Source: Akkermansia muciniphila
GTDB lineage: Bacteria > Verrucomicrobiota > Verrucomicrobiia > Verrucomicrobiales > Akkermansiaceae
NCBI GenBank assembly: GCA_945888515.1
Contig: CAMDAD010000001.1
Span: 124,001-188,000 of the forward strand
Reading direction: 5' to 3'
Length of the DNA: 64,000 nucleotides
In this document: positions 1 to 64,000 of the stretch, piece after piece
Layout: every line of letters begins with the position of its first letter
How positions within the stretch are numbered: the first letter of the stretch is position 1
Program-made: the position numbers and the translations under genes
The notes under the pieces: model-generated
Told to the model about the DNA's origin: nothing
The model's database searches: none
What the model saw: only the letters and a program-made list of their open reading frames with translations

Positions 1-370
1 TGCCCGATTCATTGAGGCGCTTTTCGATGATGACGATGGCATTGTCCGTATCCTCCTCCGTTACGGCGATCTTGTTGCCGTTTTCATCGTCGCGCGGCTG
101 CACCTGCATGGTGAAAGATGAACCCCCGACAATATCGATCGCGCCCTTGAGTTTTTTCTCCAGAGGGAGCAAGGCGATGACGCAGAGCAAGGTGACCAGC
201 ACCAGCAAGACAGAGCCGACATCGCGCTTGCGGCGCTCATGGTCCGTGGCGAAATACCAACCGAAAAGGATCAAGAGCAACAAGCCATAAGAGAACAAGG
301 CCAGCGGCTCAGTCGTGACTTTTTCCATCCATGTGGGAAACGACAATTTGTTCAGCCAATCGGGCAACAC
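1..370 (-). CDS. secD: SecD N-terminus (partial, runs off the left edge)
   Basis: SecD is a membrane subunit that uses proton-motive force to help the SecYEG channel release exported proteins. The minus-strand frame encodes about 123 residues: a hydrophobic helix (SYGLLLLILFGWYF), a second one (GSVLLVLVTLLCVIALL), then GAIDIVGGSSFTMQVQP, which matches the 'GLDLxGG' periplasmic strand after SecD TM1, and DNAIVIIEKRLNESG, which matches the conserved helix after it. The start is uncertain: I took GTG at 370, but ATG at 328 is also in frame, and neither has a clear ribosome binding site. It lies 62 bases downstream of yajC and transcription continues out of the window. The order tgt-yajC-secD is the classical one. 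Confidence 0.85.
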   Translation of the reverse strand, partial: MLPDWLNKLSFPTWMEKVTTEPLALFSYGLLLLILFGWYFATDHERRKRDVGSVLLVLVTLLCVIALLPLEKKLKGAIDIVGGSSFTMQVQPRDDENGNKIAVTEEDTDNAIVIIEKRLNESG

Positions 371-432
371 AGCGAGAAGAGGAGGAAGGGACGTCATGTG
401 CATACGTGGGTAAAGTTCTGGAAAATGATCGA

Positions 433-756
433 TCAAGCGTCTTTTTTCACCACCAAGGCGACGGCCGTTTTATCGAACTCGACCATGGTGCTATCCGCGA
501 TTTTGATCACTACAGTTTTTTCCTTGATGTTATGGACTAGACCGTGAATGCCAGCAGTGGTCACGACCTTGTCGCCGGTCTGCATGGATTCGATGCGCTG
601 TTGTAGTTCCTTGCGCTGGCGTTGTTGGGGGCGGATGAGCAGGAAGTAGAACATGACCACCATCAATCCCATCATCAGCAGGCCTTGGTAGCCGGGACCG
701 GAGCTAGGAGCAGCGCCGCTGGTTTGAGCGAGAGTGGATAGAAAGGATGATATCAT
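433..756 (-). CDS. yajC: YajC, Sec translocase accessory subunit
   Basis: This is a 107-residue single-pass membrane protein that associates with SecDF. A transmembrane segment at about residues 25-41 (LLMMGLMVVMFYFLLIRP) is followed by PQQRQRKELQQ and the conserved 'MQTGDKVVTTAGIHG' motif of the YajC family. Its ATG overlaps the tgt stop by 4 bases (753-756), so the two are probably translationally coupled. secD follows downstream. Length and motif order are normal for the family. Confidence 0.96.
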   Translation of the reverse strand: MISSFLSTLAQTSGAAPSSGPGYQGLLMMGLMVVMFYFLLIRPQQRQRKELQQRIESMQTGDKVVTTAGIHGLVHNIKEKTVVIKIADSTMVEFDKTAVALVVKKDA

Positions 757-1880
757 GATTGTTTGAGGTAACGTTTGATGAAGGAATTCTTGAAAGACAC
801 AAAGGTCCCGTTGGCGATGGCTTGGCGCGCATCGCTCACGAGGCGCAAATAGAAATGCAGATTATGGAAAGAAAGCAACCGTAAAGAGAGAATTTCTCCC
901 GCACGGAACAGATGGCGGATGTAGGAGCGGGAAAAGCGGGCCACGTGAGGGTGGGCCGTTTCGCAGAGCGGACGAGGGTCGCGGGCGAAGGCGAGGTTCT
1001 TGATTTGGATCGGTCCATCGAGGGTAAAGGCGGTGCCGTGACGGGCCACGCGGGTGGGCATCACGCAGTCAAACATGTCCACCCCCCGGCCTATCATCTC
1101 CAAAATCTGCGGCGGCGTGCCCAGCCCCATCGCGTAGCGCGGCTTGTTTTCCGGCAAAAACGGCACCGCGTTGTCGATGGCGCGAAACATTTCCTCCTCC
1201 GGCTCGCCGACGCTCACCCCGCCGACCGCGTAGCCATCGAAGTCCATCGCCGCCAGCTCAGTGGCCGACTGCGCACGCAGATCCGCGTAGATGGAGCCCT
1301 GGACGATGCCGAAATGGTGCTGCCGTCCCGTGCCCGAGCGCGGCTCGTGCTGCGTCACCCAGTCCTTGCAGCGCCGGGCCCAGCGTGTGGTGAGGGCGAG
1401 CGACTCCGCTGCGTATTTTTCCTCGCAGGGATACGGCGGGCATTCATCAAACAGCATGGCGATGTCCGAGCCGATCGCCGCCTGGATCTCCATGCTGAGC
1501 TCGGGAGTGAGCATCATTTTCGAGCCATCGAGGTGGTTTTGAAACCGCACGCCGTCTTCGGTAATCTTGCGCAATTTCGCCAGTGACCAGACCTGGAAGC
1601 CGCCGGAGTCCGTGAGGATGGGCTTATCCCAGGAGGCGAACTGGTGCAGGCCGCCCATGTCCTTGATCAGCTCGTGCCCCGGGCGCAGCCAGAGGTGGTA
1701 GGTATTTCCCAGGATGATCTGCGCGCCGAGGGCATCGAGGTCATCGGGATGCAAGGTCTTCACCGAGCCCTGCGTGCCCACCGGCATGAAAATCGGCGTC
1801 TCCACCGTGCCATGCGGCAGATCAAGACGCCCCAAACGCGCTTTGGATTCGGGATCGGTCTGGAGCAGGGTAAACGGCAC
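753..1880 (-). CDS. tgt: tRNA-guanine transglycosylase lacking the zinc cysteines
   Basis: TGT exchanges guanine-34 of Asp, Asn, His and Tyr tRNAs for the queuosine precursor preQ1. All 375 residues align with the family: DSGGFQ with catalytic Asp91, FDECPPYP near 145, GGVSVGEP near 221 (Val type, as in preQ1-using enzymes) and the nucleophile in FDCVMPTR (Asp271). Two features are odd. The Phe after DSGGFQV that stacks on the base is Trp98. The zinc site normally reads CxCxxC, but here the stretch CETAHPHVARF at 306-316 has lost all three cysteines, while the fourth ligand, His339, remains. Flanking segments (SRSYIRHLFRAGEIL) are intact, so a frameshift is unlikely. queF, which makes preQ1, is about 10 kb away. 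Confidence 0.95.
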   Translation of the reverse strand: MPFTLLQTDPESKARLGRLDLPHGTVETPIFMPVGTQGSVKTLHPDDLDALGAQIILGNTYHLWLRPGHELIKDMGGLHQFASWDKPILTDSGGFQVWSLAKLRKITEDGVRFQNHLDGSKMMLTPELSMEIQAAIGSDIAMLFDECPPYPCEEKYAAESLALTTRWARRCKDWVTQHEPRSGTGRQHHFGIVQGSIYADLRAQSATELAAMDFDGYAVGGVSVGEPEEEMFRAIDNAVPFLPENKPRYAMGLGTPPQILEMIGRGVDMFDCVMPTRVARHGTAFTLDGPIQIKNLAFARDPRPLCETAHPHVARFSRSYIRHLFRAGEILSLRLLSFHNLHFYLRLVSDARQAIANGTFVSFKNSFIKRYLKQS

Positions 1881-2153
1881 AGGCGGATGTAAGGGGAAAA
1901 TGCGGACAATGAAAAGCGGGATTTTGACGGGAGGTAGGATATGTATCCGTCATCACGATTTATGAAAGGAGGACAGCGCTTCCAGCCTGTCTCGGCAAAC
2001 GGGCGTCCCGCCTGTTTTTTACTTCTAGAAGCTTATTCCTACAAAACCCCCTCTTTTCCCGAGTCGCTATCCACAAATCATCCAACGCGGCATCATATTG
2101 GGAACATATCGGCACGCAAGGGATAGGAGAAATGCAAAAATCCTTTTGCGCTA

Positions 2154-3068
2154 TCATTTTCCTGCTGCATCCCCCCTTTCTTTCAAAATTGCCTGCGCCG
2201 TGGCTTTGAGACGTTCGTCTGTGCTGGACTGTGATTGCTGTGCGTAGCGTTGCACATCCTCGGCTTTGATAAAATCCGGTGTTTTTTCGTTGAGACGATG
2301 CAGGGAAATAAGTGCTGTGCCCGCTAGCACAGGATTCCCTGATTCATAGGCCGCGCGGATCACATCCACTCCCTCTTGCCCCACTTGACCATCCGCAATC
2401 AAATGCGAGATGTGCTGAATGCTGTAGTCCCGCATCGCATCCGGAGCACTTGCATCCGCTTGAATACTATAGAAGATTTCATAGGCTTTCGCGGGCACTT
2501 CTTCGCGCAACATCGTCATCATTTCATCACCGATCCAGTTCCGCTGCCCCTCAGGCCAGCCATACAAATCCTTGCCACGCAAAAATGCCTCGACTTGATC
2601 CAAGCCAACCTCAAATCCCTTGCCCGCCCGCAGTTCGTTGACTAACAAATTCGACTTGTTTTCCCAGTCCTTTGCCTGAATCGACTTGAGACGAGCACCG
2701 CGAGTGAAAGCTTCATCGGCTGGAAGCTTGGGCGTCGCCTCGATCACACCACCAGCCGCAAGAATCGCATCGTCTTCCGCGATCGCTCGTTGATAACGTT
2801 CTTGCACTTCAACAGCATCTGCTTCCTTTTCTATCGACGGTAACGACCCAGGCGGCAGCGCCAACGGCTTGGATTCAATGATTTCTTCAACTGGTGAATT
2901 ACCAGTATCTTCACGCAGCTTTCCGCGCTTAGATTTTGTGGCAACAGCCTCATTACGCCCATCGTCCAAAAAACTTTTTATCGCAGCGGCACGCTTTTTC
3001 CACACAAAAAACCCTGCTACCATTAGAGCGGCAAATGCTAGGATTGTGAGTTGTTTGGATTTAAGCAT
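2154..3068 (-). CDS. Membrane-anchored protein of unknown function
   Basis: I do not recognise this family. The 304-residue product has a short basic N-terminus, one transmembrane helix (LTILAFAALMVAGFFVW, about residues 7-23), a charged low-complexity linker to about residue 95, and an all-helical C-terminal part resembling degenerate HEAT or TPR-like repeats (for example HLIADGQVGQEGVDVIRAAYE). The topology suggests the helical part faces the periplasm or is anchored to the inner face. I chose the ATG just before the transmembrane helix; an in-frame ATG at 3089 adds seven residues. It sits alone between tgt and a decayed patch. Confidence 0.7.
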   Translation of the reverse strand: MLKSKQLTILAFAALMVAGFFVWKKRAAAIKSFLDDGRNEAVATKSKRGKLREDTGNSPVEEIIESKPLALPPGSLPSIEKEADAVEVQERYQRAIAEDDAILAAGGVIEATPKLPADEAFTRGARLKSIQAKDWENKSNLLVNELRAGKGFEVGLDQVEAFLRGKDLYGWPEGQRNWIGDEMMTMLREEVPAKAYEIFYSIQADASAPDAMRDYSIQHISHLIADGQVGQEGVDVIRAAYESGNPVLAGTALISLHRLNEKTPDFIKAEDVQRYAQQSQSSTDERLKATAQAILKERGDAAGK

Positions 3069-3234
3069 GGGAAATATGATTCCATTCATCTTGAATTCAG
3101 AGATCCTTGTTTCGTCTAACAGAAAGATGTTCTGCTACCATACGAGTATGATGCATCATGTTACCATAATTCAAAATGTAACACCTCGATGGCATGACCC
3201 GAGAGAAGCGTTAATGCATCTTCCACTTAAGTTA

Positions 3235-3666
3235 CTATTCAGCAGCTTTAATTAGCCATGGGGCATCAAAATACACACATTTGCCATTACGCGGATTAAC
3301 CCAAGCTTTTGCAGTCGGCGTACTAGAGAATCCAGTGTGCACACTAAATAAAAATAATTTTTCTCCCTTTTTGGAAAATTCCGCCACATCAAAAGGCAGT
3401 GTTACAAGACCTCCATACTTAAGGCCTTGTCTTGAAGAAAAACCTTCTCCTGCGCTTTTAACATATTCATTTTCTGCAATGATATATCCTTCGCTGGACT
3501 TTTTGATGAGATAGTCACCCTTCAGTTCAACCTGAGGTGGATAACCAAATTTTGTCATATCAAGTTCAATTGGTATTCCCGCAAGTATCCTCGGATCAAT
3601 TTCATCTGAATTTGATTGCGCTGTAACATGCAACAATATTACTGGTAGTAGAAAGATGTATTTCAT
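3235..3666 (-). CDS. Small exported protein of unknown function
   Basis: A 143-residue product begins with a clear signal peptide (MKYIFLLPVILLHVTAQS). The mature part is rich in Gly, Lys and aromatic residues and ends with AWVNPRNGKCVYFDAPWL. No family is recognised. Base composition is visibly AT-richer than in neighbouring genes, with many TTT, AAT and ATA codons, which suggests acquired DNA. Starts at 3687 or 3693 are possible, but the one used gives the best signal peptide and leaves a 10-base gap after the preceding fragment. Pairing with that fragment hints at a two-gene cassette whose first gene lost its 5' part. Confidence 0.6.
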   Translation of the reverse strand: MKYIFLLPVILLHVTAQSNSDEIDPRILAGIPIELDMTKFGYPPQVELKGDYLIKKSSEGYIIAENEYVKSAGEGFSSRQGLKYGGLVTLPFDVAEFSKKGEKLFLFSVHTGFSSTPTAKAWVNPRNGKCVYFDAPWLIKAAE

Positions 3667-3676
3667 AAATTTATTA

Positions 3677-3907
3677 TCAATTTTCATAGGCAAATGGGTT
3701 GATTTGAATATCCAGCCCTGCTGGATTTTTTTTAAATGTTAGGATGTAATCCACGGTTGGAGGCCTTAATTGATTTGTTGCACCTGACTTAAAAAAAGCA
3801 TCAATAATTAACTCGAAGTCATCAAGCTTATTGTGTGTCAAGCCATAGCTAGGATCATAAAGTTTTTCTTCTGCACCAAATTTCACAACCTTGTGATTTT
3901 GAAACAA
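3677..3907 (-). pseudogene. C-terminal fragment of a lost protein, possibly transglutaminase-like
   Basis: The frame encodes 76 residues with no convincing start signal, although it formally opens with ATG at 3907. It begins NHKVVKFGAEEKLYDPSYG. This resembles the His...Asp strand pair ('HAVVK...YDPSYG') near the C-terminus of papain- or transglutaminase-like domains, including those at the ends of some polymorphic toxins. That assignment is inference from a short match. The upstream half of such a domain, with its Cys, is absent. The sequence immediately 5' belongs to a different gene family, so this looks like the right side of a deletion junction. Confidence 0.45.
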
Positions 3908-4014
3908 TGCTGCTGGCGTAACGTTCGCGATCCTAACAAGGCCACGATTGGGTTTTCCTCCAAGGCCTGTCGAACCTCCGCGCGGAAATCGGAACGGTCA
4001 TAGAAGTGTTTCAT
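3883..4014 (-). pseudogene. Truncated AAA ATPase (DUF4143-type) N-terminus
   Basis: An ATG at 4014 opens a 43-codon frame ending in TGA. It reads MKHFYDRSDFRAEVRQAL, then EENPIVALLGSRTLRQQ. The segment 'NPIVALLGSR' matches the strand before the P-loop in ATPases of the DUF4143 group, which typically continue PRQxGKTTLA. Here the sequence leaves the family immediately after LLGSR, so the Walker A lysine and everything beyond are gone. The frame runs into the 5' end of the 3677-3907 fragment in another phase. I read this as a deletion fusing two unrelated genes. The repeat array upstream is still in place. Confidence 0.55.
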
Positions 4015-4036
4015 GGGCGAAATTTGAAGTCACAAC

Positions 4037-4191
4037 TTCCGAATTTCAAGGATCATTTTCATAATACACCTTGAAATTCGGAACTAGAAATTCCGAATTT
4101 CAACCATATTTCCCGAAAAAACCCTTGAAAATCGGAAGCACAGGTTTCGATTTTCAAGTTTAGTTAGAGGTAAAACCGTTGAAAATACGCG
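4037..4191. repeat. Three tandem 54-bp units, each a dyad of 15-bp arms
   Basis: The core TTCCGAATTTCAAGG is at 4037-4051. Its exact reverse complement is at 4069-4083. Further copies alternate in orientation: 4091-4105 (forward, two changes), 4123-4137 (reverse, one change), 4145-4159 (forward, diverged) and 4177-4191 (reverse, diverged). Arm starts are spaced 32, 22, 32, 22 and 32 bases, so the period is 54. The block fills the gap between the lysA stop and the ATG of the truncated ATPase, and copies decay with distance from that ATG. Regular dyads of this kind suggest an operator array for a dimeric DNA-binding protein. Confidence 0.85.
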
Positions 4192-4214
4192 GAAAATGCG
4201 GAAAAGCTCCCATT

Positions 4215-5501
4215 TTACTCCTCGCCGACGATCACGTCTTCCAAGGTCTGGCGCTTGCGCACGAGCGTGGCTTTGTCGCCATCGACGAGGATTTCCGCGG
4301 GCAGCGGGCGGGTGTTGTAGTTGCTGGCCATGACAAATCCGTAGGCGCCGGCGGAGAGCAGCGCGATGACATCGCCGGGCTGGAAGTCGGGCATGGGGCG
4401 GTCTTGGCAGAAGAAGTCGCCACTTTCACAAATGGGGCCGACGACGTCTGCTTTGACGAAGTCGCCGTGTGTTTCGATGACGGGCGCGATTTCGTGGTGA
4501 CCTTCATAAAGCGCGGGGCGGATGAGGTCATTCATGCCGGCATCCACGATCTTGAAGGTCTTGGCGCTGCCTTTTTTCTCGTAGAGGCAACGGGTGAGCA
4601 GCACCCCGGCATTGCCGACGATGTAGCGTCCCGGCTCTAACAAAATTTTCAGCCCGAGGTCCTGAAGCAGCGGCACGACAGAGGCACCGTATTCCTCGAT
4701 GGTCAGCGGTTTGCTTTCCTCTTCCTTGGTCTGCCACCAGTGGAGTTGGCCGGAGGCGAGAGAATCGTGATAGACGATGCCGATGCCGCCACCGATGGAC
4801 CAGAACTCGATGCCATGCTTGTCCTTCAGCGCCTGGGCCAGAGGTTTTACTTTTTTCACCGCCTCCACGAAGGGCTGCACGGAAGTGAGCTGCGAGCCGA
4901 TGTGCATTTGCAAACCGCGCATGCGCACGTTTTTCCATTGTTCGCTGGCCTTGGCGTAGAGGCCCTCGATGGCGTCAAAGTCGATGCCGAATTTGTTCTC
5001 CGACTTGCCGGTGGAAATGTACTTGTGCGTTTTGGCATCGACATTCGGATTCACCCGCACGGCGGCCGGAGCGATCACACCGAGCTCTTTCGCCACTTCA
5101 TTCAGGTAGGCGAGCTCTGCTTCCGACTCCACATTGAAACAATAAATCCCTTGTTGCAGGGCGTAAATGATCTCCTCGCGCGTCTTGCCGACGCCGGCGA
5201 AAGTGCAATGCGCGGGATCGCCGCCGGCCTTGATCACGCGGAACAACTCGCCGCCGGAAACAATGTCAAAGCCCGCCCCGGCCTGCGCCAGCAGACGCAG
5301 CACGGAGAGATTCGAGTTCGCCTTCACCGCGTAGGCGACTTCGTGATCGAGCCCATGCAGGGCGAGATCGAGGCGGCGGTAGTGATCGAGAATCGTATTG
5401 CCCGAATAAACATAGAGCGGAGTGCCGTATTGATCCGCCAGCGACTGGAGGGCGACGTTTTCACAGTGGAGTTGGCCGTTGGTGTAGGAAAAAGCGTGCA
5501 T
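4215..5501 (-). CDS. lysA: Diaminopimelate decarboxylase
   Basis: LysA decarboxylates meso-diaminopimelate to L-lysine using pyridoxal phosphate. The 428-residue product shows AYAVKANSN with the PLP lysine near residue 60, GFDIVSGGEL, the glycine-rich phosphate loop SIGGGIGI, LEPGRYIVGNAG and the intersubunit catalytic CESGDFF. Length is normal. The ATG at 5501 gives MHAFSYTNGQLHCENV, the usual family N-terminus; an upstream ATG adds four residues. It stands alone, with the sulfatase operon upstream on the same strand and a repeat array directly downstream. Confidence 0.95.
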   Translation of the reverse strand: MHAFSYTNGQLHCENVALQSLADQYGTPLYVYSGNTILDHYRRLDLALHGLDHEVAYAVKANSNLSVLRLLAQAGAGFDIVSGGELFRVIKAGGDPAHCTFAGVGKTREEIIYALQQGIYCFNVESEAELAYLNEVAKELGVIAPAAVRVNPNVDAKTHKYISTGKSENKFGIDFDAIEGLYAKASEQWKNVRMRGLQMHIGSQLTSVQPFVEAVKKVKPLAQALKDKHGIEFWSIGGGIGIVYHDSLASGQLHWWQTKEEESKPLTIEEYGASVVPLLQDLGLKILLEPGRYIVGNAGVLLTRCLYEKKGSAKTFKIVDAGMNDLIRPALYEGHHEIAPVIETHGDFVKADVVGPICESGDFFCQDRPMPDFQPGDVIALLSAGAYGFVMASNYNTRPLPAEILVDGDKATLVRKRQTLEDVIVGEE

Positions 5502-5562
5502 GCAGGCGCGCACGCTAAACGCAAATCACCCGATCGCCAAGCGGGAAAATGATGAACACACG

Positions 5563-7050
5563 CTACTTCAGCCGCGGGGCGGAAAAGCCTTGCGCGCGGA
5601 TTTTTTTCAACAGCGCCTGGAGTTCGGTGACTTTTTCCGGATTATTCTCCGCGAGGTTGTGGCGCTGGGTGAGGTCTTCCTTGAGGTTGTAGAGGCCCAC
5701 GGGCTGCCCCGAATACGGTGGCACCTGATGCTTGGTGCGCCAGGCAACGGACGGCTGGCGGGCGGCTCCGGTTTTGGCATCGATGAGCACCCAGTCGCCA
5801 TCGCGGATCGCGTATTGATTCGGCGCGGTGTTGTGCACCATGGTGGTGCGCGGTTTCTGTGCGGATTCTTTTTTGAGATACGCGTAAAAGTCGTGGGAAT
5901 CCTCGGCGGAGTTTTTCGGCAGCTCGTATTGCAAAAAACTGGCAAGGGTGGCCATGAGGTCGAGTTGCGCGAACAGCGCATCGCTCACCTCCCCTGCCTT
6001 GGTGACGCCCGGCCACTTAAGAATGGTGGGCACGCGGTGGCCGCCTTCGTAAATATCGCGCTTCAGCCCGCGCAGGGGAAACGCCGACCAGTGATCGAAT
6101 GTTTCATCGCGGGCATAGGCGTAATTTTCTGGACCATTGTCGGCGGAGAAAAAGACGATGGTATTTGCGTCCAGTCCGGACTCGCGCAGGGCATTGAGCA
6201 GTTGCCCGCAGGCATCATCGGTCTGCACCACGAAGTCGCCATAAGCACCAGCCTTGGATTTGCCATCGAACTCATCCGTCGGCACGATCGGCGCGTGGGG
6301 CGAAGGCAGTGGGAAGTAGAGGAAAAACGGCTCGGCTTTGCCCTTGCGCGATTGGATGTATTCCACGCCTTTTTTCGTTAGTGTAGGCAGCACTTTGTAA
6401 AAATCCCAATCCGAGCGCCCCGGCCCCTCGCGGCATTCCCACGCGCCCTCCTTGGTGTTTTGTGGAGTCTTGGTGAAGGTGATGTCCGGCGGCGTGATCA
6501 CGCGGTCGTTTTCAATCCACGCGTAGGGCGGGAAGTTGATGACGTTATCGCCGAAATAATAGTCGAAACCGTGATCAAGCGGACCACCGCGAAAGGGTTT
6601 GGTCCAATCGAAGTCCGAGAATTTTTTCGATTTCGGCGGCGAGCCCGGCTTGCGGATCGAGTCCCACTCCCAACCGAGGTGCCACTTGCCGATGCAGGCG
6701 GTGGCGTAACCTTTCGATTTTAGCATCGCAGGCAAATTGAGTTGATTCGGCTTGAAGACAGGCTTATCGAACCCGCCATCGATGCCGTGGAAATCGCGCC
6801 AATGATGACGCCCCGTGAGCATCGCGTAGCGCGAAGGTGTGCAAATACCGGAGGAACTGTGCGCATCCGTCAACCGCATTCCCTCGCTGGCTAGCTGGTC
6901 GAGATTCGGCGTCGGAATTTTCGATTTCGCATTGAAACAACCGAGGTCGCCGTAGCCAAGGTCATCAGCGTAGAGGATGACAATGTTCGGCTTCGGCGCG
7001 GCGAAAAGTGGTAGCGCAGAGAGAAGGAGAGCGAGGATGGTGCGGGTCAT
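5563..7050 (-). CDS. Secreted sulfatase, formylglycine type
   Basis: This 495-residue exported hydrolase belongs to the arylsulfatase family and would cleave sulfate esters, in this phylum often from polysaccharides. It has a signal peptide (TILALLLSALPLFA), the metal-binding pair in LYADDLGYGD, and the sulfatase signature with CTPSR at 70-74, whose Cys70 is the residue converted to formylglycine. GKWHLG further on is the second signature. It is the last of three genes, 13 bases after the DUF1501 gene. No dedicated formylglycine-generating enzyme is in the window. The exact substrate cannot be told from sequence. Confidence 0.93.
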   Translation of the reverse strand: MTRTILALLLSALPLFAAPKPNIVILYADDLGYGDLGCFNAKSKIPTPNLDQLASEGMRLTDAHSSSGICTPSRYAMLTGRHHWRDFHGIDGGFDKPVFKPNQLNLPAMLKSKGYATACIGKWHLGWEWDSIRKPGSPPKSKKFSDFDWTKPFRGGPLDHGFDYYFGDNVINFPPYAWIENDRVITPPDITFTKTPQNTKEGAWECREGPGRSDWDFYKVLPTLTKKGVEYIQSRKGKAEPFFLYFPLPSPHAPIVPTDEFDGKSKAGAYGDFVVQTDDACGQLLNALRESGLDANTIVFFSADNGPENYAYARDETFDHWSAFPLRGLKRDIYEGGHRVPTILKWPGVTKAGEVSDALFAQLDLMATLASFLQYELPKNSAEDSHDFYAYLKKESAQKPRTTMVHNTAPNQYAIRDGDWVLIDAKTGAARQPSVAWRTKHQVPPYSGQPVGLYNLKEDLTQRHNLAENNPEKVTELQALLKKIRAQGFSAPRLK

Positions 7051-7063
7051 ACGGGTGTTTTTT

Positions 7064-8539
7064 TTAGGCGATGATGGAATGAACCACTTTCGATGGCTTC
7101 ACTCCAACGAGTTTCTGATTGAGGCCTTGGAAGGGGAAGGAGAGTTTTTGCGGATCGAAACCGAATAGGTGGAGCACGGTCGATTGGAAATCGCGCACTG
7201 GCACGGGGTTGGTGGCGACGCGGTAGCCGAGCTCGTCGGTCTCCCCGTAGGTGATACCTGGTTTCACGCCACCGCCGGCCATCCAGATGGTGAAGGCGTT
7301 CGGGTTGTGATCGCGGCCAACGAAAGCATTCGCCGCGCCGCCGCCTCGGTTCTCGTGCATGGGGGTGCGGCCGAACTCGCCGCCCCAGACGACCAAAGTG
7401 TCCTCGAGCATGCCGCGCATGTCGAGATCGCTCAGCAGCGCGCCCACGGCTTTATCGATATCGCTGCATTTCTTGACGAAGCCGCTCTTCAGGGATTCCT
7501 GTGCATTCGAGCCGTGCGTGTCCCATCCCCAATCGAAGAGCTGGATGAAACGCACGCCATTTTCCGCAAGGCGACGAGCGAGCAAGCAGTTGTTCGCGAA
7601 CGAAGATTTGTTAGGATCCGCTCCATACATGTCGAGGATGGGCTGCGGCTCATTGCGAATGGTCATCACCTCCGGCACCGATACCTGCATGCGGTAGGCC
7701 ATTTCGTATTGGGAAATGCGAGTAACGGTCTCGGGATCGCCGATTTCCTCGTGCGTTTTGGCATTGAGTCGGCTGAGGGTATCGAGCGCGGCGCGGCGGA
7801 CATCGCGGGTGAGTCCCGGTGGATTGGCGGCATTCAGCACAGGATCCGGACCGGTACGGCACTGCACACCCTGATAGACCGATGGCAAAAATCCATTCGC
7901 CCACAGCGCAGCACCCGCGCGCGGCGATCGACCACCCGAGAGCAGCACCATGAAGCCGGGCAAGTTCTGGTTTTCACTGCCCAGCCCCCAAGTAACCCAC
8001 GAGCCCATCGAAGGATAGCCGAGGTTCTGGTTTCCTGTGTGCATGAGCAACTTCGCGGGAGCGTGGTTGAACTGGTCCGTGACCATCGACTTGATAAAAC
8101 ACAGCTTGTCGGCGTGCTCGTAGAGCGATGGCAGTCGATCGGAAATATAAGCACCGGACTTGCCGTGCTGTTTGAATTGGAACTGCGGACCTAACAATTT
8201 CGGCACCCCTTGAATGAAAGCGAAGCGCTGACCTTCGAGGTATTCCTGCGGGCAGAGCTTGCCATCGTACTTGGCGAGCATCGGTTTGTAGTCGAACAGT
8301 TCCATCTGGCTCGGCGCGCCCGCCATGTGGAGGAAAATGATGCGTTTGGCCTTCGGCGCGAGCGGAGGAGCGAGCGGCGCAAGCGGCCGTGTGGTATCGC
8401 GCGGCTCGACTTGCGATGATGCCCCCAGCGCCTGCGAGCCCAAGAATAACCCACCCAGCCCAAACGCCGATTCCTTGAGGAAATGCCGCCGCGTGGCTTG
8501 CTGGAGTTGCTCGTGAAGGAGATGTTGATGGAGGTTCAT
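7064..8539 (-). CDS. DUF1501 family protein with Tat signal
   Basis: The family is abundant in Planctomycetes and Verrucomicrobia and is usually encoded beside a PSD1/cytochrome partner. The N-terminus carries a twin-arginine signal, RRHFLKESAFGLGGLFLG, from residue 17. The body has family landmarks HMAGAPSQMELFDYKP, LLARRLAENGVRFIQLFDWGWDTH and VVWGGEFGRTP, a sulfatase/alkaline phosphatase-like fold. Its role is not established; the fold and context suggest periplasmic work on sulfated or phosphorylated polymers. It lies 52 bases after the PSD1 gene and 13 before the sulfatase. Confidence 0.93.
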   Translation of the reverse strand: MNLHQHLLHEQLQQATRRHFLKESAFGLGGLFLGSQALGASSQVEPRDTTRPLAPLAPPLAPKAKRIIFLHMAGAPSQMELFDYKPMLAKYDGKLCPQEYLEGQRFAFIQGVPKLLGPQFQFKQHGKSGAYISDRLPSLYEHADKLCFIKSMVTDQFNHAPAKLLMHTGNQNLGYPSMGSWVTWGLGSENQNLPGFMVLLSGGRSPRAGAALWANGFLPSVYQGVQCRTGPDPVLNAANPPGLTRDVRRAALDTLSRLNAKTHEEIGDPETVTRISQYEMAYRMQVSVPEVMTIRNEPQPILDMYGADPNKSSFANNCLLARRLAENGVRFIQLFDWGWDTHGSNAQESLKSGFVKKCSDIDKAVGALLSDLDMRGMLEDTLVVWGGEFGRTPMHENRGGGAANAFVGRDHNPNAFTIWMAGGGVKPGITYGETDELGYRVATNPVPVRDFQSTVLHLFGFDPQKLSFPFQGLNQKLVGVKPSKVVHSIIA

Positions 8540-8591
8540 GGTGGGTATTTGATTTGGCTGATCGACTCATCGAACCAGTCAGTTGAATTCG

Positions 8592-11423
8592 TTAACGAGT
8601 AAGGGCTTCGTCGAGGTTGAGCAGGACAGAGGCCACGACGGTGAGGGCATCGGGGGATGTGGCGATTTTTTCGTGGAGGCCGATGAGCTCTGCGGTGCGG
8701 TCCGGGGTAATTTCGCGCGAGGTGGTGAGGCGGTAGCCGTGGGCGATGGCGGCCTTGAGATCGTTGGGCGCGGCGGCTTTCATGCGCTGGGCAAGGGCGG
8801 CGGCGGCTTCTTGGAAGGCTTCGTCATTGAGGGTAGTGAGGGCCTGCAAGGGGGTGTTCGAGACCAGACGTCGCTTGGACGCGAGATCGCGCGGCGGCAC
8901 ATCGAAGGAGGTGAACAGCGGATAGAGCAGGCTACGTTTGAAATAGATGTAAATCGCGCGGCGGTAGCGCGCGGGATTTCCCGGCGGCGGAGTGATCCAG
9001 TCGTCCTTGACGAAGGGTTTCCAAACGCCGGGTGGCAGCGGTGGATGGATGGGTTTGCCGCCAAGTTGATGACTGATGAGACCGGCGACGGTGAGCGAGT
9101 TATCGCGCATCATTTCGGCAGTAAGACGTTGGCGCGGGCCACGGGTGAGCAGGCGGTTGGCGGGATCGCGTTCAAGCAATTCCTCGGTGATACTCGCGTC
9201 TTGCCGGTAGGTGGAACTCATCACCAACTCGCGCAACATCGCCTTGATGCTCCATTTGTGATCGGTGGAAAAACGGATCGTAAGATGATCTAACAACTCG
9301 GGGTGAGTGGGTGGTTCACCAGCGGAGCCAAAGTCCTCCGGAGTGGGCACGATCCCGGTGCCGAATAGTTCCAACCAGAAACGGTTCACCGCGACTCGGG
9401 CAGTGAGAGGATTCTGCGGCGAGGCGATCCAGCGCGCGAGATCGAGACGCGTGGCACGAACTCCTTCCTTTTGCAACGGAGGAAAGAGTGCAGGAGTATT
9501 GCTCTCCTTGATCAAATCGGCTTTATCGAGCCAATTGCCGCGCACAAAAAAATGCGTGGCTCGCGGGAAAGCGGAGTCGCGCTCTTTCATCACGGGGGTA
9601 GCGACCGAGGGAATCGCTTTGAGTTTCGCACGGGCCTCAGCAATCCGCTGTTTGACCGCGATGACTTCCGCTTGGTTACGATGCTCGATCCACTGCGTCT
9701 CATCAGTGAGTGTGATGCGTCCCCGCTTCGCGACCATGGGATAGCTCGCGGAGTAGATGAAGCCGTTTTTGAGAGTGACACGGAGTTTTGCGCCGGGGGG
9801 AATCGACAATGGCGCAGCAAGAATAAAAGTTGCGTATCGAGGAGTGTGTATCTTGGAATAAGTGCCCCAGGCGCGATCATGACCTTGAATCGATAGGTTG
9901 GGATCGAAGGGTGGATGAGCTTCATCGGCTACACCCTCATGGAGAGCCACTGCGGTCGCTTTGCCATCGGCGGCGATAACCTCTAACTGAATTTGTCGGA
10001 TGATACCGCCCCACTCGGGTGTGTGTTTGGCTTTTTCGATATCGAGCGGAAGAAGCTGCAAACGAAGGGCGGTGACAGTGCTGAGACCGGTGTTGAATGT
10101 GAGAAAATATTCCGCACCAGCGGCGACGTTCGGATCGGCGCGAAACTCTGGGATACCGTTTTCCTCGCTGACGGTCAGGATGGCTTTCTTCGCTTCGGCG
10201 CTCATACCTTGTGGCAGAGTCCAGCGGGTGCTCGCATCGATTTTCTGACGAGTGTCGTGAAGTGATTGCTCCGCATTGTGGATTTGCATGAGCAAGGCAT
10301 TGGATTCGGCATAGCGCGCGGGATCAATTGGCACAGGGAGCTTGGGCAAATCTTCCGCTAGATCGGCATCGGCGGATTGATTGAAGAACTCCATGAAATG
10401 ATAGTATTCTTCGTGACGGATGGGATCGTAGGGATGTGAGTGGCATTGCACACAGCCGAAGCTGATTCCCATCCACGCTTCCCAAGTGGTGCTCATGCGA
10501 TCCATGACGGCGACCACACGGAACTCCTCATCATCAGTGCCGCCCTCGCTGTTCACTTGGGACAGCCTGCTGAACGTAGTGGCAATTTTCTGATCGAGCG
10601 TGGCATTCGGTATGAGATCGCCGGCGATTTGTTCGATGGTGAACTGATCAAAGGGCAGATCGCGATTGAAAGCATCGATCAACCAGTCACGATATTTCCA
10701 AACTTCGCGTCGGCTATCGTCCGCATATCCTGCGGAATCAGCGTAGCGAGCGAGATCCATCCACACGGACGCCCAGCGCTCACCAAAACGCGGCGAAGCG
10801 AGAAGTCGCTCGGTTTCCTTTTCAATGGCAGTGTCGAGATCAGCAGCGGCGGCGGTTTTGAATATTTCGATGTCATCGAGGCTCGGCGGAAGTCCGATCA
10901 AATCAAAGTGCGCACGACGCAGCCACTGCTCCGCACTGGCATGTCGTGATGGTTTCAGCTTTTCCGATTCGAGACGGCCCAGGATGAAAAAATCCAGATC
11001 ACTGCGCGGCCAATTTTTTTCTTTCACCGTGGGAAGCGGGTGAGTTTTGGGTGGCACGAAGGACCAATGCTCGCCCCACGTCGCGCCCTCGCTGATCCAC
11101 TGACGGAGGACATCGATTTCCTTCTTTGACAGCGGCGGGCCGTGCTCTGGCTTCGGCATGATGTCGTCGGGATCCGTGGTGGTGATGCGCGCCATCATTT
11201 CCGAGGCATCGGGCTTTCCGGGCACGATGACAGGCTTACCCGATTCCCCCTTGCCGAGGGCGCGATCCCGATAGATGAAAGAAACCTCGCCCGCCTCCTT
11301 CACGCCGCCGTGACAGGCCGTGCAGTGAGCATTGAGAATGGGGCGGATATCGCGGGCAAAATCGACCTCTCCTCGAGCGAGGATGCTTAGACAGAGAAGC
11401 AGTATGGAAGAAATTTTCGTCAT
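8592..11423 (-). CDS. PSD1 / planctomycete-type cytochrome c protein (DUF1549-DUF1553)
   Basis: A 943-residue exported protein. After the signal peptide comes a single haem-binding CTACH motif (Cys34, Cys37, His38) in the planctomycete cytochrome domain, with a candidate axial Met in DDIMPKPEHGPPLS. The DUF1549 region follows at about 130-340, then a jelly-roll-like insert around 400-560, and the DUF1553 region at about 650-930 (for example TRVAVNRFWLELFGTGIV and PLQALTTLNDEAF). It is the first gene of the operon with DUF1501 and the sulfatase. All three are exported, so they likely act together in the periplasm, but the chemistry of this family is not established. Confidence 0.93.
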   Translation of the reverse strand: MTKISSILLLCLSILARGEVDFARDIRPILNAHCTACHGGVKEAGEVSFIYRDRALGKGESGKPVIVPGKPDASEMMARITTTDPDDIMPKPEHGPPLSKKEIDVLRQWISEGATWGEHWSFVPPKTHPLPTVKEKNWPRSDLDFFILGRLESEKLKPSRHASAEQWLRRAHFDLIGLPPSLDDIEIFKTAAAADLDTAIEKETERLLASPRFGERWASVWMDLARYADSAGYADDSRREVWKYRDWLIDAFNRDLPFDQFTIEQIAGDLIPNATLDQKIATTFSRLSQVNSEGGTDDEEFRVVAVMDRMSTTWEAWMGISFGCVQCHSHPYDPIRHEEYYHFMEFFNQSADADLAEDLPKLPVPIDPARYAESNALLMQIHNAEQSLHDTRQKIDASTRWTLPQGMSAEAKKAILTVSEENGIPEFRADPNVAAGAEYFLTFNTGLSTVTALRLQLLPLDIEKAKHTPEWGGIIRQIQLEVIAADGKATAVALHEGVADEAHPPFDPNLSIQGHDRAWGTYSKIHTPRYATFILAAPLSIPPGAKLRVTLKNGFIYSASYPMVAKRGRITLTDETQWIEHRNQAEVIAVKQRIAEARAKLKAIPSVATPVMKERDSAFPRATHFFVRGNWLDKADLIKESNTPALFPPLQKEGVRATRLDLARWIASPQNPLTARVAVNRFWLELFGTGIVPTPEDFGSAGEPPTHPELLDHLTIRFSTDHKWSIKAMLRELVMSSTYRQDASITEELLERDPANRLLTRGPRQRLTAEMMRDNSLTVAGLISHQLGGKPIHPPLPPGVWKPFVKDDWITPPPGNPARYRRAIYIYFKRSLLYPLFTSFDVPPRDLASKRRLVSNTPLQALTTLNDEAFQEAAAALAQRMKAAAPNDLKAAIAHGYRLTTSREITPDRTAELIGLHEKIATSPDALTVVASVLLNLDEALTR

Positions 11424-11527
11424 GCCAATGTGTAATCATGATACGTATGAGACAGCGACAGATTACGCCGATTTGACGTATTTTTAAGAAGATATCTGAT
11501 TCTCACAGGATCATTCGGACAAAAGCC

Positions 11528-11962
11528 TTACTGGGGTTGATCGATCGAAAGCCCCTCCCACATCGCAGCCGGATGAGATGCCTGTGCGGTTAGGGAAATC
11601 CCTCCACGTGGCGAAAAATCTCCACGCACCACCAGTTGCTTTGGATGCAAGGCGGCCACCAGTTCAGCAAGAATTCGATTGACGATCTCTTCGTTGAAAG
11701 ACTTGGTATTGCGGAATGAAGTAAGATAAAATTTCAATGATTTCGTCTCCACGCAAACCTTGTCAGGAATGTAGCGAATCTGAATGCGTGCTGTGTCCGG
11801 TTGACCCGTAACCGGGCACAACGAGGAAAACTCTGGAAAGTCCAAATGCACCCAGTAGGCATGCTGAGGACTTCGATTCGGAAATGTTTCCAGCTTCGCT
11901 TGATCCGGCGACTGCGGCCAGATCGTTTGGGAATTGCCCAGCAGTGTCAGTGAATCGCTCAT
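11528..11962 (-). CDS. queF: NADPH-dependent 7-cyano-7-deazaguanine reductase
   Basis: QueF reduces preQ0 to preQ1, the base that TGT inserts into tRNA. The 144-residue short form shows FSSLCPVTGQPDTARIQIRY with the catalytic Cys that forms a thioimide, the VETKSLKFYLTSFRN substrate motif (the usual ESKSLK is TKSLK here) and a basic C-terminal half. I chose the ATG at 11962 because it gives MSDSLTLLGNSQTIWP, the usual start; an ATG at 12016 is in frame. It is monocistronic. No preQ1 riboswitch was recognised upstream. Confidence 0.9.
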   Translation of the reverse strand: MSDSLTLLGNSQTIWPQSPDQAKLETFPNRSPQHAYWVHLDFPEFSSLCPVTGQPDTARIQIRYIPDKVCVETKSLKFYLTSFRNTKSFNEEIVNRILAELVAALHPKQLVVRGDFSPRGGISLTAQASHPAAMWEGLSIDQPQ

Positions 11963-12339
11963 GCGGGAAAAGTAAACAGCAGAACGCTCAAGATTCAATG
12001 CGAAATCGTAACCCATGACGATTCCTGCCGAACTCTGGATCGATCATTTTCCCAGCAGTGATCCATAAAAACCAGATGGGAGCACGCCCTATGATCATGG
12101 CGGCGAAATCCGCGAAGGGGAATGACTCATTGTTCTGTTAGTCTACCAGACTTTCACAAGAAGTCTTTGCAGGCAACCCACGTAGTATGAATCGTAAAAA
12201 AGAAATCACCTTATCCGCTGAAGGACTTTGCATTAGCGAGTCAATCACCCGTTGATGCCGCTCTCATTCGCTCGAGGCATTTCTTTGTTCCGACCACGTT
12301 TTCCCATATGCCTCAGGCGAGACCAAACGTGCGTTCCAT
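11963..12339. other. Intergenic region between opcA and queF
   Basis: About 380 bases between two minus-strand genes. It holds the presumed queF promoter, the remains of opcA's 3' untranslated region and a weak 6-bp stem (AGACTT/AAGTCT near 12146-12165). A 22-codon plus-strand frame at 12187 has no supporting evidence. I see no RNA gene, repeat or mobile element. Confidence 0.5.
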
Positions 12340-13422
12340 TCAGCCTTCGAGCAAAGTCCGGAACATCGGCAAGATTTTGAGGAAAAGGGAATTTTTGCCA
12401 CCGCGGGCAAGTTGATCTCCGATCAGCATACCACAATCATCGCCGCCCGCCGGAGCGAGAGACTCGGTGACGTGATCGCCCACGCTAAGACGCATCTGGA
12501 TGTGAGAAGATTGCGGCGCGCGATCGATCACAATCTCCATCCCGCCTCCGCAGACACACAAACGAGCAAGCGGAGCAAATGATTCGTCTGAGATCAAAGT
12601 GGCAGCGACGGCTTCCCCCGTTTTCCGTTCGAAAGAAAAGCCCTCGCGGTTGCCGTGTTTTTTAGCGACAGCCAAGTGCAACTCCAATCCCGTGCGCCAG
12701 CCCGCTTGCACCGCGATCCATGCTAACAATTGCAACGCGGAATTGCGGTGTTTCGGATGATGCTCGATCTGGACGGATTCGATGTATGGCAGCGCACGTT
12801 GCGCCAGCGGATCATCAAACAAGGAGGCCACCGCCAATCGATAGTGATAGGTGCGCGTCCAAGCCAGATCCTGCACCAACAGGACCCGCCCGGAGGACAA
12901 GGCCTGATCAATGATCGCAAAGGCAACGTCGGGCTTGCTCCAGTCGCTACTATCGAACACGAAACGATCGATCACCGCATACAGACGCTCTTCAAAAATA
13001 GGCGAGAGTTCGCCCTGCCACCATAGGATGAGGGGCAGGTCACTGGTGAGATGCGCGAATACGGTATTGCGCAAACGACCGCGCGACACACCGGTGAGCG
13101 CAAAGGAAATCTGCTCGCAGCACACGGATTTTTTTCCGCCGCTGAGATGGCAGTGAGCGGTGATCCAAGCGCGGATCGAAGCATCTTTCGCATCGCGATC
13201 CATTTCGATTAAGAGAGCGCGACAAGCGTGCTCGCGTGTCAGATCGCGCACAATAGCCGAGTTTTTCTGCAAGGAGCCTTTTTCCTCCGAATACACAGCA
13301 AGGTTGATCAGACAGGCATTGGTGCGCGATTCGTCCTGCGCCCACAATTGGCGTAGGGCCTTGTGAATGCCATCCACAGGCACTTCCTCGCCGAGCTCAG
13401 GATCCATCGTAAAAGTTTCCAT
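12340..13422 (-). CDS. opcA: OpcA-like glucose-6-phosphate dehydrogenase assembly protein
   Basis: OpcA, characterised in cyanobacteria, activates the oligomeric assembly of glucose-6-phosphate dehydrogenase. The 360-residue product carries the family landmark SDLPLILWWQGE and a mixed alpha/beta body with a C-terminal CVCGGGMEIVIDR strand. It starts 10 bases after the zwf stop, which strongly supports the pairing. The open frame extends upstream into zwf, but the ATG at 13422 (METFTMDPELGEEVPVD) is the sensible start. Sequence similarity is moderate, so the name rests partly on context. Confidence 0.75.
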   Translation of the reverse strand: METFTMDPELGEEVPVDGIHKALRQLWAQDESRTNACLINLAVYSEEKGSLQKNSAIVRDLTREHACRALLIEMDRDAKDASIRAWITAHCHLSGGKKSVCCEQISFALTGVSRGRLRNTVFAHLTSDLPLILWWQGELSPIFEERLYAVIDRFVFDSSDWSKPDVAFAIIDQALSSGRVLLVQDLAWTRTYHYRLAVASLFDDPLAQRALPYIESVQIEHHPKHRNSALQLLAWIAVQAGWRTGLELHLAVAKKHGNREGFSFERKTGEAVAATLISDESFAPLARLCVCGGGMEIVIDRAPQSSHIQMRLSVGDHVTESLAPAGGDDCGMLIGDQLARGGKNSLFLKILPMFRTLLEG

Positions 13423-13432
13423 AGTAAAAAAA

Positions 13433-14965
13433 TTACAATCTACGCCAGGAGTTACCATCTTCGTGAAGTAGATCATCCGCTTCCTTCGGACCCCACGTGC
13501 CTGCGACATACTCCGCCATTGGCACCGGCGATTCCGCTTGGTGCCATGCGTGCTCGATGAAGTCGATGAACTTCCACGCCTCTTCCACTTCATCACGGCG
13601 TGCGAACAATGTGGCATCCCCAGCAATCGCATCTAACAACAAACGCTCATACGCTTCGGGACTAGCCTTGCCAAAACTGGTGCTATACTGAAAATCCATC
13701 TTCACTGGTTCCAATCGCAGGCTAGTACCGGGAATCTTAGAGACCATGCGCAACGATATACCCTCGTCCGGCTGAATGCGAATCGCCAGCACGTTGCCGC
13801 CGGTAGCATTCATCGAAGACGTGTTGAACAATACGCCCGGTGGTGACTTGAAATGCACAGAAATCTCGGTGGCTTTTTTCGGGAGTTGCTTGCCGACGCG
13901 GATGTAAAACGGCACGCCACTCCAGCGCCAGGTATCGATCATCAAACGCAGAGCGACATACGATTCCGTCATCGATTCCGGATCCACACGATCTTCCTCG
14001 CGATAGCCGGGCACGACTTTACCACTGACGCTGCCTTTGATGTATTGCGCACGCACCACATTGGCGGCGACTTTTTCCGGCGTGTCCCACTTGCGAAGCG
14101 AGCGGATGACTTTCACTTTTTCATCGCGCACGCCATCAGCGCTGAGATCGGTGGGCGGCTCCATGGCGACGAGGCTAAGCAGTTGCAGCAAGTGATTCTG
14201 CACCATGTCACGCAGGGCTCCGGATTTATCATAGTAGCCGCCGCGCCCGCCTTCCATGCCGAGATTTTCCGAGCATGTGATCTGAACTTGCTCGATGTAA
14301 CGGCTATTCCAAAGCGGTTCGAAAATGGCATTGGCGAAACGCAGCACCATCAGGTTCTGTGCCGTCTCCTTGCCGAGGTAGTGATCGATCCGATAGGTAT
14401 CTCGCTCGTGAAACGTCTGACTCACCACGCGATTCAAGTGCTGTGCAGTCTTGAGGTCGGTGCCGAAAGGTTTCTCCACGATGACCCGCGACCAGCAACC
14501 TTCTCTCGCTTGATTGAGTCCGGCTTTTTTCAGATGCGAAAGGATGTCGTCAAAAAACTCCGGTGCACTGGCAATGTAAAACAAGCGATTGCCTTTGCCA
14601 CCGCGATCGCGATCAATGGCATCGAGCGTTTCGGCAAGACGTTTGTATCCATCGTCATCCGTAAACTCACTCTGGTGATAGTGAATGTTCGGCGCGAAGG
14701 AGGCCCACACCTGATCGTCATGGCCATTGCGCGAGACCTTGCGATTTAACTCTTCCAGACCTTGGCGAAACACCTCATCTGATTTTTCACGGCGGGCAAA
14801 TCCGATGATTTTCACGCCGGGAGGCAGTTCGCCATCCAATGCAAGATTATACAGGGCTGGTATCAGCTTACGGTGCGTCAAATCTCCGGTCGCGCCAAAA
14901 ATTACCACCGTGCAGGCCTCGGGGCGGTTGCGTGATACCAAGTCTTCTCGAAACGGATTGCTCAT
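13433..14965 (-). CDS. zwf: Glucose-6-phosphate 1-dehydrogenase
   Basis: Zwf oxidises glucose-6-phosphate to 6-phosphogluconolactone with NADP, opening the oxidative pentose phosphate pathway. The 510-residue protein has the nucleotide loop VVIFGATGDLTHRKL at the N-terminus, EKPFGTDL, the active-site signature RIDHYLGKE and the downstream PLWNSRYIEQVQI. Length and motifs are typical. opcA follows 10 bases downstream and is probably cotranscribed. Confidence 0.97.
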   Translation of the reverse strand: MSNPFREDLVSRNRPEACTVVIFGATGDLTHRKLIPALYNLALDGELPPGVKIIGFARREKSDEVFRQGLEELNRKVSRNGHDDQVWASFAPNIHYHQSEFTDDDGYKRLAETLDAIDRDRGGKGNRLFYIASAPEFFDDILSHLKKAGLNQAREGCWSRVIVEKPFGTDLKTAQHLNRVVSQTFHERDTYRIDHYLGKETAQNLMVLRFANAIFEPLWNSRYIEQVQITCSENLGMEGGRGGYYDKSGALRDMVQNHLLQLLSLVAMEPPTDLSADGVRDEKVKVIRSLRKWDTPEKVAANVVRAQYIKGSVSGKVVPGYREEDRVDPESMTESYVALRLMIDTWRWSGVPFYIRVGKQLPKKATEISVHFKSPPGVLFNTSSMNATGGNVLAIRIQPDEGISLRMVSKIPGTSLRLEPVKMDFQYSTSFGKASPEAYERLLLDAIAGDATLFARRDEVEEAWKFIDFIEHAWHQAESPVPMAEYVAGTWGPKEADDLLHEDGNSWRRL

Positions 14966-15058
14966 GTGCGGGCGATGATTTCATCGCAAAGTCGCCTCGC
15001 ATGAAAGCAGAAATTGCGTGCGTATGGGGAAAGTTGCCCATCGGTCGCGCGCAAGTTG

Positions 15059-15976
15059 TCAGAACGAATACCGCAAGTTCACCGAGCCGAACGGTGCCGT
15101 ATCGAGATCTTCATCCTCTATCACGCGGTGATTGGCATCAAATAATTCCACCTCACCCGCGATGTTGAAGCCCCCACGCAACGAGACAGTCAGGTGATCG
15201 GTGAGTTGGTAGATCAGCGATCCCGCCGTCTGCCAACCATGGATGCTCACGCGATTGACCGACGAATCGTCGAGGTCCCACGCCCCTCCACTGGGGTAGG
15301 CACTGAGGCTCAGAGTCAGTCGCTCCGTAGCCTGCCACCCGATCACAGCAAACGGCGGCGTCAATTGCACAATGAAAGGCTCACGCTGCCAGATGAAACC
15401 CAGCGCCGGCACCAACATGCTGTCATCTGCGGCATAGCGACCGAAGACCCCTCCAGCCAGGCTAAGTTCCTCGGAGACACGATAGTTGATCAGGCCCAAA
15501 CCCGAGCACTCAAAATCATCCGCAGAGATACCACGGAAATCCGTGCCCAACCCCGGCGTCACAAAGGCAAGCGCCGACCACGGCGTATTTTCTGGTCGCC
15601 ATGACACAGTGATCTGAGCCTCTAGGGTATGCAGCGTTTCATCCTGCAGGCCGCCAAACCCTTGAAAGTCCACATCCGTGAGCGTGTAGCCGAGAGATCC
15701 TGCGATGAGAAAATCGCCCCACTTCTTCGCCGCGATCGGAGCTATCGTGCGCAACTCCATAAAATCAAGGCCGCCAGACTGATTTTCAAAGTCCTGCGTA
15801 TCCACCATCGTGACATCAGTCACAAAGCCAGGCTGTCCGAAACCAAAAGCTGCAGGATCAATCATTCCCATACGTTTTTCACGACTGGTTGACTGCAGTA
15901 TTTCCTCAGACTTCGCGAACAAAGGCAATGACACAAAGTAACAACTGAGAGACAAAAACAACGGAGTGAGTTTCAT
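15059..15976 (-). CDS. Putative outer-membrane beta-barrel protein
   Basis: A 305-residue exported protein with a signal peptide (KLTPLFLSLSCYFVSLPLFA). The body alternates aromatic and polar residues in strand-like stretches (LIAGSLGYTLTDVDFQGF, LTVSLRGGFNIAGEVELF) and ends in NLRYSF, the terminal-Phe signature recognised by the barrel assembly machinery. It resembles the uncharacterised DUF6268-like surface proteins of this phylum; that match is from memory of general pattern and is tentative. The ATG at 15976 gives the best signal peptide; one at 16006 adds ten residues. Confidence 0.7.
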   Translation of the reverse strand: MKLTPLFLSLSCYFVSLPLFAKSEEILQSTSREKRMGMIDPAAFGFGQPGFVTDVTMVDTQDFENQSGGLDFMELRTIAPIAAKKWGDFLIAGSLGYTLTDVDFQGFGGLQDETLHTLEAQITVSWRPENTPWSALAFVTPGLGTDFRGISADDFECSGLGLINYRVSEELSLAGGVFGRYAADDSMLVPALGFIWQREPFIVQLTPPFAVIGWQATERLTLSLSAYPSGGAWDLDDSSVNRVSIHGWQTAGSLIYQLTDHLTVSLRGGFNIAGEVELFDANHRVIEDEDLDTAPFGSVNLRYSF

Positions 15977-16042
15977 AGCGAGGTGGTGGAGCGCATCATC
16001 ATACACCGAACCCAGATCAAGGCAACGGACGAAATTTCTTCA

Positions 16043-16076
16043 CAAAAAAGCCCCCGCATGAGAACACGCGGAGGCT
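16043..16076 (-). terminator. Rho-independent terminator after the FKBP gene
   Basis: Arms AGCCCCCGC (16049-16057) and GCGGAGGCT (16068-16076) pair with one mismatch around a 10-base loop. Read on the minus strand, the stem is followed by a run of six T (16043-16048). It lies 19 bases past the stop of the 16095-16922 gene. Confidence 0.85.
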
Positions 16077-16094
16077 CATGATAGAATTGTGCAA

Positions 16095-16922
16095 TTACTG
16101 GCCCTGAGGCTGTGGCATAGGGAAACCGCCAGGCGCTGGTGGCGGAGCGTCTTCAATACCCACCAGTTCTAATTCGAAAATAAGCGTGCTGTTCGGTCCG
16201 AGTTGGGCGCTACCGCGTTGCTCACCATAGGCCAGATCGGCAGGAATAAAGAGCTTCCACTTCGCGCCAATGGGCATTGTGGTAATTGCTTCTTTGAAAC
16301 CAGGAATCACTTGCAAGGTCATTGGCACGGGCTGACCAGCAGGAGATTTATCAAACTCGGTGCCATCGATCAGCGTCCCGCGATAGTTCACTAAAAACTG
16401 TTTCCCCTCTTCTTCGCCCTCTTTGCCAGGCACGTATTTTTTATCGCCGCCCTTGGCCAGCACTTCATACTGCAGGCCAGACTTGGTGGTGGTAACTTCC
16501 TTGCGCTTGCCGTTTTCAGCAAGAAACGCCTTCCCTGCTTCGAGGTTCTTTGCGGCCGCTTCTTTTTCTCGCACTTCCATCAATGACTGGAGTTGCATCA
16601 TTGCTTGCTGAATATCCTTCTCTGACACCTCTGGATCTTTGTCGGACATGGCAGCAATAAAGCCTTTCATGTACTCCGCTCCCTCAATATCACTCAGGCC
16701 GATACCGAAACGCCCGACCTGTTGAGCAAACTGACGACCGTTCTGAAAACCGAAGCCGTAAGAGGTGTTCTTTTTCACTTGCTCCGCCGACAGGGTAGGT
16801 GCGGCAGGAGCGGCAGGAGCTGCTGGAGCCGGGGCCGGATCCGATGGTTTGCCAGCGTCTTGAGCATTTAGCAGCAGGGTGGTGGCAAGCATCAGCGCGC
16901 CAGAAATGGGAAGGGATCTCAT
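16095..16922 (-). CDS. FKBP-type peptidyl-prolyl isomerase, exported
   Basis: A 275-residue Mip/FkpA-like folding factor for the periplasm or outer membrane. It has a signal peptide, a linker of Pro-Ala repeats (APAPAAPAAPAAP), an N-terminal helical dimerisation domain (YGFGFQNGRQFAQQVGRFGI to about 140), and a C-terminal FKBP domain with VNYRGTLIDGTEFDKS, IPGFKEAITTMPIGAKWKLF and PADLAYGEQRG. The C-terminus is a Pro-rich tail. The ATG at 16922 is preferred over 16949 because the signal peptide then begins normally. A terminator follows directly. Confidence 0.92.
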   Translation of the reverse strand: MRSLPISGALMLATTLLLNAQDAGKPSDPAPAPAAPAAPAAPTLSAEQVKKNTSYGFGFQNGRQFAQQVGRFGIGLSDIEGAEYMKGFIAAMSDKDPEVSEKDIQQAMMQLQSLMEVREKEAAAKNLEAGKAFLAENGKRKEVTTTKSGLQYEVLAKGGDKKYVPGKEGEEEGKQFLVNYRGTLIDGTEFDKSPAGQPVPMTLQVIPGFKEAITTMPIGAKWKLFIPADLAYGEQRGSAQLGPNSTLIFELELVGIEDAPPPAPGGFPMPQPQGQ

Positions 16923-17346
16923 GGTTAGTAGTGTGGATGGAAGGAGCAAGCTAGGGCGATTCCTCGACTTGTCGAGAGTAAAAAGGATGATTTTTCCGAC
17001 ACCTCATTGAGCCAAATAGAATGACACCAAGGGAGGTGCTGAAAAAGGCTGTTCCATGCTTGAGCAGCTCCGTTCTCAGGCAGTGAGATGACTGTGCCTG
17101 TAAGTCGTAAATTCTGGTAACGAAACCACATCAAGCTCGCAAGTAACTGGGACAGCTGAGTAGCAAACGTCGCCACAAGCTCCTTCTAGGTCTGAGCATT
17201 CCTTGGAACAGTCATGCGAGAGCACAGGATTCGCTAATCATCCATTGTGCTTTCCGACCAGTAAACGAAACAACGCTTTATCCGCTTTCGCCCTTGCCAC
17301 ACGGCACGAGAACTGCTTGCTTCCTGCGTTCCTAATTTTTTCCACT
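16923..17346. other. Divergent promoter region between the FKBP gene and argG
   Basis: About 420 bases separate two divergent genes and must hold both promoters. A minus-strand frame at 16925-17176 (83 codons, rich in Trp) overlaps the FKBP start and has no recognisable homology; it could be a decayed gene. A short inverted repeat (CTCGACTTGTCGAG) lies near 16963-16976. No RNA gene is recognised. Confidence 0.4.
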
Positions 17347-18633
17347 ATGAAAATCGTCGTCGCATACTCAGGAGGTCTTGATACCTCGGTCCTTCTCAAA
17401 TGGCTCAAGACAAAATACAATGCGGAAATCATCGCGTATTGCGCGGATGTCGGCCAGGCGGAGGAGCTTGATGGCTTGGAGGAAAAGGCCCTCACCACCG
17501 GTGCCAGCAAGTGCTTCATCGGCGACCTGAAAGAAGAGTTCGCGCGCGACTACATTTTCCCGATGATCCAGGCAGGTGCGATTTATGAAGGCCGCTACAT
17601 GCTGGGCACCTCGATCGCACGCCCTTGCATCGCCAAGGGCATGATCGATTGCGCGCTGGCAGAAGGCGCCGATGCCATCGCTCACGGCGCCACCGGCAAG
17701 GGGAATGACCAGGTGCGCTTCGAACTCTCAATGGCATCGCTCGCACCGAACATCAAGTGCATCGCCCCGTGGCGCGATGCCTCGTTCCGCAAGGATTTCC
17801 CAGGTCGCGCCGAAATGATCGCCTACGCTGAGGAGAACAATATACCCATCAAGGCTTCGATGAAAAAGCCTTATTCGATGGATCGTAATTTACTACACAT
17901 CTCCTTCGAGGCCGGAATGCTCGAAGATCCGTGGTATGACGCCACCACACCCGCGGATCGCGAAATGTATGTGCTTTCCACCTCGCCGGAGGATGCGCCC
18001 GACAAGGCCGAATATGTGGAAATTTTGTTTGAAAAAGGCGACGCCATCGGCCTCCGTTGCGAAGGATTGGCTGGCATCGTCGCCGAACTCAAAGACGCGA
18101 CTCCCACCGGCGAGCGCGATGGCTACACGCTCTTCACGCCCTACGGCATCATGCGCGTATTGAATTTCCTCGGCGGCAAGCACGGCGTCGGTCGTGTAGA
18201 CATCGTGGAAAACCGCTTTGTCGGCATGAAATCCCGCGGTGTGTATGAAACGCCGGGCGGTGCGATCCTCCTCGCCGCCCATCGCGATTTGGAAGCTCTC
18301 ACCATGGATCGCGAAGCGATGTTCATGCGCGATTCTTTGATTCCGAAATACGCGCAACTCGTTTACAACGGCTTCTGGTTTGCGCGGGAGCGCGAGGCCA
18401 TTCAGGCACTCGTCACCAACACACAACAAACCGTCACCGGTGAAGTGCGTGTGAAGCTCTACAAGGGCAACATCATGAATGCCGGACGCCGTTCGCCCTT
18501 CTCGCTCTACTCCGAGGCCGTGGCAACTATGGAAGGCGGCCAGGAAGAAGCCTACAACCAGGACGACGCCACTGGCTTCATCGCCCTCAACGGCCTGCGC
18601 CTGAAAGCATCCGCACGGCAGAAGAGGCCGTGA
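17347..18633 (+). CDS. argG: Argininosuccinate synthase
   Basis: ArgG condenses citrulline and aspartate with ATP to argininosuccinate, the penultimate step of arginine synthesis. The 428-residue protein begins [20 protein letters not shown] with the PP-loop (SGGLDTS), followed by [27 protein letters not shown] and the C-terminal [18 protein letters not shown]. The frame is open further upstream, but only this ATG fits the family. It is alone on the plus strand and converges with map. Confidence 0.98.
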
Positions 18634-18651
18634 GGTTTCACGATCTATCTC

Positions 18652-18680
18652 ATCAGTCTGATCTAACCAATCAGACTGAT
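18652..18680. terminator. Bidirectional hairpin between argG and map
   Basis: A perfect 11-bp inverted repeat, ATCAGTCTGAT and ATCAGACTGAT, flanks a 7-base loop (CTAACCA). It sits in the 51-base gap between the convergent argG and map stops. Flanking T-runs are weak (CTTCTT on the plus side), so it may terminate both genes or only protect 3' ends. Confidence 0.6.
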
Positions 18681-18684
18681 CTTC

Positions 18685-19464
18685 TTACATCGGCAGCGTC
18701 AAGCGCGGGCGGTCGGTGAGAATCACCGGCTCGCCTTCCGTGATGAGAACCGTATGCTCGAAGTGCGCGGAAGGTTTGCGGTCCTCGGTGATGACCGTCC
18801 AGCCATCCGATAGAATTTTCACGTGAGGCACGCCGGCGTTCACCATCGGCTCGATAGCCAAGGTCATGCCTGGCTCCAGAATCGGAGTTTTGCCCTGGGG
18901 TCGATAATTCGGCACCTGGGGTTCCTCGTGCAAATCCCGCCCCACCCCGTGGCCGACGAATTCGCGGACCACGGAAAAACCACGTGGTTTGACATAATCT
19001 TCCACCGCGCCGCATAAGTCTGCCAGCCTTGTTCCGGCACGCGCGTGGGCGATGGCTTCATACAAAGATTGCTCGGTAGCCAGCAGAAGCCGCTGCGTTT
19101 CCTCCGCAATCGGGCCCACCGGCACGGTCAGGGCGTTATCACCAATCCAGCCATTCTGGACAATGCCTACATCCAGGCTCACAATATCACCAGGCTGGAT
19201 GACTCGCTCGCTGCCAATGCCATGCACCACTTCCTCATTCAATGAGATGCACGTGAACGCAGGAAAGCCACGGTAGCCGAGAAACGCACTGCGCACCCCG
19301 CGCAGTTTCATCAACTCGCCGGCGAATTGATCGACTTGTTTCGTCGTCTTACCCGGCGTGATAAAAGCGGCCACCTCCTGCAAAATCGCCGAAGCCGTTT
19401 GGCAGGCCGTGCGCATCAGATCGATTTCACGGCCTTGTTTGAGACGGATTTTGTTGCGTTTCGC
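18685..19464 (-). CDS. map: Methionine aminopeptidase, type I
   Basis: Map removes the initiator methionine from nascent proteins. The 259-residue enzyme has all five metal ligands in order: the two Asp of SLDVGIVQNGWIGDNA, His of GHGVGRDLHEEPQ, Glu of LAIEPMV and Glu of AHFEHTV. I chose the ATG at 19464 (MAKRNKIRLKQGREIDLM); an upstream ATG at 19497 would lie inside the secY terminator. Map follows secY, as in many spc operons, but adk, which commonly sits between them, is missing and a terminator separates the two. Confidence 0.96.
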   Translation of the reverse strand, partial: AKRNKIRLKQGREIDLMRTACQTASAILQEVAAFITPGKTTKQVDQFAGELMKLRGVRSAFLGYRGFPAFTCISLNEEVVHGIGSERVIQPGDIVSLDVGIVQNGWIGDNALTVPVGPIAEETQRLLLATEQSLYEAIAHARAGTRLADLCGAVEDYVKPRGFSVVREFVGHGVGRDLHEEPQVPNYRPQGKTPILEPGMTLAIEPMVNAGVPHVKILSDGWTVITEDRKPSAHFEHTVLITEGEPVILTDRPRLTLPM

Positions 19465-19481
19465 CATACAGATCAGAGAGG

Positions 19482-19516
19482 AAAAAAAGCAAGCCACGCT
19501 TGAAAGCGCAGCTTGC
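19482..19516 (-). terminator. Rho-independent terminator after secY
   Basis: On the minus strand GCAAGC (19516-19511) pairs with GCTTGC (19494-19489), extended by an inner GCGCTT/AAGCG pairing around a tiny loop, and is followed by seven T (19488-19482). It lies between the secY stop and the map ATG and closes the long ribosomal array. Confidence 0.85.
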
Positions 19517-19541
19517 CCGTCAAAACAGTCATGTCACTGGA

Positions 19542-21044
19542 TCAACCATTGATGATCCATGCGGCGGCACCTACCACTGTAAAAATCGCGATCACGACCC
19601 AAAGGAAAATCAGCACCGAACTGGATGCAGCGGAACCAGTTTGCTGCAATCGATCGTAGCGGCCCTTGAGTTTGCCCTTACGCAGGAATCCATCGTAGTG
19701 GCGTTGCAGGAGGTGAGTTTCTACCTGACGCATCACGTCCAGCACCACGCCAACAAGAATTAGCAAGGAAGTACCTCCGAAGAATTGCAGGATCGGCGAG
19801 TTTTTATCGATATTCATCAGCAATCCTACTGCCGAGGGTAGCACGAAGATCGCTGTGAGGAAAATGGCACCAGCGAAGGTGAGACGGGTCATCGTGTAAT
19901 CGAGGAACTCGCCCGTTGGCTTGCCCGGACGCACGCCAGGGATGTAGCCGCCATTCTTTTTCAGGTCCTCTGCGATTTGCGAAGGCTGAAACATCGTGGC
20001 CACCCAGAAATACGAGAAGAAGAAAATCCCGATCGCTCCGAGAGTGTAGTAGAGCCAGCCTTGACCGACCGCTTGCTGCAGCTTGATCGACCAAGCCGCC
20101 TTGCTACCGATCATCTGCAATAGAATACCGGGAAGCGTGATCACTGCCGAAACGAAAATGATGGGCATCACACCTGAGTAGTTCACTTTCAGGGGCAGGT
20201 ATTGCGTCTGACCGCCGAACTGTTTTTTGCCAACCACACGTTTGGCATACTGCACCGTGATCTTGCGTTGCGCTTGCGTGATCGAAATCACTGCTGCGAT
20301 CACAAATACGAGGAAGGCTAGCATGAATACCAACTTCAGTGCGATAAAAGGATTTGCATCGACTCCCGTGGTGAACATTTTCCAAGCAAGCACCAGAGCA
20401 CCCGGCAACGCTGAGATGATGTTGACCATAATGATGATAGACGTTCCATTGCCGATACCGCGTTCCGTCATCTGATCGCCGATCCACATCAACAACATCG
20501 TGCCGGAAACGATGGTCATGAGTGAAAGCGCATGCCAGGCAAAACTCGGATCCGGAACGAGGAGTCGACCGTTCATTACTTGCTCGATCCCACTCATCAG
20601 ACCAGCCAACTGCTCCGGATGGGTGAGTGTAGCCGTGAGGAAATAGCCCTGCACCAGAGCGATGATCAGTGCGAGATAGCGAGTGTATTGGGTGATCTTC
20701 TGGCGTCCGCCTTCTTCGCGAGAAAGTTTAGAGAGCTTAGGAATGACCGCCGTCATCAACTGCACCATGATCGACGCCGAAATGTATGGCATGATACCGA
20801 GAGCAAAAATACCTGCTTGCTGCAGAGCGCCACCCGAAAACACCGTGAGCATAGCAGTGAGCGGATTGCCCGTGCCACCATCGCCCTTAGCCATAAACTT
20901 AGTCCACTCATCGATTAGTCCCGCATCCACTCCGGGGAGTGTGATATGGGCACCGAGACGTACGATAACAATCATCGCCAGAGTGAAAAGAATCCTGTCG
21001 CGTAATTCAGGAACGCGCCATGTGTTAGCAAATGCAGAGATCAT
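19542..21044 (-). CDS. secY: Preprotein translocase subunit SecY
   Basis: SecY is the ten-helix channel through which unfolded proteins cross the inner membrane. The 500-residue protein opens MISAFANTWRVPELRDRIL and contains the plug and TM2 region FSGGALQQAGIFALGIMPYI, later MVNIISALPGAL, and IPGVRPGKPTGEFLDYTMTRLTF before the C-terminal helices. It is somewhat longer than the E. coli protein, with extra residues in early loops. It lies at the end of the spc genes. A 111-base gap separates it from rplO and holds a short perfect hairpin (21073-21088) and an A/T tract, which may be a regulatory leader. Confidence 0.97.
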   Translation of the reverse strand: MISAFANTWRVPELRDRILFTLAMIVIVRLGAHITLPGVDAGLIDEWTKFMAKGDGGTGNPLTAMLTVFSGGALQQAGIFALGIMPYISASIMVQLMTAVIPKLSKLSREEGGRQKITQYTRYLALIIALVQGYFLTATLTHPEQLAGLMSGIEQVMNGRLLVPDPSFAWHALSLMTIVSGTMLLMWIGDQMTERGIGNGTSIIIMVNIISALPGALVLAWKMFTTGVDANPFIALKLVFMLAFLVFVIAAVISITQAQRKITVQYAKRVVGKKQFGGQTQYLPLKVNYSGVMPIIFVSAVITLPGILLQMIGSKAAWSIKLQQAVGQGWLYYTLGAIGIFFFSYFWVATMFQPSQIAEDLKKNGGYIPGVRPGKPTGEFLDYTMTRLTFAGAIFLTAIFVLPSAVGLLMNIDKNSPILQFFGGTSLLILVGVVLDVMRQVETHLLQRHYDGFLRKGKLKGRYDRLQQTGSAASSSVLIFLWVVIAIFTVVGAAAWIING

Positions 21045-21155
21045 AAAGGAAAAAGAAAAAAAATGTGCTGCGGCACTGTAAACAGTGCGAGGAAGCGCGC
21101 AAGCACTTCCCCGCAGGAATCGTAAGATTTTATTCCAAATGCGAGGAAAGAATGA

Positions 21156-21602
21156 TCAAGCAGGTTGGATGGTGCCACCTGCTTTTTCAATCTTCTCACG
21201 GGCAGATGCGCTTACGTGGGCGAGCTGGATGGTCAGGCTTTTGGTGATTTCCCCGTTGCCAAGGATTTTCACGTGGTCGTAACGACCATTGACCAGTCCG
21301 CAACTACGCAACACTTCTTCGTTGATGACCGCCCCGCTCTCAAAGTTTTCCTCGAGAGTAGCGACATTCACGCCGAATACTTTGGTTTTGTAATCGTAGT
21401 TGTTGAAGCCACGCTTCGGTAAACGACGATGGAGAGGCATCTGACCACCTTCGAAGCCGACGCGGACAGTGCCGCCGGAGCGTGCTTTTTGTCCTTTGTT
21501 GCCTTTGCCGGAGGTTTTGCCGTGACCGGAGCTTTCGCCGCAACCGAGACGCTTTACGCGGTGCTTGGATCCGGGATTGGGAGATAATGTGTGAAGTTTC
21601 AT
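21156..21602 (-). CDS. rplO: Ribosomal protein L15
   Basis: A 148-residue large-subunit protein. MKLHTLSPNPGSKHRVKRLG is followed by the glycine-rich HGKTSGKGNKGQKARSGG that threads into 23S rRNA, and a globular C-terminal domain with ITKSLTIQLAHVSASAREKI. Only 22 bases separate it from rpsE. rpmD (L30), which usually lies between them, is absent. Confidence 0.97.
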   Translation of the reverse strand: MKLHTLSPNPGSKHRVKRLGCGESSGHGKTSGKGNKGQKARSGGTVRVGFEGGQMPLHRRLPKRGFNNYDYKTKVFGVNVATLEENFESGAVINEEVLRSCGLVNGRYDHVKILGNGEITKSLTIQLAHVSASAREKIEKAGGTIQPA

Positions 21603-21624
21603 GTCCTACTGGATAGTGTGAGGG

Positions 21625-22293
21625 TTAAATCGCTTTGGTGGCGACTTTTTTGCCACGGGAGCTGAGGATGGTTTCGCGGGTGCGTAGACCGGAGAGAGCC
21701 TTGATGGTGGCTTTCACCACGTTGGCGTGGTTCGAGGAACCCATCGACTTGGCGAGGATGTCCTTGACGCCTGCGGCTTCGCAAACGGCACGCACACCAC
21801 CACCGGCGATGATTCCCGTTCCGGGCGATGCTGGCTTGAGCAGCACCTTGCCACCACCGAATTCGGCATAGACTTCGTGCGGCACAGTGCCATTCACGAT
21901 GGTCACCGCGGTGAGGTTCTTGCGGGCTGCCTGGCCACCTTTTTTGATGGCATCGGATACTTCCTTCGCTTTGCCGAAACCGAGGCCGACTTTGCCTTCC
22001 TTATCGCCGCAAACGACGAGGGCGGAAAAGCTGAAACGACGACCACCTTTTACGACTTTGGCGCAACGGTTGATGAACACCACTTTTTCGGAAATGCCAT
22101 CATCCACTTCAGGGCGACGGTCATCACGACGTGGGCCTCGGTTGTTGCCGCCACCTTGACCGCCACGGTTGAAGCCACCTGGGCCGCCACGGCGTTGATC
22201 AAAGCCACCGGAGTTTGCCACCGGCCCGAGAGCGGTGTCTGCGGCGGGAGCGGGAGTTTCGGGAGAAACGGGAATGTCAGAGTCTGTTACCAT
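21625..22293 (-). CDS. rpsE: Ribosomal protein S5 with RGG-rich N-terminal extension
   Basis: S5 helps with decoding accuracy in the small subunit. The conserved body starts at about residue 69 ([20 protein letters not shown]) and contains [17 protein letters not shown] and [19 protein letters not shown]. Ahead of it is an extra domain of about 65 residues: an acidic/Pro-Ala start, then an RGG-like block ([20 protein letters not shown]). Total length is 222, against about 165 in most bacteria. The extension is in frame and has no plausible internal start between it and the body, so it is probably translated. Confidence 0.96.
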
Positions 22294-22305
22294 AGAGAGT
22301 GTGTA

Positions 22306-22662
22306 TTAGAATTGGAGACCGGCTTCCCGGGCGGCTTCGGCAAGAGCTTTCACTTTGCCATGATAAATGTGACCACCGCGGTCGAAGACCACGGCGCTGA
22401 TGTTGGCAGCCTTGGCGCGCTCTGCGATCAAGGCACCGATGCTGCGGGCGCAGTCGCAGTTGGCCTGCGCTTTTTCGCTGCCTTTGTCCAAGGTGGACGC
22501 GGAAACGAGGGTGCGTCCGGCGACATCGTCGATGATCTGAACGTATACGTGCTGGTTGGAGAAATGCACGGCGAGGCGTGGACGGCTGGATGTGCCAGCG
22601 ACCTTGCGGCGGATGCGTTTGTGAACGCGCTGCCGGATTTCTTTGCGATTGATCGTACTCAT
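22306..22662 (-). CDS. rplR: Ribosomal protein L18
   Basis: A 118-residue 5S rRNA-binding protein. It has the basic N-terminus [18 protein letters not shown], then [19 protein letters not shown] and the C-terminal [20 protein letters not shown]. Length is normal. It sits 35 bases after rplF and 12 before rpsE. Confidence 0.97.
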
Positions 22663-22697
22663 GTAATGAAAAATGTGTTAGAGTGAATGGCGACTGA

Positions 22698-23240
22698 TTA
22701 TTTGCCGACGGATTTACCTTCCTTACGACGAACGTGTTCGCCCACGTAACGGACGCCTTTGCCTTTGTATGGTTCGGGAGGATAGTATCCACGAACTTCA
22801 GCGGCGAATTGTCCGACCATTTGCTTGTCGATGCCCTCGACCTTGATCTTGGTGTTATCGGTAACGGTAACGGTGAGACCATCGGGGATCGGGTGAAGCA
22901 GCGGGTGCGAGCGACCGAGGGACAGGTCCAAGTCCTTACCTTTCACGGCGGCACGGAAACCCACGCCTTGGATTTCAAGGTCCTTGACGAAGCCTTTCGA
23001 GACTCCGTTGATCATGTTGTTGACGATAGCGCGAGCGGTGCCGTGGAGGGCACGCAGCTGGCGTGAGGTCTCCGAGTTGCGGGTGACCGTCAATTTGTTG
23101 TCTTGGTTGCTCAGTTCGATACCGGCGGGAAGGTTGAAGGAAAGTGTTCCTTTGGGACCTTCTACAGTGACGATGCCACCGTCACTCTTAACGGTAACTT
23201 TTTCGGGCAAGCTGATTGGTTTAACTCCTACGCGTGACAT
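22698..23240 (-). CDS. rplF: Ribosomal protein L6
   Basis: A 180-residue protein of the large-subunit factor-binding region. It starts MSRVGVKPISLPEKVTVK, with TVEGPKGTLSFNLP, and ends with the signature PPEPYKGKGVRYVGEHVRRK. Two tandem L6 domains are visible. Position and length are as expected. Confidence 0.97.
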   Translation of the reverse strand: MSRVGVKPISLPEKVTVKSDGGIVTVEGPKGTLSFNLPAGIELSNQDNKLTVTRNSETSRQLRALHGTARAIVNNMINGVSKGFVKDLEIQGVGFRAAVKGKDLDLSLGRSHPLLHPIPDGLTVTVTDNTKIKVEGIDKQMVGQFAAEVRGYYPPEPYKGKGVRYVGEHVRRKEGKSVGK

Positions 23241-23267
23241 AATGTATGATGGTATGGGGTTAGTGGT

Positions 23268-23666
23268 TTACCAAACGATGGCGAGAAGTTCTCCTCCGAG
23301 TTTTTCCCGCTTAGCGCGCGCACCGGTCATCACACCCTTCGAGGTCGAAAGGATGGAGATGCCGAGGCCGGACATAACGCGTGGAATTTCATCGGAGCCG
23401 ACATAATTGCGACGACCAGGCTTGGAGACGCGCTTCAGTCCGGTGAGGACGGGGCGGCCATCGACAAACTTGCCTTTGACTTTGAGGGTGGGGAAGCCTT
23501 CGGTGGTGACGACTTCATAGCTCCAGACATAACCTTCTTCCTGAAGGATCTTGGCGATGTCTGCTTTGATGCGCGAATAAGGCGCGGTGAAGACTTCATT
23601 GCCGGCACGGCTTGCATTGCTGAAGCGTGTCAGGAAGTCGGAAATAGGATCGGTAAGAACAGCCAT
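23268..23666 (-). CDS. rpsH: Ribosomal protein S8
   Basis: A 132-residue 16S rRNA-binding protein and, in E. coli, the translational repressor of the spc operon. It has DPISDFLTRFSNASRAG at the N-terminus, PGRRNYVGSDEIPRVMSG, and the C-terminal STSKGVMTGARAKREKLGGE. It begins 20 bases after rplE; rpsN (S14), usually found here, is missing. Confidence 0.97.
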   Translation of the reverse strand: MAVLTDPISDFLTRFSNASRAGNEVFTAPYSRIKADIAKILQEEGYVWSYEVVTTEGFPTLKVKGKFVDGRPVLTGLKRVSKPGRRNYVGSDEIPRVMSGLGISILSTSKGVMTGARAKREKLGGELLAIVW

Positions 23667-23686
23667 AATAAGGTGCGGTAAATGGG

Positions 23687-24277
23687 TTAGGCTTGGGCGG
23701 CTTCTGGGGTTTCGCTTTCGGTCTCGCGTTTGTTTTCGCGGAATGGCATGCCCAGCGCTTTGAGCAATTCACGGCCTTCGTTGTCCGTTGCGGCAGATGT
23801 AACGAAAATCAGGTCAAAGCCGATATTACGTTTGATCTGGTCGATTTCAATCTCAGGGAAGATCGATTGATCCGGCACGCCCATGGCGTAGTTACCGCGG
23901 CCATCGAAGGATTTGTAAGGGATACCACGGAAGTCGCGGATGTTAGGAGCGGTGATGTTGATGAAACGATCCAAGAACTCCCACATGCGGGCACCACGGA
24001 GGGTAACGCGAGCACCAAGAGGCTCGTCAGCGCGGAGTTTGAAGTTTGCAACGGCTTTGCGCGAGAACGTGATCGAGGGCTTTTGGCCGGTGATCTTGGC
24101 GATCTCATTGGCGGCGTCCTCGACAGCGAGCTTGCGGTCGGGAGCTTTGCCCATGCAGGAAGTCACCACGATTTTCTCGAGGCGAGGGACGGCGTTCGGG
24201 TTGGTGTAACCCAGTTTCTCCTTGAGGGCCGGAACGGCTTTCTCGCGGTAATGTTGTAGTAGTCTAGGTGTGCTCAT
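23687..24277 (-). CDS. rplE: Ribosomal protein L5
   Basis: A 196-residue 5S rRNA-binding protein. PRLEKIVVTSCMGKAP, TGQKPSITFSRKAVANFKLR, and RGIPYKSFDGRGNYAMGVPD are the family landmarks. The last 20 or so residues (an acidic, Glu-rich tail after MPFRENKRE) extend slightly beyond the usual end. It lies between rplX and rpsH. Confidence 0.97.
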   Translation of the reverse strand: MSTPRLLQHYREKAVPALKEKLGYTNPNAVPRLEKIVVTSCMGKAPDRKLAVEDAANEIAKITGQKPSITFSRKAVANFKLRADEPLGARVTLRGARMWEFLDRFINITAPNIRDFRGIPYKSFDGRGNYAMGVPDQSIFPEIEIDQIKRNIGFDLIFVTSAATDNEGRELLKALGMPFRENKRETESETPEAAQA

Positions 24278-24314
24278 ATGTGTATTTTAGCGGGTCAGCG
24301 CATTTTGTATGCTT

Positions 24315-24358
24315 GCGCTTAAGCGCGGGCAAAGTGCCATGTCGTTCCGGGGAACGAC
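24315..24358. other. Two strong hairpins in the rplX-rplE gap
   Basis: The 88-base gap contains the palindrome GCGCTTAAGCGC (24315-24326) and an 8-bp perfect inverted repeat, GTCGTTCC/GGAACGAC (24341-24358). Neither has a T-tract typical of termination. They may stabilise mRNA ends or serve as a ribosomal-protein binding site ahead of rplE. Confidence 0.45.
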
Positions 24359-24365
24359 GCAGTGC

Positions 24366-24605
24366 TTAGCCCAGTTTCTTTACGTTGGAAATATGGATGG
24401 GTGCGTCTTGGGACAGCAGACCGCCGTCGGGATTCGCTTCCGATTTGCGGGTGGCCTTGGTCACCAAACGGGTGTCGCCCACAATGACAGTGCCCTTCTT
24501 GGCGTTGACTGCGAGAACCGTGCCACGCTTGCCTTTGATGGCGACGCTGCCCGTGGTGATCTCGACTTGATCGCCTTTTTTGACGTGTGTTTTGATTTTG
24601 CTCAT
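24366..24605 (-). CDS. rplX: Ribosomal protein L24
   Basis: A short (79-residue) L24, an early assembly initiator of the large subunit. [20 protein letters not shown] is the KOW motif and [11 protein letters not shown] the typical end. Many L24 proteins are about 100 residues; the missing part is the variable C-terminal tail. Confidence 0.94.
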
Positions 24606-24626
24606 GTGAAAGAAAAAAGATAGATG

Positions 24627-24992
24627 TTAGACGACTTCCGGGGCAAGGGAAACAATTTTCATGAACGACTTTTCGCGAAGTTCACGAGCTACGGGGCCGA
24701 AGATACGTGTGCCACGCGGGTTGTTGTCTTTGTCGATGATGACAATGGCGTTGGTATCGAAACGAAGCACCGAGCCATCGGCGCGGCGGATCGGGGCGCT
24801 GGTGCGAACGACCACAGCCTTAACGACAGATCCTTTTTTCACCGAAGCGGTGGGGATCGAGTCGCGGATGTGGGCGGTGATCACATCGCCGACGTGGGCA
24901 AAGCGGGTGCGTTTGCCAATGACGCCAATCATTTTGGCGCTTTTCGCGCCGGTGTTATCGGCAACGACTACGGAAGATTCCATTTGGAGCAT
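24627..24992 (-). CDS. rplN: Ribosomal protein L14
   Basis: A 121-residue protein at the subunit interface. [54 protein letters not shown] and [13 protein letters not shown] are all family landmarks, and the length is exact for bacteria. Confidence 0.97.
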
Positions 24993-25036
24993 GAGTCAAT
25001 AAAGTGTGTGGTGGTGAACGAACGGGCGGATGTGTA

Positions 25037-25306
25037 TTAGTGAGTGAGGATGGAGTCAAGCGCCCAACGCTTTAATTTTGAGGTAGGGCGTGATTCCACG
25101 ATACGAACTTTGTCGCCGACTTTGGCCTCACTTTTTTCATCGTGCACATAGAATTTCTTCGTCTGCTTGATGATTTTGTTGAAGCGTGGGTGCGGAACGC
25201 GGGCGACGTATTCGACGACGATGGTTTTATCCATCTTGTCGGAAACGACGAGGCCGACGCGGGTTTTGCGTTTGGTGGCAGGAGTGTTAGTGGCGGAATC
25301 GCTCAT
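25037..25306 (-). CDS. rpsQ: Ribosomal protein S17
   Basis: An 89-residue OB-fold protein of the small subunit. KTRVGLVVSDKMDKTIVVEY, HPRFNKIIKQTKKFYVHDE and GDKVRIVESRPTSKLKRW are diagnostic. It lies 44 bases upstream of rplN in the usual L29-S17-L14 order. Confidence 0.97.
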   Translation of the reverse strand: MSDSATNTPATKRKTRVGLVVSDKMDKTIVVEYVARVPHPRFNKIIKQTKKFYVHDEKSEAKVGDKVRIVESRPTSKLKRWALDSILTH

Positions 25307-25333
25307 AAAAAAAGAAAGTCAGTGGTGGAAGAA

Positions 25334-25537
25334 TTATGCCTTAGCTTTGCGCTCGGCGAGGAGGGTGACCAGGCGTGCGTTTTCACGACGGATCTCACGG
25401 ACGCGTGCGGGATTTTCTAGGGCACCGGTGGCTTTTTGCAACTTCAGGTTAATGCCCTCAAGTTTCAGATCGCGAATGCGGCGGTTGATTTCGTCCACGG
25501 ACAGTTCGCGAAGATCTTTTGCTTTGGTAGTGGCCAT
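25334..25537 (-). CDS. rpmC: Ribosomal protein L29
   Basis: A 67-residue helical hairpin protein near the exit tunnel. KDLRELSVDEINRRIRDL and the C-terminal PARVREIRRENARLVTLLAE match the family. It sits between rplP and rpsQ. Confidence 0.96.
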   Translation of the reverse strand: MATTKAKDLRELSVDEINRRIRDLKLEGINLKLQKATGALENPARVREIRRENARLVTLLAERKAKA

Positions 25538-25555
25538 ATGGGTGATGAGGTAAAA

Positions 25556-25975
25556 TTATGCGTGTGGGTTGCGAACGACAAAACGGGTAGGAATGCCGAG
25601 TTTGTAGGAAGCGAGGCGCATGGCTTCGCGGGCTTGGGATTCCGGCACGCCGGCGATCTCAAAAAGCATGTTACCGGGGCGTAGCACGGCGACCCATGCT
25701 TCCACGGAGCCCTTGCCTTTACCCATCCGGGTTTCGGGGGGACGTGCGGTGATCGATTTGTGGGGGAAAATCCGGATCCAGACTTTTCCTTTCCGTTTCA
25801 GGAAACGGTTGATCGCGATACGGCAGGCTTCAATCTGACGGTTGGTCATCCAGCCGCGGTCAAGAGCCTGGAGACCGAAGTCGCCGAAAGCTACGGTGGT
25901 TCCGGAAGTCGCATTTCCTGCGCGGGAGCCGCGGAAAGATTTGCGGAACTTGGTTCGTTTGGGCATCAAAGGCAT
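25556..25975 (-). CDS. rplP: Ribosomal protein L16
   Basis: A 139-residue protein that organises the tRNA sites of the large subunit. [33 protein letters not shown] and [18 protein letters not shown]-like residues ([20 protein letters not shown]) identify it. The start here is well supported: AGGAGG lies nine bases before the ATG at 25975, one of the few clear Shine-Dalgarno sites in this operon. A second ATG at 25966 is in frame. Confidence 0.97.
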
Positions 25976-26032
25976 AGCAGTGTCCTCCTAAAGTGTGTGT
26001 GAATTGTGTTGTGTGAAAAAGGATGAAATCGA

Positions 26033-26767
26033 TTAGCGACGCTCGCCACCACGATTGTTGTCACGGCGATCACCACCGCGATTGTTGTTGTCACGGCGTT
26101 CGCGGCGTTCGCGTGGAGGACCACCAGCGCCCGGACGACCATCGTCTTCCTTGCGGTTGATCCAGCACTTGACACCGATGATGCCATAAAGAGTGCGGGC
26201 CTCGGCGAAACCGTATTCGATCGGCACGCGGAGTGTTTGGAGAGGCACTTTGCCTTCACGATACCACTCGGCACGGGCGATATCGGCACCGCCCAAACGA
26301 CCGGCGCAGCGAACGCGAATGCCTTCGGCACCGAATTCCATGGCGGTTTGCAGGCAGCGCTTCATGGCGCGGCGGAAAGAAACACGACGCTCCAATTGCT
26401 GGGCGATGTTTTCGGCAACAAGTTGTGGCTCCAGCTCAGGCTTGCGAATTTCGAGAATGTCAATTTTGACTTGAGCACCACCGCAGATCTTGGAGATCTC
26501 GTTGGTCATTCTCTCGATCTCGCTGCCTTTGCGACCGATGATGAGTCCTGGGCGTGCCGAGTGCAGAGTCACACGCACCGAGTTCCAGGCACGCTCGATG
26601 ACGACCTTAGCAATCGCAGCAAACTGGAGGTTCTTCTTCACGTATTCGCGCACGGCGAGGTCTTCGTGAAGTTTATTGGCGTAATCTTTGCCAGTGGCAA
26701 ACCACTTGGAGCGCCAGTCCTTATTGACGGCGAGGCGGAAGGCGATCGGATTGACTTTTTGTCCCAT
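26033..26767 (-). CDS. rpsC: Ribosomal protein S3 with RGG-rich C-terminal tail
   Basis: S3 lines the mRNA entry channel. The 244-residue protein starts MGQKVNPIAFRLAVNKDW, has the KH motif RPGLIIGRKGSEIE and the C-domain GRLGGADIARAEWYREG, and then continues past the usual end with about 30 residues of Arg/Gly/Asn repeats (RRDNNNRGGDRRDNNRGGER). The DNA there is a short tandem duplication (26041-26105). S5 in the same operon carries a matching extension at its other end. Confidence 0.97.
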   Translation of the reverse strand: MGQKVNPIAFRLAVNKDWRSKWFATGKDYANKLHEDLAVREYVKKNLQFAAIAKVVIERAWNSVRVTLHSARPGLIIGRKGSEIERMTNEISKICGGAQVKIDILEIRKPELEPQLVAENIAQQLERRVSFRRAMKRCLQTAMEFGAEGIRVRCAGRLGGADIARAEWYREGKVPLQTLRVPIEYGFAEARTLYGIIGVKCWINRKEDDGRPGAGGPPRERRERRDNNNRGGDRRDNNRGGERR

Positions 26768-26795
26768 AATTGAATGAAGTTAGAAGTGATTGTGC

Positions 26796-27179
26796 TTATT
26801 CGGCAGCTTTGGCGGTTTTAGCGGCTTTTGCTTTTTTCGCAGGAGCCGGTGCGTCGGTAAGAGTGATGAAAATGTGGCTGGTGGGGCGGCGGATCGCACC
26901 AGCGGAGCCCTTGGCACGGGGTTTGAAACGCTTGAGCGCGGGGCCGATGCCGATGGTAGCTTCCTTGATCGTCAATGATTCGGCATCTAGTTTGAAATTG
27001 TGCTCAGCATCAGCCATGGCTGTCTTGAGAGTTTTGCCGATCAACATCGCCGCTTTTTTTGGCGTGAAGTTGAGGATATCCATGGCGCTGCTCGCGGGCA
27101 GGCCTTGAATTTCGCGGGCGACGTCGCGCGCTTTCTTGGGCGAGAGACGAACGTATTTTGATGTGCTTTTGACTTCCAT
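26796..27179 (-). CDS. rplV: Ribosomal protein L22
   Basis: A 127-residue protein with an extended loop reaching the exit tunnel. MEVKSTSKYVRLSPKKARDV is the canonical start; the frame stays open upstream, but that part overlaps the previous gene and is rejected. SGIGPALKRFKPRAKGSAG-like residues (IGPALKRFKPRAKGSAGAIR) mark the loop. The C-terminus has an Ala-Lys-rich tail (PAKKAKAAKTAKAAE). Unusually, it is separated from rpsS by a non-ribosomal gene. Confidence 0.96.
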   Translation of the reverse strand: MEVKSTSKYVRLSPKKARDVAREIQGLPASSAMDILNFTPKKAAMLIGKTLKTAMADAEHNFKLDAESLTIKEATIGIGPALKRFKPRAKGSAGAIRRPTSHIFITLTDAPAPAKKAKAAKTAKAAE

Positions 27180-27210
27180 GGTCGTAGGATCTTGTGATGT
27201 GCCGTAAGGC

Positions 27211-27957
27211 TTATCGTTGTGGTTGTGTTTCGAGAAGGATGGTGTCGCCGAGGCGGACGGTTTCGTTAGAAGGATCAAGTTGTTCGACGAAGGCACCGGC
27301 GACATTCTTACGAACGTCAGCGATGATGGCCTTGCCGTAGGGGCGCTCGCCGCGCATGATGGTGTAGGTCATACCGATACGGCAGTCTTGACTTTGGCCG
27401 ACGTTAACGACCAGCAGACCACTTTCCGCGTCGATGCTCACTACCTGAGCGCGTTGAAGCGAGCCAGTTTTGAGATCGGGGCGCGGTTTATGGCGCAGTC
27501 CGAGGGCGGCGTCAAGCTCGCGGAGCGAAGTTTCAAGGCGCAGGCGAGCGTCCGGATCCGAGACGACGGCTTGACGCACGAAGTCTTGGGTGTGAGAGGC
27601 TAGTCCCATCGCGGCTTTTTCCGTTACTTCCAGGCGCTCTTGCAGCAGTTGCTGTTCGGCAGCGGCTTGGACGAGGCGGTCATCGCCACCATCGAGCAAA
27701 TTCTTGCCGAGGGCTTCAAGGCGTTGCTTGATTTGCGACAGTTGCTGCACGGCTTCCTGTTCACCACGTTTGGCTTCGATTACGGTGGTCGCGAGGATCT
27801 CGTTCTGCTTGCGCAGTTTGGCGATCTCGTGGCGCAGCGCATCGACTTCGGAAAGAGTAACTCCCTCGCGGACATCCTGTGCCGTGGCCACAGCAATCCC
27901 CGCGCCCAACCCGAAGGTGGCGAAAGCGAGGAAACGCATGGATGTGGCGAGGAACAT
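27211..27957 (-). CDS. Exported coiled-coil protein embedded in the S10 operon
   Basis: This 248-residue protein is not ribosomal. It has a signal peptide (MRFLAFATFGLGAGIAVATA), a long coiled coil at about 35-115 (heptads around LRHEIAKLRKQNEILATTV and QQLSQIKQRLEALGKNLL) and a compact all-beta C-terminal domain at about 168-243 (VVSIDAESGLLVVNVGQSQD, then IGMTYTIMRGERPYGKAII). That domain resembles the small barrel found at the end of FlgT-like envelope proteins; I hold that loosely. It lies 20 bases after rpsS and 31 before rplV, with no promoter or terminator visible, so it is cotranscribed with ribosomal genes. No function is claimed. Confidence 0.85.
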   Translation of the reverse strand: MFLATSMRFLAFATFGLGAGIAVATAQDVREGVTLSEVDALRHEIAKLRKQNEILATTVIEAKRGEQEAVQQLSQIKQRLEALGKNLLDGGDDRLVQAAAEQQLLQERLEVTEKAAMGLASHTQDFVRQAVVSDPDARLRLETSLRELDAALGLRHKPRPDLKTGSLQRAQVVSIDAESGLLVVNVGQSQDCRIGMTYTIMRGERPYGKAIIADVRKNVAGAFVEQLDPSNETVRLGDTILLETQPQR

Positions 27958-27977
27958 GATGTTTGTGCGAGAATGGA

Positions 27978-28247
27978 TTATTTCTTACCGATGCCGCCGT
28001 GAGCTTTGAAGATGCGGGTGGGCGAAAACTCACCGAGCTTGTGGCCGACCATGTTTTCTGTCACGAAGACAGGCACGAAAGTTTTGCCATTGTGAACGGC
28101 AAAGTTGTGACCGACGAAATCGGGAGTGATCATGGACTTACGGCTCCAAGTTTTGATCGCCTTGTATTCACCAGTGGCGGCGACGGCGTCAATCTTGGCG
28201 AGGAGCTTTTGGTCAACGAAGGGACCTTTTTTCAATGAGCGAGGCAT
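27978..28247 (-). CDS. rpsS: Ribosomal protein S19
   Basis: An 89-residue small-subunit head protein. [39 protein letters not shown] and [20 protein letters not shown] are unmistakable. rplB lies 28 bases upstream. Downstream comes the exported coiled-coil gene instead of rplV. Confidence 0.97.
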
Positions 28248-28275
28248 AGAATGAGTGAGTTAAAATGAAATGGGA

Positions 28276-29112
28276 TTACTTCTTGGGACGGGCCGAGACG
28301 ATGAAGATCGAGCTGGCTTTCTTCTTGTTGCGAGTCTTCTGACCTTTGGCATGACCCCAAGGACTGAGAAGGTGCTTACGACCACCACCCGATTTCGAGC
28401 GGCCTTCACCACCACCGTTCGGGTGGTCGACTGGGTTCATGGTCATACCGCGGACGGTAGGACGAACGCCCATCCAGCGCGTGCGACCTGCTTTGCCAGA
28501 TACTTCGTTCATGTGCTCACGATTGCCGACCTGACCAATCGTGCAGAGGCAGTTTTCGTTAAATCGACGAATTTCACCGGAAGGCATTTTCACCAGGCCA
28601 TAACCAGCTTCGCGGTTGGAAAGGATGGCTTGCTGGCCAGCGGCACGAGCCACTTTGCCGCCCGAACCGGGGAGCAGCTCGATATTGTGAATCACGGTTC
28701 CTAAGGGAACGCTCTTCAGCGGCATCGCGTTGCCGGGTTTGGGATCGGCTTTGACCGTAGAGATGACAGATGCGCCGACTTCCAGACCGACAGGTGCCAA
28801 AATGTAGCTCTTGGTGCCATCGGTGTATTGGATCAAAGCGATGCGGCAAGTGCGGTTCGGATCGTATTCGATGCCGAGCACGGTAGCGGGCATATCCGTT
28901 TTGTTGCGCTTGAAGTCAACAAGACGATAGTGACGCTTTGCGCCGCCGCCGACGTGGCGCATGGTGATGCGACCGGTGTTGTTACGACCACCGCTGCGTT
29001 TGATGGGAGAAAGCAACGACTTTTCAGGAGTCGTTTTAGTGATCTCATCAAAGGTAGGGTGTTGCTTGTAGCGCCCGGATGGAGTGTGTGGTTTGAAAAC
29101 TTTTAAGGCCAT
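28276..29112 (-). CDS. rplB: Ribosomal protein L2
   Basis: A 278-residue protein essential for subunit joining and peptidyl transferase structure. It has [40 protein letters not shown] and the C-terminal [18 protein letters not shown]. Length and order are standard. Confidence 0.98.
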
Positions 29113-29153
29113 GACTCAGAGTGTGGTTGAGTGTTCGGAAAGGTTGGGTGAAA

Positions 29154-29438
29154 TTACACGAGGTCGAGTTTCTCGCCTTCTTTCAGGCGCACGATCGCTT
29201 TTTTGATGTGGTTGGTGCGTCCTTCGTCGGCACGGCGGCGGCGCTTGGCTTTGCCCCGGCAGTTGAGGGTGCGCACATCGGCGACCTTCTTGCCAAGGAG
29301 TGTCTCCACCGCTTGCTTGATTTCGAGTTTGTTCGCGTGGGGATCCACATCGAGTACGATCTCATTGTTGAGTTCGTTCAGGTAAGTGGCCTTCTCGCTC
29401 ATGCGGACGTTTTTAATGACGTGGAAAAGATCTTTCAT
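29154..29438 (-). CDS. rplW: Ribosomal protein L23
   Basis: A 94-residue exit-tunnel protein that docks trigger factor and SRP. MSEKATYLNELNNEIVLDV and IKQAVETLLGKKVADVRTLN match the family; the basic hairpin is KAKRRRRADEGRTNHIKKA. Its start is 5 bases from the rplD stop. Confidence 0.95.
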   Translation of the reverse strand: MKDLFHVIKNVRMSEKATYLNELNNEIVLDVDPHANKLEIKQAVETLLGKKVADVRTLNCRGKAKRRRRADEGRTNHIKKAIVRLKEGEKLDLV

Positions 29439-29443
29439 AACAA

Positions 29444-30052
29444 TTAAGCGGTACGTTTGGCGAGGGTTGTGAGGGCGCTGCCGACGACGAAAATATCGTT
29501 GTGGAGCATGATGTGTTCTACATTCACTTCCGCAGAGGTCATCAACAGCACGTTTTGCACATTGCGACCGGCGAGGTAAGTTTGTTCCGTGAATGAATCA
29601 GCAATGATCAAAATGCGGCGAGCCGAGGAAAGCGCGGCGACGGCGGCAACGAAAGACTTCGTTTTACCATCCGTAATTTCAAACGACTCAATCGTCTTAA
29701 TCGATCCAGCGCGGATGTTATCACCCAGCACGCGGCGCAGGGCCAACTTGCGTGTGGTTTTGCTGACTTTTTTGGTGTAATCGCAAGCGCGAGGGCCGAA
29801 GACTACGCCACCGCCGACAAAAATCGGCGCGCGTTTGTCACCGTGGCGGGCGCCACCAGTGCCTTTTTGCTTATAGATTTTCTTGTTGTTGCCGGACACT
29901 TCGCCACGGGTTTTGGTATGTGCGGAACCGGTGCGACGGTTGGCACGATACGCCGTGATGAGGTCGTGAACAGCCTGGGTGCCTTTATCGGCGGGCGCGA
30001 GGAGCATGTGGGCGGCCTCGGCGGCTTCTACGGTAAGAGTGTGGGAAGACAT
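29444..30052 (-). CDS. rplD: Ribosomal protein L4
   Basis: A 202-residue protein with a tunnel-reaching loop; in E. coli it also represses the S10 operon. [20 protein letters not shown] and [20 protein letters not shown] form the loop, followed by a Rossmann-like C-terminal half. It lies in the standard L3-L4-L23 order. Confidence 0.97.
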
Positions 30053-30089
30053 GACGTGAAATGATGGTTCGTGGTTCGATTCAAGCTAC

Positions 30090-30728
30090 TTACGCAGACT
30101 TTTTCTTGGCGGGACGGACGGTGACGTAGCTGCCTTTGGCGCCAGGGATCGCTCCGGAGATGAGCAAAACGCCATCTTCCGCGCGCACGGCGACGACTTT
30201 CAGGTTCTGCACGGTGCGTTGTTTGTTACCGTCCTGACCAGGCATCTTTTGGTTTTTCCAAACGCGACCGGGAGTGGAGCGGCAACCGATGGCACCTGTT
30301 CTGCGGTGCATCATCGAACCGTGGGTCATGCGCAGACCGCCGAACTTGTAGCGTTTCACAACGCCAGTGAAGCCGTGACCTTTGCTGGTGCCGATGACGT
30401 CAACGAATTGACCGGCGGTGAAAAGATCCGCACCGGGATGGGTGTCGGGGATCGTCTCGCTACCGCGGAGGCGGAATTCTTGTATCTTGCGCTTCGGCGT
30501 GGAGCCAGCCTTGGTGAAATGGCCCATGTCCGCTTTGTTGACGCGCTGCACTTTTTTCTGGTCGTCAAAGCCGCATTGCACCGCTTTGTAACCTTCCTTC
30601 TCCGCAGTTTTGTGCTGCAGGTAGGTGTTGCCTTGCACGTCCACAACGGTCACGGGGATCATTGCTTGCGTGGCCTCGTCAAACAGACGGGTCATTCCGA
30701 GTTTCTTGCCGATAAGTCCTAGTGGCAT
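30090..30728 (-). CDS. rplC: Ribosomal protein L3
   Basis: A 212-residue protein near the peptidyl transferase centre. MPLGLIGKKLGMTRLFDE, TSKGHGFTGVVKRYKFGG and TPGRVWKNQKMPGQDGNK carry the family pattern. It sits 31 bases after rpsJ. Confidence 0.97.
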   Translation of the reverse strand: MPLGLIGKKLGMTRLFDEATQAMIPVTVVDVQGNTYLQHKTAEKEGYKAVQCGFDDQKKVQRVNKADMGHFTKAGSTPKRKIQEFRLRGSETIPDTHPGADLFTAGQFVDVIGTSKGHGFTGVVKRYKFGGLRMTHGSMMHRRTGAIGCRSTPGRVWKNQKMPGQDGNKQRTVQNLKVVAVRAEDGVLLISGAIPGAKGSYVTVRPAKKKSA

Positions 30729-30759
30729 AACGTTAAATTAGATAGAGTTGAAAAATGAG

Positions 30760-31068
30760 TTAGATGCGGATGGAAATGTCCACACCGGCGGGAAGATTGA
30801 GTTTTTTCAACTCATCAACCGTGCGGGCGGTAGGATCTACGATGTCAAGCAAGCGCTTGTGCGTGCGGATTTCGAATTGTTCAGCCGACTTTTTGTTCAC
30901 GTGAACCGAGCGGTTGACGCTAAACTTTTCAATGCGGGTCGGAAGCGGGATCGGTCCGGAGACTTTGGCGCCAGTGCGTTTTGCGGTTTCGACGATTTCG
31001 GCGGCGGATTTGTCCACGGCGCGATGATCGAAAGCGCGGAGTCGGATGCGTATTTTCTGATTTTCCAT
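30760..31068 (-). CDS. rpsJ: Ribosomal protein S10
   Basis: A 102-residue protein, also a transcription antitermination factor (NusE). [40 protein letters not shown] and [20 protein letters not shown] are diagnostic. It follows fusA after only 39 bases, with no tuf gene between and no terminator, so the str and S10 operons appear joined. Confidence 0.97.
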
Positions 31069-31107
31069 AACGAGGAGAAGGTGAGGATTGGTTGGTTAGC
31101 GAGGATA

Positions 31108-33267
31108 TTAGTAACGAGCGGTGCCGCCGCGTTCACTGACGATTTCATCGACAATGTTGTTGGGCACTTGTTCGAAGTGGGAAGGTGTCATCGAGTAGGA
31201 GGCGCGACCGGAGGAGAGTGTGCGAACGGCTGTGGAGTAGCCGAACATTTCCTTGAGAGGAACGGCGCAGCGGACCACGGCGAGTTTGCCTTTGGTATCG
31301 ATGCTGGTGATTTGACCGCGACGACGGTTGAGGTCGCCCATGACATCGCCCTGGTAGTCTTCCGGAGTGGAAACTTCCACGGCCATGATGGGTTCGAGCA
31401 AGATCGGCTTGGCTTTCTTGAAAGCTTCTTTCATGCCGAAAATCGCCGCCATGGTGAAGGCGTTTTCGTTCGAGTCCACATCGTGGTAAGAACCACCGAG
31501 GATGTCCACATGCACATCGATCACGGGGTAGCCGGCGATGATGCCATTCGACATCGACTCATTGACGCCCTTGTAAACGGCGTTGACATATTCTTTGGGG
31601 ATTTCTCCACCGACAATTTTGTTTTCGATCGTCAACCCCTTGCCTTTTTCGTTAGGGGCTACGGTGAGACGAACATGTCCGTATTGGCCGCGACCGCCGG
31701 ATTGCTTGACCAGCTTGCCTTCGGCAGCGGCGGGGGAAGTAATCGTTTCGCGATACGCGATTTGCGGAGCACCGGTATTGGCCTCGACTTTGAACTCGCG
31801 CTTGAGGCGATCGACGATGATCTCCAAGTGGAGTTCGCCCATGCCGGAAATAATGGTCTGGCCAGTTTCTTCATCGGTCTTCACCATGAAGGTCGGGTCT
31901 TCTTCCGACAGGCGACCAAGCGCGAGGGCCAGTTTTTCTTGGTCAGCTTTGGTTTTGGGTTCCACTGCCATCGAGATGACGGGTTCCGGGAAAGTGGGAG
32001 GCTCGAGCACCACATCGTGGTTTTCGGCGGCGAGGGTGTCGCCTGTGGTGACGTTCTTGATGCCCACCATTGCAGCGATGTCACCGGAATAACAAACATC
32101 CACATCGGTGTGGGTGTTTGACTGGATGCGGATCAGGCGGCCGACGCGCTCGGAGCGTCTGGTGCGCGGGTTATACACCGTGTCGCCTTTTTTGATTTTG
32201 CCAGAATAGACGCGGAAGAAAACGAGCTTGCCGACGAATTTGTCAGCCCAGAGTTTGAAGGCGAGCGAGACGAACTTTTGGTTGTCGTCCGTGATGACCT
32301 CGATCTTGCGCTCTTCATTGTCTGGATCCATGCCGATGGCGGAAGGGATATCGAGCGGGTTGGGCAGGTAATCGGCGACGGCATCGAGGAGATACTGCAC
32401 GCCTTTGTTCTTGAAAGCGGAGCCACCAGCAACGGGAATGAGGAGGTTAGCGATCGTAGCGCGGCGGATGCCTTGTTTCAGGTCTTCCTTGCTGATCGGC
32501 TCTTCCATTAGGAATTTTTCACCGACATGCTCATCGACACTGGCGACGGCATCGAGCAGCTCCGCATATGCTTCTTGAGCGATCAGGCTTTGCTCTTCGT
32601 CGAGGTCCTTAACCGTGTAGGTCGAGCCAAATTTGTCGTCGTCATTGTAGTAAACAGCTTTCTGGTTAACGACGTCGATTTGTCCCTTGAGCTGGTCTTC
32701 CGCACCGATCGGGATCAGGATGCGCACGGCATTCGCGCCGAGTTTTTCTTTTACTTCCTCAAAGACACTTTGGAAGTTGGCACCGGTGCGGTCCATCTTG
32801 TTGACGAACACGAGGCGCGGAACATTGTATTTTGTCGCCTGGCGCCATACGGTTTCCGTTTGCGGCTGCACCCCGGCGACGCCACAAAAGACGACGATCG
32901 CTCCATCGAGCACTCGGAGCGAGCGCTCCACCTCGGCCGTGAAGTCCACGTGACCAGGGGTGTCGATGATATTGACGCGCATTTTTTCCTCCGTGTAGAG
33001 CTTGGTCACGCCTTCTTCCTTGCGCTGCCACCACTCGGTAGTGACGGCGGCGGAGGTAATCGTGATGCCGCGCTCTTTTTCCTGCTCCATCCAGTCGGTC
33101 GTAGCCGCACCATCGTGCACTTCGCCGATCTTATGGATCATGCCGGTGTAGAACAAAATCCGCTCCGTCAAGGTCGTCTTGCCCGCATCAATGTGCGCAC
33201 AGATGCCGATATTCCGCGTGCGTTGCAGCGGATAGTGGCGATCAGGGCTATTGGGGTCGGACGACAT
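31108..33267 (-). CDS. fusA: Elongation factor G
   Basis: EF-G is the GTPase that drives translocation of tRNA and mRNA. The 719-residue protein starts [20 protein letters not shown] and shows [20 protein letters not shown] (P-loop), the switch region [37 protein letters not shown] and [10 protein letters not shown], then domains II-V ending near [19 protein letters not shown]. The frame is open upstream to 33465, but that part is antisense-like filler overlapping rpsG and has no homology. No Shine-Dalgarno is visible before the ATG. Confidence 0.98.
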
Positions 33268-33299
33268 GAAAGAGGAAAAATTTCGTTCAGGAAAAAAAA

Positions 33300-33773
33300 T
33301 TAGAAGCGGAAGTGAGCGAAGGCGCGGTTCGCCTGAGCCATCTTGTGCACGTCGTCGCGCTTGCGGACGGCGTTGCCTTGGTTGTTCGCGGCGTCTTTCA
33401 GTTCGTTGGCAAGGGCCACGTGCATGGGAGTTCCTTTGCGGTTGCGGGCGTAGTTGATGATCCAACGCATCGCGAGAGCTTCCGAGCGAGCGACTGGCAC
33501 TTCGAGCGGCACCTGATACGTAGCGCCACCAACGCGGCGGGATTTCACTTCCACGCGTGGCTTGGCGTTTTCGATGGCGCGGGTGACCACTTCCAAAGGA
33601 TCAATGGTCTCGGTGCCTTCGCTGGCGCGGTCGATCGCGGCATAGACGATGCGCTCGGCGAGCGCGCGTTTGCCATCGACCATGACTTTAGAAATCAGAT
33701 TGCCCACGAGCGCGCTATCATAGCGGGGATCGCGTTTTTCGGGCTTGTGGAATACTCGCTTACGACGTGACAT
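33300..33773 (-). CDS. rpsG: Ribosomal protein S7
   Basis: A 157-residue 16S rRNA head organiser. [40 protein letters not shown]-like residues ([20 protein letters not shown]) and [20 protein letters not shown] identify it. It is the second gene of the str array, 32 bases after rpsL. Confidence 0.97.
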
Positions 33774-33805
33774 AATGGAAAAAAGTTAAGTTGGGTCAGT
33801 TGAGA

Positions 33806-34222
33806 TTATTTTTTACCGCCCTTGCCCTTGGCAGGAGCTGCCGCCGCGCCGGGCTTCGGACGTTTGGCGCCGTATTTCGAACGGCTTTGACGACGTTTAT
33901 CGACACCGAGGGTATCGAGAGCGCCGCGAACGATGTGGTAACGAACACCGGGAAGGTCCTTCACACGACCACCGCGCACCAGAACGATGGAGTGCTCTTG
34001 AAGATTGTGACCTTCGCCGCCGATGTAGGCGATGACTTCGAAACCGTTAGTGAGACGCACTTTGGCCACTTTACGCAACGCGGAGTTGGGCTTCTTAGGC
34101 GTACGGGTCATCACCTGCAAACAAACACCACGGCGGGCCGGGCAGTTGGCGAGGGCGGGAGATTTGGACTTGTCCACGGGTGTTTTACGCCCTTTGCGAA
34201 CTAGTTGGTTGATGGTCGGCAT
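33806..34222 (-). CDS. rpsL: Ribosomal protein S12
   Basis: A 138-residue decoding-centre protein. [20 protein letters not shown] is the usual start; [20 protein letters not shown] keeps the lysines associated with streptomycin sensitivity, and [20 protein letters not shown] follows. A Gly-Lys-Ala tail ([13 protein letters not shown]) extends past the normal end. AGGA lies before the ATG at 34222; the open frame continuing upstream is not used. It is the first gene of the long ribosomal array. Confidence 0.97.
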
Positions 34223-34730
34223 GAGATTCCTGCGATTGTTGGTTAGATGTCTGCCATCAGGGGACATTCCGCAGGCCGCGAAATTCTTCGCAGGAGCCTG
34301 TTTTCCGGAGCTGCACCCGATAGCAAAAGTTAGTTGAAGCGCGGCGTTTGACTCAAAAGTCATTCGCGTGGCGCGATGTGGGGCGCGGATTCTCTCTATT
34401 TTCGACTTTAGCGCAAGCACCAATTTGAAATTTTTTGAGATTTTTCCGAAATCCTTGATTTATCAAGCAATTTTGGGTGATTTTTTGCGATAATCTTTTG
34501 TAAAACCATTCTCTATCCAAGGAAAAAACGCAAAAAATAGGCTCACATGCGATCGTTTTACGAGAAAAGGCAGCCTGAATTCCGCTCGAATCCTTTTGTA
34601 AAAAAATGATCCCCTTCTCTCACCCCTGCATCACTTCACACACATGGCCCCCCGATCGCTCGGTGTCATGATCGAGAGCTTGGGAAAAATCATCCTTGTT
34701 CGCACACTAGTATTGAGGCATGTTGGCGGC
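34223..34730. other. AT-rich divergent promoter region upstream of rpsL and yqeY
   Basis: About 500 bases lie between the divergent rpsL and yqeY starts. The stretch 34420-34600 is strongly AT-rich, with short A and T tracts, as expected of an upstream element for a very active ribosomal promoter. I could not fix a single convincing -35/-10 pair on either strand. No RNA gene or repeat is recognised. Confidence 0.5.
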
Positions 34731-35186
34731 ATGAGCACATTTGTGGAAAATCTCTCAGAAGACATCAAAAACGCCATGCGAGCCAAAGATAGCGTGGCTC
34801 TCAATACCCTGCGCGCCCTGAAGAGCGCACTGACGAACGCTTCTATCGAAAAAGGCGGCCTCGGCACGCCACTAGAAGAAGCCGAGTGCCTCGCCATCGT
34901 GCGCAAGCAGATCAAACAGCGCCAGGACTCCATCGAGCAGTTTGAAAAGGCCGGGCGCGCGGAACTCGCGGATAATGAAAAAGCCGAGTTGACCATTCTA
35001 CAAAAATTTCTCCCGGCCGCGCTCAGCGAGAGCGAGGTCGCCGAGTTGTTAGAAAAAGCCATCGCTGAAACAGGAGCCACCAGCAAGGCAGACATGGGCA
35101 AGGTGATGAAAGTTCTGCAAGAACTCGTCGATGGTCGAGCCGATGGCCGCACACTCTCGCAGGCCGTGATGAAACGTTTGAGTTAA
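34731..35186 (+). CDS. yqeY: GatB/YqeY domain protein
   Basis: A 151-residue protein related to the tRNA-binding tail domain of the amidotransferase subunit Gat[57 protein letters not shown] and [20 protein letters not shown] match the family. Its biochemical role is not settled. The ATG at 34731 is preferred over an earlier one at 34644, which adds a poorly conserved stretch. xth starts 4 bases after its stop. Confidence 0.93.
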
Positions 35187-35190
35187 GATC

Positions 35191-35955
35191 ATGCTACTGA
35201 TTTCCTGGAACGTGAATGGCATCCGCGCCGCGCTCACCAAGGGCATGGCGGACTTTGTCAGTGCGGAAAACCCCGACGTGCTGTGCCTGCAGGAAACCAA
35301 GGCGCGCGAGGAACAGGTCGATCTGCCATTCGAATTTTCCGGCTACAAACGCTACTGGAATTCCGCCCAAAAACCTGGTTATTCCGGCACGGCGATTTTT
35401 TCGAAAACAGCGCCGCTGTCGATCGAATACGGCATCCGTCATGACCATCACGACACAGAGGGTCGCGTCATCACAGCAGAGTTCACAACCTTCACGTTAG
35501 TCACCGTCTACACGCCGAACTCACAAGATGAGCTTCGCCGGCTCGACTACCGCGTGCAATGGGACAGGGATTTTCTCGCTTTCATCAAACTGCTAGAAGT
35601 CGAAAAAAAGAAGCCAGTCATCTTCTGTGGCGACCTCAACGTTTCGCATCAGGAAATCGACCTCGCTCGCCCGCGCGAAAACCGTAAAAATCCCGGCTTC
35701 ACCGATGAGGAGCGTCGAGGATTCTCGAACATGTTAGAAGCGGGTTTCACCGACACCTTCCGCCACCTCTATCCAGACAAGCGCGATGCTTACTCGTGGT
35801 GGTCCTATCGGGGCGGTGCCCGCGAGCGCAACGTGGGATGGCGTCTCGATTATTTCCTTACATCCCACATCATTCGCGACCGCATTGCCGCAGCGGAAAT
35901 TTTGCCACACGTTTATGGTTCCGACCATTGCCCCGTCAGTCTCCGACTTCACTAA
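35191..35955 (+). CDS. xth: Exodeoxyribonuclease III (AP endonuclease)
   Basis: This 254-residue Mg-dependent enzyme cuts at abasic sites and trims 3' ends in base-excision repair. [30 protein letters not shown] (catalytic Glu), [20 protein letters not shown] (Asp/Asn pair) and [11 protein letters not shown] (Asp-His) give the full active site. It is packed between yqeY and the MoxR ATPase with 4-base gaps on both sides, so the three likely form one operon. Confidence 0.96.
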
Positions 35956-35959
35956 CGCC

Positions 35960-36865
35960 ATGTCTCTCGAAGCCCTTCGCTCGCGCCTGCATCATACCGT
36001 TCTCGGCTCGGAAGATGCTGCGGAATTGCTGCTCATCGCTTTGCTCGCACGCGGCCATGCACTCATCGAAGGGGCGCCGGGCATAGGCAAGACCTCGCTG
36101 GCCTCGACTCTAGCAAAATCCATCGGTGGTGATTTCAAGCGCATCCAGTTCACCCCGGATCTGCTGCCCGCTGATTTGTTAGGCTATTCTCTCTATCGGA
36201 TCAATCAAGGCGACTTCCAGTTCATCCCCGGCCCCGTGTTCGCGCATTGTGTCCTGGCCGATGAGATCAACCGCACCTCGCCGCGCGTACAGTCCGCCCT
36301 GCTCGAGTGCATGAGCGAACAGCAGGTCACGCTCGATGGTGTGACGCACCATCTGCCCTCACCCTTCCTCGTCATTGCGACGCAAAATGACGTGCACACC
36401 AGCGGCACTTTTCCCTTGCCTGAGCCGCAGCTCGATCGCTTCCTGTTATCGATCCGCATGGAGCTACCGGATAACGATGTGCAGACCTCCATCCTGCTCG
36501 CCCATGCTCAAGGCAGTATCAACGGAAACGACACCACAGAGCTGCTGACGCGCGGACAGATTCTCCAATTGCAACAAGAAGTCGATGCCATTTATCTCCA
36601 CCCCTCGGTAGCCGCCTACATCACCTCGCTGGGTGATGCGCTGCGCCGTCTCGCTGGTGCCGAGCAATGCGTATCGATCCGCGCCCTGCTCAATCTCATG
36701 CAGGCCGCAAGAGCCCGCGCCTTTCTGGACAATCATAAAGAAGTCCACCCCGATCATGTGCAGGCCCTCTTCCCCGCCGTAATGCGCCACCGCATGCAGC
36801 TCGAAGACAGCTCCGAAGTTCAACTGCTGATCCAAGCAGCCTTGGAACAAGCCGCGGTTCCCTGA
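35960..36865 (+). CDS. MoxR-family AAA+ ATPase
   Basis: MoxR ATPases act as chaperones that help mature or activate partner proteins, often with a VWA protein. The 301-residue protein shows Walker A GAPGIGKTSLA, FTPDLLPADLLGYSLY, Walker B ADEINRTSPRVQSALLECMS and sensor ATQNDVHTSGTFPLPEPQLD. The usual downstream partners, DUF58 and VWA genes, are absent; the next gene is convergent. I chose the ATG at 35960; the longer frame overlaps xth. Confidence 0.93.
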   Translation: MSLEALRSRLHHTVLGSEDAAELLLIALLARGHALIEGAPGIGKTSLASTLAKSIGGDFKRIQFTPDLLPADLLGYSLYRINQGDFQFIPGPVFAHCVLADEINRTSPRVQSALLECMSEQQVTLDGVTHHLPSPFLVIATQNDVHTSGTFPLPEPQLDRFLLSIRMELPDNDVQTSILLAHAQGSINGNDTTELLTRGQILQLQQEVDAIYLHPSVAAYITSLGDALRRLAGAEQCVSIRALLNLMQAARARAFLDNHKEVHPDHVQALFPAVMRHRMQLEDSSEVQLLIQAALEQAAVP

Positions 36866-36990
36866 TCCAGGACACTCCCTCTCCGCGCAATCTATCGACG
36901 GTCTTAATTACCTGAGCTTCACCGTTGCTTACCCCAACTTAACTCATCGTATTTTTTTCCTAATGTTATTATAGTCGTTATAATAGATGG

Positions 36991-37005
36991 TCATAGTTAC
37001 TATGA
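36991..37005. promoter_or_regulatory. Perfect palindrome in an AT-rich convergent gap
   Basis: TCATAGTTACTATGA has 6-bp perfect arms around a 3-base centre. It lies in a run of A/T-rich sequence (36941-37020) between the convergent MoxR and adenosyltransferase stops. It could be a terminator remnant or a protein-binding site; a T-tract is not clear. Confidence 0.35.
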
Positions 37006-37033
37006 TATATCATAAAAATCAAATCATCAAAGA

Positions 37034-37552
37034 TCAGGCACTCACGCGGGCCAAGATCCACAACAGATCCGAGATGCGGTTGAGAAACAACAACACGTCG
37101 TGACTGACCTCGCCGCCCGATTCGTGCAATTCCCAGGATTGCCGCTCCGCGCGACGCGCCACCGCGCGGGCCATATCGAGCGTGGCGGAAGCGATGGCGC
37201 CCTCGGCACCCGGACGCGCCCAGCCTGTGAAACGCACACCACGCCCTTCCATTTCCTTCGCTGTTTCCTCAACCCATGTGACATCTTCTGCTGTGATCGC
37301 CGCATACGTGTAGCGCTCACGGTCCTCGGGTAAAGTGGCAAGCTGGCCCATCGCCGCCACGAGTTTTTCCTGCACGCGATCGATGATAGTCTCGATGTCC
37401 GCCCGCAAGCCGGCCGCACGAGCAAGCCCGAGCGCCGTGTTTAATTCATCCACCGCCCCCAGCGCCTGCACACGTAGCGAAGTTTTGCGGATGCGTCGAC
37501 TGAAGAGTAAGTCCGTTTCACCCTCATCGCCGCGTTTGGTAATGATGCTCAT
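37034..37552 (-). CDS. Cob(I)alamin adenosyltransferase, PduO type
   Basis: This 172-residue enzyme transfers adenosyl from ATP to cob(I)alamin to make coenzyme B12. TKRGDEGETDLLFSRRIRK is the ATP-binding N-terminus of the PduO family, followed by RVQALGAVDELNTALGLAR and the C-terminal ARRAERQSWEL and FLNRISDLLWILAR. Its ATG (37552) overlaps the stop of the upstream gene, so they are coupled. No other B12 gene is in the window. Confidence 0.92.
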   Translation of the reverse strand: MSIITKRGDEGETDLLFSRRIRKTSLRVQALGAVDELNTALGLARAAGLRADIETIIDRVQEKLVAAMGQLATLPEDRERYTYAAITAEDVTWVEETAKEMEGRGVRFTGWARPGAEGAIASATLDMARAVARRAERQSWELHESGGEVSHDVLLFLNRISDLLWILARVSA

Positions 37553-38166
37553 GGCCGCGCCTCCTTTTTGTGAGTGGCATTCGTGGTTGGCAAAACCAAG
37601 GGCTTCACGATTACATCCGTGAGGTGATCCCACGAAATTTTTTGATTGTCGAGCCGCAGCAACTCCGAAGCGTAGACCGCATCCTCATTACGCGGATCCA
37701 TTTCCGCTGCCACCTCGATGAAACAGCGCCCTAACAATACATCCTCTTCCGCAGTCTGCTTGATGAGCAATTGCCCCCGCGTGAGAAGCAACCGCGCCAG
37801 CACCTCAGCACTGTAATCGCCCTCCACCTTATGCGGTAGGATGCCCTTCTCCAATTGATAATTCATCACTACAGCCTTACGGTTGCGCGGCGAGAGATGC
37901 AAGGACAACGCGAGCAGTCGACGCGCCTGCATCAGTGAGGCTGACGAACCCTTGGCATCGGCAATCTGATTGCCCGCGTAATTTGCTATGTTGATCGCAT
38001 ACTCCTCGCGCTCCTTGTCCATCATCGCGAGCTTATCGGAAAACAAACCAGATCCCACCACAGGCGGCTTGTATTCGATTTTTTTCTCCTCCGCGACCAG
38101 TATCACCGGGCAGATGAGCCAGAGTCCAAACATTCCTTGCATTACACGCTTCACAAGCAGTAGCAT
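37549..38166 (-). CDS. Exported TPR-like protein of unknown function
   Basis: A 205-residue protein with a hydrophobic N-terminus (VMQGMFGLWLICPVILVA) likely to be a signal peptide, then helical repeats (LMQARRLLALSLHLSPRNRK and CFIEVAAEMDPRNEDAVYAS) with TPR-like periodicity. It overlaps the adenosyltransferase start by 4 bases and diverges from the cyclo-ligase gene. I do not recognise the family. Confidence 0.75.
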   Translation of the reverse strand: MLLLVKRVMQGMFGLWLICPVILVAEEKKIEYKPPVVGSGLFSDKLAMMDKEREEYAINIANYAGNQIADAKGSSASLMQARRLLALSLHLSPRNRKAVVMNYQLEKGILPHKVEGDYSAEVLARLLLTRGQLLIKQTAEEDVLLGRCFIEVAAEMDPRNEDAVYASELLRLDNQKISWDHLTDVIVKPLVLPTTNATHKKEARP

Positions 38167-38189
38167 CCGGCGAACTCAAAAATTTTCAA

Positions 38190-38762
38190 GTGCCAAATCC
38201 GATCCCATCGGCAAACAAAGATCTTTTGCGACGTCAATGCCGCCGCATTTCCGTTCCAGATTCCCATCTGGCATCGCTTAGGATCGTCGATAACCTAACG
38301 CATTTGTTGCAGGCACATCCCGAATGGCAACGCATCGCGTTGTTCGCCGCCCTACCACGCGAACCCGATCTTCTCACCCTACCAGCGCTTTTTCCCGAGC
38401 GCGCGTTTTTCTATCCGCGGGTGACGGGGCAGGAAATGACTTTTCATCGGGTGACCGATGCCGAGACGCAACTGCTCTCGGGCGCTTGGGGGCTACGCGA
38501 GCCATCGCCTTCTCTGCCAGAAATTCTACCACAAGACCTCGACCTCATTCTATGCCCTGGTATGGCATTCACCCGCGCCGGCAAGCGTCTCGGTAAAGGC
38601 GGTGGTTTCTACGACCGCTACCTCGCCCCGCTTCAGCCGACGCCACCTTGTTGCATCGGCGTGACCTTCGCAGCGTTTTTGTTAGATGATATTCCCACGG
38701 AAACTCATGACTTCATGATGAATGCCATCGTCTGCGAAAACGCTTTGTCACCCCGTATCTAA
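38190..38762 (+). CDS. 5-formyltetrahydrofolate cyclo-ligase
   Basis: The enzyme converts 5-formyl-THF to 5,10-methenyl-THF at the cost of ATP. The 190-residue protein has a basic N-terminus (KDLLRRQCRRIS), a central FFYPRVTGQEMTFHRV, and the signature GKRLGKGGGFYDRYL with GVTFAAFLLDDIPTETHD. The start is GTG at 38190. Its last 4 bases overlap the end of the convergent nadA gene. Confidence 0.93.
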   Translation: MPNPIPSANKDLLRRQCRRISVPDSHLASLRIVDNLTHLLQAHPEWQRIALFAALPREPDLLTLPALFPERAFFYPRVTGQEMTFHRVTDAETQLLSGAWGLREPSPSLPEILPQDLDLILCPGMAFTRAGKRLGKGGGFYDRYLAPLQPTPPCCIGVTFAAFLLDDIPTETHDFMMNAIVCENALSPRI

Positions 38763-39697
38763 CGAGACTGCTCCAGCATCAGCAACAAGGGAGCCTCGGC
38801 GCGCGCGCGCATGTCTTCGGGCAGCTCCACGCGAGGGCTGAGATCGCGCAGGCAGTCGTGCAGCTTTTGCAAGGTGTTCATCTTCATGTAACGGCAATCC
38901 GCGCAGGCACAGCGATCGGTGGGACCAGGAATAAGATTTTTCTCCGGACATTCGCGGCGTAAACGATGCAGCATGCCGCTTTCCGTGACGACGATGATGT
39001 CGTTTACGGGCGCGTTTTTGCAATACGTCACCATTTTTTCCGTCGAACAAACCTCATCCGCCAGCAAACGCACCGCTTGCGTGCACTCGGGGTGGGCGAC
39101 GACGAGGGCCTCGGGATATTCCTCCTTGATCTTGCGGATGGAATCGCGAGTGAACTCGACGTGAACGTAGCAGGAGCCCTGCCACAGGTCCATTTTGCGA
39201 CCGGTCTGCTCCATCACCCAGGCCCCGAGGTTTTGATCGGGCACGAACAGAATGGGCCGATCCTGCGGCGCTTTGTTGACAATTTTCACCGCATTGCCCG
39301 AGGTGCAAATCACATCGCAAAGAGCTTTGACGTGCGCTGAGCAGTTGATGTAGGCGATGACATAATAGTTTTTCTCCGCATGCTCCTGGAGAAATTTCTC
39401 CAATGCGGGACCGGGGCAAGATTGCTCTAACGAACAGCCGGCATCCTTGTCCGGCAACACCACGATTTTGCTCGGATTGACGATCTTCGCCGTCTCCGCC
39501 ATGAAGTGCACGCCGCAAAAAACAATCACATCCGCCTGCGTTTCCTTCGCGTGATAGGCCAGGCCGAGCGAGTCGCCGACGTAGTCCGCCACATCCTGGA
39601 TGTCGCCGGTCTGGTAATTGTGCGCGAGAATAACAGCATTGCGCTCGTGTTTGAGACGCTTGATTTCGGCAACGAGATCGATGGACGTGGCAGACAT
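38759..39697 (-). CDS. nadA: Quinolinate synthase
   Basis: NadA condenses iminoaspartate with dihydroxyacetone phosphate to quinolinate in NAD synthesis, using a [4Fe-4S] cluster. The 312-residue protein has AVILAHNYQTGDIQDVADYV, GVHFMAETAKIVNPSK, the cluster cysteines in YINCSAHVKALCD and HPECTQAV, and CACADCRYMKMNTLQKL near the end. nadB and nadC are not adjacent. nadE is about 13 kb away. Confidence 0.96.
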   Translation of the reverse strand: MSATSIDLVAEIKRLKHERNAVILAHNYQTGDIQDVADYVGDSLGLAYHAKETQADVIVFCGVHFMAETAKIVNPSKIVVLPDKDAGCSLEQSCPGPALEKFLQEHAEKNYYVIAYINCSAHVKALCDVICTSGNAVKIVNKAPQDRPILFVPDQNLGAWVMEQTGRKMDLWQGSCYVHVEFTRDSIRKIKEEYPEALVVAHPECTQAVRLLADEVCSTEKMVTYCKNAPVNDIIVVTESGMLHRLRRECPEKNLIPGPTDRCACADCRYMKMNTLQKLHDCLRDLSPRVELPEDMRARAEAPLLLMLEQSR

Positions 39698-39706
39698 GGA
39701 AAAAAG

Positions 39707-40954
39707 TTAGGCAAGGCGTTTGATCAATAGCGAGGCATTGTGACCGCCGAAACCGAAGCTGTTGCTGAGCGCCACATCCACCTGCGCCTCGCGGGCGACG
39801 TGCGGCACGTAGTCGAGATCGCACTCGGGGTCTTGTTCATCGAGGTTGATGGTGGGGGGGATGATGTTTTCCTTCATCGCCATCAGGCAAGCGGCGATCT
39901 CCACACCGCCGGCGGCTCCGAGCAAGTGGCCAGTCATCGATTTGGTGGAGCTCACGAGGAGACCGTTTTTCGCATGCGCGCCGAAGGTTTTTTTGATGGC
40001 CTTTGTTTCGCACACATCGCCTAGGCCGGTGGAGGTGCCGTGGGCATTGACGTAGCTGACCTGTTCCGGATTGATCTTGCCGTGGCGCAGTGCCATGTCC
40101 ATGCAGCGCGCGGCACCTTCGCCTTCGGGATGCGGCGAGGTCATGTGATAGGCGTCCGCACTCAGGCCGTAGCCAATGAGCTCGGCGTAAATCGTAGCAC
40201 CGCGTTTTTTCGCGTGCTCTAGCTCCTCGATCATCAGGACACCAGCTCCCTCGCCCATCACGAAACCATCGCGACCCACATCGAACGGGCGTGAGGCCCG
40301 TTGCGGTTCATCATTTCGGGTGCTGAGAGCCTTCATATTACCGAATCCCGCCAGTCCGCAGGGCAGAATGCTGGATTCTCCACCACCGCAGAGAAAGGCA
40401 TCAGCATCGCCAAACTTGATAATACGCCAGGCCTCGCCGATCGAATGATTCGAGGTGGCGCAGGCCGTCACGATGGCCATGTTCGGTCCGCCAAAGCCAT
40501 ACTCCATGGAAATAATGCCACTGGCGATGTTGGCGATCATCATGGGAATCAGAAACGGCGAGACACGCCCAGGCCCGCGCTGGAGCAGCTTCGTATGCTC
40601 TTCCTCCAGCGTGCCCAGTCCACCGATGCCGCTGCTCACCATCACGCCGACTTGATTTTTATCGACCTTTTCGAGATCAAGACCCGAGTCCACCAGGGCC
40701 ATGCGCGCGGCAGCCACGGCCAATTGCACGTAGCGATCCGCACGGCGGCAGTCCTTGGCATTGTTAAAAAAAGGCGATGCATCGAAGTTCTTTACCTCGC
40801 CCGCGATGTGCGTGGTATAGGCGCTCGTGTCCATGGAAGTGATGCGATCAATACCACTGCGTCCGGCCTTCATGGCATCCCAAGTCGAAGCCAAATCATT
40901 TCCCATCGGGCTGATGCAGCCGATTCCTGTAATCACAACGCGTCTTTCGTTCAT
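39707..40954 (-). CDS. fabF: 3-oxoacyl-ACP synthase II
   Basis: FabF elongates acyl chains in type II fatty acid synthesis. The 415-residue protein carries the Cys-His-His triad: TACATSNHSIGEAWR, YVNAHGTSTGLGD and STKSMTGHLLGAAGG. MNERRVVITGIGCISPMGND at 40954 is the natural start; the frame is open slightly upstream. It precedes nadA by 9 bases. The acyl carrier protein gene is not in view, only 90 bases of non-coding sequence before the next gene. Confidence 0.96.
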   Translation of the reverse strand: MNERRVVITGIGCISPMGNDLASTWDAMKAGRSGIDRITSMDTSAYTTHIAGEVKNFDASPFFNNAKDCRRADRYVQLAVAAARMALVDSGLDLEKVDKNQVGVMVSSGIGGLGTLEEEHTKLLQRGPGRVSPFLIPMMIANIASGIISMEYGFGGPNMAIVTACATSNHSIGEAWRIIKFGDADAFLCGGGESSILPCGLAGFGNMKALSTRNDEPQRASRPFDVGRDGFVMGEGAGVLMIEELEHAKKRGATIYAELIGYGLSADAYHMTSPHPEGEGAARCMDMALRHGKINPEQVSYVNAHGTSTGLGDVCETKAIKKTFGAHAKNGLLVSSTKSMTGHLLGAAGGVEIAACLMAMKENIIPPTINLDEQDPECDLDYVPHVAREAQVDVALSNSFGFGGHNASLLIKRLA

Positions 40955-41044
40955 AACCCTGTTTGTGGCTTGTAGCTGACCGTTCCTACACAGTCCCCTT
41001 CCCGCGCGCAAGCCTTACCATCATCAAACTTGCGGGTTTTTTCC

Positions 41045-41272
41045 TCAGCGAGGACGTTGGCAAGAACGCCCACAGTGCGGACAAATCGCGATTTTTTCCT
41101 TACCACGATCCTCCCAGGTGGTGAGGCACAGATCACAAACAAAGCGCGAACGCCTACCGCGTCTCTCGTCATTGAAATGCGCGAAGCGCGAGATCCACCC
41201 GAAGAGTCCGACCAGCACGAATGATCCGATCACGATCACCATGCAATACTCCATGAAACTCAGCTCAATCAT
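41045..41272 (-). CDS. Small membrane protein with a zinc ribbon
   Basis: A 75-residue protein: one N-terminal transmembrane helix (MEYCMVIVIGSFVLVGLFGW) then a cytoplasmic four-cysteine ribbon, CDLC and CPHC separated by 14 residues. The ATG at 41272 overlaps the end of the TonB-like gene by 8 bases, so it is probably the last member of the Exb operon. No family is recognised. The fold suggests a structural zinc site. Confidence 0.75.
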   Translation of the reverse strand: MIELSFMEYCMVIVIGSFVLVGLFGWISRFAHFNDERRGRRSRFVCDLCLTTWEDRGKEKIAICPHCGRSCQRPR

Positions 41273-42017
41273 GCTCGTATTGCCAATCGATCTCACAGGC
41301 TAGCCAGCCGAGACCTTGTTTGCTTTCTGGAAAGCGCAGCCTGCGCAGCCAGTTCTCGAGCGCCACCACGCGGGTGTCCGATTCTTTCCCCGCAACCACG
41401 CAAGACACCACACGCCCTTCGCGGTTCACTTCTAACAAATACTTCCCTCCCGCCGCTCCCGTCATCGGACCCGCGTAATACGGCCATACTACTGGCGCTT
41501 GCTCAGGGCGGATCCGAGAAAGCCATCGCGGACGCGGTTGCCATACCTTACCCTCGCTTGGTGATGGCACCGCCACTACATTCGCCGATGTCCGCCCCGG
41601 TGGGAGCCACCCGTTTTCTTCAAACACTGGATCACTTGCTGGCACAGTCACATTGCGCAATTGCTGACCAGAAAGCACGCCCACCCGCAGTTCCGCACGC
41701 AATGAAGCGTCGCTCCACACCTCGATCGAATCATCACGACCGGCATCGGGAAAAGGCGTTTCCTGCACGATCTTCTCTAACCACTGCCGATTCTCCATTG
41801 TCCCAGGCACCAAAACCATCTCTCCCGAGCGATTGAGCGCCGGCGGATTGAGGAATACTCTCACTCGCACCGTCGTCAGTAACAAGGCCAACACTGGCAG
41901 AACGATCATCGCAGCCAAGAGCAAGCTCCACCTGCGTCGGAAACTCCTGCGCCATGGGAAAATCCACACGCTCGCGCGCATGGCTGATTTTTCCGAGTCT
42001 CGTAGCTCCACCGTCAT
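41265..42017 (-). CDS. TonB-like periplasmic protein of the Exb operon
   Basis: A 250-residue protein with a basic N-terminus, one transmembrane helix (WSLLLAAMIVLPVLALLLTT, about residues 30-49) and a periplasmic part. The C-terminal segment KYLLEVNREGRVVSCVVAGK, with ALENWLRRLRFP, follows the TonB C-terminal pattern (strand, Gly turn, strand, helix). The central linker is not the usual Pro-Lys spacer. It overlaps exbD by 4 bases. Position after ExbB and ExbD supports a role as the energy-transducing partner. Confidence 0.7.
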   Translation of the reverse strand: MTVELRDSEKSAMRASVWIFPWRRSFRRRWSLLLAAMIVLPVLALLLTTVRVRVFLNPPALNRSGEMVLVPGTMENRQWLEKIVQETPFPDAGRDDSIEVWSDASLRAELRVGVLSGQQLRNVTVPASDPVFEENGWLPPGRTSANVVAVPSPSEGKVWQPRPRWLSRIRPEQAPVVWPYYAGPMTGAAGGKYLLEVNREGRVVSCVVAGKESDTRVVALENWLRRLRFPESKQGLGWLACEIDWQYEHD

Positions 42018-42451
42018 GGCTTTTCTATATCTCCCGGCTTACCGCGTCCCGCCCCCGCCATCACCACCCGAAGACCCTTGCGCAAACAAATTTCTGCCAC
42101 TTGCCTCAGGCGTTCTGAGGTGACCAGGCGGTCCGCCATGATGACGATCGCACGATTAGCACCAGAGGAATGTTTCAATTGCTCCTCCAACTGCGCATCC
42201 AGCTCAGAGATGTCGATGCGCTGCGCACCGATGTAGAGATCCTGCATGCCATCCGCCGTCATGGTTATGACCGCCGCCTCTTCGTAACGCTCCAACTGGA
42301 ACAAAGAGGCGGGCATTTGAATCGATACACCCGTCTTCTCTTCCAGCTTGGGCCCCAGAGCATAGCACATCAGCAATACGCCAAATAGATTGAACAACGG
42401 CACCGCATGCAGAAAGCCCACGCCTTCGGGTAATGTGCTATGCAATTTCAT
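42014..42451 (-). CDS. ExbD/TolR-family protein with Asp-to-Asn change
   Basis: ExbD and TolR form the proton-using core with ExbB or TolQ. The 145-residue protein has a single helix (VPLFNLFGVLLMCYAL, about 17-32) and a periplasmic domain ending MADRLVTSERLRQVAEICLR, like the family. Aligning on the Pro before the helix, the essential intramembrane Asp of 'P(L/F)(I/V)DV' is Asn21. It overlaps both neighbours by 4 bases. Confidence 0.85.
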   Translation of the reverse strand: MKLHSTLPEGVGFLHAVPLFNLFGVLLMCYALGPKLEEKTGVSIQMPASLFQLERYEEAAVITMTADGMQDLYIGAQRIDISELDAQLEEQLKHSSGANRAIVIMADRLVTSERLRQVAEICLRKGLRVVMAGAGRGKPGDIEKP

Positions 42452-43122
42452 CCCTTGCCCTCCTTCTCCTCCTCTGCCGCACGCTGAGACTCCCAGCGGG
42501 CGTCACAAATCAGGTTCACCGTCTCTATCCCCGCGCGCTCCAATCGGTGGATCAAGCGCCGCGCACGACCCAAAAAGTAGAGGTAAAACAGATACATCAC
42601 GATCGCGATCACCAAGCCCAGTGCCGTGGTGATGAGCGACTGGAACACCCCGCCCGAGAGTTCCGCCGGTCCGGCAAAACCACCTCGTTCATTCATCTTT
42701 TGGAACACATCAATCAGCCCCAGGATCGTCCCCAGCATCCCCATCAACGGAGCCAGCAATGCAACCCCCAAAATGGCACGCACATTGCGCTCCAATCGTG
42801 GCACCTCAAGCTGTCCCGCCTCCTGCGCGATATCTCGCAGATCAGCGCGCGGCAAATCAGCACGCAACAGCACCGCATGCGCCACACGTGCCACTGGCCC
42901 AGGAGCACGCGCCGCCTCATGCCGTGCTTCCGCGAACGCCTTTTTTTTCACGTGATTCCCCAGACCAATCAATAAGTCCGCCACGTTGACACGCGCACGA
43001 TGGAAAAAAAACATCCGCTCCACGATAAAAATGGCCCCAAATACAGCCAAGCCCATCTGAATCCAGACGATCGGTCCACCCTGCTCGACAATGCCACTCA
43101 CTTCCATTACCGCCAACTGCAT
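42448..43122 (-). CDS. ExbB/TolQ/MotA-type proton channel protein
   Basis: A 224-residue, three-helix membrane protein. TM1 is at about 17-38; the large cytoplasmic loop follows; TM2 and TM3 carry PLMGMLGTILGLIDVF and FQSLITTALGLVIAIVMYLF, which keep the two conserved threonines of the proton path. The ATG at 43107 (MEVSGIVEQGGPIVWIQ) is an alternative start. It heads a tightly overlapping four-gene operon with ExbD, the TonB-like gene and the zinc-ribbon gene. Confidence 0.92.
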   Translation of the reverse strand: MQLAVMEVSGIVEQGGPIVWIQMGLAVFGAIFIVERMFFFHRARVNVADLLIGLGNHVKKKAFAEARHEAARAPGPVARVAHAVLLRADLPRADLRDIAQEAGQLEVPRLERNVRAILGVALLAPLMGMLGTILGLIDVFQKMNERGGFAGPAELSGGVFQSLITTALGLVIAIVMYLFYLYFLGRARRLIHRLERAGIETVNLICDARWESQRAAEEEKEGKG

Positions 43123-43520
43123 GTGCGCTTCTAGCGCAACAACACTCCCAAGTCAATCGATTCCCCCGCCCGTTCGCCGCATCCGGAAAGATCAAATCTA
43201 GGCCCCCTGCCCGCTCTCATCCTAGTGGAACCGAAACGATCCGTGCCCGGGGGATAACGCGATTTGCTGATCATCATGCTGCCTTTGAGCATCACAGATA
43301 CAATTTTTCCTCATCATATTTTGATGAGTCTTCTTTTCAATACCATCTAAAAACACTATGTAAATAACCACGTCACGTCATTATAATAAAACGTGATACA
43401 CGTAATATCATATAGATATAATTTTATCTGAATCATCGAACAAAAGCACAGCAAATCGAGTCCTACGCACGCGGAGAAATCGGTCGATTACCGGTAGATT
43501 CCCTCGTTTCCGAATTGATC
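43123..43520. other. AT-rich intergenic region upstream of the Exb operon
   Basis: About 400 bases. It holds a 7-bp perfect hairpin (CTCATCA/TGATGAG, 43311-43329), a very AT-rich run at 43330-43440 with an ACGTGATACACGT palindrome near 43393, and presumably the exbB promoter on the minus strand. No coding frame or RNA gene is recognised. Confidence 0.45.
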
Positions 43521-43557
43521 CAAAAAAAATCCCGATCGAGAATGTCTCGATCGGGAT
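43521..43557 (-). terminator. Strong rho-independent terminator after amtB
   Basis: A perfect 13-bp stem, ATCCCGATCGAGA (43529-43541) with its complement at 43545-43557, closes a 3-base loop. On the minus strand it is followed by eight T (43528-43521). It lies just beyond the amtB tail remnant. Confidence 0.93.
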
Positions 43558-43579
43558 TGGGGGGAATGTTGGGGGGAAA

Positions 43580-43705
43580 TCAGCCTAAGTCGCTGGCATC
43601 GGTGCCGAAATGGTAAGCGGGCGATCCGTGCTCTTCCAAGTCGAGACCTTTGAGTTCTTCTTCTTCGCTGACGCGGATGCCGAAGATCATCTTGCAGATC
43701 AGTGC
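43580..43705 (-). pseudogene. C-terminal remnant of a second ammonium transporter
   Basis: Directly after the amtB stop, in another reading frame, the minus strand encodes KMIFGIRVSEEEELKGLDLE, then EHGSPAYHFGTDASDLG and a stop. This is the characteristic cytosolic tail of AmtB proteins ('LRVSxEEExxGLDxxEHGxxAY') and parallels the tail of the intact gene (GLRSTPEDEREGLDIADHGE). There is no start and no membrane part. The simplest reading is that a tandem amtB copy was removed by recombination, leaving its last 40 or so codons and its terminator. Confidence 0.8.
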
Positions 43706-45240
43706 TCGTAACCTTGCTCGCCGTGATCGGCTATGTCCAGGCCTTCACGCTCATCTTCTGGTGTAGAACGCAGGCCGACAAGCGCTTTCACGATGAAAGC
43801 AATGACGATGGTGGCGACTATAGAAAGAACGAGAGTGATACCGATCGCTGTCAGCTGACCAGTCATCAGAGCACTCTTATCAAGTGTGAAAGTTCCATCG
43901 GCAGCGGCTTTAGCAAGACCATTTTTACCGGCATAATCTGCCAACAGCAGGTTGGCATTTGCATCGCTAGTTGCCAATACACCAGTCAGAACGGCACCCA
44001 GCGTGCCTCCCACAGCGTGGACGCCAAAGGTGTCTAGCGCATCGTCATAGCCCAGTTTGGACTTGATGATTGCCACGAAGATGTAGGGAACAACACCGGC
44101 AAGCAAGCCGATTAGCATGGCACCATTGGCATCAATGAATCCGCAAGCGGGAGTAACTACCACCAAACCGCCTACAATCCCCGAGCAGAAACCGAGAACC
44201 GAGGGCTTACCACGATGCAAGCCTTCGATGAGAGCCCATACAAAACCAGCGGTGGCAGCTGCCAGGGTGGTGGTCATGAATGCGTTCGCACCAACACCAT
44301 CAGCTGCCAGGGCAGAACCAGCATTGAAACCGTACCAACCAACCCAGAGCATGCCCGTGCCTACAAAGCAGAGCACCATGCTGTGGGGGGACATTTTTTC
44401 TTTCCCAAAACCGCTGCGTTTGCCGAGTAGTATGCAAAGAATCAGCGCGGACCAACCGGAAGTCATGTGAACTACGGTACCTCCAGCAAAGTCGATCGCA
44501 GTGACTTTTGCATCACCATTCCAGACTCCGTTCATGAGTCCAGTGCCACCCCATACCATGTGTGCCATAGGGAAGTATACCACTAGCATCCAGAAGAACA
44601 CGAATAGCATGATGGCTTTGAACTTCATACGTTCCGCAACAGCACCAATGATCAGCGCGGGGGTGATAATGGCGAACATCATCTGAAACATACAAAAAAC
44701 GCTCTGAGAAATCCAGCCTGCGTAAGTGGTGTTAGGAGCGGCGCCCACGCCTTTGAGGAAGAAGTATTCAGTGCCTCCAAGAAAGGGTGAATTGAAGCTC
44801 GATCCAAAGACTAAGCTATAACCCACGGCCCACCAGAGAATGGCGACAATACCGGCGATTCCGGCGCACTGCGCACAAATTGATAAGACGTTTTTGCTGC
44901 GGACAAGACCACCGTAAAACAAGGCCAAGCCGGGCAAGGTCATGAACAACACCAATGCTGCGCAGATCATGATGAAGCCGTTATGACCGGGTCCCGCGAT
45001 GTCCTTCAATTGATGCGCCGGAGCGACGTTGTTGAAGTAAGCTTCCAAGTCTGCAATGCGGTCCTCGGTAGTAGGCGCAGCAACCTCGGTTGCGGGAGGT
45101 GTGGGAGCGCTCTCTGCTGTGGTAGCAGCGGGCGCAGGTTCTTGGGCGTTCACTACGGGTGATAGCAGGCCCAATATCGCGGAGCCAAGCAAAAGAAATT
45201 TTGCCGGCATGGTTAGATAGGATCGTTTAGTCATATTCAT
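43699..45240 (-). CDS. amtB: Ammonium transporter
   Basis: AmtB conducts ammonium through an 11-helix channel. The 513-residue protein has a signal peptide (LLLGSAILGLLSPVVNA), a spacer of Pro-Ala-Thr residues, FYGGLVRSKNVLSICAQC, the twin pore histidines in GGTVVHMTSG and FGVHAVGGTLG, and the GlnK-binding tail GLDIADHGEQGYEH. I set the start at the ATG at 45240 because a sigma-54 promoter lies inside the longer frame that begins at 45315. No glnK is adjacent, although glnK-amtB pairing is common. Confidence 0.95.
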   Translation of the reverse strand: MNMTKRSYLTMPAKFLLLGSAILGLLSPVVNAQEPAPAATTAESAPTPPATEVAAPTTEDRIADLEAYFNNVAPAHQLKDIAGPGHNGFIMICAALVLFMTLPGLALFYGGLVRSKNVLSICAQCAGIAGIVAILWWAVGYSLVFGSSFNSPFLGGTEYFFLKGVGAAPNTTYAGWISQSVFCMFQMMFAIITPALIIGAVAERMKFKAIMLFVFFWMLVVYFPMAHMVWGGTGLMNGVWNGDAKVTAIDFAGGTVVHMTSGWSALILCILLGKRSGFGKEKMSPHSMVLCFVGTGMLWVGWYGFNAGSALAADGVGANAFMTTTLAAATAGFVWALIEGLHRGKPSVLGFCSGIVGGLVVVTPACGFIDANGAMLIGLLAGVVPYIFVAIIKSKLGYDDALDTFGVHAVGGTLGAVLTGVLATSDANANLLLADYAGKNGLAKAAADGTFTLDKSALMTGQLTAIGITLVLSIVATIVIAFIVKALVGLRSTPEDEREGLDIADHGEQGYEH

Positions 45241-45297
45241 TGGTCGGGTTGGATCAATCAGAGAATTCTCTTCTCGTTTTGATGTTGCAAGAGATTG

Positions 45298-45315
45298 TAG
45301 CAGGGTGCGTGCCAA
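45298..45315 (-). promoter_or_regulatory. Sigma-54 promoter for amtB
   Basis: On the minus strand TTGGCACGCACCCTGCTA matches the sigma-54 consensus TTGGCACGNNNNTTGCT with one change. The -24 GG and -12 GC elements are intact and correctly spaced. It lies about 58 bases before the chosen amtB ATG and predicts nitrogen control through NtrC-like activators. I did not find a clear upstream activator site. Confidence 0.75.
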
Positions 45316-45477
45316 CTTTTCCTGACTACTGAAAAATAACCGCGCTAAACTACGTCGTGTGCAGGCAGGTGAGTTGCCAGCATCAAGAATCTGCGCATCT
45401 TAATGCATCAACACATGAAGAATATTCATAAAATTCTAACCTGTTAAACTCATCTACCCACAGTTGGTGAATGAAAA

Positions 45478-46071
45478 TCAAAGCCCAAGCGCTGCCACAC
45501 TGGTTTCCAGTGCTTCATGATCCTGATGATCGTATTGGTGGCAATGGAAACCGTAGCGCCGCCCCGCCTCGATGTTGGCAGGCAGATCATCGATGTAAAA
45601 GGTTTCCTCAGGCACCAACTGGTATGCTTCGATCGCGGTTTGGTAGAAACTATCAAGCGGTTTCATGCAGCCGATTTCATGCGACATCACAGCGCCATGA
45701 AAGTGGGCAAAGACGGGATAAGCCTCATAAATCCACGGATGATGGATGGGATTGATGTTGGAGAACAAAATCAAGCGATGACCATCCGCCGCCCATTTTT
45801 CCGCAAGTTGCCAGGTCTCCGGGATCGGAGTGAAGATCGAGCGCCAGGCGTCGATGAATTCCGCAGCACTGGCACGACTGCCCAATGTTTCGAGCGCCCA
45901 TGCGGTGAAGGAAGCGGCATCGATGCGACCACTCTCCAGATCATCGCGTTTTACGTCGAGCAAGCGCAGTCGCTCCGCCGCATCACCCAACTCAGCGGGG
46001 ATCAGGGCATGGAGCGCTTCTTTGTAATCGAAGCGCAGCAACACGTTGCCGATGTCAAACAAGATGGTCAT
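45478..46071 (-). CDS. HAD-superfamily phosphatase, YihX-like
   Basis: A 197-residue haloacid-dehalogenase fold hydrolase. Motif I is MTILFDIGNVLLRFDY, the 'FDxGNV' variant seen in YihX-like sugar phosphatases; motif II is LILFSNINPIHH, and motifs III-IV are GCMKPLDSFYQTAIEAY and FYIDDLPANIEAGRRYG. Substrate cannot be told. The ATG at 46071 starts at motif I. It is divergent from the carboxypeptidase-like gene. Confidence 0.88.
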   Translation of the reverse strand: MTILFDIGNVLLRFDYKEALHALIPAELGDAAERLRLLDVKRDDLESGRIDAASFTAWALETLGSRASAAEFIDAWRSIFTPIPETWQLAEKWAADGHRLILFSNINPIHHPWIYEAYPVFAHFHGAVMSHEIGCMKPLDSFYQTAIEAYQLVPEETFYIDDLPANIEAGRRYGFHCHQYDHQDHEALETSVAALGL

Positions 46072-46163
46072 GGCACAAGCGTGCGCGCAGGCATGACGCA
46101 AGGAAAGAAGAAAATCTCATGGATTGTGGTTGAGTTTTCCCGATGTCTGACTAGAGTGCGCGC

Positions 46164-47108
46164 GTGACGATACAAGGACTGAAACATGGAATTCTGCTGT
46201 TTCTAGGATGCTTGACGGGAGTCGCGTCGGCGCAGGAGGCATACATGGTCGTGGAGGCTCACTCAGGCAAAGTGCTGCTCGCGCAAAATTCCCAGGTGAA
46301 ACGTCCCGTTGCGAGTCTAACGAAAATTTGCACCGGAGTGGTGGCCACGGATTGGGCACTGGCGACAAATCAGGATTTGAAAAAAGTTATGGCCACCGTG
46401 CCGGAGTCGATCATGCGCGTGGGCGGTGCGAATCCGCTCCATTTGCAACCTGGTCAACAAATCAGTCTGTCGGACGCGTTGTATGCGGCTCTGTTAGGCT
46501 CAGACAATCTCGCGGCGATGACGATCGCCGATCACATTGGTCGCGATATGAGCAATCGTCGCGGCAAGCAGGAAGATCCCGTATGGCATTTTGTGAGAGA
46601 AATGAATGAACTTGCCCGCACGCTTGGCATGAAAAGCACGCGCTTTCTCAACCCGCACGGTCTTGAGCTACACAAGCAAGAAGGCTACTCCACCGCCGCT
46701 GATATGGCAAAACTCTCAATCTACGCGATGCGCCGACCAGCCTTCGCGTTTTTTGTTCGTCAGAAGTCGCGCAGTATCACGGTGGCAGGAAAATCATACC
46801 AGCTCACGAATACCAATCAATTGGTCGGAGAGGCAGGGATTCTAGGAATCAAAACCGGACAAACCACGCCTTCGGGACCGTGCTTGGCTACATCGATGGA
46901 AAAAGATCCTCTGATCCGCACCAAGCCCGATGGCACCAAAGGCGCTACGCCGCGGCGGATGATTGTGGTGCTGCTCAATAGCCCTGATCGCTTCGGGCGC
47001 ACGCGCAGTTTGCTGCATTCGGGCTGGCTTGGCTACGATCAATGGATTACGGAAGGCGCGCTAATCCAGGATCGCAATCGAGAAATTTTACCCGTGCCAA
47101 AATTTTGA
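46164..47108 (+). CDS. D-alanyl-D-alanine carboxypeptidase-like protein (peptidase S11)
   Basis: This 314-residue periplasmic serine peptidase trims peptidoglycan pentapeptides. It has a signal peptide (HGILLFLGCLTGVASA), the SxxK motif SLTK (51-54), the second motif SDN (113-115, usually SGN) and the KTG box GIKTGQT (230-232). It lacks the C-terminal beta domain and membrane anchor of PBP5, as in shorter S11 enzymes. The start is GTG at 46164. Confidence 0.92.
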   Translation: MTIQGLKHGILLFLGCLTGVASAQEAYMVVEAHSGKVLLAQNSQVKRPVASLTKICTGVVATDWALATNQDLKKVMATVPESIMRVGGANPLHLQPGQQISLSDALYAALLGSDNLAAMTIADHIGRDMSNRRGKQEDPVWHFVREMNELARTLGMKSTRFLNPHGLELHKQEGYSTAADMAKLSIYAMRRPAFAFFVRQKSRSITVAGKSYQLTNTNQLVGEAGILGIKTGQTTPSGPCLATSMEKDPLIRTKPDGTKGATPRRMIVVLLNSPDRFGRTRSLLHSGWLGYDQWITEGALIQDRNREILPVPKF

Positions 47109-47145
47109 GCGATGCACGGATTTACTTTGAAACAAACGAGACAAT

Positions 47146-48219
47146 ATGAAAATCGGAATTTTGAATAGTGGGGGCGATTGCCCGGGATTGAATGCGGTGA
47201 TTCACGGTGTGGTCGGAGCGGCTTCGGAACTCGGCTGGGAAGTCGTCGGGTTTCGCGATGGCTTCGAGGGTCTCCTGCCTCCAGGCGATTTCATGATGCT
47301 GCGCCCTGAAGATACGGTGGGGATTTTAAAGCTCGGCGGCACGATTTTGGGCACAACAAATAAAGGTCATTTCGCTGCAAAAGTAGGCGTCGGCGAAGTC
47401 AGCGGAGTGCCCAAGGAGATCGTCGCCAAAGCCAAGCGGACCATGGAGCAAATGGGCATCGGCGCGCTGGTCGTTGTCGGCGGCGATGGCTCTCTCACCA
47501 CCGGCTTACAACTCTATCGTGAGGGCTGGCCCATCATCGGCGTGCCCAAAACGATCGATAATGACTTGCAAGCGACCGCGATGACATTCGGCTTCGATAG
47601 CGCTGTCAGCACAGTGGTGGATGGGCTCGACCGCCTTCACACCACAGCAGCCAGTCACAAGCGCGTGATGGTTCTGGAAGTGATGGGCCGTCATGCCGGC
47701 TGGATCGCGTTGTGGGGAGGCATGGCAGGCGGAGCGAACGTGGTGTTGCTGCCAGAAATTCCCTTTGATATGGAGAAAGTGGCCGCACACATCAAAGCGC
47801 GCGAAGCCGCAGGATGCCACAGTACGCTGGTGGTTGTGGCGGAAGGCGCGCGCCTGCCGGATGGTCATGTGATGAGCATCGACGAAAATTGCGGCGGCGA
47901 AGTGCGCCTCGGCGGCATGGGCGAATACGTGGCGCAACAAATCGAGAAACTCACCGGGAAGGAAACACGGGCCTGCACTCTCGGTCATTTGCAACGGGGC
48001 GGTGCGCCCACATCGCTGGACCGCATTCTCGGCGTTCGCTTCGGTGTGATGGCGGTAAAACTTGCAGCGGAAGGCCGTTTCGGTCGTATGGTGAGCTATC
48101 AATCCTACCACGTCGATTCCGTGCCGATCGAGGAAGCTGTCGATCAATTGCGCCTTGTCAATCCAACGGGCGAGATGGTGCAGGCAGGAAGAGCCATCGG
48201 AATTTGTTTCGGAGATTGA
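47146..48219 (+). CDS. 6-phosphofructokinase, PfkA family (mixed group III type)
   Basis: Phosphorylates fructose-6-phosphate in glycolysis. The 357-residue protein opens MKIGILNSGGDCPGLNAVIH and has VVGGDGSLTTG, PKTIDNDL, EVMGRHAGWIAL and LGHLQRGGAPTSLDR. The residue after GGD is Gly (ATP-type), while the residue before TIDND is Lys (common in pyrophosphate-type). This combination is found in ATP-using members of group III, so ATP use is likely but not certain. Confidence 0.92.
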   Translation: MKIGILNSGGDCPGLNAVIHGVVGAASELGWEVVGFRDGFEGLLPPGDFMMLRPEDTVGILKLGGTILGTTNKGHFAAKVGVGEVSGVPKEIVAKAKRTMEQMGIGALVVVGGDGSLTTGLQLYREGWPIIGVPKTIDNDLQATAMTFGFDSAVSTVVDGLDRLHTTAASHKRVMVLEVMGRHAGWIALWGGMAGGANVVLLPEIPFDMEKVAAHIKAREAAGCHSTLVVVAEGARLPDGHVMSIDENCGGEVRLGGMGEYVAQQIEKLTGKETRACTLGHLQRGGAPTSLDRILGVRFGVMAVKLAAEGRFGRMVSYQSYHVDSVPIEEAVDQLRLVNPTGEMVQAGRAIGICFGD

Positions 48220-48267
48220 TGAATTCGGTGTTTCCATGGACTCGGGAATCTGCTTGAATCCCGTGCC

Positions 48268-48753
48268 ATGTCCACCGACCCATTACTGGAACTGCTGCGT
48301 TCGAAAGCCCGCCACACACACGAAGAACTTGCCGAGTTGCTCGCGATGAGCGAGTCGGAAGTGCGAGCGAAAATCGCAGCGTGGGAAAAAGATGGCACCA
48401 TCCTCGGCTATCATGCGGTCGTCAATGGCGAGCGCGCTGGTGACCTGAACGTGCAGGCATTCATCGAGGTGAAAGTCACGCCCGAACGCGGTGGCGGCTT
48501 TGACCGACTGGCGCTGCGCATCGCTCGCTTCGACCAAGTGGTAAGCTGTTATCTCGCCAGTGGCGGCTATGACCTAATGGTCGTGGTGGAGGGCACCGAC
48601 CTGCGCGAGGTCGCGCGTTTCGTATCCGAACGACTCAGCACCTTGGATGGCGTCCTTTCCACCGCCACTCATTTCCTGCTGAAAACCTACAAACAATACG
48701 GCTTCCTTTTCGAGGGCGAGGGAAGTGTGGAACGTCTCGCTGTGAGCCCGTGA
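48268..48753 (+). CDS. Lrp/AsnC-family transcriptional regulator
   Basis: A 161-residue regulator with an N-terminal helix-turn-helix (THEELAELLAMSESEVRAKI) and a C-terminal RAM effector domain (VQAFIEVKVTPERGG through VVSCYLASGGYDLMVVVEG). It precedes the aminotransferase gene by 22 bases, so it probably controls that operon in response to an amino acid. Confidence 0.9.
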   Translation: MSTDPLLELLRSKARHTHEELAELLAMSESEVRAKIAAWEKDGTILGYHAVVNGERAGDLNVQAFIEVKVTPERGGGFDRLALRIARFDQVVSCYLASGGYDLMVVVEGTDLREVARFVSERLSTLDGVLSTATHFLLKTYKQYGFLFEGEGSVERLAVSP

Positions 48754-48775
48754 AACCTTGTTAGATTATTGAATT

Positions 48776-49942
48776 ATGGATTATTCCAACATCATTGCGA
48801 AACACATCGCTTCCATTCCACGCTCCGGCATACGCGACTTTTTTGAACTGGTTCAGGGGCGTGACGATGTGATCTCCCTCGGCGTCGGCGAGCCGGATTT
48901 CTCCACCCCATGGCACATCCGTGAGGCAGCAATTTATTCGTTAGAAAAAGGTCAGACGAGCTACACGTCGAACCTCGGGCTGCTCTCCCTGCGCAAATCG
49001 ATCGCGAAATACGTCAGCCGTTTTTTCCATGTTGATTATGATGCGGAAAAAGAAGTGTTGGTAACGGTCGGCGTCAGTGAGGCGATCGATCTTGCCCTTC
49101 GCGCTCTGCTGAACCCCGGCGACGAGGTAATCTATCACGAACCGTGCTACGTTTCCTACAGCCCGAGCATTGTCATGGCCTATGGTAAGCCGGTGACAGT
49201 CGTCACGAAAAAAGAAGACGGCTTCTCACTGAAGCCCGAAGCCGTCGCTGCTGCGATCACACCACGCACACGCATGCTCATGCTGAATTTTCCTACCAAT
49301 CCCACGGGTGCCTGCGCTACGCGTGAGGACTTGGAAGGAATCGCGAAACTGTGCGTTGAGCATGATCTGATCGTGATGACCGATGAGATTTACAGCGAGT
49401 TGCGCTACGATGGCGAAGAGCACCTGAGCATTGCGGCTTTGCCGGGTATGCGCGAACGCACCATTTTGTTGCATGGATTTTCCAAGGCTTTTGCCATGAC
49501 AGGCTTCCGACTCGGCTACGCATGCGCGCCGCAGCCCATCATCGAGGCCATGATGAAAATCCACCAATACGCCATGCTCTGTGCGCCGATCATGAGCCAG
49601 AACGCCGCTATCGAAGCACTCGAAAACGGCACGCCATCGATGGAAAAAATGCGCGATAGCTATCACCAGCGTCGCGACTACGTGGTGAAGCGTCTGAACG
49701 AAATGGGCATCGAGTGCCACACCCCCGGCGGAGCGTTTTATGTGTTTCCCGACATCAGCAAGTTTGGACTGTCCAGCAAGGAATTCGCGATGAAATTGTT
49801 AGAACAGGAAAGCGTGGCAGCGGTACCGGGCACGGCATTCGGTTCCTGCGGCGAAGGATTCCTGCGCTGCTGTTATGCGACTGGTTTCGATGACTTGAAG
49901 TTAGCGATGGATAAAATCGAACGCTTCATTTCCAAGCTGTGA
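48776..49942 (+). CDS. Class I/II pyridoxal-phosphate aminotransferase
   Basis: A 388-residue fold-type I enzyme. ISLGVGEPDFSTPWHIREAA, NFPTNPTGACATREDLE, VMTDEIYSELRYDG and the PLP lysine in HGFSKAFAMTGFRLGYA are all present, as is the C-terminal substrate Arg in GEGFLRCCYAT. The family includes aspartate and aromatic aminotransferases; the substrate is not determined. An Lrp regulator precedes it and a CPBP protease follows after 4 bases. Confidence 0.92.
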   Translation: MDYSNIIAKHIASIPRSGIRDFFELVQGRDDVISLGVGEPDFSTPWHIREAAIYSLEKGQTSYTSNLGLLSLRKSIAKYVSRFFHVDYDAEKEVLVTVGVSEAIDLALRALLNPGDEVIYHEPCYVSYSPSIVMAYGKPVTVVTKKEDGFSLKPEAVAAAITPRTRMLMLNFPTNPTGACATREDLEGIAKLCVEHDLIVMTDEIYSELRYDGEEHLSIAALPGMRERTILLHGFSKAFAMTGFRLGYACAPQPIIEAMMKIHQYAMLCAPIMSQNAAIEALENGTPSMEKMRDSYHQRRDYVVKRLNEMGIECHTPGGAFYVFPDISKFGLSSKEFAMKLLEQESVAAVPGTAFGSCGEGFLRCCYATGFDDLKLAMDKIERFISKL

Positions 49943-49946
49943 GTTC

Positions 49947-50723
49947 ATGAGTGATCGCAGCCAGTCCCTGCGCTTGTATGATCCCAGGGGCTGGGTGAAT
50001 GCCCATGTAAGACCCTTTGTGCTGTTCATGGGCATCCTGCTGCTGTTGCAGTTTACCGGTGATTTTTTTCAATGGGATCATCCAGCGGCATCATGGTGGC
50101 GGCGTTGGCCCGAGCAGTGGGTTTATCCGTTGCAAACGCTGATTTGCTTGGGCTATCTGCTGCGCCACTGGCGATATTACGAGTTTCACTGGAACTTTCG
50201 CTGGGCTTTAGTCGGCGCGATATTCGGCGTGTCGGGCATCGCCTGCTGGTTGCTGCCGACGACGCTGTATGATCGATGGGAATTGGAGGGCGAAACCACC
50301 GACTGGATGAAGTGGCTTGGCATTCAAGAACGCAAAGTGGGATTTGACCCGGGCGTGTTTACGAATCCGGCTGCGTATGGATTTTCGTTAGTGATGCGCT
50401 TCCTGCGCGCTACCGTGGTCGTGGCATTGATTGAGGAAATTTTCTGGCGTGGTTTTCTCATGCGCTTTCTCGCAAATCGCGATGGCGATTACTGGAAAGT
50501 CCCCTTCGGCAAGCACAACTGGCTGTCCTATGTGGTCTGCACTCTTGCATTTACGATAGCTCATGCGCCCATCGATTATGCTGGAGCATTGGTCTATGGC
50601 ACGCTGACTTATCTACTATGCGTATGGAGCAAAAATCTTGGCGCCTGCGTCGTCATGCACGCCACCGCCAATTTTCTCATGGGCTGCTACATCATGGCGT
50701 ATGGCAAATATGGGCTGTGGTGA
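49947..50723 (+). CDS. CPBP-family intramembrane metalloprotease
   Basis: A 258-residue polytopic membrane protein with the three CPBP motifs: EEIFWRGFLMR, FTIAHAPIDYAGA and VVMHATANFLMG. The Glu-Glu and two His residues form the metal site. The length and N-terminal arrangement resemble the 'CAAX protease-related' group often seen in organisms with exosortase/PEP-CTERM sorting, but no such gene is in the window. It is likely cotranscribed with the aminotransferase. Confidence 0.85.
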   Translation: MSDRSQSLRLYDPRGWVNAHVRPFVLFMGILLLLQFTGDFFQWDHPAASWWRRWPEQWVYPLQTLICLGYLLRHWRYYEFHWNFRWALVGAIFGVSGIACWLLPTTLYDRWELEGETTDWMKWLGIQERKVGFDPGVFTNPAAYGFSLVMRFLRATVVVALIEEIFWRGFLMRFLANRDGDYWKVPFGKHNWLSYVVCTLAFTIAHAPIDYAGALVYGTLTYLLCVWSKNLGACVVMHATANFLMGCYIMAYGKYGLW

Positions 50724-50827
50724 AGTCGTTACTGGTTGCGATAAGCTCATGCCGATGAACGGCGCGAGAGTGATTTTCCCCGAGAGTTACCTTGCAATTT
50801 TTTGCAAATGCCCACAAGTTTGTGCAT

Positions 50828-52660
50828 ATGCATCCTGAAGTGGCAAAATTGGTAGAAGCAGGTCGAATCAATGCAGCCGTCGGCGAGCGGCTCTCGCAAG
50901 TCGCGCCAGGCTGCTACCTACTCAGCAAATCCTGGGGCGCAGGCAAGATCGTTTCCTGGAGCCTGCGCGATAAAAAAGTAGTTGTCGATTTCGCGGATAA
51001 GTCAGCCCAAGAAATGGACTTGCAATTCGTCATGCAAAAAACCGAACCTCTGCAAGCCGATGACTTCCGTGCGAAGAAAATCGAACAGATCGAGGAACTC
51101 CGCCATCTCGCCAAGTCCGACCCCGTTGAACTCGCAGCGCATGTTCTGGTGAGCCACGGCAATAGCATGACACTCGATGCTTTCGAGAAGGAGCTCAATG
51201 GTCCCGTCATTCCCGCGGCTGATTTTAAAAAATGGTGGGACAACGCGAAAAAACTCATGTCTGCCAGCAAGCGCGTGGTCGTGCCGCCGCGTCGCACCGA
51301 CATGATCGTGCTGCGTACCGGAGGTATGACACCGGCTCAAGCGCTCGTTGCCGACTTTGAAGCAGCGCGCGACCTCAAGGTCAAAGCGAAGACGCTGGAA
51401 GCCATCGCTGCCGAAGTGCATTTGTTTGCGGATGACGAAGATACTTTGCACCGCCTCTACGATGATATCGAAGCGGAAGTCAAACGCGGCACCCGTCTTC
51501 ACCTAGGCAATGTATTTGAGCTCCTCCTCATCCGCGATCAAATGGCTGGCAGTTCGAAGGTGCAGATTGCCGAAGAAGCCACCCGACTCTCGGAAGTGAT
51601 ACGATCGGAATACACTCGCGTATCAGAAGCCATCGCCGGCATGAGCGCCGTGCGCCAACGCGAAATCTATGATGCTTTCCCCTCCGCTTTCGGCGGACAA
51701 TGGGTCGAAAAACTCATGGGCGTCGTAGAAAAAGCTGGTGCCCGCGGCCTTGGCGAAATCGCTAAAATTTTCGAAGCACGTGGTGAACTCGCGGCACTGG
51801 AAGATTATCTCCGACGCGCGATCACCCGACGTTCCCTCGGTCACGAAGCGCTCATCTGGGTCTGCCGCGAGCGCGAAGCCAGCGGAGCACGCGTCTTCAG
51901 CGCGGATGTCGGTGCCGCGATTCTCAACCAGCTTGAGTCAGATTTCATTGCCGATGGGCCGCGTAAATCACAGCGCCTGCAATCGCTTCTCGGTGAGGAC
52001 AAGGAACTGCTGTCCGACCTCGTGAGCCTGATGGATGTCAATGAAGCTCGTAACTTCGGCCGCCGTTTGATGGAATGTCCAGTTTTCAATGAGCTCGATA
52101 AAAAATCGCTAATGGCCCGCGTGATCAAGGCCCGCCCCGAAACGGAAGTGCTGGTCAGCGGCGAGGACAAAGGTAAGGAAGAAGAGTTGCTCGTATCATG
52201 GACTAGCCTCGAAGCCCGCCGCGCGGAACTCCAGGAACTCGTCTCGGTGCGCATCCCTCAGAACCGTGAGGATGTCAAAATCGCACGCTCTTACGGCGAC
52301 CTGCGCGAGAACTTCGAATACAAGTCCGCCAAGGACATGGAGAAATACCTCAACAGCCGCCGACGCGACCTAGAGCGCGATGTCTCGCGCGCCCGTGGCA
52401 CCGATTTCAAGGGCGTTGATTGCGGTATGGTGAACATCGGCACCATCGTGAGTCTCTCCAATGACAAAGGCGAAACCTATCAGGTCTCTGTTCTCGGTGC
52501 TTGGGACAGCGACCCGGAAAAACGCTGGGTTTCCTATCTATCGGAAGCAGGAGCCGCCCTTCTTCACGCGAAAGTCGGCGATCTAGTGCAACTGCGCGAT
52601 CACGACAACCAGCAGCAAATGAACTGGAACGTTACCAAGATCGAGCCGTTTGCTTCCTGA
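50828..52660 (+). CDS. greA: GreA with a large N-terminal extension
   Basis: GreA rescues backtracked RNA polymerase by stimulating transcript cleavage. The C-terminal 150 or so residues are a full GreA: the coiled-coil tip ARSYGDLRENFEYKSAKDME with the catalytic acidic pair (Asp, Glu), then VNIGTIVSLSNDKGETYQVS and the globular domain. Ahead of it lie about 450 residues of helical sequence with an SH3-like opening (GCYLLSKSWGAGKIVSWSLR). Chlamydial GreA has a comparable extension, so this is a PVC trait. The ATG at 50828 (MHPEVAKLVEAGRINAAVG) is preferred over 50792. Confidence 0.9.
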   Translation: MHPEVAKLVEAGRINAAVGERLSQVAPGCYLLSKSWGAGKIVSWSLRDKKVVVDFADKSAQEMDLQFVMQKTEPLQADDFRAKKIEQIEELRHLAKSDPVELAAHVLVSHGNSMTLDAFEKELNGPVIPAADFKKWWDNAKKLMSASKRVVVPPRRTDMIVLRTGGMTPAQALVADFEAARDLKVKAKTLEAIAAEVHLFADDEDTLHRLYDDIEAEVKRGTRLHLGNVFELLLIRDQMAGSSKVQIAEEATRLSEVIRSEYTRVSEAIAGMSAVRQREIYDAFPSAFGGQWVEKLMGVVEKAGARGLGEIAKIFEARGELAALEDYLRRAITRRSLGHEALIWVCREREASGARVFSADVGAAILNQLESDFIADGPRKSQRLQSLLGEDKELLSDLVSLMDVNEARNFGRRLMECPVFNELDKKSLMARVIKARPETEVLVSGEDKGKEEELLVSWTSLEARRAELQELVSVRIPQNREDVKIARSYGDLRENFEYKSAKDMEKYLNSRRRDLERDVSRARGTDFKGVDCGMVNIGTIVSLSNDKGETYQVSVLGAWDSDPEKRWVSYLSEAGAALLHAKVGDLVQLRDHDNQQQMNWNVTKIEPFAS

Positions 52661-52828
52661 TCCACGGATGTATCCCGCATGATCAGGTGCCACTCATGTG
52701 CGTGATCCTTCTTGACTCGTTAAAAGTCACTCCCTCCGGCAAGCAGATTTCTTTTCATAAAGTTCTTCAGACCGCAGGAAAAAATCCACGAGTTGCTGAA
52801 TCACCTTGTCGCGACAGAGTCGCGTGCT

Positions 52829-54481
52829 ATGGTTTTTCCGATGCAGCAAGGCTTACGGATCGGAATCGCGCAGATCAATGGCACCGTGGGAGACTTTCCC
52901 GGAAACGCGAAAAAAATCCTCGCCGCCTATCGCGAGTGCTTAGATCAAGGCGCGGATTTAGTCATCACACCGGAGCTTTCGTTGGTCGGCTATCCCCCGC
53001 GCGATCTGGTGCAGAAGTCGCAGTTTGTTCCAAAGTGCCTGCAAGCTCTTGATTATCTGTCAGAGGAAATCAAAGCCATTCCGCTGATCGTAGGCTACGT
53101 CGATCTCAACACAAATACGGCTCCGGGACGTCCGTTTCGCAACGCAGCGGCTTGGCTGGAAAAGGGACGCGTCCTTCACAAAATTTGGAAAACCCTTCTT
53201 CCCACATACGATGTCTTTGACGAGATGCGCTATTTCGAACCCGGCGAATGCTGCGAGGCCATTGTGTGGCGCGGTCATCGCATCGGCATCACCATCTGCG
53301 AAGATATTTGGAATGAAGAGTTCCTGCCGCGCCCGCTTTATGATCGCGACCCTGTGGCGGAACTGACCGCGCAAAAGATCGACCTGCTACTCAATCTCAG
53401 TGCTTCCCCCTTCCATATTGGCAAGGCCGCGCAGCGGCGTGAATTGATCACAAGTGTAGCGAAAGAAATCAAGGCTCCGGTAGTGTATTGCAATGCCTAC
53501 GGCGGCAATGACGAGTTGGTGTTTGATGGACATTCGATCGTGGCGACACCCGACAATAACGTTTGGCAGATGAGTGGCTTTGCGGAAGAGGTTCGCACCA
53601 TTTCTCTGGATGCCATTCCCTCAGATTTCTCCGAATCAGAGGAAGCGGAACAACTCTATCAAGCACTAGTCTTAGGCACTCGCGATTACGCTCACAAGTG
53701 CGGCTTTCATAGCGTCTGTCTCGGGCTGAGTGGTGGCATCGATAGCGCGCTGACCGCCGTCATCGCCGCCGAAGCGCTGGGCGCGGAAAACGTTTTTGGC
53801 CTGACCATGCCCAGCCCGTTTTCCTCACGCGGCAGCGTGGATGATTCCTTTCAACTAGCCACCGCACTGGGCATTTCCTGCACCGAGGTGCCGATCGCAG
53901 CATCATTCACCGCGGTTAAGGAGAGCCTGTCCGAACTTTTTTCTGGGAAAAAAGAAGATGTTACCGAGGAAAACATGCAAGCACGTATCAGAGGTCTTTA
54001 CCTCATGTCGTTTTCTAATAAATGCGGTCACCTGCTTCTCACTACGGGGAACAAGAGCGAACTCGCCGTCGGCTATTGCACGATCTACGGCGACATGTGC
54101 GGCGGCCTAGCTGTTATTTCCGATCTTCCAAAAACCAAGGTATACGAGGTCGCGCGCTGGATCAATCGGAGTCGCGAAATCATTCCTTGGAACACGATCG
54201 AAAAAGCCCCCAGCGCGGAGCTGCGCCCGGATCAGAAAGACCAAGATACGCTACCGCCCTACGACCTGCTGGACGCGCTGCTGCATCGGCTTATCGAACT
54301 CCAAGAAGATCCCGAGCAAGTCATCGCCGCCGGCTTCGAAGAAACGATAGTGCGCTGGGTCCAGCGCCGCATCGACCTGAACGAATGGAAACGACAACAG
54401 GCAGCACCAGGCCTACGCGTCACCAGCAAAGCCTTCGGCAGCGGACGCCGCATGCCCATCGTACAACGCTTTCAGAGTTAA
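52829..54481 (+). CDS. nadE: Glutamine-dependent NAD+ synthetase
   Basis: The enzyme amidates nicotinic acid adenine dinucleotide to NAD, the last step of synthesis. The 550-residue protein joins an N-terminal nitrilase-type glutaminase (Glu in VITPELSLVGYPPRD, Lys in HKIWKTLLPTYDVFDE, Cys in IGITICEDIWNEE) to a C-terminal synthetase with the PP-loop LGLSGGIDSALTA and TTGNKSELAVGYCTIYGDMC. The start is either this ATG or one at 52841. The frame is open upstream but not conserved. Confidence 0.95.
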   Translation: MVFPMQQGLRIGIAQINGTVGDFPGNAKKILAAYRECLDQGADLVITPELSLVGYPPRDLVQKSQFVPKCLQALDYLSEEIKAIPLIVGYVDLNTNTAPGRPFRNAAAWLEKGRVLHKIWKTLLPTYDVFDEMRYFEPGECCEAIVWRGHRIGITICEDIWNEEFLPRPLYDRDPVAELTAQKIDLLLNLSASPFHIGKAAQRRELITSVAKEIKAPVVYCNAYGGNDELVFDGHSIVATPDNNVWQMSGFAEEVRTISLDAIPSDFSESEEAEQLYQALVLGTRDYAHKCGFHSVCLGLSGGIDSALTAVIAAEALGAENVFGLTMPSPFSSRGSVDDSFQLATALGISCTEVPIAASFTAVKESLSELFSGKKEDVTEENMQARIRGLYLMSFSNKCGHLLLTTGNKSELAVGYCTIYGDMCGGLAVISDLPKTKVYEVARWINRSREIIPWNTIEKAPSAELRPDQKDQDTLPPYDLLDALLHRLIELQEDPEQVIAAGFEETIVRWVQRRIDLNEWKRQQAAPGLRVTSKAFGSGRRMPIVQRFQS

Positions 54482-54589
54482 TTCGTATTTCTCTACTGAG
54501 TCGTTTTATTCGATATATCGTTATTTTTAACTCTTTTCTATTTACGAATCCATCACGAAGTCGATACGGAGTGAAATCTAGAAGGAACT

Positions 54590-54611
54590 CCCCCGCAATC
54601 TTTCGGCGGGG
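54590..54611. terminator. GC-rich hairpin between convergent nadE and a lipoprotein gene
   Basis: CCCCGC (54591-54596) and GCGGGG (54606-54611) form a short stem around a 9-base loop. It sits in the 144-base convergent gap. No T-run follows on either strand, so termination is uncertain. Confidence 0.35.
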
Positions 54612-54625
54612 TGCGTCGCATCCCC

Positions 54626-55075
54626 TCATCGCCAAAGATACGAGCGCTTTGTAGCAATGACTTTTCCCTCTCGCATCACGCTAGCCCGCCACGCCAGCAC
54701 ACGGCCATTTTTCTGATAGTCATGTCCAGTGATTGTGAAATAAGCATCGGCCTGCGATATGACAGTTCCCTTTTGCGTCATGCGTTTGACACTGCTGCCG
54801 CTGCCCGCTTGCAAGTATTCGAAGAGGAATTCCACATTGCGCGCTTTGTCTGCCCGCTGCTTCCAGATCAGGTGATAGTATTGTCCCACTTTTTGCAAGC
54901 GCTCCTCCTGCGTCACCGCGCCATGAAGAAATCGCTGCACTTCGCCGCGAACCATCAAATCGTTGTTTTCATCAAACATGTTCTCGCGCAAATGATACTG
55001 CTTCACCGTCAATCCCATGGGATCGGAAACGCAGGATGCCAGACACAGGAACAAAAGGACGAAATACTGTTTCAT
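54626..55075 (-). CDS. Putative lipoprotein
   Basis: A 149-residue protein with a lipoprotein signal, MKQYFVLLFLCLASCVSDP, whose lipobox is LASC. The mature part is mixed alpha/beta, with WRASVMREGKVIATKRSYLW at the end. No family is recognised. An in-frame ATG two codons upstream (55081) is possible. It lies after cinA on the same strand with a 55-base gap. Confidence 0.75.
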   Translation of the reverse strand: MKQYFVLLFLCLASCVSDPMGLTVKQYHLRENMFDENNDLMVRGEVQRFLHGAVTQEERLQKVGQYYHLIWKQRADKARNVEFLFEYLQAGSGSSVKRMTQKGTVISQADAYFTITGHDYQKNGRVLAWRASVMREGKVIATKRSYLWR

Positions 55076-55130
55076 TACCAAGCCAGTGTCCGCGATTCGG
55101 TGCCAAAGCTCAAATCAGAAATCAAAAAAC

Positions 55131-56369
55131 TTAGGTATCGGTCGCGATATGACGGCGTATCAAATCCAAGACCGACTGACTCACTGCTTTTTTGAAACCG
55201 TTTCGATCACGCAGATGAAACACTTTTTCCGTGACGGTGTCATGCCCTTTGCGCGCCAGTGCCAGCCACGCCGTGCCTACCGGTTTTTCGGGCGTGCCGC
55301 CGGTTGGACCCGCGATGCCAGTCACCGAAACCGCGACATCGACCGCCGTAACACGCAAGGCTCCCTCGGCCATCTGCCGTGCCACCTCCTCGCTAACCGC
55401 ACCGTGCTGTTGCAAGTCTGATTCTTTCACTCCCAGTTGCTCGGATTTCGCCCGATTCGCATAGGTGACAAATCCATGGGTAAAGACCTCACTCGCGCCG
55501 GGGACATCGGTCAAGCGAGAGGCCACAAGGCCGCCGGTGCAGCTTTCGGCTGTAGCCAGCGTAAGATGCGCCTTTCGCAACATGCCAATGACAACCGACT
55601 CAAGAGAATTACCGTCTTCACTAATCAAGTATCCACCAAACGCCGCCACCGCCACCGCGCGACCCTGCGCCACCGCAGCAGCACTTCCGATCAATCGCAA
55701 ATCGACTTCGGAAATGCGTGCGCAGTAGCCATACTCCATCCCCTCGATCGCCGCGAGCTTATCGTCGATGGCTTGATGAAAATCACTTTCGCCCACGCCA
55801 GTGAACTTCAACTCGAGCATGCCACGATCCGCTGCCACACCAGCGAGGGCACGTAAGCGCGGCTCGACCTCGGCATGAAACATCGGATAGAGCTCGCGCG
55901 GCGGCCCAGGCAAGAGAAAAATCGCGCAGGGCCGCACCGGGTTGAGTCGTGGTGGCACATAGATTCCCGGCGCCGTTCCGTTGCCATTTGGCAGCACATC
56001 TGCTCCCACCGGTGCCTGTGCCTGCTTGCGATTGGTGGGCGCCATGACCTTTTTGCGTATGGCAAAAAAGTTTTCTAACGAACGAAGCGCCGCTTCATCC
56101 TCGATCAATTCACAACCTAGCACCGCAGCCGTAGCTTCACGCGTGATGTCGTCACTTGTCGGCCCCAGTCCTCCAGTAACGATTACTACATCACTGCGTC
56201 GCACCGATTCTCCCAAGGTGGACTCGATCACCGCTCCATCAGGAATCGTGATTTGCCGAGCCACACGCAAGCCAAGCCGGAATAATTCACGCCCCAGCCA
56301 AGCACCGTGAGTATTCTGTACATTGCCTAACAATAATTCAGTGCCTGTGTTGATGATCTCGATGTGCAT
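55131..56369 (-). CDS. cinA: CinA-family protein (nicotinamide nucleotide amidase domain)
   Basis: A 412-residue two-domain protein. The N-terminal molybdopterin-binding-like domain (MHIEIINTGTELLLGNVQNT, VIVTGGLGPTSDDITREATA) acts on ADP-ribose-type nucleotides in studied members. The C-terminal CinA domain (LATAESCTGGLVASRLTDVP, VTGIAGPTGGTPEKPVGTAW) deamidates nicotinamide mononucleotide. The start at 56369 fits the family; 56405 is further out. NMN recycling would complement nadA and nadE in this window. Confidence 0.95.
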   Translation of the reverse strand: MHIEIINTGTELLLGNVQNTHGAWLGRELFRLGLRVARQITIPDGAVIESTLGESVRRSDVVIVTGGLGPTSDDITREATAAVLGCELIEDEAALRSLENFFAIRKKVMAPTNRKQAQAPVGADVLPNGNGTAPGIYVPPRLNPVRPCAIFLLPGPPRELYPMFHAEVEPRLRALAGVAADRGMLELKFTGVGESDFHQAIDDKLAAIEGMEYGYCARISEVDLRLIGSAAAVAQGRAVAVAAFGGYLISEDGNSLESVVIGMLRKAHLTLATAESCTGGLVASRLTDVPGASEVFTHGFVTYANRAKSEQLGVKESDLQQHGAVSEEVARQMAEGALRVTAVDVAVSVTGIAGPTGGTPEKPVGTAWLALARKGHDTVTEKVFHLRDRNGFKKAVSQSVLDLIRRHIATDT

Positions 56370-56429
56370 GCCCCACCATGCATGAGAAACGACAGCATTC
56401 AACACTTTTGCTGAGCGGATTTCTGTGGA

Positions 56430-57869
56430 TTAGGGAGCATCGAGTAGCGTAATTTGCTCCCGTGACGTAAGATCGATGATCAAACGGTTGGTGCCGAATT
56501 CCACTCCCACCACTCCTTGGATGCGCACCGTCTTTCCTTGCAGTCCGCTTAGCTCACTCACCGACATTCCTGGCACTCCGAGATTCGTGAAATAACGGCC
56601 GCATGCGCTCTGAGATGCACCGGCATCCCCCCTAAATTCGATATAGAGCGATTTTCCTGAGTTGCTGAGTCGGACCTGAGCAACGCGCTCTTTGACCGAA
56701 ATTTTCTCGCCAACTTGTTCGCCTATGGCCTTGTGCTCCTCTGGGCTGTAATCACCCTCACGTTTGGGGACTTTTTTATCGGTATCTTTCGACTTCACCG
56801 AAGTGGCCGAGGTGCCCTTCTGTAACTCGCGCGCGCGCTGCTCGATCTGCGCACGCACCTTTTGCTCGTCTGATGCACTCGATCTCGTCTTCTCCACCGG
56901 CACGGCTACCGCCACTGGACTCGATGGATTCGTCGCTTTTTTTCTGCGTGTGCTTGTCTTCTGATCGGCTGCTGCGGCCACAGCATCCGCATTGCTTTTG
57001 GAATGACTGACTTGATACCACTTGATGCCGACTAGAGACATCGCAGCCGCTACCACCAAGGATCCAAAAACATACCACAGGGCATGACTACCCGCGCGTG
57101 CTGACATCGTAGGAGACCGATACGAATCACTTGCCACTGCGGTTGCTACAGGAGCTGGAGCAAGAAGCGGATTGATCGCTGGAGTCGGAACGCACGGCTC
57201 GATCTGACCACCGCGTAATGCCGTGAGTGCTTGCTCAAACGTCATGTCGCGGGTTTTGGCCAGACGAACCCACCCGCTGAGCATGCCAGCAGTACTGCCC
57301 GTCACCACTCGACCACGCCACCCCATGCACTCTTCCACCAACGCGGCCAATTCCTTCACGGCACCCGATCCCAAACGCAGACCTAACCATTTCATTGGAT
57401 CCACACAAAATCGAAATGATACACCCTCACCAATCATCTCAACGTCCGATGTTTGTAAGGCAAGCCAATCCGCCGGATGACCAAACGTCTGCTCCAGCCA
57501 GATGAGTAACTCTAGAGCCGATTCCGCCAAAAGCAGCCCCTGCGAGGCATTGAGAACGCCATGCGGGAGGAATTCCCGTAGGCTCATGGCAGAACGTGTC
57601 TGCGTCACCATGAAAGGGATCCCATCCACGGGATCGCAACCACCGCAAATCACACGGCGTAGGTTCGGGTGTTCCAGCTCTCTCATGCGCAAAATCGCCT
57701 GATCGTAAGAAGATAGTTCATCACCTTCCAAGCCTCCTTCTCCCGCGCCGAACGGGAAAAAACGCTGCAACAATACTTCGCATCCCGACTCCGCATCCAT
57801 TGCCAAAAATACGGCGCCGTGCGCATCCTGCGATACTATTTCTTCGATCTGAAAACGACTGCTTCGCAC
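56430..57869 (-). CDS. Membrane pseudokinase with periplasmic OB-fold-like domain
   Basis: A 479-residue protein of unusual build. Residues 1-220 resemble a Ser/Thr kinase N-lobe and helical C-lobe (FQIEEIVSQDAHGAVFLAMD; then LEHPNLRRVICGGCD), but the ATP lysine position reads LLQRF (Gln35) and no HRD or DFG motif is seen. A transmembrane helix lies at about 263-284 (ALWYVFGSLVVAAAMSLVGI). A Lys/Ser-rich linker follows, and the last 90 residues (AQVRLSNSGKSLYIEFRGD through LQGKTVRIQGVVGVEFG) look like an OB-fold. Kinase chemistry is unlikely. A sensor or scaffold role is inference. Confidence 0.75.
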   Translation of the reverse strand: MRSSRFQIEEIVSQDAHGAVFLAMDAESGCEVLLQRFFPFGAGEGGLEGDELSSYDQAILRMRELEHPNLRRVICGGCDPVDGIPFMVTQTRSAMSLREFLPHGVLNASQGLLLAESALELLIWLEQTFGHPADWLALQTSDVEMIGEGVSFRFCVDPMKWLGLRLGSGAVKELAALVEECMGWRGRVVTGSTAGMLSGWVRLAKTRDMTFEQALTALRGGQIEPCVPTPAINPLLAPAPVATAVASDSYRSPTMSARAGSHALWYVFGSLVVAAAMSLVGIKWYQVSHSKSNADAVAAAADQKTSTRRKKATNPSSPVAVAVPVEKTRSSASDEQKVRAQIEQRARELQKGTSATSVKSKDTDKKVPKREGDYSPEEHKAIGEQVGEKISVKERVAQVRLSNSGKSLYIEFRGDAGASQSACGRYFTNLGVPGMSVSELSGLQGKTVRIQGVVGVEFGTNRLIIDLTSREQITLLDAP

Positions 57870-58006
57870 AGTCCTTAACTACGCAATCGATTCGGAAAAA
57901 ACAATCCACAATTTCGCTTCCCTCAAGTAGCGCATTTCAGCCAACGAAAACACAATTTCAGTAATCGAGAAATCGGTGCTTTCTGCTTCCATCCCTACCT
58001 GTCCGA

Positions 58007-58582
58007 TCAAGGGAAGCCCTCACAATAATTAGTAAGATAATCTAACAACTTTTTTATCGGAAGACCAACTACGTTAGAAAAATCCCCGCGCACCTCAGCG
58101 ATGATTTGCTCACCATGCTCCTGCGCGGCATAAGCTCCCGCTTTGTCGAGTGTGTCGACTTTCGACATGTAATCATCGATGACCTCATCGCTCAGCGGAA
58201 GAAACTCCACCTCCGTTATCTCGTGAAAAACGTTTGCTCTTCCTGCCGCATCGATGACGCACACCCCCGTGCAAACCCGATTCACTCTTCCGCTCAGCGC
58301 CTGCAACATAACCCGCGCAGCAGACAAATCAGATGGTTTGCCCAAGGGTTGACCATCGAGACAGACCAACGTGTCGGCACCGATTACCCAAGCACCGGGA
58401 TGCTGTGATGCCACATCGCGCGCCTTACGCTCCGCATTGATTTCGCAAAGCACACGATAATCCAACGAAGTATCGTGCAGTTCCTCCGCAGTCGATGGGA
58501 TCACCTCCACGGCCACTCCGGCTTTTCGCAGGAGTTCAATACGCCGAGGCGAAGAAGAAGCCAAGATCACCCGAGTTTGCAT
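58007..58582 (-). CDS. maf: Maf-family nucleotide pyrophosphatase
   Basis: Maf proteins hydrolyse dTTP, UTP or modified nucleotides, acting as house-cleaning enzymes. The 191-residue protein has VILASSSPRRIELLRKAGV, VIGADTLVCLDGQPLGKP, KAGAYAAQEHGEQIIAEV and GDFSNVVGLPI. Its start lies 1 base after the stop of the upstream exported-protein gene. Confidence 0.94.
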   Translation of the reverse strand: MQTRVILASSSPRRIELLRKAGVAVEVIPSTAEELHDTSLDYRVLCEINAERKARDVASQHPGAWVIGADTLVCLDGQPLGKPSDLSAARVMLQALSGRVNRVCTGVCVIDAAGRANVFHEITEVEFLPLSDEVIDDYMSKVDTLDKAGAYAAQEHGEQIIAEVRGDFSNVVGLPIKKLLDYLTNYCEGFP

Positions 58583-58583
58583 T

Positions 58584-59459
58584 TCATTTCCCCATCACTT
58601 TCGCCGCCATCACTGCATCAAAATCGAAGGTCGTATCACCCGCCCCCTTGAGTGTCTCGCCTTCCAAAATCTGATACTCGTAAACCTTTAACGGCTTCAC
58701 GCCGTCGATCTGCGAAAAGACATAAACTCGGATGGAAAGCGCCTCCTTACCCGTGCCGCCTGGTAAGCCTTTGACCGAGTAACTGATATGATTTTTCCGA
58801 TCGACCACGCCACCCATGACCAGCTCCGCCTCCTTGGCATTGCCGAACCGGTGCTTGCTAATCCGATTCACGGTGACGTCCACCACGCGGCCAGGGCAAA
58901 AGACATAGACTTTGGCGATGTATTTTGCCACAGGAATCGCCATAGGGATAGGCGGCACTACGCCCGTCGGCGCCAGTTCCCTCGTTTTCGCCACATAGCT
59001 GTAATCGCCCTTGGTCATTTCTTCGCGCACTTCAGGCAAGGCCGACAGGCTGACAAATTCGGCCATATCATACTTCCAACCTGTGTTTTCCTGAACAAAA
59101 TCGACCACTAACAAATTTTCTGTCGGGTCTCCGCCCACGCCGAAGTCGATCTTTCCAAAGTAAACCAGCTTCGCTGTCCGACCATTGCGCTTGGACTGAA
59201 CGTTTTTGAGTCCCGCAAGAGTGGGAGGCGCTGCGGGCACATCGAAGACACCTTGCGGAAACAGTCGACGCTCGGAATGGAGTCGATTTTTCACGATCAT
59301 TTGGCGATGCGCAGCGGTAGCTTTGGTCCATGTCGCGTATTCCTTCTGAACCATCGCATTACGCCAGTAGGCATAGACTTTTTCGAGTTGCCCTTGCAAC
59401 GCGACGTCCTGTCCCACAGCAGCGGCTACCATGACCATCCAACATATGAAAATTCTCAT
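58584..59459 (-). CDS. Exported protein of unknown function
   Basis: A 291-residue protein with a signal peptide (MRIFICWMVMVAAAVG). The mature part has a helical stretch (LEKVYAYWRNAMVQKEYATW) followed by beta-rich domains (TAKLVYFGKIDFGVGGDP, IAKVYVFCPGRVVDVTV). I do not recognise it. The ATG at 59459 suits the signal peptide; one at 59507 adds 16 residues. It sits 1 base before maf, so the pair is cotranscribed. Confidence 0.75.
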   Translation of the reverse strand: MRIFICWMVMVAAAVGQDVALQGQLEKVYAYWRNAMVQKEYATWTKATAAHRQMIVKNRLHSERRLFPQGVFDVPAAPPTLAGLKNVQSKRNGRTAKLVYFGKIDFGVGGDPTENLLVVDFVQENTGWKYDMAEFVSLSALPEVREEMTKGDYSYVAKTRELAPTGVVPPIPMAIPVAKYIAKVYVFCPGRVVDVTVNRISKHRFGNAKEAELVMGGVVDRKNHISYSVKGLPGGTGKEALSIRVYVFSQIDGVKPLKVYEYQILEGETLKGAGDTTFDFDAVMAAKVMGK

Positions 59460-59793
59460 GCATGAACCATACGTCATTTTCCTACTGGGGAAAAGCAAAA
59501 TGCGCAAGTATTCCAGCGAACGTATTGCCTTTTTGAAGCGGACACCGACTACATACCTTGCAGTGATTGTGAGAGTGCCGTTGACTCATGAAAAGAAAGG
59601 GCGTATCCCCGCGCAACGTCTCAGCGACAGCGGCGACCTGCGAAAAGAAATCCGCCGACTCGGAACCGAGTTTTGGAGCCACCGAGAGAGAGGCCCTATG
59701 CGATAGAGTAAGAAGAATTACTCTTAGGCGCCAAAGCCCTCGCCGTGATGATGAACGCCATCCCCCCCGGAAGATAGACATTCTTCCCCCTCA
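59460..59793. other. Divergent intergenic region before the Fic gene
   Basis: About 330 bases without a recognised gene. Some short plus-strand stretches look like decayed coding sequence (around 59715-59765, LLLGAKALAVMMNAIPP), but no frame is long or conserved. It leads into the CGCC repeat array and must hold the promoter for the 58584-59459 gene. Confidence 0.4.
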
Positions 59794-59796
59794 TCA

Positions 59797-59915
59797 CGCC
59801 GTTTCTCGCCACATTTCTCGCCATTTTATGCCTGAAAACAAATTATTCGCCATTTAATCGCTAATTTTCTTCCCATTTGCATTTTTATTCGCCATATTCA
59901 CGCCATGAAATCGCC
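59797..59915 (+). repeat. Helically phased CGCC(A) repeat array running into the Fic start codon
   Basis: Copies of (T)TCGCCA(TTT) have their CGCC cores at 59797, 59807, 59819, 59848, 59890, 59901 and 59912, with degenerate cores at 59829 (TGCC) and 59859 (CGCT). Intervals are about 10, 12, 10, 19, 11, 31, 11 and 11, i.e. multiples of one helical turn, so the cores lie on one face of the DNA. The intervening sequence is T/A-rich. The copy at 59901 includes the ATG of the Fic gene (CGCCATG). This suggests cooperative binding by the winged-helix domain of the Fic protein or a similar factor. Confidence 0.7.
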
Positions 59916-61290
59916 AGCGAACCTCACATGGCTCGAACCTTTCCGCCATCATGAAATCCTCAGCGCGCAGGGTTACGAAGATTCTTTTTCCCCGCAACTG
60001 CCGCGCCGCACCGCGCTCAATCGGCTCAATCGCCTACGTCAGGCCGGGTATGTAGAACAACAAGGGGAGACCCGCGCCACGATCTATCTACTCACGATCA
60101 TGGGTCGCAGGGCCTTGGCCGGTTTGCGCCCTGATATGGTCTTGACCCGCTACGATGAAGTCGAGGCTCCGACCTCGATCGTCGCAGAAGACCCGCGCGT
60201 CATTCTGCGCCGGCCCGTCCAGGAACGCCGTCCGGTGGGATACAACCGGGCGTTTCTCGATGCCTATGTGCCGAATCGGACGCACTACTTGCCGGAATCC
60301 ACGCGGCGGGAATTGCGCAAGATCGGCTCGCAGACGGGCATGGAAGCCGCTCCCGCCGGGACCTACGCGCGCCATATTTGCCAACGCCTGCTCATCGATC
60401 TGTCGTGGAACTCCAGCCGCCTGGAGGGAAATACTTTTTCGCTGCTGGAAACGGAGCAATTGCTGCAGCAAGGTGATGAGGCGGATACTTCTTTGTCGAA
60501 CGAGGCCATCATGATTCTCAATCACAAGGCAGCAATCGAGTTTTTGTTAGAATCGGCATCGGAGGCAACCTTTGACCGGCGCACGATTTTCAACCTGCAT
60601 GCCTTGCTGACGGCGGATTTGTTGCGCGATCCGGCAGCGGAAGGTGCGCTGCGCACGGTGCCGGTGGGCATCGGGCGATCCGTTTATCTGCCCACGGCGA
60701 TTCCAGCGCTGATCGAGACGGTATTTGACGAGATCCTCGCTAAGGCCCGCGTGATCCGGGATCCGTATGAGCAGGCGTTTTTTGCGATGGTGCATCTACC
60801 CTACTTGCAGCCATTTCTGGATGGTAACAAACGCGTGTCACGACTGGCGGCGAACCTTCCGCTGTTTCAGCAGAATCTGGCCCCGCTGTCGTTCATCGAT
60901 GTCTCGGAAACCGACTACACCGATGGCATGCTGGCGATTTACGAACTGAATGATGTGAGTCTTTTGCGCGAGGTCTTTGTGCAAGCCTGCGAGCGGTCCG
61001 CCCAACGCTACACGGTCATCCGTGGGGCGATTGGCGAACCGGATCAGTTCCGGGTGAAATACCGCCAGGTTCTCATCGAGCAAGTGGCGGCGATCATCCG
61101 TTCGCGCTGTGATCGGCGTGCCGCGGTGGCAAAATTGCGCGAGTGGGCGGAGCATTCGATCGTGGAGCGCGATCGCAAGCGTTTTGTCGCGGCGGCGGAA
61201 GAAACTCTCGCCGGCATCCACGAGGGAAATTTCGCAAGATACCGCGTCAGGCCCTCGGAGTTTGATGCGTGGTATGATTCCTGGCGTTGA
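59905..61290 (+). CDS. Winged-helix Fic-fold protein with Gln in place of the catalytic His
   Basis: Fic enzymes transfer AMP or similar groups to target proteins. This 461-residue protein has an N-terminal winged helix-turn-helix (about 13-75), an inhibitory helix with the S-x-x-x-E-G motif (SSRLEGN, 170-176) and the Fic core. The active loop reads LQPFLDGNKRVSRLAAN (301-317): Asp, Gly, Asn and the arginines persist, but the HPF histidine is Gln302. Such QPF members exist and their chemistry is unclear. The ATG lies inside the repeat array. It may belong to a defence or accessory cluster with the downstream helicase. Confidence 0.88.
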   Translation: MKSPANLTWLEPFRHHEILSAQGYEDSFSPQLPRRTALNRLNRLRQAGYVEQQGETRATIYLLTIMGRRALAGLRPDMVLTRYDEVEAPTSIVAEDPRVILRRPVQERRPVGYNRAFLDAYVPNRTHYLPESTRRELRKIGSQTGMEAAPAGTYARHICQRLLIDLSWNSSRLEGNTFSLLETEQLLQQGDEADTSLSNEAIMILNHKAAIEFLLESASEATFDRRTIFNLHALLTADLLRDPAAEGALRTVPVGIGRSVYLPTAIPALIETVFDEILAKARVIRDPYEQAFFAMVHLPYLQPFLDGNKRVSRLAANLPLFQQNLAPLSFIDVSETDYTDGMLAIYELNDVSLLREVFVQACERSAQRYTVIRGAIGEPDQFRVKYRQVLIEQVAAIIRSRCDRRAAVAKLREWAEHSIVERDRKRFVAAAEETLAGIHEGNFARYRVRPSEFDAWYDSWR

Positions 61291-61307
61291 GCCGTCATTG
61301 CCTGCGA

Positions 61308-61406
61308 TCACTTTGGCATGAGATCGTTGCCGAATTTGCGCAGCACGATGACGGTCAGCCAGAACAGTGCGATGGTCATGGCGCAGTTCTTTTGCATGCG
61401 ACACAT
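61308..61406 (-). CDS. Possible 32-residue membrane microprotein
   Basis: An ATG at 61406 opens a 32-codon frame with a hydrophobic helix (MTIALFWLTVIVLRKFG) and a short basic end. The start is 29 bases from that of an equal-length frame on the opposite strand. There is no ribosome binding site and no known homologue to me. It may be chance, but the size symmetry and hydrophobicity are notable. Confidence 0.25.
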   Translation of the reverse strand: MCRMQKNCAMTIALFWLTVIVLRKFGNDLMPK

Positions 61407-61435
61407 TCTGACGCACTGTATGCTACCATCAGCGC

Positions 61436-61534
61436 ATGACCATCGATCACCTCGACACCCCCCACAAACGCCAAGTCGCTCTCTGGGCGCTGCTCATGCT
61501 GATTTCCAATCCCGTGTTAGTGTATTTTTTGTAA
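61436..61534 (+). CDS. Possible 32-residue membrane microprotein, divergent
   Basis: An ATG at 61436 opens a 32-codon frame ending at TAA, with a charged start (TIDHLDTPHKRQ) and a hydrophobic helix (VALWALLMLISNPVLVYFL). It is divergent from the 61308-61406 frame. No homology is recognised and the call is tentative. Confidence 0.3.
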   Translation: MTIDHLDTPHKRQVALWALLMLISNPVLVYFL

Positions 61535-61664
61535 TCATATTATCTGATAAATACGATGCATCTAGTTTATAGCACAATGATTAGAGATTTTCCTTGATGC
61601 TTTGCGACTTTGCCGCTAGAAGAGATTCCGAATAATAATATTCTAGCAAAACACGCAAATTTGC

Positions 61665-64000
61665 ATGCTGTTCACCGACCACCAAGCCAAATTCTTTGCT
61701 TATGAGCTAACCCGCCGTTGGTCGTCTGACAGTGTAGGAAAGCTGGCGGCGGCTGTGGCAGGGGCTCAGGTAGATCTGAATCCTCATCAAGTGGATGCCG
61801 CGCTATTTGCTTTCAAATCACCGTTCTCCAATGGTGCTTTGCTGGCCGATGAAGTGGGCCTCGGCAAGACGATTGAGGCCGGTATCCTTCTCTCTCAGCG
61901 ATGGGCCGAGCGGAAACGAAAAATTCTCATCATTACACCCTCAAATTTGCGGAAACAGTGGCATCAGGAGCTTGCGGAAAAGTTTTTTCTCCCTGCCACG
62001 ATTTTGGAAGCCCGGTCCTATCAGCAGGAAATTAAGGCGGGTAACTCTTCACCCTTCCAGCCTACTGAGCCACGGCTCATTATTTGCTCGTATCACTTCG
62101 CCCGCAATAAGGCGGAGGACATCGTCGCTACACCCTGGGACCTTGTGGTGATTGATGAAGCGCATCGCCTTCGCAATGTTTACAGATCCTCCAATGTCAT
62201 CGCCAACACTTTGAAGAGCGCACTCAAAGATCGACCGAAGATCCTGCTGACAGCGACTCCTCTGCAAAATTCCCTTCTAGAGCTGTATGGTCTTGTTTCT
62301 TTTATTGATGAACACGCCTTTGGCGATTTGAAAAGCTTCCGGCAACAATTCGCAAATCTCAGCCAAAGTGAAACATACGACACACTGAAAGCCCGCCTCG
62401 CGCCCCTTTGTCATCGCACACTGCGCCGACAGGTGACGCAATATGTCCCTTACACAGCGCGGCACGCCATCGTCGAAGAGTTTACCCCTGAACAAAGCGA
62501 AACGCAGCTCTATCAGCTCGTTTCCGATTATCTTAGCCGGGATAACCTATTCGCCCTACCTCCTGCCCAGCGCACCCTCATGACCTTGGTGCTGCGTAAA
62601 CTTTTGGCTTCTTCTACCTTTGCGATTGCTGGGGCTTTGCAAACCATGGCGCGGCGTTTGGAACGTGATCTGGAGGAACAGAAAAACAACTCACTAGTTG
62701 ATGAGTTTGATGAGGATTACGAAGCACTCGATGAAACGACCGAGGAGTGGCCGGAGGATGAATCAACAGAGCCACTATCCTATGAGGATCGCCTTGCCCT
62801 GACCGCCGAGATTGCCGAACTCAAGCGTTTTGCCGACCTCGCCGTCTCGATCACGAATAATGCCAAAGGTCAGGCTCTTCTGCGGGCATTGAAAGTCGCT
62901 TTTGACAAGGTCATTGGCCTGAAAGCTGCCGAAAAGGCCATCATTTTCACCGAGTCGCGCAAAACGCAGGATTACTTGCTGAGATTGCTCGCCAATAGTG
63001 CTTGGAGCGAGGGCATTGTTCTTTTTAACGGCAGCAACACGGATGACCGCTCTAAGGAAATTTATGAAGCCTGGAAAATCCGACACGCTGGCAGTGACCG
63101 CGTCACTGGATCTCGCACGGCCGACATGCGTTCCGCTTTAGTGGATTATTTCCGCGATGAGGGCCGCATCATGATCGCTACCGAAGCGGGTGCAGAGGGT
63201 ATCAACCTCCAGTTCTGCTCGCTGGTCATCAATTACGATCTTCCCTGGAATCCCCAGCGAGTGGAGCAGCGAATTGGCCGATGCCACCGCTATGGACAGA
63301 AGCACGATGTGGTCGTAGTAAATTTCCTGAACAAAAAAAATGCTGCCGACCAGCGCGTTTATCAGCTCCTAGCCGAGAAGTTCCATCTGTTTGAGGGCGT
63401 TTTCGGGGCCAGCGATGAAGTGCTGGGGGCGATCGGTTCCGGTGTCGATTTCGAGAAACGCATCGCCACGATCTATCAACAATGCCGCCGAGCCGAGGAA
63501 ATTCAAGAAGCTTTCGATACGCTGCAAAGAGAACTCAGCTTTGAAATCAACGAGGCCATGACCACCACGCGCAAGAATTTGCTGGAGCACTTCGATGACG
63601 AGGTAAGGGAAAAACTCAAAATCCGGGATCATGATTCGAAAGAGATCCTTGGTCAATTTGAGCGTCAACTGATGCGCGTTACACGGCATGAATTGAAAGA
63701 GCATGCGGCCTTTGAAAAAGGCGATTCATTCCGACTTCTAAACATTCCTTATCCCGATATTGCTGCGAAAATACCACTGGGGCTTTATGAGTTACCACGC
63801 CGCACAGGCGAGGCGCATCTCTATCGCATTGGCCATCCGCTAGCAGATGCCGTGATCAAAGCCGCAAAAGAACGTTCCCTGCCCGACGCTGCAATTACCT
63901 TCCGCTATGACGATCACGAAGGAAAAATCAGCATTCTTGAGCCATACATCGGCCAATCCGGTTGGCTTTCTGTGACGCGGTATTCCGTTCATTCGCTCGA
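61665..64000 (+). CDS. SNF2/HepA-type helicase, partial (runs off the right edge)
   Basis: The first 778 residues of a large SF2 ATPase. Motif I is ALLADEVGLGKTIEAGILL, motif II VVIDEAHRLRN, motif III LLTATPLQNSLLELYG; the C-lobe has AEKAIIFTESRKTQDYLL, motif V ATEAGAEGINLQFCSLVINY and motif VI QRIGRCHRYGQKHDV. An acidic insert (about 340-365) separates the lobes. The start is fixed by an in-frame stop at 61644. Helicases of this layout are often found in defence islands next to DNA methyltransferases; what follows is outside the window, so that role is inference. Confidence 0.92.
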   Translation, partial: MLFTDHQAKFFAYELTRRWSSDSVGKLAAAVAGAQVDLNPHQVDAALFAFKSPFSNGALLADEVGLGKTIEAGILLSQRWAERKRKILIITPSNLRKQWHQELAEKFFLPATILEARSYQQEIKAGNSSPFQPTEPRLIICSYHFARNKAEDIVATPWDLVVIDEAHRLRNVYRSSNVIANTLKSALKDRPKILLTATPLQNSLLELYGLVSFIDEHAFGDLKSFRQQFANLSQSETYDTLKARLAPLCHRTLRRQVTQYVPYTARHAIVEEFTPEQSETQLYQLVSDYLSRDNLFALPPAQRTLMTLVLRKLLASSTFAIAGALQTMARRLERDLEEQKNNSLVDEFDEDYEALDETTEEWPEDESTEPLSYEDRLALTAEIAELKRFADLAVSITNNAKGQALLRALKVAFDKVIGLKAAEKAIIFTESRKTQDYLLRLLANSAWSEGIVLFNGSNTDDRSKEIYEAWKIRHAGSDRVTGSRTADMRSALVDYFRDEGRIMIATEAGAEGINLQFCSLVINYDLPWNPQRVEQRIGRCHRYGQKHDVVVVNFLNKKNAADQRVYQLLAEKFHLFEGVFGASDEVLGAIGSGVDFEKRIATIYQQCRRAEEIQEAFDTLQRELSFEINEAMTTTRKNLLEHFDDEVREKLKIRDHDSKEILGQFERQLMRVTRHELKEHAAFEKGDSFRLLNIPYPDIAAKIPLGLYELPRRTGEAHLYRIGHPLADAVIKAAKERSLPDAAITFRYDDHEGKISILEPYIGQSGWLSVTRYSVHSL

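Follow-up and report, generated by a model that had tools for sequence, protein, structure and literature searches.

A candidate autorepressor operator array in front of a truncated AAA_14-DUF4143 (PDC-S01) ATPase gene

Dyads and a truncated ATPase gene between tgt and lysA

The window analysed here (the whole stretch of 64,000 bp of Akkermansia muciniphila DNA, contig CAMDAD010000001.1) carries an ordered array of dyads and the remnant of an ATPase gene between two genes named from their sequence, a tgt-like and a lysA-like gene. The features of the locus are as follows.

753 to 1880, reverse strand: tgt-like tRNA-guanine transglycosylase (named from sequence), neighbour on the other side of the cassette
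1895 to 1906, forward strand: left copy of the 12-bp direct repeat GGAAAATGCGGA that flanks the cassette
1926 to 3925, no strand assigned: 2,000 bp of unrelated sequence in place of the ATPase body, delimited by alignment to the intact ortholog (L074)
3926 to 4014, reverse strand: AAA_14-DUF4143 (PDC-S01) ATPase remnant, start codon to P-loop, from 3926 onwards 91% identical to the DNA of intact L074
4017 to 4049, reverse strand: dyad 1 (candidate operator O1), centre 4033 (-19), PWM score 16.2
4071 to 4103, reverse strand: dyad 2 (candidate O2), centre 4087 (-73), PWM score 23.9
4125 to 4157, reverse strand: dyad 3 (candidate O3), centre 4141 (-127), PWM score 19.0
4179 to 4191, forward strand: outer single half-site, in register (8/13), ending at the start of the right direct repeat
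4191 to 4202, forward strand: right copy of the 12-bp direct repeat GGAAAATGCGGA
4215 to 5513, reverse strand: lysA-like decarboxylase (named from sequence), neighbour on the array side, which adjoins tgt in the empty site of a relative

The array comprises three 33-bp dyads (13 + 7 + 13) and one outer half-site with a period of 54 bp. Relative to the start codon of the ATPase (ATG at 4014), the dyad centres 4033, 4087 and 4141 are at -19, -73 and -127. Six arms of a 15-bp core (CCTTGAAATTCGGAA) in alternating orientation, with steps of 32, 22, 32, 22 and 32 bp, had been described in the original prediction and were reproduced exactly (arm starts at 4037(-), 4069(+), 4091(-), 4123(+), 4145(-) and 4177(+)); the arms of the 13-bp core TTGAAATTCGGAA lie at 4037(-), 4071(+), 4091(-), 4125(+), 4145(-) and 4179(+). 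The six arms match the 15-bp core at 15, 15, 13, 14, 12 and 9 of 15 positions, and the decay in identity away from the ATG that had been proposed is therefore roughly right, except that it overlooked a degenerate seventh arm, in register and adjoining the ATG (4017-4029, 8/13 matches). Dyad 1 has an intact left half (TTGAAATTCGGAA) and is degenerate in the half nearer the ATG, and dyad 2 is a perfect 13 + 7 + 13 palindrome, TTGAAATTCGGAA-n7-TTCCGAATTTCAA. A chance origin of the array is excluded, since its 250 bp hold 23 inverted-repeat pairs, whereas resampled sequences average 0.13 and never exceed 2.

The frame that starts at 4014 reads MKHFYDRSDFRAEVRQALEENPIVALLGSR, a DUF4143-type N-terminus, and departs from the family inside the P-loop, leaving only the first 30 codons. 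The gene behind the dyads is thus, as originally proposed, a truncated DUF4143-type ATPase with a genuine N-terminus; the window copy has no Pfam match, and AAA_14 and DUF4143 do not occur in it in one chain. The intact ortholog, which was reached only through the DNA pattern of the dyad, lies in a Verrucomicrobiae genome (L074) and encodes an ATPase (MKHFYDRSDFRAEVRQALGENPIVALLGPRQCGKSTLAREFL...) with both AAA_14 and DUF4143 domains. Its flanks are 91-93% identical to the window, and its array has the same spacing and occupies the equivalent position in the tgt-lysA interval, which bears out the proposal that the array belongs to an ATPase cassette, now found intact in a congener. Where L074 has the 1,067-bp ATPase body (L074:1049-2115), the window has a different sequence of 2,000 bp (1926-3925). 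The body is therefore gone, as had been supposed, but it was replaced rather than plainly deleted, and positions 3677-3907, part of the region first singled out, belong to an unrelated ORF. The replacement carries three reverse-strand ORFs: 2154-3089, with no NCBIfam match; 3235-3693, with no Pfam or NCBIfam match; and 3677-3907, with nothing significant in Pfam.

In a second congener (L168), the cassette is missing and only 40 bp separate tgt from lysA. The direct repeat GGAAAATGCGGA occurs only twice in the 64 kb, and the empty site of L168 has one similar stretch, so that the repeat together with the empty site looks like the target-site duplication of an insertion. Searches with the 30-residue remnant in 337 genomes of the phylum, and with the DNA of the region in 288 genomes, returned only the window itself. 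Based on the intact cassette, the empty site and the flanking direct repeat, the array and the ATPase gene appear to have come, or to have been lost, as a unit, and the body of the window copy to have been lost afterwards. The best explanation of the window array is that it is an orphan operator, a relic of a lost cassette whose ATPase body was replaced.

Dyads upstream of AAA_14-DUF4143 genes

Searched as a DNA-only pattern in 84,980 species genomes (257 Gb), the dyad was found at eight loci, five of them immediately before AAA_14-DUF4143 genes in Fermentibacteria, Planctomycetota, Bacteroidota, Proteobacteria and Verrucomicrobiota (the family assignment of one, L073, being based on its P-loop region and a DUF4143 match). 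The other three are solo dyads of the TTGAAAnTCGG type with no adjoining ATPase gene (L070:786-818, L071:5715-5747 and L075:3952-3984), which are either relics like that of the window or terminator hairpins. The pattern had no match in viral contigs, and a viral origin of the dyad was rejected on this ground. The dyad was found once per genome; in the window's own genome, the core clusters only at the window locus, and relaxed matches elsewhere are mostly not dyads.

The presence of dyads upstream of intact Verrucomicrobiota DUF4143 homologues, a check set beforehand, was borne out by a dyad score of at least 10 in 29 of 87 genes (34/92 when the five loci found by pattern are included), compared to 1/92 shuffled sequences, 1/92 positions inside genes and 8/89 downstream regions. 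In other phyla, the same score was reached upstream of 26 of 55 genes, compared to 0/55 shuffles and one of a small set of 25 control genes. A matrix trained on Verrucomicrobiota only and then applied to these 55 genes gave at least 10 bits in 20 of them, compared to 3/55 shuffles and 2/25 control genes (Mann-Whitney p = 4e-7). Many of the genomes surveyed were metagenome-assembled, and the genes covered were bacterial. About half of the family members examined had no clear framed dyad, and neither did a divergent RKPLII-type subfamily. A divergent subfamily lacking the framed dyad makes up most of the 44 DUF4143 matches in the 2.7-Mb genome of Candidatus Limimorpha equi (L072).

The window's own genome also holds an intact DUF4143 gene (L001), with a core of its own (GCAAAATGG/CCATTTTGC) both upstream (L001:881-994) and downstream (L001:2207-2270). 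Among the family members, the core occurs on both sides of the gene only here.

Most genes have a single dyad. Where there are several, spacings of 53 bp (L036), 54 bp (L092), twice 54 bp (L074 and the window) and 61-63 bp (L211, L040 and L043) were seen, along with a few longer ones. Arrays of about 54 bp period before intact homologues, as first envisaged, thus exist at L074, L092 and L036 (53-54 bp), but they are not the rule among relatives, and averaged autocorrelation gave no 54-bp peak, the spacing recurring only in single genes. In these few cases, spacings near five or six helical turns fit binding on one face of the helix.

The intact protein belongs to a family with a patchy distribution, from 0 to 44 copies per genome. 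In the structural model of the L074 ATPase (pLDDT 93.6), residues 1-150 form an AAA core and residues from about 189 to 258 a winged helix; a C-terminal domain follows. This last domain has invariant E, ExD and ExK residues in 50 sequences (the ortholog and its relatives), and its model resembles Can2, DdmD, McrC and Hjc, albeit weakly (best E 5e-3); together, the invariant residues and the fold matches mark it as a predicted PD-(D/E)XK nuclease. The protein matches the PADLOC PDC-S01 models (E 8.9e-88), a sequence search against solved structures gave nothing significant, and NCBIfam and literature searches gave no named function for the AAA_14-DUF4143 family. A 2026 survey describes PDC-S01 as a fusion of an ATPase with the PD-(D/E)XK superfamily; among the defence candidates of prokaryotes it ranks fourth by frequency, nearly 40,000 copies having been detected, and experimental validation is given as pending for most such candidates, PDC-S01 included (PMC12988326).

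Position and frame of the dyads

We assessed the position of the dyads relative to predicted promoters, start codons and the protein tree. Among 67 genes with a framed dyad, the best sigma70-like -35 hexamer lay exactly at -16 (14 genes) or at +4/+5 (17 genes) from the dyad centre, although this match depends in part on the motif itself, as the hexamer resembles the half-site (TTGAAA/TTGCAA). The predicted -35 element would accordingly be the left half-site or the inner right arm. Hexamers resembling a -10 element were modestly one-sided (42 on the geneward side vs 24 on the mirror side).

The dyad is inherited with the protein clade. The clade that contains the L074 ortholog (14 rows, support 99) spans Verrucomicrobiota, Proteobacteria, Acidobacteriota, Planctomycetota and Fermentibacteria, and almost every dyad in it has its centre near -19 and abuts the ATG (CAAGGATG); the dyad of L069 also falls at -19 if a GTG start is taken. 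Across the genes analysed, most start codons were set by rule rather than by annotation. Mapped on the protein tree, near and far operator positions changed 9 times, compared to at least 11 in 300 shuffles, and operator position thus appears to follow the protein tree across phyla. For eight plasmid homologues with annotated starts, read blind, the best matrix match fell at -19 or -20 in seven (in Thermus, Dinoroseobacter, Phaeobacter, Acidithiobacillus, Mesorhizobium, Sphingobium and Cereibacter), which agrees with the -19 of dyad 1 in the window.

In genes of the -19 class (e.g. L098, L143, L147 and L231), the dyad abuts the start codon so closely that a normal ribosome-binding site would not fit, a hint that their transcripts are leaderless. 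On a megaplasmid of Acidithiobacillus caldus (L230:474-2118), the DUF4143 gene overlaps by 11 bp a gene whose annotation reads antitoxin Xre/MbcA/ParS toxin-binding domain protein, an arrangement like that of toxin-antitoxin loci.

The dyads share a frame of mirrored half-sites, TTG[AC]AAATYnnAA, and the inner bases are specific to each locus. When the best dyads of unrelated genes are aligned on their centres and read inward, the frame runs T/G at position 15, G at 14, A/C at 13, A at 12 and 11, A/T at 10, T at 9, C/T at 8, A at 5 and 4, and T at 2. Positions G14, A12, A11, T9, A4 and T2 are common to the Verrucomicrobiota and other-phyla sets, and the window dyads (16.2, 23.9 and 19.0 bits) carry the frame T15, G14, A12, A11, T9, A4 and T2 in mirrored form. 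Within a dyad, the two halves have matching bases at 80% of positions 15-3, a value raised by the selection of palindromes; halves from different genes match at 48-50%, whether or not they share a genome. Operators are alike only between proteins more than about 80% identical (12.2/14 positions) and are near background below 60%, so the frame persists even as the inner bases change. Paralogs within one genome had operators no more different from one another than those of unrelated genes, which gives no evidence of selection for mutual insulation.

Candidate autorepression and its alternatives

We consider it probable (roughly 0.7) that the array is the autorepressor operator of a single-gene AAA+ ATPase/nuclease cassette (AAA_14-DUF4143, COG1373-type, PADLOC PDC-S01). 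The mirrored half-sites lie over the predicted core promoter or the gene start. The ATPase would bind the dyad as a dimer, through its own winged-helix domain, and keep RNA polymerase off the promoter, and further dyads five (53-54 bp) or six (61-63 bp) turns upstream may allow additional copies of the protein to bind on the same face and strengthen repression. Such repression would limit a potentially harmful nuclease, the cost of which may be the reason for it, and gene-to-gene differences in the inner bases may leave each copy mainly in control of itself. We infer that the ATPase itself is the binder because the genes stand alone, the protein has a predicted winged helix and operator positions track the protein tree; covariation of operator and protein contributes weakly. 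Operator similarity tracked that of the recognition helix with a rho of 0.10 (21/500 permutations), and its relationship with domain identity was slight for the winged helix and absent for the other domains, too slight to serve as a main argument. Both the repressive sign of the control and a role in defence are likewise putative. The original proposal of a purpose-built operator array for an ATPase cassette is supported by the enrichment among homologues and by the intact ortholog, with protein binding as its putative component.

The dyads could instead be operators read by a separate host or defence-island regulator, which we regard as unlikely. This would suit a half-site (TTGAAAAT) that is simple and AT-rich and the weak coevolution of operator and winged helix. 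However, neighbouring genes change across phyla and the only constant partner of the dyad is the ATPase with its predicted winged helix, operator position follows the protein tree across the same phyla, and inner bases private to each gene would not be needed by a common host regulator; the occurrence of the dyad once per genome also argues against it.

Quite improbable, in our view, is a mobile element moved by the ATPase/nuclease, with the dyads as its ends or resolution sites and transcription control as a secondary effect. The absence of the cassette from the tgt-lysA junction of L168, the 12-bp direct repeat flanking the window cassette, the patchiness of the family (0 to 44 copies per genome) and the core on both sides of the L001 gene would all be expected of such an element, but downstream of the genes the arms do not recur (best match on average 8.84/14, vs 8.72 inside genes; 43 genes), and the dyads keep fixed distances from the promoter or start codon rather than marking the edges of an insert. 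A transposon with terminal inverted repeats was rejected, since the same repeat is not found at both ends, L001 being the exception.

We give still less credence to RNA hairpins in the leader, serving as an attenuator or RNase site. The long palindromic arms with a 7-nt loop could fold, and some dyads lie within 20 bp of the start codon; yet in the 17 genes with a predicted -35 at +4/+5 from the centre the dyad would be untranscribed, and a frame that is independent of direction and conserves its outer bases is in keeping with protein-DNA contact. A structured RNA element was rejected, as no Rfam family reached the gathering threshold in the window and many dyads are placed ahead of the predicted start of transcription. 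Finally, a chance or dispersed REP-like repeat unrelated to the ATPase has a negligible probability: three of the eight pattern loci (L070, L071 and L075) have no adjoining ATPase, but five precede the same gene family, enrichment recurs in independent gene sets, and the single core cluster in the window's own genome, without a many-copy spread, refutes REP/BIME dispersed palindromes, in line with the expectation stated at the outset. The REP, transposon-end and RNA-hairpin readings thus fit worse than an autorepressor operator.

If the dyads are autorepressor operators of the ATPase, a fixed-frame operator over the promoter would provide a handle on the control of PDC-S01, a very common defence candidate. 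It would predict the DNA-reading part of the protein and the base changes that release the gene, and make the role of these ATPases directly testable with promoter fusions in cultured bacteria. The frame could also serve to annotate the true start codons of PDC-S01 genes, the family offers a natural set of mutually different operators, and the orphan array of the window would be explained as the relic of a lost cassette. A broader scheme is more speculative and, on balance, rather doubtful: a large family (tens of thousands of genes) may be self-controlled through one frame with fast-turning private addresses, one polypeptide acting as ATPase, nuclease and repressor, and tandem dyads may nucleate an oligomer on their own promoter, linking silence and activation.

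Compared with known systems, the L074 ortholog resembles PDC-S01 in matching its models and in having AAA_14 and DUF4143, whereas the window copy is only a remnant and the accessible text of the survey mentions no operator for PDC-S01 (PMC12988326). The literature searched likewise held no description of such an operator for the PDC-S01/AAA_14-DUF4143 family. The archaeal Walker ATPases SSO1545 and PABY2304 (PDB 2fna, 2qen) share the AAA core and winged helix (L074 model residues 1-269 vs 2qen and 2fna: Z 17.1 and 16.3, 249 residues, rmsd 3.0-3.2 A), but the C-terminal PD-(D/E)XK part of the L074 model lies outside the alignment. STAND/Avs ATPase-effector defence proteins have a related P-loop ATPase fold (Avs and NLR are among the structural matches), whereas the PDC-S01 ATPase is small (about 390 aa) and without a sensor repeat domain; we know of no operator of this kind for them. 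Restriction-modification controllers and toxin-antitoxin loci use autorepressor palindromes over their own promoter, often in tandem, to limit a harmful enzyme, and the dyads described here would be alike in these respects. In those systems, however, the repressor is a small separate protein, whereas in PDC-S01 the roles of ATPase, nuclease and repressor seem to be united in one polypeptide, and its site combines a family-wide frame with private inner bases.

Follow-up and report, generated by a model that had tools for sequence, protein, structure and literature searches.

The genes rpsS and rplV, which normally adjoin, form one of the most stable gene pairs in bacteria. Among the exported proteins that are relevant here, MreC consists of a coil followed by a barrel, the C-terminal domain of FlgT is part of the H ring protein of the Vibrio flagellum, and TsaP is a secretin-associated protein with a LysM plus a FlgT-like domain. 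The barrel of periplasmic adaptor proteins of the MexA/HlyD kind is described as having the same topology as the C-terminal domain of FlgT (PMC4446572). The insertions into the str-S10-spc cluster that PMC8046335 describes for Gammaproteobacteria and Bacilli lie mostly at the boundaries between operons, and break-up of the cluster often follows.

We analyzed a window of 64,000 nucleotides from Akkermansia muciniphila, in which an earlier note had placed a gene, here called X, in the rpsS–rplV interval, separated from its neighbors by 20 and 31 bases; the open reading frame coordinates confirmed this. The S10-spc genes of the minus strand run in the order rpsJ, rplC, rplD, rplW, rplB, rpsS, X, rplV, rpsC, rplP, rpmC, rpsQ, rplN, rplX, rplE, rpsH, rplF, rplR, rpsE, where the ribosomal gene names were assigned by recognizing the translations. 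X is the sole long sense-strand open reading frame of the rpsS–rplV junction, and a protein search found it as a single copy in its own genome. Like the insertions described in PMC8046335, X is a non-ribosomal gene within the conserved cluster; unlike those described there, it lies inside S10 and is kept across a phylum. The reading we favor, with confidence that stands about midway, is that X is an S10 member, co-transcribed and exported, which would serve in the envelope as a scaffold or adaptor whose supply follows that of the ribosomes. We infer its co-transcription, export and envelope location, and hypothesize its scaffold or adaptor function and the coupling to growth rate. The features of the locus are as follows.

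27978..28247, minus strand: rpsS (S19), upstream neighbor of X, with its stop at 27978
27958..27977, minus strand: rpsS–X junction, 20 bases, sense strand without promoter-like or terminator-like site
27211..27957 (stop included), minus strand: gene X, putative exported coil-plus-barrel protein of 248 aa, ATG start at 27957
27880..27957, minus strand: signal-peptide-like N-terminus, residues 1–26, from sequence reading, with a predicted A-T-A cleavage site
27505..27855, minus strand: long helix, residues 35–151, a probable coiled coil with a one-residue break (AlphaFold2 model md79e0f3c3b50)
27229..27453, minus strand: six-strand beta barrel, residues 169–243 (strands 170–242), the most conserved part of X
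27180..27210, minus strand: X–rplV junction, 31 bases, sense strand without promoter-like or terminator-like site
26796..27179, minus strand: rplV (L22), downstream neighbor of X, with its ATG at 27179

The description of X as embedded in the S10 operon also held, as the gene shares the strand of its neighbors, the gaps are short, and the sense strand of the junctions is devoid of internal promoter-like or terminator-like sites. A scan of 21500–34600 found three promoter-like sites, fewer than the mean of 5.5 in shuffled sequences; the sense strand around X had none. Sense-strand terminator-like sites were located at 23.5, 24.8, 32.1, 32.9, and 34.4 kb, with both X junctions free, and thus the sense-strand scan gave no sign in either junction of the isolated promoter or terminator that, according to the earlier note, would speak against its reading. 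No leader or other RNA family reached the Rfam gathering threshold in 20000–36000. Since the junctions lack such sites and the gaps are short in all carriers of X (at most 62 bases between rpsS and X, except for 132 in L170, which has a probable alternative start, and at most 94 bases between X and rplV), it is very likely that X is co-transcribed with rpsS and rplV. Like 16 of the 17 ribosomal genes tested, X has no Shine–Dalgarno match of at least 4 bases; among these 17 genes (21625–33773), rplP alone has such a match at most 20 bases from its start.

Measured against the 17 ribosomal genes, X had a codon adaptation index (CAI) of 0.664, within the leave-one-out range of the ribosomal genes themselves (0.626–0.742) and higher than that of 31 of 32 other long open reading frames of the window, which were picked mechanically. 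Other non-ribosomal genes, namely an isocitrate-dehydrogenase-like open reading frame (0.626) and two paralogues of X described below (0.633 and 0.601), reach similar values, and the CAI of X therefore indicates strong adaptation without being unique.

The N-terminus of X, MFLATSMRFLAFATFGLGAGIAVATA followed by QD, resembles on reading by eye a signal peptide with an A-x-A site. A simple window test found a hydrophobic N-terminus in 93 of 97 X homologues; the same test was also positive within the body of 41 of the 97 proteins and is for that reason weak evidence, so the statement that X looks like a signal-peptide protein is based on position and sequence reading. The four homologues that failed the test were L015, whose N-terminus has by eye the look of an ordinary signal peptide, L132, whose ATG overlaps rpsS, and L116 and L170, in which a signal peptide would require an unusual start codon. 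Some N-termini look lipobox-like, as in L186. The mature protein of the window is acidic (pI 5.56), and the pI after residue 30 is basic (>8.5) in 23 of the 97 homologues. Ribosomal proteins are usually basic and cytoplasmic, whereas X has its signal-peptide-like N-terminus and this acidic mature pI, two features that argue against X being one of them.

The helix has a period of 3.55, which is heptad-like but modest (reached by 13 of 500 shuffles), and in L030, L107, and L045 the heptad pattern is weak. In the barrel, residues G187, G195, R202, R216, G237, and D238 are each kept in at least 89 of the 97 homologues, and the barrel of the window protein modeled alone from seven sequences gave a pLDDT of 80. 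Most homologues consist of a signal peptide, a long helix and the barrel; intermediate forms have 164–194 aa, and the shortest forms, of 112–130 aa, consist of signal peptide and barrel only (L105, L106, L135, L140, L145, L147, and L179). Judged from these sequences, the barrel and the predicted export signal persist, and the coil is absent in several lineages and not part of the conserved core. The earlier picture of a protein with signal peptide, coil and small beta domain thus stands for the signal-like N-terminus, the helix and what is now a six-strand barrel in the model, and fails for the coil in the 112–130 aa forms.

When compared with known structures, the barrel of X matched the N-terminal barrels of the alpha and beta subunits of F1-ATPase with a VIA Z of about 10 and an rmsd of 1.7–4.1 over 66–82 residues, and also a flagellar LPHT ring chain (VIA), which by its length we take to be FlgT. 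The whole model matched FlgT (3w1e) with a Foldseek E of 6e-3. No Foldseek match was below 1e-3, either from the whole model, which is dominated by the barrel, or from the domain alone, and the fold assignment is based on E values of about 1e-3 to 3e-2 at probability 1.00, a domain TM of about 0.65 and the VIA Z of about 10. On the predicted model, the barrel is of the F1-ATPase N-terminal/FlgT-C fold class, with six strands as in F1-ATPase. Such a common barrel fold says nothing specific about the function of X, and a shared fold is no proof of function.

X fell below every Pfam and NCBIfam cut-off. Its Pfam coiled-coil matches (YscO with E 7.7e-4, ZapB, and others), all below cut-off, are typical for any coil, and the one NCBIfam match had an E of 1.2. 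The C-terminal domain of FlgT (PF16538; 3w1e) shares with X the six-strand F1-ATPase N-terminal-type barrel and location in an exported protein, export being predicted for X; FlgT has further domains of which X shows no sign. Membership of the FlgT_C family was rejected, as the window protein has no PF16538 match above the cut-off of 27 bits; 7 of 38 X homologues, the window protein not among them, match this family weakly at E up to 1 (best 0.03). An identity with FlgT of the flagellar H ring was likewise rejected: the own genome, which is 97.5% complete, has no match to YscJ_FliF, a family present in 4 of 14 control genomes. MreC shares with X the order of coil and barrel in a protein that is exported (for X by prediction), and differs in having a membrane anchor where X has the signal-peptide-like N-terminus. 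The profile match of X to the MreC chain 9dvb was weak (E 0.18), and X was rejected as MreC because it has no PF04085 match and the genome carries a separate MreC at another locus (E 1.5e-33). With MreC encoded elsewhere and matches to FliF and PF16538 absent from the genome, neither identity with MreC nor a flagellar role is likely for X. Periplasmic adaptors of the MexA/HlyD kind resemble X in combining helices with a barrel, but X has no match to a Pfam adaptor family, and no efflux genes were recognized beside it.

One rival reading is that X is a TsaP/FlgT-like ring or anchor for the secretin of type IV pili. The profile of X matched TsaP (3jc8) weakly over the barrel (E 0.03), which together with the FlgT fold match points in this direction, as does the abundance of PilQ, which PMC4960237 ranks first among the outer membrane proteins of A. 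muciniphila. However, X has a long helix in place of the LysM of TsaP (its Pfam matches up to E 10 included no LysM, for which reason X was rejected as TsaP itself), a search of the own genome at E 1 found nothing for PF16538, the missing FliF leaves no sign of a flagellum, and pilus genes are not near X. We consider a role as secretin partner rather improbable.

The earlier note had proposed a survey of rpsS–rplV spacing across Verrucomicrobiota, and in this survey all 57 genomes drawn from the same order carried X (10 from the genus, the own genome included, 25 more from the family and 22 more from the order). Its open reading frame lies just before rplV in all 57 and just after rpsS in 56; in L051, rpsS is cut off by the contig start and the X–rplV side was seen. 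Beyond the order, X was present in 40 of the 80 loci in which both flanking genes could be placed. Within the class, these were 32 of 62 loci (31 clear and 1 weak; absent in 30), and in the other classes of the phylum 8 of 18 placeable loci (absent in 10), from 31 loci read. Counted by family, the loci read included at least one carrier for 28 of 48 families in the rest of the class and for 8 of 28 families in the other classes. A chance insertion or misassembly in one genome, the possibility that would have undone the claim, is ruled out, as 57 of 57 relatives and another 40 loci carry X in this very junction.

The 93 loci read beyond the order (X present in 40, absent from 40, and rplV beyond reach of rpsS in 13, all of the latter outside the class) were chosen by hand from rpsS positions, about one or a few per family, and are therefore no random sample; families missing from them include f19, f46, f50, f54, and f77. 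L143 (E 0.01) was entered as a carrier, and L031–L036 and L064–L093, most of which repeat genomes already counted, were left out. A profile search of 189 class genomes gave matches in 147, and junctions were read in place of profile matches because many weak matches in the class are paralogues elsewhere. In family f16, all five loci read were without X; four more genomes of this family (G094, G118, G176, and G200) have by eye a barrel match just after rpsS and are uncounted.

In junctions without X, rpsS and rplV are usually about 0 bases apart (-4 to 210 in the 39 that hold no long open reading frame), and one further junction (L125) holds an unrelated open reading frame in place of X. No decayed copies of X were seen in 12 gene-less junctions of at least 60 bases. 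Of the 137 readable junctions, 40 are without X, so at this site bacteria of the phylum can do without the gene. A 0.9 Mb genome of family f18 (G072, L115) has no X and still a gap of 145 bases; G136 (L116), a 2.5 Mb genome with the same genus label, has X.

To follow the history of the gene, we compared it with a ribosomal tree of L2, S19, L22, and S3 from 137 genomes, the root of which we set on the class split. Genomes of other classes split cleanly from the class, with X carriers on both sides. The presence of X required 11 changes on this tree against a mean of 34.8 (minimum 28) in 1000 label shuffles. Barrel distances followed ribosomal distances with a Mantel r of 0.72 (n = 97; permutation maximum 0.21), and outside the order with an r of 0.65 (n = 40; permutation maximum 0.27). 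The simplest account of these sequence comparisons is an ancestral insertion before the classes parted, followed by repeated clean loss; in single cases, X could have been transferred into the same junction. X thus appears to be an old member of the S10 operon, inherited mostly vertically. The dN/dS of whole X was 0.08–0.20 in six pairs, for which some dS values were saturated; by part, it was highest in the signal peptide (0.20–0.87) vs 0.03–0.17 in coil and barrel. As judged from these ratios, X is under purifying selection.

The main rival to an envelope scaffold supplied with the ribosomes is that X is a useful exported protein whose seat in S10 has no regulatory meaning: it would have landed there in an ancestor and stay because it is hard to move out harmlessly or because strong expression comes free. 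The constant position of X, although its length ranges between 112 and about 360 aa and the identity of its barrel to that of the window falls to 17–18%, is consistent with this, and so is the existence of unlinked paralogues that have such a barrel and do without the operon. A profile search revealed a distant pair of them on another contig of the own genome.

L189:5182-5982 and 6019-6930, contig C5 of the own genome: tandem paralogues of X

These have an N-terminal membrane anchor, a long helix and the barrel. Their relatives occur, as pairs or singles, in nine other genomes, two of them of family f12, in which all three junctions read are without X; the neighbors of the unlinked paralogues showed no conservation by eye, without a family scan. 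On the other side, X was cleanly lost many times with gaps back to about 0 and is therefore not hard to remove, and its ribosomal-like codon usage suggests that the high expression is used, but neither point proves regulation. We regard a seat without regulatory meaning as possible, though clearly second to the envelope scaffold reading.

In the envelope scaffold reading, X would share a transcript with rpsS and rplV, be exported through the inner membrane, and act in the envelope. Interactions would be the work of the barrel, and the helix, in the forms that have it, would oligomerize the protein or act as a spacer, so that X would be a structural adaptor or scaffold made in amounts that follow ribosomal protein synthesis. 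A stronger version holds that Verrucomicrobiota hard-wire an envelope scaffold into S10, with one transcript setting both supplies and envelope capacity following ribosome output; this we offer as speculation that is probably too strong. In its bolder form, the mid-operon signal peptide would also bring S10 polysomes to the membrane.

In a further rival reading, a membrane tether, the nascent signal peptide of X would draw the S10 polysome to the translocon, or mature X would act in ribosome assembly at the membrane. The persistence of signal peptide and mid-operon place even in the 112–130 aa forms fits such tethering. Nevertheless, the mature window protein is acidic, purifying selection on the barrel implies a role at the protein level, and we know of no precedent for a membrane tether of S10 translation; we consider it highly improbable.

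The literature searched gave no description of an X-like protein or of an envelope–ribosome link through S10, and the Akkermansia essentiality and proteome literature, supplementary tables excluded, had nothing on X. The gene marks a conserved, putatively exported family that has no curated name, in the phylum to which Akkermansia belongs, and its place between rpsS and rplV makes it a natural case for asking whether selection favors an envelope protein's membership in an operon with ribosomal genes. From its long retention, X looks like part of how these cells tie envelope building to ribosome making.

Two further observations concern the surrounding operon. The S10 operon looks broken at the 13 other-class loci at which rplV is not near rpsS (L156–L158, L163, L164, L168, L169, L174, L175, L180, L181, L183, and L184), several of which have other genes after rpsS. 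In part of the order (L019, L023, L026, and others), several hundred bases separate the rplV match from the rpsC match, perhaps reflecting a long L22 tail or an extra open reading frame.
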